Shown here: positions 1 to 34,560 of the stretch, in pieces
How positions within the stretch are numbered: the first letter of the stretch is position 1
Layout of the letters: each line of letters opens with the position of its first letter
From: a virus
Strand: one strand, 5' to 3'
Length of the DNA stretch: 34,560 bases
IMG/VR virus record: IMGVR_UViG_3300032116_000724
Location: 1-34,560 of that record
Notes under the pieces: model-generated
Told to the model about the DNA's origin: nothing
The model's input: the letters and a program-made list of their open reading frames with translations, nothing else
Database searches by the model: none
Position numbers and translations under genes: made by a program

Positions 1-1419
1 AGTACGAATACCAACAGACTTTAACTCGTTCTGTATATCAAATGATTGCCAACGGTCAAACGATACCATGCCAATATCAAATCCTAGCCTACGCAAATTC
101 TGAATCCATTGTTTTACTTCAGATAAGTTTACTGGTCCTTCAATCTTTGGTTCCCACCATACTACTGCATCTACTACTACGATAGGCATTACTTGTGAGT
201 AGTCTTTAATTACCTGGACATTTACCCACTTTTCAACGTGAGCAATAGCGACAGCACACTTGTCATGCTTCTGTGCAAGGTCAGCATGTACAAAATATTT
301 CTTGTCTGGGTCAGGCTTGAATGATTCTATAAAGCTTTTGTTTGTATCTATTGGGTTGATTGCTGACATACATGCACGAACTTTTTCCTGTTGTTTAAAG
401 AATGCATCGGACATATAGGTAGGTACACAAGCAAAACGCTGCATAGCATCACCAAGGTCAGTGTAAAATGCCAATTTAAAATCGTCAATCTTACGAGTAG
501 GATTTACTACCCATGTAGGTCTTTTGATAGCAAACATTCCAGGGAACTTGTAAGATAGGATTGTGTCTTCATCCCATTCAATCTCAAGCGTATTGCCTTC
601 GGTATCTTCTGGTAGGTCAGGATTCATAATAAACTTGTGTCTCTTTGTGACAACTTCTTTATCTGCAATCACATCGTCATATCTTTGGCTGATAAAGTCT
701 CCAGGATATCTAGGAAAAGATAGTAGGGCTACTTTGCCTAAGTCTGGAAAACGACTGTCTACGGACGCACGGAAGGCTTTATAGATGTTGTCTGCGGTCT
801 TTCCTTGCTCATTACCTGTACCCACTTCCTGAGAGAAACCTGAAATCTCGTCAAGTACTGCTAGCAGAAGGTTTAGACCTTCGTGAGATTCTCTTTCTGA
901 GTGACCAGAATAAACAGTAATAGCCTTATTAAACTCTATGCTATCTACCTTAGCGTAATACTTTCCAGCAAACCATGGCGACTTTTCTACTTTAGTTTTA
1001 AGTCCTTTAAAAAATACGTTCTTAGCCTGTTGTGCGTTGATAGCGATATTGATAATATCGATAGCATCTCCAGATGGTTTGCCATAGTAGCGAGCAGGGT
1101 CTTTTAAGCAAAGTAATTTATAAACAACATAGGAACAAGCAACGGTAGATACGAAGTCCTTACCACTACCCTTACCAAGCTGTAGGATAACTTCATTCTT
1201 AGTATATTTAGCAAAGTGTCTACGACCTTCTTCTTCACCCATAATTTCAATAAGTTCTTCTAGCCTATAGATTTGACTCATAGCTTCTACAATGTCATAT
1301 TGTATCTCTGATAGTGATGGTTGATTTAGATAGTACTCGCCTTCAACAAATGTTTTTACATCTACTGGCTTTTCTTCAAATACATTGCTTTTTAATACTT
1401 CAATAAAGTCATCGAACAT
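1..1419 (-). CDS. terL: Terminase large subunit, partial (C-terminus beyond the window)
   Basis: Packaging ATPase/nuclease motor that pushes genome DNA into the prohead and cuts concatemers. Translating the minus strand from the ATG at 1419 gives 473 codons open to the window edge. The ATPase half shows a Walker A-type loop, GKGSGKD (residues 82-88), and a Walker B LLLAVLDE ending in D190-E191. The C-terminal RNase H-like nuclease half begins with FVHADLAQKHDK (D380) and has a second acidic site, SFDRW (D455). The last part of the nuclease is missing only because the window ends. The gene overlaps the end of the small-subunit gene by 11 bp, the usual coupling. No good Shine-Dalgarno stands before the ATG; a TTG at 1428 would sit 9 nt after AGAGG and is an alternative start. 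The family is clear; full length cannot be judged here. Confidence 0.93.
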   Translation of the reverse strand, partial: MFDDFIEVLKSNVFEEKPVDVKTFVEGEYYLNQPSLSEIQYDIVEAMSQIYRLEELIEIMGEEEGRRHFAKYTKNEVILQLGKGSGKDFVSTVACSYVVYKLLCLKDPARYYGKPSGDAIDIINIAINAQQAKNVFFKGLKTKVEKSPWFAGKYYAKVDSIEFNKAITVYSGHSERESHEGLNLLLAVLDEISGFSQEVGTGNEQGKTADNIYKAFRASVDSRFPDLGKVALLSFPRYPGDFISQRYDDVIADKEVVTKRHKFIMNPDLPEDTEGNTLEIEWDEDTILSYKFPGMFAIKRPTWVVNPTRKIDDFKLAFYTDLGDAMQRFACVPTYMSDAFFKQQEKVRACMSAINPIDTNKSFIESFKPDPDKKYFVHADLAQKHDKCAVAIAHVEKWVNVQVIKDYSQVMPIVVVDAVVWWEPKIEGPVNLSEVKQWIQNLRRLGFDIGMVSFDRWQSFDIQNELKSVGIRT

Positions 1420-1945
1420 CGTGGACAATTGTAATTACCTCTTGTTCTTTTGATACCGCAGATAGTCTACGCATAATTTCATCTCGTACCTGTGGGTATT
1501 CGGAAGCAACGTCACGCAAGATACCAACAAGGATATCCTGTCTACGCTCAATCTCTATCATTTCTTCTGCAAGTTCTTTGTTCTCTAGCAAACCAGCCTT
1601 CTGTAGCATATCGATACGCTTAGTTTCAATATCTAAAACAAGTTTAATAGCACCTGTCTTAGCACCAAGATTAGCAACAGTAGTAGCATCGTCAATAACT
1701 TCATACGCTTTCTTAATAAGTTTATTAAAGTGTGCATCAGCACCAGCTAAAGCTTCTTTTGCTCTAGCACGAATTATAGAGTTATCCGCTGCAAGGGACT
1801 TCCACTGATTAATGTGTGCAACAACTTTATTTCTAGATAAGGATAGTTCTTTGGATATTTCTGTTTCACCAACACCCTGCAAATATTTTTCAACAACCTT
1901 GTTCATCTCGTCAAGGTGTTCAACTGTTAATGCTTCAAGAGACAT
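1409..1945 (-). CDS. terS: Terminase small subunit
   Basis: DNA-recognition partner of the packaging motor, 178 aa. The N-terminal part (residues about 10-50) reads as a helix-turn-helix: EKYLQGVGETEISKELSLSR followed by KVVAHINQW, typical of small terminase DNA-binding domains. The rest is predicted helical and charged (an LDIETKRIDMLQKAGLL segment and an ERRQDILVGILRD segment), as expected for the oligomerisation region. Position immediately upstream of, and overlapping, the large terminase gene supports the role. The start overlaps the preceding gene by 11 bp, and GAGGA lies upstream at a long spacing. Sequence similarity in this family is low, so the assignment rests on HTH plus context. 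Confidence 0.75.
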   Translation of the reverse strand: MSLEALTVEHLDEMNKVVEKYLQGVGETEISKELSLSRNKVVAHINQWKSLAADNSIIRARAKEALAGADAHFNKLIKKAYEVIDDATTVANLGAKTGAIKLVLDIETKRIDMLQKAGLLENKELAEEMIEIERRQDILVGILRDVASEYPQVRDEIMRRLSAVSKEQEVITIVHDVR

Positions 1946-2219
1946 TTTTCTTTCTTCCTCGCTTTACTGGAATTCTTTTTACCCTGTCAGGATAGAATGA
2001 ACGCCAAGATGAAGCCTTGCCTTTCTCTAGTTCAAAACAGTCTACCCACGACACACCTGTTTCAGTATTCGTGACAAGACTATCAAACTGGAATTTTAAG
2101 CCATGTTCTCCATCTATCTTAATGATATCACCTTTAGCAATTATAAAATTGCCAAATTGAAGGCTATGTTCTCTACTAAACTTAGTAGTCTGTGGCTTAC
2201 TTGCTTTAACCTTTTTCAT
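1935..2219 (-). CDS. Small basic conserved phage protein, function unknown
   Basis: A 94-aa protein with a basic N-terminus (KKVKASK) and basic C-terminus (KRIPVKRGRKKN). The centre (residues about 20-75) alternates short beta-like segments such as GNFIIAKGDIIKI, LKFQFDSLVTN and GVSWVDCFELEKG, and could be a small SH3-like barrel; this fold is inference only. The ATG overlaps the stop of the preceding small HTH gene as ATGA, and its own end overlaps the terminase small subunit by 11 bp, so it is translated as part of the packaging gene cluster. The basic ends are compatible with nucleic-acid binding. I do not recognise a named family with confidence. Confidence 0.7.
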   Translation of the reverse strand: MKKVKASKPQTTKFSREHSLQFGNFIIAKGDIIKIDGEHGLKFQFDSLVTNTETGVSWVDCFELEKGKASSWRSFYPDRVKRIPVKRGRKKNVS

Positions 2220-2371
2220 CTCTTAGACTTCCTTAATCCAAACTTTGCTAAATATACATAGATTGTTTCTGATGTTGCTCCACACTCTTTAGCTATTTCT
2301 TCTGGTGTTTTCTTATCTATCCAATACCGTTTGCGTAGCCACGCTTCATTAGTGTAAAATTTATTTGCCAT
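2216..2371 (-). CDS. Small helix-turn-helix protein
   Basis: A 51-aa protein, almost entirely one helix-turn-helix unit: WIDKKTPEEIAKECGATSET then IYVYLAKFGLRKSKR. This is the pattern found at the N-terminus of many HNH endonucleases and in sigma-70 region 4-like folds, but there is no nuclease domain here. The start is fixed by the sequence: a GGAGG at the 3' end of the upstream resolvase gene lies 8 nt before the ATG at 2371. A longer in-frame extension to 2449 would run through the resolvase gene and starts with a hydrophobic out-of-frame stretch, so it is rejected. It ends in an ATGA overlap with the next gene. Possible roles are DNA-site recognition for packaging or regulation; neither is shown. 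Confidence 0.7.
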   Translation of the reverse strand: MANKFYTNEAWLRKRYWIDKKTPEEIAKECGATSETIYVYLAKFGLRKSKR

Positions 2372-2372
2372 T

Positions 2373-2939
2373 CTAATATCCTCCAAAAGCCTTAGTCCAA
2401 TTATGAATAGCCCAATGCCCAATAGCACAAGCATCAGCCACATCATCATCTGTTAGTTGCTTATCATAATTAATATTAACAAAGTTAATTGTTCTTTGTT
2501 TACGAATATTTCGTTCCTCATTCTTTAGCCAGGAATTAGATTTCTTGGGATTATCTTTAAGTACCTGCAACTTTTCTTCTTTGGTTAGCTTCTTATTTCC
2601 AATATAGTTTTGCCAAGTGATTGGAGATACAGAACCTATATACTTTACCCCAGACATAGAAGCAGCACCCAGCAACGCACCCTGGACCATAGCTAACTGA
2701 GCAGCAGTCTTAGGGCTATTCATAAACACTGTGTGCTCAATTACAATCGTGTCAAAATCAAAGTTGTCAAAGAACATTTTGGTTTTCTTGGCGGCATCCA
2801 TAACTTTTTCATAGGTGTTGCTACCACTAAAAGATATCTTGCCACAAGCAGTAATTTTACCATTGTCAAATATTGCAAATGCTAGACTATTAGTACTAGC
2901 ATCAATAGCACAAAACTTCTTAGAGTTCGATTTTACCAT
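2373..2939 (-). CDS. RuvC-like Holliday junction resolvase
   Basis: Endonuclease of the RNase H/RuvC fold that resolves branched DNA, 188 aa. The acidic metal-binding residues are visible: D13 in CAIDAST, E68 in IVIEHT, and the late acidic cluster D165/D166/D169 in LTDDDVADACAIGHW. The spacing (start, about 65, about 165) is that of RuvC-family resolvases, and the length agrees. In a phage that replicates by recombination it would debranch concatemers before packaging, which fits its place shortly upstream of the terminase genes. It overlaps the upstream zinc-ribbon gene by 20 bp. The specific subfamily (bacterial RuvC-like versus pox/phage type) cannot be settled by eye. Confidence 0.82.
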   Translation of the reverse strand: MVKSNSKKFCAIDASTNSLAFAIFDNGKITACGKISFSGSNTYEKVMDAAKKTKMFFDNFDFDTIVIEHTVFMNSPKTAAQLAMVQGALLGAASMSGVKYIGSVSPITWQNYIGNKKLTKEEKLQVLKDNPKKSNSWLKNEERNIRKQRTINFVNINYDKQLTDDDVADACAIGHWAIHNWTKAFGGY

Positions 2940-3216
2940 TTACAATTCCTTTAATCTCTCTTAGAACATCTCTAACTTCATCAGGAACTACCTCGCAAGA
3001 TTGACAAATAATTTCATCTGTATACATAGATAGTTTTTTACCACAATTTTTGCAAAACCTGAGTTTGCCAGCACGTTTTTTTATCTTATCTCTTACATAC
3101 TTTTCAGCAATCTTTTCTTTAGTTGCTAGCTCTCTACATTCAGCAGAGCAATATATCTGATAAGATAATTGTGTTTCAAATTGATGGTCACACCAACTAC
3201 AGTATTTGATTTTCAT
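2920..3216 (-). CDS. Zinc-ribbon protein with two Cys pairs sets
   Basis: A 98-aa protein with eight cysteines arranged as two probable zinc sites: CSWC with CSAEC (residues about 6-27) and CKNC with CQSC (about 55-74). A basic helical segment (EKYVRDKIKKRAGK) lies between the two sites. It is overlapped at both ends, by 20 bp with the Cas4-like nuclease upstream and by 20 bp with the RuvC-like gene downstream, so translation is probably coupled to the recombination enzymes. A DNA- or protein-binding adaptor role is plausible. No catalytic residues are evident and no named family is claimed. Confidence 0.75.
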   Translation of the reverse strand: MKIKYCSWCDHQFETQLSYQIYCSAECRELATKEKIAEKYVRDKIKKRAGKLRFCKNCGKKLSMYTDEIICQSCEVVPDEVRDVLREIKGIVNGKIEL

Positions 3217-4006
3217 CTAATGGCTCCAGAGAATTTAGTTTTATCTCTCCAGAACCAGCAGCATCACAAGCTTCCCTAATAGGACATGCCTTGCAAATTT
3301 TTGAATTAGAACGATAGTTCTTAGTAGGCAATGTTTTATTCTCCCATGCCTTACGAACCTGTCGCATCCATTCAAATGTGTTCTCTACCCACTCATACAT
3401 GTATGTATTTAATTCAATAGGAAAAATCAACAGTTCGTGATTGTTCTTATTTTCATAAATCAATACAGATTTGTTCTTGTTTAAAATCTTCATATAGATT
3501 AACAACTGGATAACGTGTCCAGTCTTAGGCTTCCCTGCCAATTTTCTATACTCAAAGCCTTCGTTAGGCATTGTCTTGATTTCCCCAAGCAACTCTTTGT
3601 CTTCCCAATTAAGCAGAACGTCACCAAATCCAAAGATTGGTGGGTCATTATAGGTGACTTTAAATTCTGAATCAACAAGAAGACCAGGAACATTCTTCAT
3701 AGCTTCCTGAATTCTTTCATGCGACTTTGTACCAGCAGTCATATTTGCAGCACCATAAGCATCTGCGTTATCTGTAAATACTGCACCTTCAAAAGCAAGA
3801 TACCAATACCTTGGACACTCACCAAAAGCGTAAGCAATAGTGCTAGGTGCAAATGTTTTCTTCTGTTGAAACTTATCTACACGATTAACAGTATATCCAG
3901 AATTAATCTTAGCAATCAATTCTTCTTTGTTGATAAACGATGGTTTGCTTGCAGGATTGGTTTCTACTTTTTTTATCATAACTTGATTTAATAAATTTTT
4001 AACCAT
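3197..4006 (-). CDS. Cas4/RecB-like PD-(D/E)XK exonuclease with Fe-S cysteines
   Basis: A 269-aa nuclease candidate. The PD-(D/E)XK core is readable: H96 in TKSHERIQ, D129 in FGFGDVLL, the E142-x-K144 pair in GEIKTM, and Q167 in HVIQLLIY. One cysteine before the core (C64 in GECPRYWYL) and three after it (C238, C241, C247 in CKACPIREAC) make the four-cysteine arrangement that holds a 4Fe-4S cluster in Cas4 and AddB-type nucleases. Its likely job is end resection for recombination, next to the recombinase and resolvase genes. There is no CRISPR array or other cas gene in the window, so this is a phage recombination nuclease, not an adaptation protein. The Shine-Dalgarno at the first ATG is weak. 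Confidence 0.83.
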   Translation of the reverse strand: MVKNLLNQVMIKKVETNPASKPSFINKEELIAKINSGYTVNRVDKFQQKKTFAPSTIAYAFGECPRYWYLAFEGAVFTDNADAYGAANMTAGTKSHERIQEAMKNVPGLLVDSEFKVTYNDPPIFGFGDVLLNWEDKELLGEIKTMPNEGFEYRKLAGKPKTGHVIQLLIYMKILNKNKSVLIYENKNNHELLIFPIELNTYMYEWVENTFEWMRQVRKAWENKTLPTKNYRSNSKICKACPIREACDAAGSGEIKLNSLEPLDENQIL

Positions 4007-4012
4007 GGTATC

Positions 4013-4327
4013 TTAGCGAGTAATATATTTAAGTGCTGATACCAAGTCATTAATTGCTTCGGCAGCAGTGAAGTAAATATTTTTCTTCGCCCTATCTCCT
4101 TTTTCTACGTTAACCATCCATGTGGCTTTGAGAGACATCTTGGCAGCAATTGCTTGCAAGCGTACTATCTCTACTGTTGCAACGTTTAGTGGAATGTCTG
4201 GCTTCAAGATTACCTTTGCTACAAAAGTTAGTGCTGTGGTAAGCTCTTCATCATTCATAAAGTCAGCAATCTCTGAAAGACCATTGACCATCTCTAGTGT
4301 TGTTTTAGTTTGTTCTATATTTTCCAT
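4013..4327 (-). CDS. Conserved phage protein, function unknown
   Basis: A 104-aa, largely helical protein with no catalytic motif that I recognise. Notable segments are ALTFVAKVILKPDIPLN and KATWMVNVEKGDRAKKN followed by a C-terminal AAEAINDLVSALKYITR helix. The start is well supported: AAGGA lies 6 nt before the ATG at 4327, and a TATAAT stands about 25 nt further upstream, so this may begin a transcript that continues through the nuclease, resolvase and terminase genes. It ends 6 bp before the Cas4-like gene. Its place among recombination genes suggests a replication or packaging accessory role, which is inference from context only. Confidence 0.68.
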   Translation of the reverse strand: MENIEQTKTTLEMVNGLSEIADFMNDEELTTALTFVAKVILKPDIPLNVATVEIVRLQAIAAKMSLKATWMVNVEKGDRAKKNIYFTAAEAINDLVSALKYITR

Positions 4328-4343
4328 TTTGTTTCCTTAATGT

Positions 4344-4358
4344 TATAATACTATTATA
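4344..4358 (-). promoter_or_regulatory. Candidate -10 box inside a perfect 15-bp palindrome
   Basis: The gap between two genes holds TATAATACTATTATA, a perfect palindrome with 7-bp arms. On the minus strand it provides a TATAAT at 4358-4353, about 25 nt upstream of the ATG at 4327; its second and third bases onward overlap the stop codon of the preceding gene. No convincing -35 is seen. Palindrome and -10 overlap could mean an operator, or simply two chance AT-rich hexamers. Confidence 0.35.
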
Positions 4359-4641
4359 CACCATCGTTGAGTATTTGGTCAAGCAGGGATAGCTCAATGA
4401 TTGCTAGTCTTGTTTTAATACCATTCTCACCAATGACCACAACAATAGCAGGGTCATTACCATTACGAATAGCATCTGTAGTAGCCTTAGCCCAGACATC
4501 TTTATTTAAAGTAAAAGACTTACCCACTTCCTTAAAGTCAACTGTAAAGTTTTCCCAGGAAGCATCTCCCTTATGAGTTCCACGACCAGAGTTCTTGTGC
4601 TGTTTAGCACCAATACGCTTACTCTCGCTTTTCTCGCTCAT
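4354..4641 (-). CDS. Small phage nuclease/resolvase-like protein (D/ExK type)
   Basis: A 95-aa protein resembling small phage Holliday-junction-resolvase-type proteins of the PD-(D/E)XK fold. The visible pattern is a basic N-terminus, KGD at residues 24-26, then VDFK (about 34-37) standing where the family's (D/E)xK usually lies, and SFTLNKDVWAKATTDAIRNG followed by the hydrophobic strand PAIVVVIGENG. The core strand and helix pattern is what I recall for such proteins, but the catalytic pair is slightly atypical (D-F-K rather than E-x-K), so activity is uncertain. It overlaps the upstream zinc-binding gene by 23 bp. A weak AGAAAG precedes the ATG. It sits between the recombinase and Cas4-like genes, consistent with a recombination role. 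Confidence 0.55.
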   Translation of the reverse strand: MSEKSESKRIGAKQHKNSGRGTHKGDASWENFTVDFKEVGKSFTLNKDVWAKATTDAIRNGNDPAIVVVIGENGIKTRLAIIELSLLDQILNDGV

Positions 4642-4804
4642 AGTCTTTCTTCTTTTTCTTTGTCTGCAAACTCACTTGGCTTAAATGCTTATCTGGACAC
4701 ATCCAAGTAATCAGCTTGTCTTGTGCATACATTCTCACTGTCTTTACTTCTACCTTACAGGTATGGCAAGGAAATGAGCCAGGATAGATACTATACTTTC
4801 CCAT
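4619..4804 (-). CDS. Small zinc-finger-like protein
   Basis: A 61-aa protein with CHTC (C13, C16) and a second metal-ligand pair in WMCPDKH (C36 and H40), followed by a strongly basic, charged tail (KKKKKDYEREKRE). This looks like a small zinc ribbon whose tail could contact nucleic acid. The start has AAAGG three bases upstream of the ATG at 4804. It overlaps the end of the recombinase gene by 14 bp and the next gene by 23 bp, so it is embedded in the recombination operon. No function is assigned beyond probable zinc binding. Confidence 0.68.
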   Translation of the reverse strand: MGKYSIYPGSFPCHTCKVEVKTVRMYAQDKLITWMCPDKHLSQVSLQTKKKKKDYEREKRE

Positions 4805-5801
4805 TTACCTTTGCCTTGATTTCATCTTGTAGGTCTAAGTCTTCTCGTACTCTTGCTACAAATTTATCCCTACCCTGTAATTTAGAACCATCGGGAAGGA
4901 TATACCAAGCACCTGTACGTTCTACAATGCCCATCATCTCTGCAGTATCAACCAAATCACCAATGCTGTCAATACCAACATCACCTCGAAAATAGAAATC
5001 GTATTCTCCAGATTGGAAGGCTGGCGATGTCTTGGAAAACTGGACTTCCCAACGAACTTTCCTACCAACCTTTTCTTCAATGAGTTTATCGCCAACTGCA
5101 ATCTTGCCTTTAATTGCTTGATTGTCTGATTCGGAACTGAATAATTTGATAACCGTAGATGAATAAAACTTAGTAGCTTGACCACCTGAAGGCTGTTGGC
5201 TAGTATACATAGCAGAAATATTATTACGAGATTGCGAAATAAGTACCAGAAGGGTTGGCTTAACTTTATTGTTAGCATAGTTAAGCATCTTCCAAGCGTT
5301 ACTAAAATCTCTAGACTCTGCACCAATTTGTTTAGTGTTTTCCAACTGTTTAAGTTCATCTGAATCCTTCTCAAAATAAATAGCAGGTAGCAATGATGTA
5401 ATAGAGTCAACCACAATTAGGTCTACTCCAGCAGCCATTAAGTTAGTTCCTACATCTACCATCTCGTTAATTGTTCTTGCTTGTGATACGATTAGGTTTT
5501 CTGTATCTACCCCAAGAGCTTTAGCCCATTCTTCTGAATAGGACATCTCTGCATCAATCCAAGCACACAACTTGCCTTCCTGCTGTGCCAAAGCAATCAT
5601 CTGCAAGCATAGCGAAGACTTAGCAGAAGACTTGCTACCCCAAATCAAAACCTGTCTACCATAAGGCAAGCCACCATTCAATGCACGATTTAGACCAAAG
5701 CTAGGTGTAGCCTGATACTCTGTCTTAAAGCCAACACCAGTAGTAAGGTTCTTTCGAATGCGTGGGTCTAGTTGTGCCAATGCTTCTTCTATTGTTGTCA
5801 T
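4791..5801 (-). CDS. RecA/UvsX-like recombinase with atypical Walker A
   Basis: ATP-dependent strand-exchange protein, 336 aa. RecA-core landmarks are in order: Walker A GSKSSAKSS (residues 55-63), DAEMSYSEEWAKALGVD (83-99, matching the RecA segment that follows DAE), Walker B LIVVDSITSLLP (D132), the QSRNN segment and then a GGQATKFYSS segment corresponding to the DNA-binding/loop region. The glycine before the Walker A lysine is Ala60 here, where bacterial RecA has GPESSGKT; the catalytic Lys61 and Ser62 remain. Likely used for replication restart and concatemer formation. Its ATG shares one base with the stop of the MazG-like gene (TAATG), with AGG about 6 nt upstream. Confidence 0.9.
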   Translation of the reverse strand: MTTIEEALAQLDPRIRKNLTTGVGFKTEYQATPSFGLNRALNGGLPYGRQVLIWGSKSSAKSSLCLQMIALAQQEGKLCAWIDAEMSYSEEWAKALGVDTENLIVSQARTINEMVDVGTNLMAAGVDLIVVDSITSLLPAIYFEKDSDELKQLENTKQIGAESRDFSNAWKMLNYANNKVKPTLLVLISQSRNNISAMYTSQQPSGGQATKFYSSTVIKLFSSESDNQAIKGKIAVGDKLIEEKVGRKVRWEVQFSKTSPAFQSGEYDFYFRGDVGIDSIGDLVDTAEMMGIVERTGAWYILPDGSKLQGRDKFVARVREDLDLQDEIKAKVNGKV

Positions 5802-6136
5802 TAAAACCTAACCCCATGTTTCTCTGGTCTAGTCTTATTAAATCCAGTCTTGTTTTCAAATGCGTAATCTAGCGATACATTGGTATATCCTTGTTCAACT
5901 AAACCAGCATACAGGTCCAGGGTACGAATAAGAATGTCTGCAAACTCTGCAGCAATCTCGTCTTCGCCCTTATCCTTGCGGATTGCTTCCATGACCTCGG
6001 TTACTTCAGATACAATCATCATCAGTTGCTTTGTTACAAAAATGTCCACCTGTTCTGCAGATGCATCATCAATTACTTTCCAGAAACCTTTTTTAACTGC
6101 TGTTTCGTGCAGCTCCATTGCGAGTTCATCAAACAT
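5801..6136 (-). CDS. MazG-like nucleotide pyrophosphohydrolase
   Basis: An all-alpha NTP pyrophosphohydrolase of the MazG/dUTPase-like superfamily, 111 aa. The magnesium-binding motif is readable as SEVTEVMEAI (ExxE) followed by AAEFADILIRTLD (ExxD). In phages these enzymes are thought to clean up modified nucleotides or alter (p)ppGpp and dNTP pools; the substrate here is unknown. Start choice: GGAGG lies directly against the ATG at 6145 but 9 nt before the ATG at 6136, so 6136 is preferred and the protein begins MFDELAMEL. That ATG overlaps the end of the polymerase gene by 8 bp. It lies between polymerase and recombinase, a natural place for a dNTP-pool enzyme. Confidence 0.82.
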   Translation of the reverse strand: MFDELAMELHETAVKKGFWKVIDDASAEQVDIFVTKQLMMIVSEVTEVMEAIRKDKGEDEIAAEFADILIRTLDLYAGLVEQGYTNVSLDYAFENKTGFNKTRPEKHGVRF

Positions 6137-9100
6137 TGAACACATCCTCCATTATCGTTGTTCCATCTTTTGTTTTGCCTAATGCAAACTTATAAACATT
6201 TCCTTCATCCAACTTCATGTATGCCTTAGCAAATGTTGTTGGAAAAACTGTTACGCTATGCAATTCTCTGGCGGCATCTGCCAAGACTAGCGAAGCCATC
6301 TTCTTACCAGCCTTAGTAACTCTTGGCTTGAAAGACACTACAAACAGTTCATCATCCTTGTATGGCAACTGCCTAAAGTTAAGCAACTTAATTAATGCAG
6401 ATGCATTACCCTTAACTTCATCTGCAGGAATTGCAGTAACAATTCTATTATCAGTCACCAATACAATGTATGTACGACCAGCTTCAATAGTAGTATTTTC
6501 ATCGTCAAAGATACCTGTGCTACCAGTCTTATCAAGTAATTCTACCCTTGACCAACCCTTGCCACGCTTGATAGCCTTAATCATACCCATCAAAACAAAA
6601 GCACCCTTTTCTTCATACTCTTCCACATCATTAATAAATGCGTGGTAGTGCTGTGGAATAGAAATACTAAACTCTGGTAGATTTAGATACTCATACAGGT
6701 TCTCACGGATAGCTTCATCATCTCTAGGATTATCGTCAAAGGTTGCAGCACCCACAAGTCTTAAAGCCTGTAGTGCACGACTATTTACACCACTACCCTT
6801 AGTAAAAGTAAATTCTTCAAGTTGCTTATATGATTCGAATGGTCTAGCAGCAAGATACTTGCTAGCAATGTTATCACTAATAAACTTAATAGCAGTTAGT
6901 CCAAATCTAATACCCTTGCCTTCAATCTTAAAGTCAACATCTGATTCGTTTATGTGTGGCAAACGAATAGGAATACCCATACGCTTTGCTTCAATAAGAT
7001 ATTCTGTACGAGCATCCTTGTCGCTTTCATTTTTCAATAGCGAATACATGAACTCAATTGGGTAGTTGTACTTTAGCCATGCTGTCCAATAAGATACAGT
7101 AGAATAAGCAACAGCGTGAGACTTGTTAAACGAATAGCCAGCGTGTGCTTCAAAGTCATGCCACAGGTCTTCTGCCTGATTAGGAGACAAGTAGCGTGAA
7201 GCATTCTTTACAAACTTATCTTGGAACACCTTAAACTCTTTAGCATCTTTCTTCTTACCAATAATCTTACGAACCTTATCGGCTTCAGCCATTGTCATAC
7301 CGCCAAGTTCCACACAGGCAAGCATAACTTGTTCCTGATACAGAATACAGCCATAAGTTTCCTGAGTGAAAGACTTAATAACTTCATGCTTGTAATCAAT
7401 GTTTTGCTTACCATGCTTACGAGCAACATAATCCTTACCGATAGTATTCATAGCACCTGGACGAACCAAAGCGTTAGAAGCAGCAAGTTCTGAAAAGTTT
7501 TTTACAACCATCTTAACCAGAAGATTTGTATATGGTGCAGCTTCACATTGAAACACACCCTTAGTATAACCATCAGAAAGCATACGATAAACATTTGCAT
7601 CATCCATCTTAATTTCATGCAGGTCAATCTCTTCCCCTGTACGCTCCTTGATGATAGCAAGCGTATCCTGAATAACAGATAGAGTCTTTAGACCCAAGGC
7701 ATCAATCTTAATTAGACCAATGCGTTCTGCTTCTTCCATGTCTACTGCTACTACTGGAATACGTTCCTTGCTACCTGGAGTTGTTCTAGTCTCCAATGGT
7801 GCATACTTAAAGATAGGTTCTTTAGCAGTCACCACACCAGCAGCGTGAATACCAGTACCACGAATACGACCACGAAGTTGCTCACCATACAATTCAATCT
7901 CTGGATACTTCTCACGGAACTCAGCAGTTGACTTAGATGTTAAATAATCATCCCAATCATCAACAAGCTTAAGAACCTTGTTCACATCTGGCAACGGAAT
8001 ATTAAGCACACGAGCAATGTCACGAATCATTCCCTTACCCTTAAACTCTAGGAATGTTGCAATAGAAGCAACATGACGATACTGGCGAACAAGGTAATCC
8101 TTTACTTCTTCACGTCTAGAATCCTGAATATCTGTATCGATATCTGGAAAGTCATTACGCTCTGGATTGATAAATCTGAAAAATAGTAGCCCATGCTTGA
8201 TAGGGTCAATGTCAGTAATACCAAGTGCATAACATAGCAAAGAACCAGCAGACGAACCACGACCAGGACCAACCATGATGCCTTCTTTCTTAGCCCAGTT
8301 AATCATATTACGAACAACTAGAAAGTAAGGTGCAAAGTTTTTGTCTTTAATAATCTGTAGTTCTTCTTCAATTCTTGCATGATACTCTGGGTCTAAATCA
8401 AGCTTCAAAGCTTTTAGACCATCCATAGCTAACTCAGATAACTCTTTGTTAGGATTCTGATATTGTGTAGGTAGCAAATCAACGTAGTCTTTAATGTTAT
8501 AGTCTTCAACCTTATTAACAATTTCAAGTGTGTTGTCATACATGTCTTGTCTTACAATACCCTGAGCTTCCATAGCCTTGTGCATCTCTTCATCAGAAAG
8601 CAAATGAATTTCATAATCCCTAAAAGTAATCTGGCGGTCAGCACCATAAAGATAATCTAGTTTATCTATCAGGTTATCATACTTCTGGCTACCAGCAAAC
8701 GTGGCATCCTTATCAACCTTATTAGAATATGTATTCAGAATTAGTTTTAATTCCTGTATTTCTCTTTGGTCTGGACCAGCGTGATGGCAGTCAGGTGTGA
8801 CAATGGGTTTGATACCAAATTCATCTGCAAGACTTAGGATAGTTTTATTAATCTCTGGTGGATTATGTGGCATAACTTCAATGTAGTAATCATCACCAAA
8901 GGTTTCTTTAGCCCATTGTAGGTGCGACTTAGCACTTGCCAAATCATCTGCTTCAATAGCTTTTGCAAGATAGCCAGACAGACAGCCTGACGTAATAATA
9001 AGACCTTCTTTATACTTCTCTAACGAAGCCCAGTCCATTCTAGGCTTCTTAAAGAAACCTTCTGTCCAAGCAATCTCGTTAAGCTTATTAAGGTTTTCTA

Positions 9101-9410
9101 AACCTTTTTCGTTTTTAGCAAGAATGATTAGGTGGTTGTAAACCAAATCTAATGGGGTGTCTTCTCTTTCATTCTTATCACGTTGGTCAAATCTATCTTG
9201 TGCAATGTATCCTTCAACACCAAGAATTGGTTTGATACCCTTTTCAATTGCGGCACGATACATTTCACGATGTCCAGATAGAGAACCGTGGTCTGTAATA
9301 GCGATGGCTGGCATTCCAATCTCGATTGCCCTGTCCACATATTCTTGTGGTGTCGCAATGCCATCAAATAGCGAGTAGTGAGTGTGAACGTGTAGCCCAG
9401 CATAACTCAT
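6129..9410 (-). CDS. dnaE: DnaE-type DNA polymerase III alpha subunit with intact PHP domain
   Basis: Replicative C-family DNA polymerase of 1093 aa, slightly shorter than the bacterial enzyme. The N-terminal PHP domain (about residues 1-280) keeps candidates for all metal ligands: H7, H9, D16, H41, E66, H93, C143, D207 and H209. The palm follows with GPGRGSSAGSLLCYALG and the catalytic aspartates in PDIDTD (423, 425, 427). Fingers, beta-binding and helix-hairpin-helix regions follow (for example AHAGYSFNKSHAVAYS), and a C-terminal OB-like segment begins near FVLMGMIKAIKRGKGW. AAGGA lies 7 nt before the ATG at 9410. No separate 3'-5' exonuclease is seen, so PHP proofreading, as described for actinobacterial DnaE1, is plausible. 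Confidence 0.95.
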   Translation of the reverse strand: MSYAGLHVHTHYSLFDGIATPQEYVDRAIEIGMPAIAITDHGSLSGHREMYRAAIEKGIKPILGVEGYIAQDRFDQRDKNEREDTPLDLVYNHLIILAKNEKGLENLNKLNEIAWTEGFFKKPRMDWASLEKYKEGLIITSGCLSGYLAKAIEADDLASAKSHLQWAKETFGDDYYIEVMPHNPPEINKTILSLADEFGIKPIVTPDCHHAGPDQREIQELKLILNTYSNKVDKDATFAGSQKYDNLIDKLDYLYGADRQITFRDYEIHLLSDEEMHKAMEAQGIVRQDMYDNTLEIVNKVEDYNIKDYVDLLPTQYQNPNKELSELAMDGLKALKLDLDPEYHARIEEELQIIKDKNFAPYFLVVRNMINWAKKEGIMVGPGRGSSAGSLLCYALGITDIDPIKHGLLFFRFINPERNDFPDIDTDIQDSRREEVKDYLVRQYRHVASIATFLEFKGKGMIRDIARVLNIPLPDVNKVLKLVDDWDDYLTSKSTAEFREKYPEIELYGEQLRGRIRGTGIHAAGVVTAKEPIFKYAPLETRTTPGSKERIPVVAVDMEEAERIGLIKIDALGLKTLSVIQDTLAIIKERTGEEIDLHEIKMDDANVYRMLSDGYTKGVFQCEAAPYTNLLVKMVVKNFSELAASNALVRPGAMNTIGKDYVARKHGKQNIDYKHEVIKSFTQETYGCILYQEQVMLACVELGGMTMAEADKVRKIIGKKKDAKEFKVFQDKFVKNASRYLSPNQAEDLWHDFEAHAGYSFNKSHAVAYSTVSYWTAWLKYNYPIEFMYSLLKNESDKDARTEYLIEAKRMGIPIRLPHINESDVDFKIEGKGIRFGLTAIKFISDNIASKYLAARPFESYKQLEEFTFTKGSGVNSRALQALRLVGAATFDDNPRDDEAIRENLYEYLNLPEFSISIPQHYHAFINDVEEYEEKGAFVLMGMIKAIKRGKGWSRVELLDKTGSTGIFDDENTTIEAGRTYIVLVTDNRIVTAIPADEVKGNASALIKLLNFRQLPYKDDELFVVSFKPRVTKAGKKMASLVLADAARELHSVTVFPTTFAKAYMKLDEGNVYKFALGKTKDGTTIMEDVFNV

Positions 9411-9430
9411 AAATTAATCCTTAATTGTAG

Positions 9431-9467
9431 AAAAAGTGGGGGCACAGAGCGAATCATGTACCCCCAC
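9431..9467 (-). terminator. Intrinsic terminator after the ssDNA-binding protein gene
   Basis: Minus-strand RNA would form GTGGGGGTACA paired with TGTGCCCCCAC (11 bp including one U-G wobble) around a 10-nt loop, followed directly by TTTTTC. It lies between the stop of the gp32-like gene and the Shine-Dalgarno of the polymerase gene, so it would cap or attenuate the SSB transcript and limit read-through into the polymerase. Confidence 0.85.
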
Positions 9468-9474
9468 AGCCTGA

Positions 9475-10128
9475 TTACCAGTCTATGTTACTTGATGTAA
9501 CAGACGGAGTGTCAAAGCCGAAGAAGAAGTTCTCCTGCTCTGCATATGGAACTTCACGAACAACCTTTTCAAGATTGAAAGGTTCGATGTCATTCCACTT
9601 GAATGGTTCTGTATCTGGCTTAGTTGGAAGCAAGGTGTAGCTGGTTTCAGTTCCCTGACCATTACGCTTAATCTTCCACTCCAAGTTAGAGATAGAACCT
9701 GTTTCCAGTGCATATTCACGAATAGTGTTGAATGCAGACTGCTTTGAGATACCCTGAGACCAGACAGCAACGTATGCTGGCTCTAGACCATCTTCAACCA
9801 ATACGTTTCCATACCAGCGTAGACGTGCTCTCCAACCAGACTTTGGTTCCTTGCGAGCCATCTCACACCCATAGCAACGACCTTCAGTCTCAATAGTACA
9901 AGCAGCCTTACGCTTGTAGTCCTTTGGGTTGGTGTGTTCTGAAATTACAACAGAAAGACCACGGTCTTCGCTGTAAGTTGCAGAATCAGTGTCCAGTTCT
10001 TCAATGAAGCGGACTTTTGCAGACTGTCCATCCGCTAGTTTTACCCAACGAACTTTCTGTCCTGTGTTTTCGTACTTTGGCTTATCCATAATATCACCGA
10101 TATTTTTTAGCCCTTTGATTACGCTCAT
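9475..10128 (-). CDS. gp32-like single-stranded DNA-binding protein
   Basis: A 217-aa candidate SSB. Residues 1-60 carry a basic KYENTGQKVRWVKL segment. The zinc site is H65, C77, C85 and C88, in SEHTNPKD, KAACTIE and RCYGCEM; T4 gp32 uses a His-Cys-Cys-Cys set at nearly the same positions (His64, Cys77, Cys87, Cys90). An aromatic-rich central part (RARLRWYGNVLV, YVAVWSQG) fits ssDNA stacking, and the C-terminal tail becomes acidic and ends NIDW. AAGGAG lies about 5 nt before the ATG. A strong terminator follows the gene, fitting an abundant stoichiometric protein, and primase and polymerase are its neighbours. T4 gp32 is longer (about 300 aa), so this is a compact relative if correct. Confidence 0.75.
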   Translation of the reverse strand: MSVIKGLKNIGDIMDKPKYENTGQKVRWVKLADGQSAKVRFIEELDTDSATYSEDRGLSVVISEHTNPKDYKRKAACTIETEGRCYGCEMARKEPKSGWRARLRWYGNVLVEDGLEPAYVAVWSQGISKQSAFNTIREYALETGSISNLEWKIKRNGQGTETSYTLLPTKPDTEPFKWNDIEPFNLEKVVREVPYAEQENFFFGFDTPSVTSSNIDW

Positions 10129-10158
10129 AATTTCTCCTTATGTTTTCTTAGCGGTATT

Positions 10159-11103
10159 CTAGTTTAGCATACTAGCAATAGTTTTGTCAAACGATTCATC
10201 AAGATTTTTGATAGCTTCATCAGACATATCGCCAATATCCTTATATTGTTTATCTAGTTGTACAACAGATACACGAGAGCCAAGACGTTCAATAATCTTG
10301 TCTTTCATATTTCCGCCAGCTTCATCATTATCAGCAATAACAATGATGTTATTGAAATACTTTTGAAGTAGGTCTGTTTGAAAATTGGATACATTTGCAC
10401 CCAATGTTGCAACTGCTGGAAATCCACATTGGTCTAGGCGTATAGCATCGAATGATGATTCAACTACATAGACTTTGTTAGATGTCTTTACATTGCTCAA
10501 ATTAAATAATGTTTTGGCTTTTGGTAAGCCTGGGGTATTCTTAAATTCCTTGCCTTCCACAGAACGACCAACAAAACCAACAGTCATTCCATCTGGAGAT
10601 GTTATAGGAATAGTTACCATATCTTGTTTCTCAGAATAGCCAAGTCTGAATTTTCTCATAGACTGCTCTGTAATAAGTCTGCCAGTATAATATCTCAAGG
10701 CTCTAGGCGATTCAAATGCTTGTTGATTTAAACGCATAATCTGTATCTCGTCATAAGGTAGATAGTCTGGCTTAGTGACTAATGCTTGATTGATTGAAAA
10801 CTCTAAATCAGTTTCTGTTTCTTTAGACTTAATAAAGCGAACAGCTTCAAAGTATGTTCTACCAGAAGTATGCATAATAAGATTGATTAGGTCACAAGAA
10901 TGTTGACACGAAAAGCAGAAGAAAATACCAGAATGTTTATCTACTTCTCCAGCAGGTGAACGATAGTTGTTGTGAAAAGGACAGAAGATAATGTAGTCAG
11001 AGTCTACTTCGTTTTCAACTGTGATGCCTGACCCTGCGATAACTCTTTTAATTTGTTCTTTTGAGTAGGAACTAGTTGTGTTCCGTCTATTCCCATTATG
11101 CAT
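10159..11103 (-). CDS. DnaG-like primase (CHC2 zinc finger plus TOPRIM)
   Basis: RNA primase of 314 aa. The CHC2 zinc finger is C41-P-F-H44 with C63-F-S-C66. The catalytic TOPRIM domain shows VYVVESSFDAI with the conserved Glu at 215, VIADNDEAG with D258 and D260, and a final KDIGDM acidic motif. A separate C-terminal helicase-interaction domain is short or absent; bacterial DnaG is about twice as long. The ATG at 11103 has AAGAAGG four bases upstream, so the start is credible even though it lies 100 bp inside the preceding gene. The helicase gene two places upstream completes the primosome. Confidence 0.92.
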   Translation of the reverse strand: MHNGNRRNTTSSYSKEQIKRVIAGSGITVENEVDSDYIIFCPFHNNYRSPAGEVDKHSGIFFCFSCQHSCDLINLIMHTSGRTYFEAVRFIKSKETETDLEFSINQALVTKPDYLPYDEIQIMRLNQQAFESPRALRYYTGRLITEQSMRKFRLGYSEKQDMVTIPITSPDGMTVGFVGRSVEGKEFKNTPGLPKAKTLFNLSNVKTSNKVYVVESSFDAIRLDQCGFPAVATLGANVSNFQTDLLQKYFNNIIVIADNDEAGGNMKDKIIERLGSRVSVVQLDKQYKDIGDMSDEAIKNLDESFDKTIASMLN

Positions 11104-11348
11104 AATGCCTTCTTCTTTCCTATATATGTTCCGTATACTGTTAATGTAAATTCGTAATAATCTTGTTCGCTATTATATTTTATCGTGAACTGTGGGTCTA
11201 TGTCAAGTCTTATAACATAGCCCAGCTCACACATCTCAAGGTTTTTAAGTCTAACTAATTCTTTTCTTAACCTACCGATAGCGGAATCATTCTTGATGAT
11301 GCCATCAAAGGTAAAGTTTCTAATAGGTTTGTGATATAAGTTGTCCAC
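11004..11348 (-). CDS. Hypothetical protein overlapping the primase gene by 100 bp
   Basis: A 114-aa protein with a GTG start at 11348 just after the helicase stop. It has a charged helical N-terminal half (IGRLRKELVRLKNLEMCELG), a beta-rich centre (YVIRLDIDPQFTIKYN, YYEFTLTVYGTYIGKKK) and a polar tail. The last 33 codons run in a different frame over the start of primase. No clear Shine-Dalgarno precedes the GTG, but a TATAAT ends 5 nt before it, so leaderless initiation is possible. I do not recognise the family. Its place between helicase and primase suggests a replication accessory. Confidence 0.68.
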   Translation of the reverse strand: MDNLYHKPIRNFTFDGIIKNDSAIGRLRKELVRLKNLEMCELGYVIRLDIDPQFTIKYNSEQDYYEFTLTVYGTYIGKKKALCIMGIDGTQLVPTQKNKLKELSQGQASQLKTK

Positions 11349-11353
11349 ACTCT

Positions 11354-11359
11354 ATTATA
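11354..11359 (-). promoter_or_regulatory. Candidate -10 (TATAAT) 5 nt before a GTG start
   Basis: TATAAT-AGAGT-GTG occurs between the helicase stop and the start of the 114-aa gene. No Shine-Dalgarno and no obvious -35 or TG extension are present. If used, the transcript would begin at or next to the GTG and would drive that gene, primase and SSB. The AT-rich background makes chance occurrence possible. Confidence 0.4.
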
Positions 11360-11360
11360 A

Positions 11361-12581
11361 CTAGTTATCTTCATAATCCTTGTATTTATACCAGCCCTTG
11401 TCAAAATCAACCTGAACAAGGAATTCACCCATAAAGCCATTACGGTTCTTACGGAATACACATTCAATAATATCTGAATTTGCTCCACGACCTAATGCCA
11501 TTACCCAGTCAGCATCGTAGGCAATCTGGCGTGACCAAGCTGTTTGACCAAGCGTAGGAACTGTGTCCAATTTAGTTACATCGTCAGGTGTAGCAGACGA
11601 GATAGCAATGATAGGCACTTCTTCTGCAATAGCCATAAGCTTCAGTTCACGAGATAGATTCTTCATACGGACAGTTTCATTGTCAGACTTTTGATTAGGT
11701 GACATCAATTGCAGATAGTCTACAATAATAAAGTCTGGTCTATACTGGTCAATCTTACCACGAATAACAGATGGTGTTACTTCTCCACCAGAATCATTAG
11801 AGATAATATGGAACTCTGGCTTACCCTGCAACTCTTTCCTGTGCCAACGCTTTAGGTCTTCAATCTCAACATTACCGTTGCTAAGTCTGCGATGTGACCA
11901 CAAGCCATCGCCCATAATTGTAAACACACGATTACGAACTTCTGTCTCAGACATTTCTAGAGATATAACTAGTGGTGACTTGCCCTGCTTCCATGCCTGT
12001 ACCGCAAAATATAGCGATAACCAAGACTTACCAATTCCTGGGTAAGCAAGGAACACGCCAAGTTGCCCAGGCATAATACCTGCTGGCAGATAATTGTCAA
12101 ACCCTGGAAGTCCAGTCTTAATACCAATAGAGCCTAACTCATTTTGCTTTTGCACTTGCTCAAAATAAGCAACAGCAGAATCAATATCAGTAACATCAAT
12201 GTCACGGATAACTGCTGTGTTCTTTTTTAGCTCTGATGTCTTTTGGATAATGTCTTCAAGGGCTTTACTACCCTGACCAGCCTGAACATCTGTAGCAGTG
12301 CTACGCAAGATATCCTTTAAACTATCGTTTAGATATTCTGCTTGTAGTTCTTCTAAGTGATATTTGGTTGCACCAACATTATCTATAGGAGCAAAGTCAC
12401 GAAACTTCTCTACTACCAAAGATACTGGTGGTACAGTTCCATTGGCTTCAGAATAGTTACGAATAAATGTCCAAATATCATTGTGTGTTCTGAGAATGTT
12501 TTCTACGTTTGCTTGTAGCAAAACATGTACTTGTTTGTCCGCCAATACAGCAGAGATTAGTTTTGATTCTGTATTATTCAT
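11361..12581 (-). CDS. dnaB: DnaB-like replicative DNA helicase
   Basis: Hexameric 5'-3' replication-fork helicase, 406 aa. The N-terminal helical domain (about 1-115) is followed by a linker and a RecA-like motor: GIKTGLPGFDNYLPAGIMPGQ (153-173), Walker A PGIGKS (181-186), SLEMSE (208-213, the DnaB H1a motif), Walker B FIIVDYLQLM (D288), and a C-terminal region with AISSATPDDV. All DnaB helicase motifs are in expected order, though bacterial DnaB is somewhat longer. The gene overlaps the end of the preceding 102-aa gene by 8 bp. Primase follows after one small gene, forming a compact primosome module. Confidence 0.93.
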   Translation of the reverse strand: MNNTESKLISAVLADKQVHVLLQANVENILRTHNDIWTFIRNYSEANGTVPPVSLVVEKFRDFAPIDNVGATKYHLEELQAEYLNDSLKDILRSTATDVQAGQGSKALEDIIQKTSELKKNTAVIRDIDVTDIDSAVAYFEQVQKQNELGSIGIKTGLPGFDNYLPAGIMPGQLGVFLAYPGIGKSWLSLYFAVQAWKQGKSPLVISLEMSETEVRNRVFTIMGDGLWSHRRLSNGNVEIEDLKRWHRKELQGKPEFHIISNDSGGEVTPSVIRGKIDQYRPDFIIVDYLQLMSPNQKSDNETVRMKNLSRELKLMAIAEEVPIIAISSATPDDVTKLDTVPTLGQTAWSRQIAYDADWVMALGRGANSDIIECVFRKNRNGFMGEFLVQVDFDKGWYKYKDYEDN

Positions 12582-12882
12582 TTAGCCACTCCTTAGCTTT
12601 TGCTCTACGTTCTGCACGTTCTTGGTTATCTTCTTGCAATTGCTTACGCTTGTAAACAATGTGGTCTGCATAGTTAGCAAAGTATTTCCAGTTTGGCGAT
12701 GGTGCTACATCAAAATAATATTGAAGTAGTTCATAGCATTCTGGCATACCATACGATTCAATGAGAGCATCTGCTGCCCATTGTTCTACGTTTAGATTTA
12801 GTGATGGCTTTTCTTCATACCTTGCAGTATGCAACTTGCTGTAGCGACTAAGCAAAGCCATGCGGTCTTTGCGGTCTGCCAT
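12574..12882 (-). CDS. Hypothetical protein directly upstream of the helicase
   Basis: A 102-aa, mostly helical, charged protein ending in a long basic/acidic helix (KRKQLQEDNQERAERRAKAKEWLNE). The middle has an aromatic-rich stretch, YELLQYYFDVAPSPNWKYFAN. Its ATG shares a base with the upstream stop (TAATG), and its end overlaps the helicase start by 8 bp. Small helical proteins next to a phage DnaB gene are sometimes helicase loaders; that is a context-based guess, as no AAA+ motif or known loader signature is visible. Confidence 0.68.
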   Translation of the reverse strand: MADRKDRMALLSRYSKLHTARYEEKPSLNLNVEQWAADALIESYGMPECYELLQYYFDVAPSPNWKYFANYADHIVYKRKQLQEDNQERAERRAKAKEWLNE

Positions 12883-13100
12883 TATCTTCCGTCAGCTTCG
12901 GATTGTGCTTCTGCTACTTTTTCAGCCAGCTTTTGTTCAACAAATGAATACACTCTCTCAAATGCATCGTTTGTGTTTTCGCCTTCACGCTTGTTATCTG
13001 ATACAGATAGGTCAATGCGTAGTGATTGGAAGTTGCCTAGATTAAGCGTATAGCCTAGACCAACTGTTACTTTGGTGTTGTCATTATCCATGATTTTCAT
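12882..13100 (-). CDS. Small conserved hypothetical protein
   Basis: A 72-aa protein with a beta-like N-terminal half (VTVGLGYTLNLGNFQSLRIDLSV shows alternating hydrophobic positions) and a helical C-terminal half (DAFERVYSFVEQKLAEKVAEA). The start is ambiguous: AAAGGG is only one base from the ATG at 13100 but 10 nt from the next in-frame ATG at 13091, so the true protein may be 69 aa. It is the first gene of the replication run and is joined to the next by TAATG. The function is unknown; the strand-helix pattern with a conserved-looking surface suggests a small partner protein. Confidence 0.65.
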   Translation of the reverse strand: MKIMDNDNTKVTVGLGYTLNLGNFQSLRIDLSVSDNKREGENTNDAFERVYSFVEQKLAEKVAEAQSEADGR

Positions 13101-13112
13101 ACCCTTTCAAGG

Positions 13113-13643
13113 TTAGATTGATTCTGACCAGACAGGGATAAACCGCCCATCATCAGTCTTTGTATATACCAGTATACCATCGCCCATACGCCTTGTCAAC
13201 TCCTGTTTTGTAGGTGTTACATCGTTGGTTATTAGTTTATCTTTTCTTGGTCTACCGTGGTGGTAGGAAGCCAGGATTTCTCTAATTTCCCTTACTTGTG
13301 CTTCGGAATAGTAGGAACGGACCTGCCAGCCCCTCTCTCCGCCCTTCTGTGACCCCATAGGGAAGGGAATAATGCCTTTGAACATTAATTGTGGCATATA
13401 TTTTTTATGCCTATTTACAAGCTCTGCGGTCTGTCCCACGGTATATGCACGAAGCCTATTCTTCTTAAAATCACTAACTAAACAACTTTCAATCTGGTCT
13501 TTTGTAATATTATAAACAGACATTATTCCATTAGAGTTATTCATATGGTAAACACGAACAAGGTCTCCATTTAAGAACCAGACCTTTTTATTCCCTGGTA
13601 CAACAGGTGCACTGTTATACTCTTCCATAGTTAAAGCAGCCAT
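13113..13643 (-). CDS. MerR/excisionase-type HTH DNA-binding protein
   Basis: A 176-aa protein. Residues about 65-95 read as a winged helix-turn-helix of the MerR/excisionase type: AYTVGQTAELVNRHKKYMPQ followed by LMFKGIIPFP. A second basic region (YHHGRPRKDKLIT, about 127-139) could bind DNA. The N-terminal part contains WFLNGDLVRVYHMNN. It lies exactly between the tail genes and the replication genes, where a regulator would be useful, but a recombination or DNA-organisation role is equally possible. No Shine-Dalgarno is visible before the first ATG, so the start is uncertain; ATG codon 6 is an alternative. Confidence 0.7.
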   Translation of the reverse strand: MAALTMEEYNSAPVVPGNKKVWFLNGDLVRVYHMNNSNGIMSVYNITKDQIESCLVSDFKKNRLRAYTVGQTAELVNRHKKYMPQLMFKGIIPFPMGSQKGGERGWQVRSYYSEAQVREIREILASYHHGRPRKDKLITNDVTPTKQELTRRMGDGILVYTKTDDGRFIPVWSESI

Positions 13644-13644
13644 T

Positions 13645-14097
13645 TTATAGTTGCGTTAATCCAACAGCCATGACTGAAAGGTCAAAGCCAACTTCATTGG
13701 TGAATGTTGTTGAACTATATATAGTTACCACAATTGTGCAACCTGATTTATTAACATCTATAATATTAATACCTGGAACATGCACACCAGGAGTACCTGC
13801 TTTAAAACTAACTGATGGAAATATTAATGGAGCTGAAAGAAAAGTTTTATTAAAAGAAATAGAGATTTGTTGAGAAGCTGATACTTGGCTACCACTTCCC
13901 TTTATGTTGCCAGATGTAAAATTAGTAGCAATTGCAAAAGTTCCCATATAAGAATTAACTACTGTCTTAGTAGATGTATCATATATTGGAGAGATTGTGT
14001 TTGCAAACTTACTAGAAACACCATTAACTTCATCAATGATTGAGTTTAGCAAAGTCTGGTCAACTAAAGAATTTGAGGATACATTTGGAATAGTCAT
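13645..14097 (-). CDS. Terminal minor tail protein with lectin-like beta domain
   Basis: A 150-aa, strand-rich protein rich in Ser, Thr and Asn. After a helical N-terminus (residues 10-35, SLVDQTLLNSIIDEVNGVSS) comes a repeated beta pattern: QQISISFNKTFLSAPLIFPS, GINIIDVNKSGCTIVVTIYSS and VGFDLSVMAVGLTQL. The layout resembles H-type-lectin or fibre-tip domains (strand, 'F..AP', strand, terminal 'AVG'). Being the last gene of the tail run, it may be a receptor-binding protein. There is no Shine-Dalgarno; a TGGTATAAT ends exactly 6 nt before the ATG, indicating a separate leaderless transcript. Lectin fold and receptor role are inference. Confidence 0.7.
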   Translation of the reverse strand: MTIPNVSSNSLVDQTLLNSIIDEVNGVSSKFANTISPIYDTSTKTVVNSYMGTFAIATNFTSGNIKGSGSQVSASQQISISFNKTFLSAPLIFPSVSFKAGTPGVHVPGINIIDVNKSGCTIVVTIYSSTTFTNEVGFDLSVMAVGLTQL

Positions 14098-14103
14098 ATA
14101 TAT

Positions 14104-14112
14104 ATTATACCA
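14104..14112 (-). promoter_or_regulatory. Extended -10 promoter, leaderless arrangement
   Basis: TGG-TATAAT is followed by 6 nt (ATATAT) and then the ATG at 14097. No Shine-Dalgarno is present. The same TGGTATAAT-N6-ATG layout is found at 33426-33411. It would start transcription on the A of the start codon. It overlaps the stop region of the preceding minor tail gene. Confidence 0.65.
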
Positions 14113-14649
14113 TTAAACTATAGTTCCGCCATCAAGAATTGGCAGGGTATTCATGGCTGATGTCTGAAAAATAAGTGCATTAGTATTAATAATCTTTTTT
14201 CCTGTTGGTATTTGTACTGCAATTTTAACAAATTTTGCCTTTACCCCAGACTGTAGCGGTATTTGAAGATAATAAGAATTTGATGTAACGGTATCGGCAT
14301 ACTGAAAGTCTGGGAAAACAGCAGTGTTTTGGTTTGAATCCCAAGACCAGGCATAATAAACATCAAATTTAGCGGAAGCAAAAGAGTCTGGAACACTCCA
14401 TTTAACGTTAACTCCAGCCCCACCAGACTCTACAGAGCTTACAGAATAATCTGGAACAAAGCCATCTAAAAGAAAACTTGTACTTTCTTGATTTATCTCG
14501 TTTATCTCAGACCATGGAGAAAGTTGCTGCCCAGTTTCTGAAACAACAGCATATCTAACAAAATAAACAATGTCTGAAGCTGAGTCCTCTATGCTTGCCA
14601 AAGATTCTCCAATTGGATTAAAAGTTGCAACAACGTTGTTTTCTGCCAT
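14113..14649 (-). CDS. Minor tail protein with fibronectin-III-like domain
   Basis: A 178-aa beta-rich protein. The start of the domain, VYFVRYAVVSETGQQLSPWSEI (about 28-49), is a typical Fn3 'xYRxxxxxxxGxxSxWS' pattern, followed by a second set of strands with VNVKWSVPDSFASAKFDVYYAW and QYADTVTSNSYYLQIP. Such domains decorate siphovirus tail tips and bind surface sugars or other tail proteins. The ATG shares its first base with the preceding stop (TAATG), so it is coupled to the upstream minor tail gene. The specific partner is unknown. Confidence 0.72.
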   Translation of the reverse strand: MAENNVVATFNPIGESLASIEDSASDIVYFVRYAVVSETGQQLSPWSEINEINQESTSFLLDGFVPDYSVSSVESGGAGVNVKWSVPDSFASAKFDVYYAWSWDSNQNTAVFPDFQYADTVTSNSYYLQIPLQSGVKAKFVKIAVQIPTGKKIINTNALIFQTSAMNTLPILDGGTIV

Positions 14650-16016
14650 TACAATACATCCACCACAAATTTAAATTCTATAAAACTTTTTGTATTATTT
14701 AGTTTTGTAATTGGCAAAGAATCGGATGACTTGACAACCGTGTATGCTGTTAGTCCGTATTTATTGTTAAAAGATGATACATTTTCTATCCTAAGTGCAT
14801 CCAATGCAATATAAAAATCTGATGCAGCTGCACTACCCAAAGTATCTTCGGCATCTACAAAAACCTTTATATATCTTACATCAGCCCAAGCAAAACCTGC
14901 TGTCTTATACAATGAACCCATAGTCTTTTTTGCAACAACATATCTATTGTTTGTAAAATTATGTTGAGTTTCACTTGTTGCTCTTCCAGCAACAGTTATA
15001 GCACCAGGATTATAACCAATATCCAAAACAAGTGTTGAACCTGTTGTTCCAGATTGAGCTGTCCAAGTACCATTATATGCTGATGGTGTTAATCCAGAAA
15101 GAGTGACCTTCTGACCAACAGATATGTTATGAGCATTTGCTGTTGTCATAGTTATGTTTGTTGTTCCTGTTGGTGTTTGAGTATTTATATTTGTACCGTT
15201 GTTAAGATTAACTACAAAGCTTGCATATTCTGGACTTGCTCCATCAGTGTGAGCAAATTGAACCAAGACTTTGATATTACTTGGAACATCTGGACTAGGA
15301 ACATTGCTATTATCTACACCATCTTTATTAATAACAGAAAAAGCTAATCTTATTTCATCGTCTGAAGAGTTTTGACTTATACCCAAATCTGTTGTTTCTA
15401 AATGAATATGATTTCCAGAAGCACTTAAATCATTTCCATTAACTGTAAGAGATGATGTATCACCCCTCATTAATAAAACACTACTCAAATACCGTGGCTG
15501 TTCATGCTTTGTAATCCTTGCTGGATTATTTACATTTTCAAATAAAGCATTTTCAGATGTTGTAAAAAATGAATCATCCGCTATTGTTATATTGTTATTT
15601 GTGTCAGTGATATTTCCTGTTTGTTCTGGAACATCTGTTATTGTTCCACCAGAAGTATGATATTTCCAATTTTCTCCAAAGCTAAATAATGCAAGCGACT
15701 TGCTGTCTGAACCGACTGGTGTTGGATTTGCAACAGAAGGATATACTCCAATTTCTGTAATACCATATCTTTCAGTTGTTGGCAATTCTGCAGTAAAGAT
15801 TACAGTAGTTGCTCCAGATTCAGTCACAATATTTCTAGATGTAATTGGAACTCTAATCATCTCAAAATCCATTGATGTTTTAGAAGCATAGTCTGCAAAT
15901 GGTTCAGTACTTGATAACGGTTTTGGTCCACATCCTAAAACAAGGTGTGAAGCATAAGTGTCTGTTAGTCCGACAAGATATCGTCCTATAATCTGTTTTC
16001 CAGTGTTTGTAATCAT
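14649..16016 (-). CDS. Minor tail/fibre protein with shared beta module
   Basis: A 455-aa tail protein. The N-terminus (MITNTGKQIIGRYLVG, then YASHLVLGCGPKP) and the ITEIGVYP segment near residue 90 resemble the attachment domain seen in many tail-fibre and collar-type proteins. Residues about 280-345 form a compact module (TGTTNIT, VTLSGLTPSAYNGTWTAQSG, LDIGYNPGAI) that is repeated in the 1548-aa hub protein upstream. The C-terminal half is beta-rich and ends FKFVVDVL. AGGAG lies 7 nt before the ATG at 16016, and a possible -10 stands in the 42-bp gap upstream. It may bind receptor or link the fibre to the hub; context favours a tail-tip location. Confidence 0.75.
   Translation of the reverse strand: MITNTGKQIIGRYLVGLTDTYASHLVLGCGPKPLSSTEPFADYASKTSMDFEMIRVPITSRNIVTESGATTVIFTAELPTTERYGITEIGVYPSVANPTPVGSDSKSLALFSFGENWKYHTSGGTITDVPEQTGNITDTNNNITIADDSFFTTSENALFENVNNPARITKHEQPRYLSSVLLMRGDTSSLTVNGNDLSASGNHIHLETTDLGISQNSSDDEIRLAFSVINKDGVDNSNVPSPDVPSNIKVLVQFAHTDGASPEYASFVVNLNNGTNINTQTPTGTTNITMTTANAHNISVGQKVTLSGLTPSAYNGTWTAQSGTTGSTLVLDIGYNPGAITVAGRATSETQHNFTNNRYVVAKKTMGSLYKTAGFAWADVRYIKVFVDAEDTLGSAAASDFYIALDALRIENVSSFNNKYGLTAYTVVKSSDSLPITKLNNTKSFIEFKFVVDVL
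14978..15180 (-). repeat. Shared beta module, copy 2 (in the 455-aa minor tail protein)
   Basis: The encoded segment (residues about 280-345) reads TGTTNITMTT, then GQKVTLSGLTPSAYNGTWTAQSG, then STLVLDIGYNPGAITVAG with minor breaks; it matches the segment at 19897-20104 at most positions. The pattern 'SG..P..YNG.WTAQSGT...TLVL.IG.NPG.I' is a small phage-structural beta domain. Confidence 0.85.
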
Positions 16017-16032
16017 AGTGTTCTCCTATATA

Positions 16033-16041
16033 ATTCTATCA
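16033..16041 (-). promoter_or_regulatory. Possible extended -10 upstream of the 455-aa tail gene
   Basis: TGA-TAGAAT lies 16 nt upstream of the ATG at 16016, ahead of an AGGAG ribosome site. It fits TGN-TANNNT loosely; no -35 is evident. The 42-bp gap is unusual among the tightly joined tail genes, which is the main reason to suspect a promoter. Confidence 0.3.
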
Positions 16042-16058
16042 TAATAGTGGTCTATTTA

Positions 16059-16994
16059 CTAAGCTATTATTGTTACCTGCTGTGTAGATGTTGCAACTAC
16101 CCCATTTATGTCCACAGAAACATAATATGATTGACCAATTGTCAAGGAATTTGCACCAGATGTGCTTATGGGTATTGTGAGTTCAAATGTTGTTGTCTTC
16201 TGGCTTGAAGCACTTACTGTTACTGTTCCTATTTTTATTATTCTAGTAATCCCCTTTTTTACATTTGTAGGTTGATTACAGTTTTGATGTGTGACTTTAA
16301 TCTTGCTACCTCTTTTTGCACTAAGCGGAGTAATCGATATTATCTTATGTGGTGGAGTAGTAACCACTGGAACTACCTGTGCAGGAGCCTGTTGTTGTAT
16401 TTGAATTTTTTGTTGTTCTTGAGTAGATGTTTGAACAGGAGCTGAGTTATTTGTTGTTATTGGTGCTGGTATTACTGTAGGTGGAATTACAATATCAGTT
16501 TTACCAGTGATTTGATTTGGTGTAATTGTTGCTCCTTCTGTTGTTGTTAATGTTTTTGCAAGATAATCTGTATTACTATTTTGACTTTTAATAATTTGTA
16601 TTGGACTAGTTGAATTTACAACTGCTACTGCATCCACCACATTTTTGTTAAGACCTAAAGAGTTCTGTGAAAAATCAAAAGTTCTAGAGACTTCTAATAT
16701 CTCGTTTCCAGTCAAAGCCATGAACGCTAGTCTTTCATCTATACTTAAGTCTGCTCTTGTAGAAAAATCAGTTGATTCGTATTTTGTTATGTCTGATGTT
16801 TTTACAGGATTATTTTCTCCACCGCCGCCATTCCCTGGTGGTTTTATTGGTAATATTGGTTTTGCTGGTCCACTATTATTAAACCATACACTTGTTCCAG
16901 CTGGTGCTCTATAATAATTAGACTCTGACTGACTCCATGTACTTGTTCCTTTTGGAATTTTATTTCTTTCAGCCCATCTAAGAGAATCTACCAT
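16059..16994 (-). CDS. Minor tail protein with C-terminal IPT/TIG-like domain
   Basis: A 311-aa tail protein in four parts. The N-terminus contains a repeated Trp motif (PKGTSTW at about 14-20, PAGTSVW at about 31-37). A Pro/Gly-rich linker follows (PILPIKPPGNGGGG), then a mixed central part (about 65-170). Next is a Pro/Gln/Thr-rich low-complexity linker with QQKIQIQQQAPAQ. Last is an IPT/TIG-like Ig fold (about 215-311) starting HKIISITPLSAKRGSKIKV and ending STQQVTIIA. Ig-like ends of this kind are common on tail surface proteins. The start is joined to the upstream gene by TAATG. The exact structural role is unknown. Confidence 0.72.
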   Translation of the reverse strand: MVDSLRWAERNKIPKGTSTWSQSESNYYRAPAGTSVWFNNSGPAKPILPIKPPGNGGGGENNPVKTSDITKYESTDFSTRADLSIDERLAFMALTGNEILEVSRTFDFSQNSLGLNKNVVDAVAVVNSTSPIQIIKSQNSNTDYLAKTLTTTEGATITPNQITGKTDIVIPPTVIPAPITTNNSAPVQTSTQEQQKIQIQQQAPAQVVPVVTTPPHKIISITPLSAKRGSKIKVTHQNCNQPTNVKKGITRIIKIGTVTVSASSQKTTTFELTIPISTSGANSLTIGQSYYVSVDINGVVATSTQQVTIIA

Positions 16995-19900
16995 TATGTC
17001 ACCTCACTTAAATATAGTCTAGTCGAAGGACCATCTGGATTTCTTGTATATTCAGATGCATAAACAACATAGTTTTTTCCACTTACACTATTTGGTAGTG
17101 TCTGTGTAGTATCAAAAGACAGGGAGATTATATCTCCCATTTGAATAATAGGCATACCAAACACTTCAATGCCCACTGCTTTTCTAGGTTTTGAAAGCTT
17201 TCCTATTAAAAATCCCATTAAGTTCCTTGCTAAATCTGCTGTCTGAATATATGGAGAATCTATAACAAAAGATTTTGTGCCATAAAGTAATCTATTGTTT
17301 TTAATATTAGTATAATCTTTTTTGAATTGTTCAGGATTATAGTTAATTGGTTGTATAAAAGTACTCTTGTCAGTTAAATATTCATCTACCGTCAAATCTC
17401 TTGCTGCTTCTTTAGTAAAGGTAACTCCTGTAATACTAACATTATCTTCATACCCTTTATTTGCAGCAAGGTCTAGTGGTTCGTCTGTTATATTAAATAT
17501 TAAAAATTCTGCACGATATGGAGTTGAACTATATCCAGCCACTCTATATCCACCTAATGACGCTGGTACAGGCGATATTAAAGATGTTAAAGCAGGGTAT
17601 GCTTGGTCAAACTTAACATTAAAATAAGCACACTCTCGCATAATTGCCCCAAACTCTTCATAATATATTTCTGTTTCAGGTATGCTTGAAGTAGAAAGTT
17701 TTGACAAAAATCCAGTTTGTACAAGGGGGCTAAGAGAATACTTGTTTCCAGTTATTCCAGAAATCTTTGTATCATCAAATACCTTGGTTGCAATTGGCAA
17801 AGATTGTTTTTTATCTACACCAATTGTAGTTTTTATTTCTTCCGTTGTAAGAAATCTTCTCATTGCATACATATTTTCAAATAATGCATCCGAAGAACCA
17901 CGAACAAAAAGAGAAACATTCTCTGAAACATTATTAATAATTGGCTGTTTATCTTCAACTAATGCCACTTGGTCATTGTCTAAATACAAAGCAAAAACCC
18001 AACTCTTATCACTATTTTTACTAACACTAATACCAATATCATAAACTGAATCGGTCTGTTTAGTTCTTAAAACTTTTCCAGTAAATTTTCCAGTATCAAC
18101 CAATATATTTTTAAAAGCAGTATGTAATTTTTCTGGAACCAAAACTCCATTGTTGTTTACATCTTTTAATTTATAAAACAATAATGTATTTACTGTTACA
18201 GGATTTAAGTTTCCTGCATTTTCACCAGTTAAAGCCTGTGTATCAGTATAATCTAAAGCAACTAGTTCATAATAATATCCCTCTCCCTTTGAATTAGTCA
18301 TTATTGCAATTCCACCAGATTTTGCATTTATACTAGACGGTGCTTCTTTAAGTATTCCAGTTGTTTTATCTCTATAAACTTGTTGAATATCAGAGTATAT
18401 GTTATAAGAAGAACCTATGTTTAATCTACTTGGGTCTTGACTTTCACTCTGACCTCCAAAAAATCTAAGTCTAGCACCAAAAGTATCATATTTTATATTT
18501 GAATCTAATGTCTTTTTTGCATAACAAATAGCTGACATGGCTGACACATCTGTTTGAAAAGCTGGTCCTTTTAAAACTAATCCAGATGACTGAATGGTAT
18601 CATATGTCTGTAGTTTTGAACTTTTTAAACTATAAGAAAGTTTTCCTAAAAAGTTTTTAATTTTTGTAGAAGATGTTACAGATTTATTTTTAACAATATC
18701 TTTATTTGCAAGAACTGTTGCAGAAGTATCTTTGCCATTACCAAGTAACTGATGATATTGAGTGACCAAAGTATTTTTATTTTTTTCCCACCATTGTTCA
18801 GTTGTTCCATCATCTACACCATGTGTTGTGATTGTTGTTCCAAATTGTCCACGACCATGTTTGCGAATCGCATCAACTTTTATTGTTCCATCTGAGTTAT
18901 ACTGTGGTTCAGCATATATTCTTACTCTTCCAGTTTTATACATTTTGTTACCCTTGTTAATTTGTGAAAAATAATATTGATACTCTTCATTGCTTGTAAT
19001 CCAAATAGGACCTAAATCTCCAACCATATATTCAATAGCATCATATTTTATAATTTCTCCATTTGAATAAAAATATCCATTGTATCTTGCTAACCAGTAT
19101 GCTCCATCACCAAACTCAATAATGTTATCAACTATTTTATTTAAAGCATTTGTTGCCCCTGGTTGTACTACTGGAATAGTGTCATAAAGTGTTTTTGCAA
19201 GTGGTATTGCTGTTAATGCATATGCTGTTTGTGTTTCATTTTCTTCATTTCTAGATTGAAGATTTTCTTCACTTGCTTCTAATGCCCAAAAAACAGTTCT
19301 TTGATATTGAAAAATTTGATTTTTATCTAACCTAGATAATGAATTTAAATCATTTGGTGCCTTCTGAATATATCTGTTATAATAAACAATTTTTCCATCA
19401 TTATATATGTCATTTGATTCAGAATTAACAGAAAGAATATTTGCTTTTCTAGGTCCCTGGTCAATACCATATAAAGAAACATCTTTGTTTCTTACATCTG
19501 AAGTTGGTACAAGATATTCTTTAGTCATAACAACAAAGTTATTTACTTCATCAAAGAACATTGTTGTTTGTGTTGCTACCGCCAAATCTTGTAAAACTTG
19601 CATAACATTTTTATCTGGTGGAACCATAAAAAATGGAATGACCGCATCACTAATTGCAGATGCCCTAAGAAATTTATAATTTGAAAACCCAATTGAGTCT
19701 AACAATGTTGCCACAATAAAACTAACAGATGCATTTCTCAACATTATCTCTGGTGCTAAAAATGATTCAAAATAAAAACTTAAATCTCTAAGAGCTATAG
19801 ATACGTTTCTACTTCCATCATCATATTGTGGGAAACCATCAGAATATAAAACTTTAACTGGAACATAAAAATCTTTGTATGTTGGTACAGATTTTGTTAC

Positions 19901-21640
19901 AGTTCCTATTGTGCTAATATTTCCTGGGTTAGAGCCAATGTTTAGAACCAGGGTAGATGTGGATGAATTAGTTCCAGACTGTGCTGTCCAGCTTCCATTA
20001 TATCCTACAGGAGATACTCCAGACACTATTACAGAATCTCCTTGAACTATTCCATGTGGGTTTTCTGTTTTTATAGTAATATTTGTGGTACCTGTTGGTT
20101 GTGGATTATTAGATATAATGCCAAACTCTTGCGGTACCTTGCCTATAATTTCATAAAACTTAAACTGTAATCCCTTATTTATAAACGTTGTTTGAAGAAC
20201 ATTGCTCTCATATATGTTTAATAAACTATTTTGATTATTAGTATTAAAGACTTGGTTATAATCAAAAATAGAAATTTCTCCAGTAGATGCTAACAATTGA
20301 TTTACTGGTATATTGCTAACACCTATATCAGAAGCAAACTTTTTTATAGAAAATGATGCAACACTATCTGTTATATCTATTTCTAGTCTAGGAGACAATT
20401 CAATTAGGTCGAATGTACAGTTGTTATTTGCCATTGTGCTTGCTACAATTCTAAGACCTTGAATATATTCAAATTCTCTGTATTTTGTTACACTACTTTC
20501 TACATAAGATTGAGCATCTGTTTTATCTAGTTCTGTTACAAACATTTGTGAATTTGTTATGGACTCTTCGCTTTTATACCAACCATAACTAGGGGTCAAT
20601 TGCAGATAGTTATCTAGTTTTGTAGCTGATATTCCACCATTATAAATATACAAGGTTCCTTTATCTGTGCTAGATGATTTTAATAAATATGCTTGTCCCT
20701 TTTGTTTAGGTTCTTGTATTAATGGCAAAGCATCTGTTGACGATACCGTGCCAACAATCACAAAAGTGTCTTTATAAGTTGTTGATATTTCTGCATTATT
20801 TAATCCATAAGACAATTGAAAATACCCAGTTGTAGCTGCATCACCAGTAAATTCATCAGAAGTTGTGCTATACATATCTACCCACGCTGTGCCAGTATAC
20901 TTTTGAACCTTCCAAGCAAGCGGAGTTGATTTATAATTTGGTGTAGAACCAGAATAAAATGGGTCTGCATTTGCTGTTGGCAACGTGTTATTATTGCTAA
21001 CATTTGTTTGAAGCTTTATAACTACTTTATTAGTTGGCATTAAATTTTTGTATATTACAAAAGGTGCTGCATCTTCAATTATAGCTACAAGATTTGAATT
21101 AAATCTAGATATACCATATTCGGCATTATCTGTTTTTCTATATGATGACCAATACTTAAACTTATCATCTTTGCTTGCCGCATAATACCTTGGATTTAAA
21201 AAAGTACTACTTCCAAAACTACTATTAGGGATTATCTTTTTTTGCATTCCAAAATTTCTTAACTTGTTTATACCAGAACGTGGTCTAAATCTATTAAAAC
21301 AATCTTCTAAAGACATTAAAGATTTTTGTCTTTCATTAGCAGAACGGAATGTAACTGGAATTGAGTTTTCGTCAGTGTATCCACCATCAATAACAACATC
21401 GTAATCTGTATATCCAAACCATTCATTTGTTGCTGATGTTAATTTACTTTCATTTTCATTCCATGCTGTATTGGGTGCAGTAGCTTGGTTAGGACTTTCA
21501 TTTGTTGGTCTATTCTTATAATTACCTATAGCTTTAATTGTTTCAGAACTGTTTAAATTTAGTTCTAAAACTACCTTGTTTTTAACAGATACTGCTGAAG
21601 ATGTTTGCAAATGATTAGTTAAAGTTATATCTGAATACAT
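16994..21640 (-). CDS. Large tail hub / tip protein with ConA-like lectin domain
   Basis: A 1548-aa tail protein, the largest after the tape measure. Its place after the distal tail protein fits a tail-associated hub. Residues about 512-580 carry the small beta module also found in the 455-aa protein. Residues about 600-780 have hub-like features (FFMVPPDKNVMQVLQDLAVA, then ANILSVNSESNDIYNDGKIV). Residues about 1025-1260 resemble a ConA/LamG-like lectin fold: GLVLKGPAFQ, GGIAIMTNSKGEGYYYELVA and the VFALYLDNDQVALVED strands. The C-terminus (IIQMGDIISLSF ... LYLSEV) is typical of the end of such hubs. No peptidase or lysozyme motif was noticed. TAATG joins it to its upstream neighbour. Confidence 0.82.
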   Translation of the reverse strand: MYSDITLTNHLQTSSAVSVKNKVVLELNLNSSETIKAIGNYKNRPTNESPNQATAPNTAWNENESKLTSATNEWFGYTDYDVVIDGGYTDENSIPVTFRSANERQKSLMSLEDCFNRFRPRSGINKLRNFGMQKKIIPNSSFGSSTFLNPRYYAASKDDKFKYWSSYRKTDNAEYGISRFNSNLVAIIEDAAPFVIYKNLMPTNKVVIKLQTNVSNNNTLPTANADPFYSGSTPNYKSTPLAWKVQKYTGTAWVDMYSTTSDEFTGDAATTGYFQLSYGLNNAEISTTYKDTFVIVGTVSSTDALPLIQEPKQKGQAYLLKSSSTDKGTLYIYNGGISATKLDNYLQLTPSYGWYKSEESITNSQMFVTELDKTDAQSYVESSVTKYREFEYIQGLRIVASTMANNNCTFDLIELSPRLEIDITDSVASFSIKKFASDIGVSNIPVNQLLASTGEISIFDYNQVFNTNNQNSLLNIYESNVLQTTFINKGLQFKFYEIIGKVPQEFGIISNNPQPTGTTNITIKTENPHGIVQGDSVIVSGVSPVGYNGSWTAQSGTNSSTSTLVLNIGSNPGNISTIGTVTKSVPTYKDFYVPVKVLYSDGFPQYDDGSRNVSIALRDLSFYFESFLAPEIMLRNASVSFIVATLLDSIGFSNYKFLRASAISDAVIPFFMVPPDKNVMQVLQDLAVATQTTMFFDEVNNFVVMTKEYLVPTSDVRNKDVSLYGIDQGPRKANILSVNSESNDIYNDGKIVYYNRYIQKAPNDLNSLSRLDKNQIFQYQRTVFWALEASEENLQSRNEENETQTAYALTAIPLAKTLYDTIPVVQPGATNALNKIVDNIIEFGDGAYWLARYNGYFYSNGEIIKYDAIEYMVGDLGPIWITSNEEYQYYFSQINKGNKMYKTGRVRIYAEPQYNSDGTIKVDAIRKHGRGQFGTTITTHGVDDGTTEQWWEKNKNTLVTQYHQLLGNGKDTSATVLANKDIVKNKSVTSSTKIKNFLGKLSYSLKSSKLQTYDTIQSSGLVLKGPAFQTDVSAMSAICYAKKTLDSNIKYDTFGARLRFFGGQSESQDPSRLNIGSSYNIYSDIQQVYRDKTTGILKEAPSSINAKSGGIAIMTNSKGEGYYYELVALDYTDTQALTGENAGNLNPVTVNTLLFYKLKDVNNNGVLVPEKLHTAFKNILVDTGKFTGKVLRTKQTDSVYDIGISVSKNSDKSWVFALYLDNDQVALVEDKQPIINNVSENVSLFVRGSSDALFENMYAMRRFLTTEEIKTTIGVDKKQSLPIATKVFDDTKISGITGNKYSLSPLVQTGFLSKLSTSSIPETEIYYEEFGAIMRECAYFNVKFDQAYPALTSLISPVPASLGGYRVAGYSSTPYRAEFLIFNITDEPLDLAANKGYEDNVSITGVTFTKEAARDLTVDEYLTDKSTFIQPINYNPEQFKKDYTNIKNNRLLYGTKSFVIDSPYIQTADLARNLMGFLIGKLSKPRKAVGIEVFGMPIIQMGDIISLSFDTTQTLPNSVSGKNYVVYASEYTRNPDGPSTRLYLSEVT
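19897..20104 (-). repeat. Shared beta module, copy 1 (in the 1548-aa hub protein)
   Basis: The encoded segment (residues about 512-581) reads PTGTTNITIKTENPHG, then VSGVSPVGYNGSWTAQSG, then STLVLNIGSNPGNISTIG, closely matching the copy at 14978-15180. The extra 'SSTS' residues differ by a short insertion. Confidence 0.85.
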
Positions 21641-22251
21641 TATGCTTGCTCCAAACTAATTGTTATATCCCACAAATCGTGGTTTGTCTGTCCTCGCTTT
21701 TGAACGCTATACTGAAAATCTGCAATATACATTTCTAAAACTTCGTTATATTGTTTAAGTTGACCATAAGGTGATGCATTTGCTTTATCGTAAGCATAGT
21801 CATATGATAAAAATACATAAAATGTTCCAGTATGGTTTTCATACCAATCTAATAATTCTACACCACCAGCTCCACCATCTACTGTATATTCTAGTAGGTC
21901 AGATGCTGTCTCAACTCCAGAGCTATTAAAAAGTGGGTCTTTGTTAAATGCTCTAGAAGGCAAACTTTGCCAAGATACTGACAATGCTTTTTTATCTGCA
22001 ACATGGTATGAACGCATACGACCATTAATCATACGTTGACGATTTTCAATTCTTTGTGGAGCAAAATCAATTGGTGCTCTATTGTGGTCAGACAGTATTA
22101 AAAACTGTTCATTGGTATTAGAACTACTGCCATATTCATTGAGGTCTGGAATATATTTTCCATTTACAAGACTTCCAGGATTATCTGAGAATAGGATGGC
22201 TTGTGGTCTAGAATACTTAATTCTATTAGACATATATTGTTCTGTAGCCAT
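21640..22251 (-). CDS. Distal tail protein-like minor tail protein
   Basis: A 203-aa protein between the tape measure and hub genes, the place of the distal tail protein (Dit) in siphoviruses. Recognisable parts are NRIKYSRPQAILFSDNPGSL, a YHVADKKALSVSWQSLPSRAFNKD segment (about 81-104), GGVELLDWYENHTGTFYVFLSYD, and a C-terminal NHDLWDITISLEQA. The 'ADK..LSVSW..LPSRA' segment recurs in actinophage minor tail proteins as I recall. Both ends are joined by TAATG overlaps to the genes on either side, and GGAG precedes the following start. Family assignment rests on position plus this motif. Confidence 0.75.
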   Translation of the reverse strand: MATEQYMSNRIKYSRPQAILFSDNPGSLVNGKYIPDLNEYGSSSNTNEQFLILSDHNRAPIDFAPQRIENRQRMINGRMRSYHVADKKALSVSWQSLPSRAFNKDPLFNSSGVETASDLLEYTVDGGAGGVELLDWYENHTGTFYVFLSYDYAYDKANASPYGQLKQYNEVLEMYIADFQYSVQKRGQTNHDLWDITISLEQA

Positions 22252-25200
22252 TAGAAATTACTTCCCCTTACTCTATGATTATCAATCTTTTTAATCTCGT
22301 TCATAACTACCCTGGCAATTTGGCTAGGGTCAGACTGTGAACTAACACTTACGTTTATACTATAATTATACACTGAATCGCCTATTGATGTTTCACTTGT
22401 GCTACCGCCAACAAGTCCACCATCAGCAAATCTGTTAATCTTTTCGAGGGTACTTGCACCAATTCTGTCAACAGCAGACTTCTTAATAACAAATTCTCCT
22501 GGAGTAAGCATAGCAGGAACAGTATCTGTACCAATAGCAAAACCACCATTAGCAAAAAACTTCGGGTAGGTAAGACCATTTCTAATAACATTTATAGGAG
22601 AAACCATACCACCAGTAGCAAACATTTGGCTTACAATTGCTCCAAAACTACCAAGCATACCGCCTGAAGCACCACCAGAACCACCAGCACCTCTACCAGA
22701 CCAACCGCCTTGGTTTTTAACATATTTAATGATTCCAGATTCATCTGACATTGGTTTATTTTTAGCTTCTCTATACCAATCTTGATTCAATGTCCTATAT
22801 TTTTCTGACAAATGTTCTGCAGGAAGATTTGCACTAGTTTTAAAACGTTTGATATTATCTAGCTGATTAAATCCATATTTAGCTTTAATATTTGTTCCAA
22901 TATCAATATAGTAAACTGGAACACCTAATTTTTTATCATATCTTATTTTCACTAATTTCATTCCAGAACCAGGGGCAAGTAGTGCATCTGAAACATTACT
23001 TACACCTGGGAATAAATGATTTATATCATTAATACCTGGAATAGGTGTTTTTACATTAAATTTTATAACTGGCATATTTGGACTTCTACCACCAGTATCT
23101 GCACTACCAGATATCATATCTTGTAAAAATGATTGAGATGTTGGATGATTTTCATTAAAAACAGACATATATCTATCTAAAATAGCTGACTGTCCTGGTT
23201 TCATTCCTTTTAAAATTTGCATATCAGACCAGTTTGCCACACGAGATATTGCTGTTTCAGAGTCTATGGTAAATTTGTTTCTTAATATAGCATTGCCAAT
23301 ATTTTTCTTATTGTAGTCAAAATAATTTCCCAATGCAGAATATGGTCTTTTAACATATTCTTGCAAAGAATATGCCTCTTCAGGTGTTAGATTGTATGCT
23401 TTAGTTATTTCTCTAAGAAGTCCAGGAACGTTATTTAGGTCAAAGCTCTGTCCTGGAGTCATTGGACCAAATGCTCTGCCCATTGCTTGCCATCTATTAG
23501 ACATAGCCTTGTCTGTAGAACCACCATTTTTATATCCAGCCAAGCCACCGTCAGCATATTTACCAATAGTTTTTTGTTTTCCAGAATTTTTAGGAGTGTC
23601 AAAAACAGTACTTCTGGGTATAGCAAAAAGACTACCATTATATGTAAATGGTCTCATAGCTTGACTCTTGCCATAATTTTCAATCATTTGCATGAGTGTC
23701 TTGCCAGCAGTGTTTCGTTTTAATTCTTTATATCCAGACCAAGTGCTACCTCGCAATAAAAACTCTGACAAACTAACATTTTTATCGTACAAAGTCTCTG
23801 CAGTCATACCTGCCTGACGATTAGCATAAGTAAGAAACTCATTTTTCACTTTTGCAAAATCTTCTGGACTTACAACATCTTGAATTTTTGTTTTAAATCC
23901 TAAAAGATTCTTTGCCATTATATTAGGGTAGTCTATAGATAATGCACTTGCCCCTACTCCCTTTGCTGCCTCAAGTATTCCCAGTTGTTCATGGAATTTA
24001 GGGTCTTTTACAAATGGTGCTAACTTTTGCATTCTAGAAAGAATATGGGTTGGAAATTCATCGTATTTAAATCCAGCCCTTGCCCAAGCATAACCACCGT
24101 CTGTCATGGAAGCCTGAATATTTATTTTCTTTGCTCCAAGGTTTCCCATAAGTTCTTGTATTTGAGTAGTAAACTTTTGAGCAATTCCCTTACCTCTATA
24201 TTTTTTATTTAACTCTAAGAAAACATCAAACAGTTCTCTGTCGTATACCCCTGCTCGAACTGTTCCTGCTGGCTCATAAAAATATCCTTTAGTTTTAGAC
24301 TTTTTATCTTTAACTCTTTTAAATAAAGATGCGGAAATCTCTAAAAATTCTTCATAATCAGCGTCATTTAAAATACTCGATAAATAGTTAGATTCCCCTG
24401 CATTTTGACTAAATACACCAATGTTCTGAAGCTTTATACCCCTACCCAATTTCATTTTATCTAATTGGTTTCTAAAATCCGCTATATTTGGATAGTTATC
24501 AAGACTATCTACATTATAATTACCAAAGCTTGTTCTAAATCCATATGCTTTAGCAAGCATCATTGTTTGTAGGTCTCTTATCTTTTTCTGTGTTGGTCTA
24601 TAAGCTTGTTTAGCACCTTTCTTTATTTTACCGCCAATCATTCCAGGCATACCCTTTAACTTTGTAAAAAACTCATTTGGCATTTTAATACCTGACGGTA
24701 TAGGAATCAAACCCTGTTCCATCAATGCTCCATAATGAGTTACACCATATTGCTTTACAAGGTCTTCTACTACCTGCTTACCTGGATTAACCTCAATAGG
24801 CACATGCTCTAATCCAGCTTGATTCAACAACATTCTTAGTATTCCTACAGAATCCTGAAGCTTTTGTCCAGAATTTGCCCAAGACATATCCATATTAAGT
24901 ATAATCTTTTCAATCTCAGAAGTAGTAAAACCACCAGGAGTTTGTGCTTCAATATATGGATGGTTATAATATGGGTTTCTCATATTAGCCCTTGATTTTC
25001 TAATAGTTTCTTCTGTAATATTTTTTTGTTTAGCTAAACCTCTCCTAGTAAAGAAAGAAGAAAATGGTGAAACCTTTGGAACCTTTAAGCCAAGCAGATT
25101 ATATCCAGAATATGCTGACAATGTATCTCCATAACTAAATGTACTTCTAGCCAATACACTTGGTTTTGTTATTACAGTATAATCTCCATACATTTTTGGT

Positions 25201-28200
25201 GTTGCTGTAGGATTTATCATTTTCAGAGCATGGTCTCTTAATACCTGGGCTGGTGCTGTTGAAGCGTTTACACCTGGATATGTTGTTCCCATAGTATGTG
25301 GAACTGTTTCTCTAGATGTCAAGAATCCATAAGCTGGAATTTCTGAAGACGATGCAGTTCTAGGAACACCCATCATCAGTTCTTCAAGAATTTCCCTTTG
25401 TTCAATAGTATCTGACGTTGAACTTCTTACTCCATCTCTAACAGTCTTATATTGACCTTCTTTTAAGAAGTTCCACAAACCTTCTTCTCTCATGTTAAAA
25501 CCAATTGTTGGAGACAAATCTGCCATTTGTTTTGCGGTTAGTTTATCTCTTCCTGTGGTAGCAAGAATTTTCTTTGCAGTTGCTGTTGCCTTAGCTGTTT
25601 TAATTGCATTACCTATACGAGATGATGTTCCAACTCTTCCAGCAGAACCAGCAAGTCTTGCTGTACTGCCAACTCCCATACCAGCAAGCGAGAATGGTGC
25701 AAGAATAGCACCAAACCAATCCCAGAAATCTCCCTTTCCAGCAAAAATGTTTTGATAAGATTCTGCTAACCCAAATCCTCCAAGCACATCGCTACCATAT
25801 GCTCCACCTTGTATAATTGGATTTGACAAACCAGCAGCAATGTCATCTAGGGTCATACGGTATGGCTTTTTCTTTTTCTTTTTGTCTTTCTTATTTAGAT
25901 TAATTAATCCACCGTCAGAGTACCCTCCAGCAATACAGCCAGGACATCCAGGTCTTCCACAAGGACATGCAACCAAACCACCTTTAGCAAGTTGTTTAGG
26001 TGCTGGTTCTGGTATAGGCATAGCAAAACCACCCATAGCAAATCCTAATCTTTTATATGTTCCAAGATTTGGATTCATAACAAACGAGTTAGGGCTATTA
26101 TCAAACCAGTTATTCTTATTACCATAATCGTTTGTCATATAATTATATGCAAAATCATAAATAGGGCTATCTTTTGGAATATTTCCTGAAATACCCAAAT
26201 AATTTCTTGCATAATCTAACTTTGCAGATGGACCTTTTGGAGGATTTAGAAGTCTATTATATCTATCACCAAATCCTATTTGTCCAAGCATTGTTTTTGT
26301 AACAGCAGGACCAAATTCTGCATGCATAGAGTTTACAAGATTTTTAAATTCAAATGGGTCAAGACCGTCCCAACCAGGAATCATTTTACTAGTTTTGCCC
26401 AAAGCCATTAATGCTCTTGCTTTATCCAAATCTCTACCGCCAGTAGAATTTGCATAGACTCTTGGATTCATAAATGCTTTAGCATATGTTGCAATAGTAT
26501 AAAGAATTGGATTTTTAGTTGTAAATATTGTAGTATCTTTATTTAAATCTGGTAAATAAACATTTTCTGCAAGTCTTCTTCTGCCCTGCAAAATTTTACT
26601 ATAGGCTTCAATGATATCTAAAGGATTTTGATTAGCTTTTTTATTTGGGAATGCTTCTCCAATTGAACCAAATATTTTTTTATTTGTTAAAGGTGAATTG
26701 AGTGGATTATATTTCTGGAATGGACTATCTCCCCAAGTATAAGGAGATGGTCCTGTTTTTGTTTTACCAAATGCACCACCAACAGCAGACGGTGCACTCC
26801 ACTGATAATATCCTGGATAATTTGCTGTGTCATTAAATGCGGATTGTTTTCCGCCAGTCCAATCCCACCAAGTAGGGTCATCTTGTCTTGTTAATGGTTT
26901 AAATAATCTAGAGACTCTATTAATATATTTGTCTAGAGAATTTTTATCATTTACATCTACAGGACCTCCTTGGTCATATCCACGAACCATACCTCCAGCA
27001 GCAAAACCTAATTTGTCTGCCTGGTTCAATTTGTCAAGGGTATTAACACCAATTCTTTGAACTGCTGCTGCTCTAATAACATATTCACCATTAGATAACA
27101 TTGCTGGAATACTGTCACTAGTACCGTGCCCAGCTCCAACAATATAACCACCAGAAGCAGCTTTCTTTTCTGGAACATATCTTCTAAGAACTGGGTCCCA
27201 TACAAACTTTTGATTTGCATCACCACCAGCATTTTTACCATATCTAGAATTTATATAATTAAATGGCTGTTCTTTATTTAATGCATCAAGTCCTTTTTTG
27301 TCTACAACAACTTCAATTGTAATCTTAGATATTCTTTCTCCAAGTTTATCTAATTGAGTATTCAAAGAATCTACGCTATCTTGGAAACCTTCTTGCTGGT
27401 CTTTTAATGGCTTCAGCTCTGCATCTCTAGCATCCTGTAATGCTTGCTGCTGATTCTCCAAAGCATTTTGAATATCATTAGTTTGAATTTGTTGTGCTGC
27501 CCTAGCAGCTGCACCAATGTCACCCTTATTAAGAGCTTCTGCTAAATCTAACTGACCTTCCTGAGATTGCGAAATCTGTTCATTAAGATTTTTAATCTTT
27601 TCAATTTGCTTAATTCTTTTATCATATTTTTCATTAATCTTATCTTCAAGCTTACCCAAATCTTTAGTCTCTTGTTGAATTCCCTTTATTTGTTTTTTAA
27701 CATTTTCTTGTTCTTTTCTTAATGATGTTGCCTGATTAATAGCATCTGTTATTGCAGTATTTTGAGCTTTTACCTGTGCATCAGTTCCTTCATTCAAAAC
27801 TGTAATTATGTCTGCATTGATTGTTAAACCTGCTGCAACTGCTTTAAATACATTTGCCATGCTTGTAAAATCATTTAAATATTGAACTGCTTTTCCAATT
27901 TCTGGATTAAGTTCAGTTAAAGCAAGTTTCATCAACTGAACACCCTGTGCAGGATTAGTTGTTTCTAATCTCTCAAACTTTTGTTGCAATACATCAAAAT
28001 TAGTATTAAATTCTTTTCCAGTAATTATCCCTTGCTCAAACTGTGCAGACAAACCTTGAACATAAGAAGCAACTGTTGCAATAGATGCCTTAGTCTTAGA
28101 CTGTTCTTCAAAATCAAATAGTCCCTTTTTCTTAAAGTTATTTTCGTACATTGCAAAAGTAGAACCTAGTTCTGACTGGAACTGTTGAATAGTCTTTTTA

Positions 28201-31200
28201 CCAAAATCAAAAGAAGCAAAGTCTATGGATACGTTTGTTTTATTAGCTGCTTTTTGTATTGATTGAATAATTACTTTAGTTGCTTCGTCTCCAATTCCAG
28301 TACCCAGCAATTGTGCTCCAAGAGCTGAAATAGCTCTCTTAAATTCTGCATTTGTAAGATTCTTTAGTTTTTCAGCAGACTGTTGATAGTTATTTTTAAA
28401 TTCATCTGTTGCCATAAACTGTTCAGATAGTGTTGCTTCTTTGGTTGTTTGCCCTGCTGCACCCAAAACAGCTGCTTGAATACCACCAATTTTACCTTCG
28501 GTACCAAAGAAATTATTGACTGCATCAATTTTATCTTTCGTTATGTTTAAGCTTTCTGTAATACCATCATAAGCATCTGCATTCTTTCTAAGTTTTGGAA
28601 GAATAAGTGCTTCATATGCCTCATATGCTAAAACAAGACCACCAACAACAGGAACAAACCTTGTTAAACCTTTTATCGCAAATCCCATTAATTTTTCTGA
28701 GTTTAAAAACATTGAGCTAAGTTTAGATATTGGTCCTCCAAAAAGAGCACCTATATTTAGTATTGCTCCAGCACCGCTAGCAATTTGTCCTACTGGTCCT
28801 GGCATAAACATTCCAGCCATAGACAAAGCCATACCTGCACCAAAGCCTCTATTCATAATTTTTTGACCTCTGGCTTTTGTAACTTGTTGCTGAGTATCTT
28901 TATCTAAGTCTCTAAATGGTAACTGAATATTATTACCATCTGCATCTGTTGCATCATATTGTTTATTAAATAATTTGCCAAACAGATTTCTTTCAAATCT
29001 ATTGCCTTTGAAATCTTTAACAGGTTGCATTCTCTTTTCATCAGCTTTAGCTTTATAGTATTCTGGCGGAATTGTTGAAAAACCTTCTTCAAATTGACCA
29101 TTAGAATATATCATAGTGGTTTGTCCACCAGCTTGATTTTCTTGACCAGTTACTCTTCTACTAGTTTTTCTTCTTGCATTTGCAGCCTGAGTTCTTGCAA
29201 TAGCTGCATCTTTTGCATTTTGATATGCTACACCATCATCGTGACCATCTTGTGGTGCAGTTGGATGTGGACTTCTTCTTCTTTTACTTCTTGATTGATT
29301 TGCAGAATCATTTTCTTCTCTATCTAATACTTTTTTCTTTTCTTGATTAAATGCTTGCCCAGCTATTTGTCCTTGTTTGGCTTGGCTCTGTCTTACTCTT
29401 TCTTCTGCTTGTCTTATCTTATTTTTATCTTGTTCTAAAGTTGTAGCAACATGCTCTTGGCTCATTTGCGAGCCATAAGCAATTGATTTAGTATCCAACA
29501 TCGAACCTTCATCAAGCATAAATCTTGGAACGCCAGTTGAACCAAATGCTGATGCACCACGACCCAAAATACTTAATACTGCTCCTCTAGCCTTTGAAAA
29601 TGCTCCGTAAAGACCTGGCTTATTCATCGACTGTGCTGCTAAATTATTTGGTAATGCGGTGAGAAGTTTTGCATTATCTCCTGCATTTCTTATATTAAGA
29701 CCCATAGATTTTGCAGTTGTTTGCATTTGTTTAAAATCTTGTGACAATGCTGGAAACATCTGTCTGGCTGTTTCTGTAAACTTAAATACAGGACCTTGTG
29801 CCTTTTTCATATCTGCTGCAAATTTACTAGACAATTCTTTAAATGCTTCAGCTGGTGGAATTCCTTGGTTTACTAAATCGGTTGCTCTTTTTATTGCATC
29901 AAGATTTGCTGATTTCCAATTATCAATTTCTTTATTTATTGCGGCACGAGTAACTCCAGATTGTGCTAAAATTTCTGGAGCATATGCATAAGAAATATTT
30001 TCTAAAGTTGATTCTAAACTTAATACATCTAATGCTCCAGATGTATTGGAAACATTTTCTTTATACCCGACTGGTAAAGTAAACAATGATTTTCCAACTC
30101 TTCCAGAACCGCCAGAACCAATTCTACCCTTTTTACCAACAATTACACCTTCGGCATATTGAGGAATATTATCACTAATAAGGTTTCTAATAAGTTCTGG
30201 GAATTTAGCAACAGATTTGGCTGGTATAACTGCTTCCCCATTTGAAAGCATTGCTGGAATTGAATCTGATGTTCCAGTACCTGGACCACGAATAATGCCA
30301 CCAGTAGCATATTTACGAGTTGGACCTGCAGGTGTTCTAGGTATAATTGGAACATTAAGTGCTTGCTGTGCTGCAACAGCTTGACGATATGCACCTGTAA
30401 GTCTGTTTACTGCATCTGCTTCAAGACTAAATGTTTGTCTAAGCTTAGAATGTGTCTGGTCAAGAGATGCCGCTACCCCTGCTGCTTCAAGTTGTTTTTG
30501 AGTCATATAACTAACTTGTTCACCAAGTGTTAGCGATGACTTACCAGTCTTATTAAATAAATCTTTTACTAATGCAAAACCCTTAATTACGTTAGCAACA
30601 CCGTTAGCGATAAGACCAAATGTCATAAGAAGAACTGGTCCAATTACTCCAGCTACCGCCACAACTTTAACAATAAACTGTTTTACACCATCACCCAAAC
30701 CATTAAACTGTTTTAAAATATTTGTACCAAATTCAATAATTGGTGTGACCGCTTTCATAAACTGTTCACCAATTGGTGCCAGTTGGGCTTGGAAATCAGC
30801 TACTGATTTTTGGAATTTATATAGTGGAGAACTTTGAATCTTATTCAATTCTCGTTGAGATAGCATAGATAGTTCTAGACTTGATTGAGATGCTAGTCTT
30901 AGAACTTCTGCTGCCTGGCTACCCTGGTCAACTACGTTCTTAAACAAAGTAGACATACGAGCAAACTGGAACTTACCAAATAGCTGCTCAATAGCACGAG
31001 CACGATTTAGTGGGTCTAGAGTATCTAGAGCCTTAGCAAAGTCAACAACTGTTTTCTTTAGGTCTCCCTGATTACCTTCAACAATTTTCTTAATATTAAT
31101 TCCAAAACCTTGTAGCATTTCTGCTGCTTTACCTGTTGGATTAATCAAAGATGCTAGACCAGACTTAAGTGCGTTAGCACCTTCAGAAGCATTAATACCA

Positions 31201-32306
31201 CCTTCACGCATTGCTGTCATAAAGAATGCTAAGTCTTTAACATCTCCACCCAGTTGCTGAATTACAGGAGCTGCTTTTGGAATAGCAGTAGTCATATCTT
31301 CAATGTTTAGAATTGTTTGGTTTTCAACAGCGTTCAAAAAGTCTATATTTGTTTTTAGGTCTTTAGCAGCAATACCAAATGAGTTTGTTAGAGATATAGT
31401 TGTTTCTAGTGCTTTTGCTTGGTCTACCTGACCCAAAACAGAAAGTTTCGTAGCATTAGATATTTGTTCTAAAAGGTCTGCACCTTTTTTACCAGTAGCA
31501 GCTGCGGTAGCAGCCATCTCCATAGTATCCTTAACTGCAACACCATATTTAGTAAATTCTGTTGCAAGTTGCTGAACTTGCTTTACAATCTTATCTGTTT
31601 CTTGTGCAGTAGTAGAAAAATCACCATAAACACGTCTTAGTCTAAGTCCAGCTTCTTCAATTTGCTGGTAAGCTTTCATTGCTGCCCCACCCATAATTGT
31701 TAGTGGAATTGTAAAACCAACCATAAGCTGACGACCAGCCCATTGAGTGTTCTTACCAAAGTTCAATAGATTTGTAGAACCCTGTTTTAAAAGTTGATTT
31801 AAAAGTTGTTGTCTTTGTGCTGAAATAGCTGTTTTGGTAGCAAGACTTTCCATGTCAAGAACAAGCGGTCTAACTTTAATTGCTTGCATTGCACCATTAG
31901 CATCACGACCAAGTTTAATATATTGTGTTGCAAGGTCTTTAACTCTTTCACGAGCAACCTTGTTTATTGTTTCAAATTCTGTAGCAAAGAATCTGCCAAA
32001 TGATTTAGAAGATGCTCCAGCATATCTAAAATATTCTCCAAGAGAGAGTTTGTTTTTTTCTAGGGATTCTGTAAACGATTCTGTAGTGGTTTTTATCTTT
32101 GTTATGCTTGCTGCAAATTGACCACCAGCATTTATTGAGTTGACAAGATTTTGTCGCATATTGGCAGCTTGGGCAGCATTGGCTGCACCCATCTTTGCCA
32201 TTTGTGTGTGAAAGGCTGAGATTTGGTTTTGAAGTTGCTTAATGCTTTCCAAAGCTCCAGAAGTATCAACATTAATTCTAATATTGGACTGGATTTCATC
32301 AGCCAT
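22251..32306 (-). CDS. Tape measure protein (3351 aa) with embedded domains
   Basis: Sets tail length and helps DNA ejection. The N-terminal half holds the phage-minor-tail/TP901-like core (about 180-530), for example WAGRQLMVGFTIPLTIMGGA and LNIEDMTTAIPKAAPVIQQL. Hydrophobic stretches lie at about 537-573 and 1150-1195, and a coiled coil at about 1520-1680. Three copies of a 'GT-D-S/V-IPAML-GE' motif occur near residues 675, 1726 and 3257. Between about 2110 and 2930 are unusual inserts: a CPCGRPGCPGC cluster, a Lys run, a domain with EIPAYGFL and RSTFSYGDTL, and a GNAT-like segment. At roughly 1.5 angstrom per residue the maximal tail length would be about 500 nm, probably less given the globular inserts. 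AGAGG lies 9 nt before the ATG. Confidence 0.93.
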   Translation of the reverse strand: MADEIQSNIRINVDTSGALESIKQLQNQISAFHTQMAKMGAANAAQAANMRQNLVNSINAGGQFAASITKIKTTTESFTESLEKNKLSLGEYFRYAGASSKSFGRFFATEFETINKVARERVKDLATQYIKLGRDANGAMQAIKVRPLVLDMESLATKTAISAQRQQLLNQLLKQGSTNLLNFGKNTQWAGRQLMVGFTIPLTIMGGAAMKAYQQIEEAGLRLRRVYGDFSTTAQETDKIVKQVQQLATEFTKYGVAVKDTMEMAATAAATGKKGADLLEQISNATKLSVLGQVDQAKALETTISLTNSFGIAAKDLKTNIDFLNAVENQTILNIEDMTTAIPKAAPVIQQLGGDVKDLAFFMTAMREGGINASEGANALKSGLASLINPTGKAAEMLQGFGINIKKIVEGNQGDLKKTVVDFAKALDTLDPLNRARAIEQLFGKFQFARMSTLFKNVVDQGSQAAEVLRLASQSSLELSMLSQRELNKIQSSPLYKFQKSVADFQAQLAPIGEQFMKAVTPIIEFGTNILKQFNGLGDGVKQFIVKVVAVAGVIGPVLLMTFGLIANGVANVIKGFALVKDLFNKTGKSSLTLGEQVSYMTQKQLEAAGVAASLDQTHSKLRQTFSLEADAVNRLTGAYRQAVAAQQALNVPIIPRTPAGPTRKYATGGIIRGPGTGTSDSIPAMLSNGEAVIPAKSVAKFPELIRNLISDNIPQYAEGVIVGKKGRIGSGGSGRVGKSLFTLPVGYKENVSNTSGALDVLSLESTLENISYAYAPEILAQSGVTRAAINKEIDNWKSANLDAIKRATDLVNQGIPPAEAFKELSSKFAADMKKAQGPVFKFTETARQMFPALSQDFKQMQTTAKSMGLNIRNAGDNAKLLTALPNNLAAQSMNKPGLYGAFSKARGAVLSILGRGASAFGSTGVPRFMLDEGSMLDTKSIAYGSQMSQEHVATTLEQDKNKIRQAEERVRQSQAKQGQIAGQAFNQEKKKVLDREENDSANQSRSKRRRSPHPTAPQDGHDDGVAYQNAKDAAIARTQAANARRKTSRRVTGQENQAGGQTTMIYSNGQFEEGFSTIPPEYYKAKADEKRMQPVKDFKGNRFERNLFGKLFNKQYDATDADGNNIQLPFRDLDKDTQQQVTKARGQKIMNRGFGAGMALSMAGMFMPGPVGQIASGAGAILNIGALFGGPISKLSSMFLNSEKLMGFAIKGLTRFVPVVGGLVLAYEAYEALILPKLRKNADAYDGITESLNITKDKIDAVNNFFGTEGKIGGIQAAVLGAAGQTTKEATLSEQFMATDEFKNNYQQSAEKLKNLTNAEFKRAISALGAQLLGTGIGDEATKVIIQSIQKAANKTNVSIDFASFDFGKKTIQQFQSELGSTFAMYENNFKKKGLFDFEEQSKTKASIATVASYVQGLSAQFEQGIITGKEFNTNFDVLQQKFERLETTNPAQGVQLMKLALTELNPEIGKAVQYLNDFTSMANVFKAVAAGLTINADIITVLNEGTDAQVKAQNTAITDAINQATSLRKEQENVKKQIKGIQQETKDLGKLEDKINEKYDKRIKQIEKIKNLNEQISQSQEGQLDLAEALNKGDIGAAARAAQQIQTNDIQNALENQQQALQDARDAELKPLKDQQEGFQDSVDSLNTQLDKLGERISKITIEVVVDKKGLDALNKEQPFNYINSRYGKNAGGDANQKFVWDPVLRRYVPEKKAASGGYIVGAGHGTSDSIPAMLSNGEYVIRAAAVQRIGVNTLDKLNQADKLGFAAGGMVRGYDQGGPVDVNDKNSLDKYINRVSRLFKPLTRQDDPTWWDWTGGKQSAFNDTANYPGYYQWSAPSAVGGAFGKTKTGPSPYTWGDSPFQKYNPLNSPLTNKKIFGSIGEAFPNKKANQNPLDIIEAYSKILQGRRRLAENVYLPDLNKDTTIFTTKNPILYTIATYAKAFMNPRVYANSTGGRDLDKARALMALGKTSKMIPGWDGLDPFEFKNLVNSMHAEFGPAVTKTMLGQIGFGDRYNRLLNPPKGPSAKLDYARNYLGISGNIPKDSPIYDFAYNYMTNDYGNKNNWFDNSPNSFVMNPNLGTYKRLGFAMGGFAMPIPEPAPKQLAKGGLVACPCGRPGCPGCIAGGYSDGGLINLNKKDKKKKKKPYRMTLDDIAAGLSNPIIQGGAYGSDVLGGFGLAESYQNIFAGKGDFWDWFGAILAPFSLAGMGVGSTARLAGSAGRVGTSSRIGNAIKTAKATATAKKILATTGRDKLTAKQMADLSPTIGFNMREEGLWNFLKEGQYKTVRDGVRSSTSDTIEQREILEELMMGVPRTASSSEIPAYGFLTSRETVPHTMGTTYPGVNASTAPAQVLRDHALKMINPTATPKMYGDYTVITKPSVLARSTFSYGDTLSAYSGYNLLGLKVPKVSPFSSFFTRRGLAKQKNITEETIRKSRANMRNPYYNHPYIEAQTPGGFTTSEIEKIILNMDMSWANSGQKLQDSVGILRMLLNQAGLEHVPIEVNPGKQVVEDLVKQYGVTHYGALMEQGLIPIPSGIKMPNEFFTKLKGMPGMIGGKIKKGAKQAYRPTQKKIRDLQTMMLAKAYGFRTSFGNYNVDSLDNYPNIADFRNQLDKMKLGRGIKLQNIGVFSQNAGESNYLSSILNDADYEEFLEISASLFKRVKDKKSKTKGYFYEPAGTVRAGVYDRELFDVFLELNKKYRGKGIAQKFTTQIQELMGNLGAKKINIQASMTDGGYAWARAGFKYDEFPTHILSRMQKLAPFVKDPKFHEQLGILEAAKGVGASALSIDYPNIMAKNLLGFKTKIQDVVSPEDFAKVKNEFLTYANRQAGMTAETLYDKNVSLSEFLLRGSTWSGYKELKRNTAGKTLMQMIENYGKSQAMRPFTYNGSLFAIPRSTVFDTPKNSGKQKTIGKYADGGLAGYKNGGSTDKAMSNRWQAMGRAFGPMTPGQSFDLNNVPGLLREITKAYNLTPEEAYSLQEYVKRPYSALGNYFDYNKKNIGNAILRNKFTIDSETAISRVANWSDMQILKGMKPGQSAILDRYMSVFNENHPTSQSFLQDMISGSADTGGRSPNMPVIKFNVKTPIPGINDINHLFPGVSNVSDALLAPGSGMKLVKIRYDKKLGVPVYYIDIGTNIKAKYGFNQLDNIKRFKTSANLPAEHLSEKYRTLNQDWYREAKNKPMSDESGIIKYVKNQGGWSGRGAGGSGGASGGMLGSFGAIVSQMFATGGMVSPINVIRNGLTYPKFFANGGFAIGTDTVPAMLTPGEFVIKKSAVDRIGASTLEKINRFADGGLVGGSTSETSIGDSVYNYSINVSVSSQSDPSQIARVVMNEIKKIDNHRVRGSNF
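22460..22534 (-). repeat. Tape-measure Gly/PAML motif, copy 3
   Basis: It encodes GTDTVPAMLTPGEFVIKKSA, the standard form of this motif in actinophage tape measures, near residue 3257, within a Gly-rich context (NGGFAIGTD, FADGGLVGG). Confidence 0.85.
24060..24270 (-). other. GNAT-like acetyltransferase segment inside the tape measure protein
   Basis: Residues about 2679-2749 read VRAGVYDRELFDVFLELNKK, then YRGKGIAQKFTTQIQELM, then AKKINIQASMTDGGYAWARAGFKY. 'RGKGIAQKF' matches the acetyl-CoA loop Q/RxxGxG/A of GNAT enzymes, and 'GGYAWARAGF' matches the late GNAT strand-helix. The second half of the fold is only partly convincing. This is a domain annotation, not a separate gene. Confidence 0.5.
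25121..25380 (-). other. Embedded enzyme-like domain in the tape measure protein
   Basis: Residues about 2308-2395 contain MMGVPRTASSSEIPAYGFLT, YGDYTVITKPSVLARSTFSY and GDTLSAYSG. The order 'IPxYGxL ... YGDxxVxxKPSVxxRxTFxxGDSL' recalls a domain seen in some phage head/tail and toxin-like proteins; an ADP-ribosyltransferase-type fold is one possibility. I cannot name the family from sequence reading alone. Confidence 0.4.
25930..25975 (-). other. Cysteine cluster inside the tape measure protein
   Basis: Residues about 2110-2126 encode ACPCGRPGCPGC, four cysteines with CxC and CxxC spacing. The flanks are Gly-rich (AKGGLV, AGGYSDGG), and a NKKDKKKKKKPYR Lys tract follows about 15 residues later. 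Four close cysteines could hold a metal ion. Confidence 0.6.
27058..27126 (-). repeat. Tape-measure Gly/PAML motif, copy 2
   Basis: It encodes GTSDSIPAMLSNGEYVIRAA near residue 1726. The first 14 residues (GTSDSIPAMLSNGE) are identical to copy 1. It is flanked by ASGGYIVGAGH and FAAGGMVRGYDQGG. Confidence 0.85.
30210..30279 (-). repeat. Tape-measure Gly/PAML motif, copy 1
   Basis: It encodes GTSDSIPAMLSNGEAVIPAK near residue 675, immediately after the hydrophobic N-terminal core and a TGGIIRGPG lead-in. Confidence 0.85.
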
Positions 32307-32334
32307 TCACGAACACCTCTTTATTTATTTTTTA

Positions 32335-32649
32335 TTAGATTAGACCACCAATAGCGGTGTCTCCTAATTTAATACCAGATGCTTCTTCCACAATGCTATA
32401 AACGGTTGGTAGGTCTAGAAGTTCTTCTAGTGCCTTTGCGTCCGTTGCAATTTCTGGCTTGTACTGCTTTAGTGCAATTTGTACACACTCCATAAGCAGA
32501 TTCATTGATTTGTCGTTGTCATCGGCAACAGCAGCGATTGCATCAAACTTTTTCATAAATTCACGAAGTAGTGAAATTTTGAGCGGTCTAACAACAATCT
32601 CTGTTCCATCAATAAGAGTAATTTTCTTCTCTTCATTAACAGTTGTCAT
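32335..32649 (-). CDS. Tail assembly chaperone, short 'G'-like form
   Basis: A 104-aa chaperone that would coat the tape measure before tail-tube polymerisation. Its core (residues about 18-97), VRPLKISLLREFMKKFDAI, then LMECVQIALKQYKPEI, then LEELLDLPTVYSIVEEASGI, aligns with residues about 22-95 of the upstream gene's product, so the two are paralogues. It ends 28 bp before the tape measure ATG, with no room for a frameshifted extension. Expression signals are strong: TGCTATAAT about 27 nt upstream and AAAGGAGG 4 nt before the ATG. It corresponds functionally to gpG in lambda, here as an independent gene. Position and homology both support the call. Confidence 0.83.
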   Translation of the reverse strand: MTTVNEEKKITLIDGTEIVVRPLKISLLREFMKKFDAIAAVADDNDKSMNLLMECVQIALKQYKPEIATDAKALEELLDLPTVYSIVEEASGIKLGDTAIGGLI

Positions 32650-32653
32650 AGTT

Positions 32654-32661
32654 CCTCCTTT
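32654..32661 (-). promoter_or_regulatory. Strong ribosome binding site for the short tail chaperone
   Basis: AAAGGAGG stands 4 nt before the ATG at 32649. It is the best Shine-Dalgarno match among the structural genes that I checked, and contrasts with the apparent lack of one before the long chaperone form. Confidence 0.85.
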
Positions 32662-32675
32662 AAAGGTATAATAAA

Positions 32676-32684
32676 ATTATAGCA
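32676..32684 (-). promoter_or_regulatory. Extended -10 promoter before the short tail chaperone
   Basis: TGC-TATAAT lies in the 45-bp gap between the two chaperone genes. A start about 7 nt downstream leaves a leader of about 20 nt containing the AAAGGAGG site. No -35 is evident, as is usual for extended -10 promoters. It would drive the short chaperone and the tape measure. Confidence 0.65.
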
Positions 32685-32694
32685 CATTGAAGGC

Positions 32695-33411
32695 TTATTT
32701 GCTATCATTTATTACTTCATAGTCAAGACCATAACCAATACCAAAGCCAGCTTGCTGTGCTTTTATACCTTGTAGAGATGTTATGTCATTAGGGTCTCCA
32801 GTACCAATACCAGATGCTTGTGCAGCTACTCTGGCTTTCATGGCTTCCCAAGGGTCTTCTTTAGTCTTTCCAACTGCTTCGTCAAGGTCTATTCCCTTTA
32901 GAGATGCAGTAAACTTCTTATCTTGATAGTCTAATTCTCTTTTTTGTTCGAGAATAGCCATTAATTCTGATAAGCATATTGAAGATTCTAATTCATCATA
33001 GTTTTTCCAAATACCCAACAAAAATGCTTCTGATTCTAATTTATTTAAGTCTAAATCATCCCATGTGCTTTTCTCTGTTTCTTTAACCTGTGTTTGTTTC
33101 TGTGTTTCTTCTTCAGGTTCGTCTGGGTCCATATTTATACCGCCAGCATATTCCAATATTTTATACATTGTTTTCAAATCAAACACATCTTCAAAATCTT
33201 CTGGAGTTTTTATTTCTGGATAAAACTGTTTCATAGCTATCGTTGCACACTCAATTAACTTATCCTGAACCTCTTCTTCAGTTTTTGCATCTTTAATTAA
33301 ATTAAAATTATGCATAAACTGTCTCATATATTTAATTTTTAATGGAGAAATCTCTATTTCTTCACCATAAATTGTTTTAACATAATTTACATCGTATATT
33401 TTTGTTGGCAT
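32695..33411 (-). CDS. Tail assembly chaperone, long 'GT'-like form in one frame
   Basis: A 238-aa chaperone. The N-terminal domain (ISPLKIKYMRQFMHNFNLI, then IECATIAMKQFYPEI, then MYKILEYAGGI) is paralogous to the 104-aa protein downstream. An acidic linker follows (DPDEPEEETQKQTQ), then a second domain with TWDDLDLN, SICLSELMAILEQKRELDYQ and KKFTASLKGIDLDE. This second part matches what the frameshifted 'T' half of lambda-type gpGT looks like in actinophages, but here it is continuous with no frameshift. The ATG at 33411 is preferred over the TTG at 33414, because TGGTATAAT ends exactly 6 nt before it and no Shine-Dalgarno exists, suggesting a leaderless message. Confidence 0.8.
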   Translation of the reverse strand: MPTKIYDVNYVKTIYGEEIEISPLKIKYMRQFMHNFNLIKDAKTEEEVQDKLIECATIAMKQFYPEIKTPEDFEDVFDLKTMYKILEYAGGINMDPDEPEEETQKQTQVKETEKSTWDDLDLNKLESEAFLLGIWKNYDELESSICLSELMAILEQKRELDYQDKKFTASLKGIDLDEAVGKTKEDPWEAMKARVAAQASGIGTGDPNDITSLQGIKAQQAGFGIGYGLDYEVINDSK

Positions 33412-33417
33412 CAATCT

Positions 33418-33426
33418 ATTATACCA
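33418..33426 (-). promoter_or_regulatory. Extended -10 promoter, leaderless start of the long chaperone
   Basis: TGG-TATAAT is followed by AGATTG and the ATG at 33411. It sits immediately after the U-rich end of the major tail protein terminator, so the stop of one transcript is followed at once by the start of the next. There is no Shine-Dalgarno. Confidence 0.68.
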
Positions 33427-33458
33427 AAAGAAACTGCCCCAGGAATCCCCAGGGCAGT
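33426..33458 (-). terminator. Intrinsic terminator after the major tail protein
   Basis: Minus-strand RNA forms ACTGCCC paired with GGGCAGT around a 12-nt GC-rich loop, followed by TTTCTTTT. The stem is only 7 bp but GC-rich. It lies about 20 bp after the stop of the major tail gene. It would separate a highly expressed gene from the chaperone genes. Confidence 0.78.
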
Positions 33459-33478
33459 CTCAACGATATTAAATTATT

Positions 33479-34213
33479 TTAGTAGGTACGGTCGATAATC
33501 TTACCATATGCACCCTGAGCATCGGGTAGCAAACGGAATTCTACATCGAACATAGTAGCTGAATCACGCTTAGATGATACTGTGACGTTCTGAATAGATA
33601 CTGCACGGTATGCAACATAGATACGCTCTTCATCGTCTACTGTTGTGTTAACACTAGCACCAACTGCAATAACTCCACGTTCTACTGGGTAGTCACCAAG
33701 TTCTCCTGAGAGAATATCGATGTATCCAGAAGAAGTGTTTGTAGCAGGTGTTGTCAATGTTGCTGTAGTTGTTAGCGGAGTTGTTACACCACCGTCAGAC
33801 CAAGAACTGATTGTGCTTCCTAGAACACCAGCTGTAGACACAGTTGCATCCTTCTGGGTAATTGCCATAAGCAAGTTTTCCAGAGTTGCTTCTGCAAGAC
33901 TTGTTCTTAGAGTGACTGTCATTCCAGACTTGAACAGACGTGCTGTGTCTAGAAGTTGGTCAACCTGAACGTCTCCAAATGTTGGAGTGAATGTTAGGTC
34001 TAGACCATTGCTGGTATAACCAACGTTACTTACCTTTGTGCCCCATCTGTCTGATAGAGTTGTCTTGTAAGACTCTCCTGAAACAGTTGCTGGAAGACCA
34101 GCAGCTACTCCAACAGCGGTTGTTGAATCACCAATTGTCTGACCAGACTTTGTTACGAATAGTGCCGCTGCACCAACAACAATGTTTGTTGCGGTTCCTC
34201 TTAAATATGCCAT
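33479..34213 (-). CDS. Major tail (tube) protein
   Basis: A 244-aa structural protein expected to polymerise around the tape measure into the tail tube. The N-terminus (MAYLRGTATNIVVGAAALFV) and the repeated beta pattern, including VGYTSNGLDLTFTPTFGDVQVDQ and a C-terminal MFDVEFRLLPDAQG, fit the tube-protein fold; the T/S/A-rich central region is typical. It is the only gene here bracketed by its own promoter with recognisable -35 and -10 and by a terminator, as expected for the most abundant tail protein. It directly precedes the chaperone and tape measure genes, the usual order. A C-terminal Ig-like domain is not obvious. Confidence 0.85.
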   Translation of the reverse strand: MAYLRGTATNIVVGAAALFVTKSGQTIGDSTTAVGVAAGLPATVSGESYKTTLSDRWGTKVSNVGYTSNGLDLTFTPTFGDVQVDQLLDTARLFKSGMTVTLRTSLAEATLENLLMAITQKDATVSTAGVLGSTISSWSDGGVTTPLTTTATLTTPATNTSSGYIDILSGELGDYPVERGVIAVGASVNTTVDDEERIYVAYRAVSIQNVTVSSKRDSATMFDVEFRLLPDAQGAYGKIIDRTY

Positions 34214-34268
34214 ATTTTATTTCACCATCTTTCATTTATAGATTAATGGGCGATGCTTCCTCTATATA

Positions 34269-34297
34269 ATTATAGCATTCATTTATGGTTGTTGTAA
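34269..34297 (-). promoter_or_regulatory. Promoter of the major tail protein gene
   Basis: TTACAA (-35, 34297-34292), a 17-nt spacer, and TATAAT (34274-34269) preceded by TGC as an extended -10. The predicted start is about 45 nt before the ATG at 34213, and GGTGA lies before that ATG. It is the most complete promoter in the window and lies within the end of the upstream gene. Confidence 0.72.
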
Positions 34298-34540
34298 CAT
34301 ATGGTAATCATAATAAATAATTATCTTATTACCAGCATATGTTCTGGCTGTACCAAAGTCAATAACGTCTCTGGTTTCTTGCAGTTGAAATACCTTGAAA
34401 TTATGAAAACTAAAATTAGGTTCTATAGACACACCATCTACTACAATTGAACCTTTTTGTCTACACCAATTGTTGATTTCTTCAGCTGTTTCATCTTCCC
34501 TGTCCATTAAACGCAATGTTTGTTCAGTTATTTTAACCAT
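34283..34540 (-). CDS. Small head-tail region protein, function unknown
   Basis: An 85-aa protein from the ATG at 34540; a GTG three codons earlier (34549) is an alternative start. Key segments are TAEEINNWCRQKGSIVVDG, VSIEPNFSFHNFKVFQLQE and NKIIIYYDYHML. It lies just before the major tail gene, where head-tail connectors and tail terminators are found, but it is shorter than most tail terminators. A TGA in another frame at 34545-34543 may be the end of the next gene outside the window. No function is assigned. Confidence 0.6.
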   Translation of the reverse strand: MVKITEQTLRLMDREDETAEEINNWCRQKGSIVVDGVSIEPNFSFHNFKVFQLQETRDVIDFGTARTYAGNKIIIYYDYHMLQQP

Positions 34541-34560
34541 ATTCAACACCGAGTTTTCCG

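Follow-up and report, generated by a model that had tools for sequence, protein, structure and literature searches.

Two paralogous genes in place of a programmed frameshift: a putative tail assembly chaperone pair in aquatic actinophages

Introduction

The ribosomal frameshift that yields the tail assembly chaperones G and GT is near-universal and among the most conserved recoding events known, being kept across long-tailed phages that share almost no sequence similarity. The window analysed here, a stretch of 34,560 nucleotides of viral DNA (positions 1 to 34,560 of IMG/VR record IMGVR_UViG_3300032116_000724), departs from this arrangement. At its chaperone locus, an actinobacterial phage probably encodes G and GT in two distinct genes, the G:GT ratio being set by two nested transcription units. 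With somewhat less assurance, comparison of related loci favors a wider reading, in which the frameshift would have been replaced once, in a large clade of aquatic actinophages, by gene duplication and nested promoters, a weak leaderless start serving GT and a strong start led by a Shine-Dalgarno sequence (SD) serving G.

In the mechanism proposed, the 104-residue product of the short gene would be G, many copies of which would coat the tape measure protein, while the 238-residue product of the long gene would be GT, present in few copies and recruiting the tail tube protein through its T half. A terminator would insulate the chaperone cassette from the transcript of the major tail protein. 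The weaker, predicted leaderless promoter would then give an mRNA covering the long, short and tape measure genes, and the stronger internal promoter, with its SD leader, an mRNA covering the short and tape measure genes. A ratio formerly obtained by slippage would thus be obtained from two nested transcription units.

Organization of the locus

All features of the locus lie on the minus strand, and are given below from the proximal to the distal end of the cassette.

34269-34277, minus strand: TGCTATAAT, extended -10 preceding the gene for the major tail protein
33479-34213, minus strand: major tail protein gene, Ig-domain type (phrog_2175), a position annotated likewise in Streptomyces phages
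33430-33461, minus strand: intrinsic terminator hairpin, then TTTT, 3' of the major tail protein gene
33418-33426, minus strand: TGGTATAAT, extended -10 ending 6 nt from the ATG of the long gene; predicted leaderless start
32695-33411, minus strand: long chaperone gene, an in-frame G-T fusion, predicted GT protein (238 amino acids)
33121-33411, minus strand: G-like domain of the long gene (AlphaFold2 pLDDT 87-94 over residues 11-90)
33067-33120, minus strand: linker of the long gene, acidic and predicted with low confidence, devoid of a slippery heptamer, at the position of the frameshift site in relatives
32737-33066, minus strand: T domain of the long gene, from domain mapping
32676-32684, minus strand: TGCTATAAT, extended -10 of perfect sequence between the two chaperone genes, 26 nt from the ATG of the short gene
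32654-32661, minus strand: AAAGGAGG, Shine-Dalgarno sequence of the short gene
32335-32649, minus strand: short chaperone gene (solo G), whose product of 104 amino acids is the predicted G protein
22251-32306, minus strand: tape measure protein gene, with a Shine-Dalgarno sequence (3351 amino acids)

The order is therefore major tail protein, terminator hairpin, long gene, short gene and tape measure, all on one strand, and in annotated relatives the chaperone genes likewise follow the major tail protein and precede the tape measure. The long gene starts with the ATG at 33411, one codon downstream of an in-frame TTG, and is open from end to end over its 239 codons (stop included). A gap of 45 nt separates it from the short gene, which ends 28 bases before the tape measure ATG at 32306, exactly as the first-pass annotation had placed this G-only gene. 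The tape measure protein is about 1000 residues longer than its counterparts in Streptomyces and Rhodococcus phages (about 2100-2300 residues, from coordinates); its residues 2677-2730 form a weak acetyltransferase-like stretch, below the cutoff. To note, the phage also encodes a DnaE-type DNA polymerase III alpha subunit (6129-9410).

Relatedness and assignment of the two products

It had been proposed from the sequence of the window that the two genes share a homologous N-terminal domain and that only the upstream one continues in frame into a T-like half. Both points hold. The N-termini of the long and short proteins are related, with 35 of 86 residues identical (41%, E=2e-18 in pairwise comparison), and both genes match phrog_10504 (E 3.6e-18 and 3.2e-16). 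Residues 133-213 of the long protein, and nothing in the short one, match phrog_10474, the T half (E 2.9e-16), in an open frame. The two coding units have in common an N-terminal G domain, which one of them extends with a C-terminal T. The two PHROG families are listed as being of unknown function, and the present assignment suggests that phrog_10504 is G and phrog_10474 is T. Searches with tblastn against the chaperones of Streptomyces phages returned E values of 1e-32 for the long protein and 6e-14 for the short one; those annotations are position-based, and the T assignment is one of homology to phage genes annotated by position and not by experiment.

The AlphaFold2 model of solo G (pLDDT 85) comprises a β-hairpin and four helices. 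The model of the long protein exhibits the same order of elements at residues 8-89, followed by the poorly predicted linker and by helices in T. When the solo G model was compared with 269 re-aligned PDB chains, the tail assembly chaperone of phage HK97 (gp13, PDB ID 2ob9) ranked first, with a weak Z of 4.6 over 83 residues and 12% identity, and the matches in BFVD include annotated tail assembly chaperones. These structural matches agree with the chaperone assignment but fall short of proof, a Z of 4.6 being too low to establish a common fold. A sequence search of the PDB returned nothing significant, and a Foldseek search of the PDB with the long model returned no match, the latter probably owing to the low-confidence linker and C-terminus.

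Two classes of locus and the slippery site

Among public phage records, the closest homologs belong to Streptomyces phages of the Stanwilliamsviridae and to Rhodococcus phages, in which a single G precedes a T in the -1 frame. In Coruscant, Gilson and Bartholomune, T overlaps the end of G, and conserved T residues are found upstream of the annotated T start; in Rhodococcus phage NiceHouse, G and T are annotated as a joined CDS. In public records of Streptomyces phages (L001, L002 and L003), T is annotated separately, its start falling within the conserved T domain; conservation of the part upstream shows that T should be joined to G in these records through a -1 shift.

Searches of IMG/VR matched the long protein at 54 loci and the short one at 302, with at least 583 matches for the T alignment. 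When G and T were mapped with HMMs on every locus retrieved, 207 unique complete cores were obtained, and these fall into two classes only: 161 have a fused GT and a solo G, the same layout as the window, and in 46 a G precedes a T that lies in a different frame. T is continuous in frame with G in every one of the 161 fused loci, and with this agreement an artefactual frameshift from assembly or sequencing is rejected as the source of the fusion. In the frameshift class, T lies in the -1 frame in 45 of 46 loci. The single exception, L151, has a shortened G and an unusual frame relation at about 3900-3981, where CCCAAAC is still present; this may be a true deletion or an assembly error.

No intermediate, whether a frameshift locus with a second G or a fused GT lacking a solo G, was found among the 207 unique loci. 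At seven loci with a single GT (L170, L200, L224, L305, L020, L033 and L050), the locus ends shortly past the fused gene. Long contigs of the fused kind (95-118 kb) contain exactly two G domains in 12 of 12 cases, and three records of the frameshift kind contain one each. Each of the 13 long records tested, 12 of the fused kind and one frameshift-kind MAG, encodes a WhiB, which points to actinobacterial hosts. A scan of genome contigs found one frameshift-type locus only. To note, the frameshift-type locus L218 comes from a MAG labelled as a cyanobacterium, with WhiB on contig 31 of that genome; it is perhaps an actinophage contig that was wrongly binned.

The two classes also differ in their slippery sites. 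Near the end of G, 41 of the 46 frameshift loci have a canonical in-phase heptamer, which is CCCAAA[C/T] in slip phase in 39 and a different one in 2; the remaining 5 have none. CCCAAA occurs in 21 of the 27 non-redundant frameshift loci. Two loci close to the fused clade (L152 and L195) have GGGAAAC, and two Streptomyces phages (L001 and L176) have CCCGGAA at the place of CCCAAAC. In the 161 fused loci, CCCAAA in slip phase is present neither at the G-T junction (0/161) nor at the end of solo G (0/161). Among the 53 non-redundant fused loci, the junction harbors some canonical heptamer in 11, fewer than the 35% obtained after codon shuffling, and no motif is conserved among these heptamers, which speaks against a hidden frameshift at the fusion junction.

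Inspection of the 239-codon gene of the window gave the same picture: no canonical in-phase heptamer lies at its junction. The only one in the gene, AAAGGGA at codon 171, is located inside T, where a -1 shift would hit a stop after 3 residues. The pair of the window thus departs from a programmed -1 frameshift cassette in both frame and slippery site, and the initial suggestion that two paralogous genes stand in for the frameshift is supported by the 161 related loci.

Evolutionary history

In a tree of 80 loci built on the N-terminal 400 residues of the tape measure protein, a single branch (support 90) separates the fused loci from the frameshift loci that surround them; with shuffled labels, about 23 changes are needed. 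In the tree of G domains, solo G forms one clade (99/91). A single clade of fused G is not rejected (AU p=0.32), its support being weak (54% of bootstraps). Solo G and fused G are both nested among G domains of the frameshift type.

Duplication with in-frame fusion is the best-supported history, since frameshift-type relatives surround the fused kind and both types of G nest among theirs. On the sequence evidence, an ancestral gene with a -1 slippery site was duplicated once, one copy being fused to T in frame with loss of the slippery site, and the solo copy arose by loss of T from the other duplicate. The duplication of G and its fusion to T, put forward in the first-pass annotation, is in this way supported by both trees and by the -1 frame and heptamer of the relatives. 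The simplest reading is that a tandem duplication occurred once, at the origin of the fused clade. This duplication probably carried the regulatory region along, because the promoter and leader of the solo copy are still of the ancestral type. The fused copy evolves faster and has a new start, predicted to be leaderless.

All parts of the pair are under purifying selection, with median dN/dS values of 0.07 for solo G, 0.09 for fused G and 0.05 for T. Mean pairwise identity is 48% for fused G, as against 67% for its solo counterpart and 70% for T: fused G diverges fastest, the identity of solo G is the higher in 98.6% of pairs, and T is the most conserved. The faster evolution of fused G, and the unusual length of the tape measure protein noted above, would also suit specialised paralogs that form a mixed oligomer, one covering for instance the N-terminal part and the other the insertion of a tape measure of such length, with the two starts setting timing instead of a G:GT ratio. 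Such a specialisation seems unlikely, however: T is fused to one copy only and is the most conserved part, which is exactly the division of labor between G and GT, and a minor component of the pair would be expected to evolve faster as well.

Starts, promoters and terminator

The two genes have opposite and conserved types of start, which is the new part of this analysis of the loci. Upstream of the long gene, the motif TGnTAnnnT is found in 50 of 51 loci. It ends 6-9 nt before the ATG in 49 of 51 (exactly 6 nt in 35), and its hexamer is mostly non-consensus (TATACT, TAAAAT or TAGAAT), with a perfect TATAAT in 7. An SD of at least 5 bases is present upstream of none of the 51 long genes. The short gene, for its part, is preceded by TGnTATAAT in 51 of 52 loci, nearly always 24-38 nt before the ATG, and by an SD of at least 5 bases in 45 of 52, the leader of 24-38 nt harboring AGGAGG. 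The G gene of the frameshift class resembles solo G, with an SD in 26 of 27 loci and, in 17 of 27, an extended -10 that mostly lies 23-29 nt ahead of the start. An SD also precedes the tape measure gene, with a promoter motif in 2 of 53 loci only; none was found for the tape measure gene of the window.

In shuffled upstream sequences of 60 nt, TGnTAnnnT occurs anywhere in 12% and TGnTATAAT in 0.5%, and among the other ORFs of these loci a -10 of the leaderless type at 6-9 nt precedes 2 of 225. In actinobacteria, where about one fifth of genes are leaderless, TANNNT about 12 bp 5' of the start codon marks such genes (PMC3160421; PMC3898074). From the position of its -10 and the absence of an SD, the long gene is predicted to be leaderless in the actinobacterial manner. 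Elsewhere in the window, a gene for a 150-residue protein with unassigned function (13645-14097, minus strand) is preceded by TGGTATAAT, which ends exactly 6 nt before the ATG, with no SD; it is predicted to be a second leaderless gene of this phage.

An equivalent of the terminator upstream of the long gene is found in 41 of 52 fused loci by a strict test, as compared with 2 of 260 shuffles. As there is no terminator between the long and short genes and the long message also carries G, G mRNA is expected always to exceed GT mRNA. Leaderless translation in mycobacteria is no weaker than SD-led translation (PMC8485053), and the predicted excess of G would consequently rest mainly on the quality of the -10 and on the nested transcripts. 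The window is the case where the promoter contrast is smallest, both of its -10 hexamers being perfect TATAAT. There, the TATAAT of the long gene ends 6 nt from the ATG and the longest SD match is 3 nt; given this hexamer, the contrast between the two genes of the window rests on the leader, the SD and the nested messages.

The -10 of the long gene could conceivably be unused, GT being kept low solely by poor, SD-less translation of mRNA that reads through the terminator. Terminators usually leak, and the SD that is absent from all 51 long genes is present in neighboring ones. The -10 is nevertheless held at 6-9 nt in 49 of 51 loci despite change in the surrounding sequence, and shuffling produces the motif within 60 nt just 12% of the time, which makes a silent promoter decidedly improbable. 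Very little credence is given to the long gene still yielding a short G through an unrecognised shift, a stop or proteolysis, with solo G as an extra: non-canonical slippery sites do exist in this family (CCCGGAA for CCCAAAC in the Streptomyces relatives), but the junction has no conserved heptamer, the frame through G, linker and T is open in all complete fused loci, and solo G is strongly constrained and has its own promoter and SD.

Comparison with known systems and significance

A separate G gene and a continuous GT gene, read from nested transcription units, would set this clade apart from relatives with which it shares much. The Stanwilliamsviridae phages Coruscant, Gilson and Bartholomune have homologous G and T at the same place and in the same domain order, and a homologous T is likewise found, at the same place and in the same order, in the Trinavirus members NiceHouse and Trina that infect Rhodococcus. 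The G gene of the Streptomyces phages also has a promoter-like -10 and an SD-led start. Both groups differ from the window by their single G, their T in the -1 frame and the absence of a second G gene. The open-licence literature searched yielded no account of a G/GT pair that is duplicated and free of the frameshift. The nearest possible precedent is reportedly the work of Vladimirov, Gautam and Davidson (2022, Virology 566:9) on the tail assembly chaperones of T4-like phages, which are unrelated myoviruses.

The resemblance to phage lambda gpG and gpGT is in the products: two predicted proteins with a common N-terminal domain, one of them extended by T, encoded before the tape measure. In lambda, a gpG:gpGT ratio of roughly 30:1 is required and is provided by slippage (PMC5009743). 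In contrast, the window lacks a slippery site, and GT is encoded by a single uninterrupted ORF, G by a gene of its own.

A clade devoid of the frameshift, standing beside relatives that have it, constitutes a natural experiment on why the frameshift persists. Should the phage need nothing more than a fixed ratio, ordinary promoters and start sites would be enough. The two-gene arrangement would make the ratio measurable through standard counting of transcripts and proteins, and G and GT could be removed separately. If the proposed mechanism is true, the control of a fixed protein ratio has moved in these phages from ribosome slippage to the initiation of transcription and translation.
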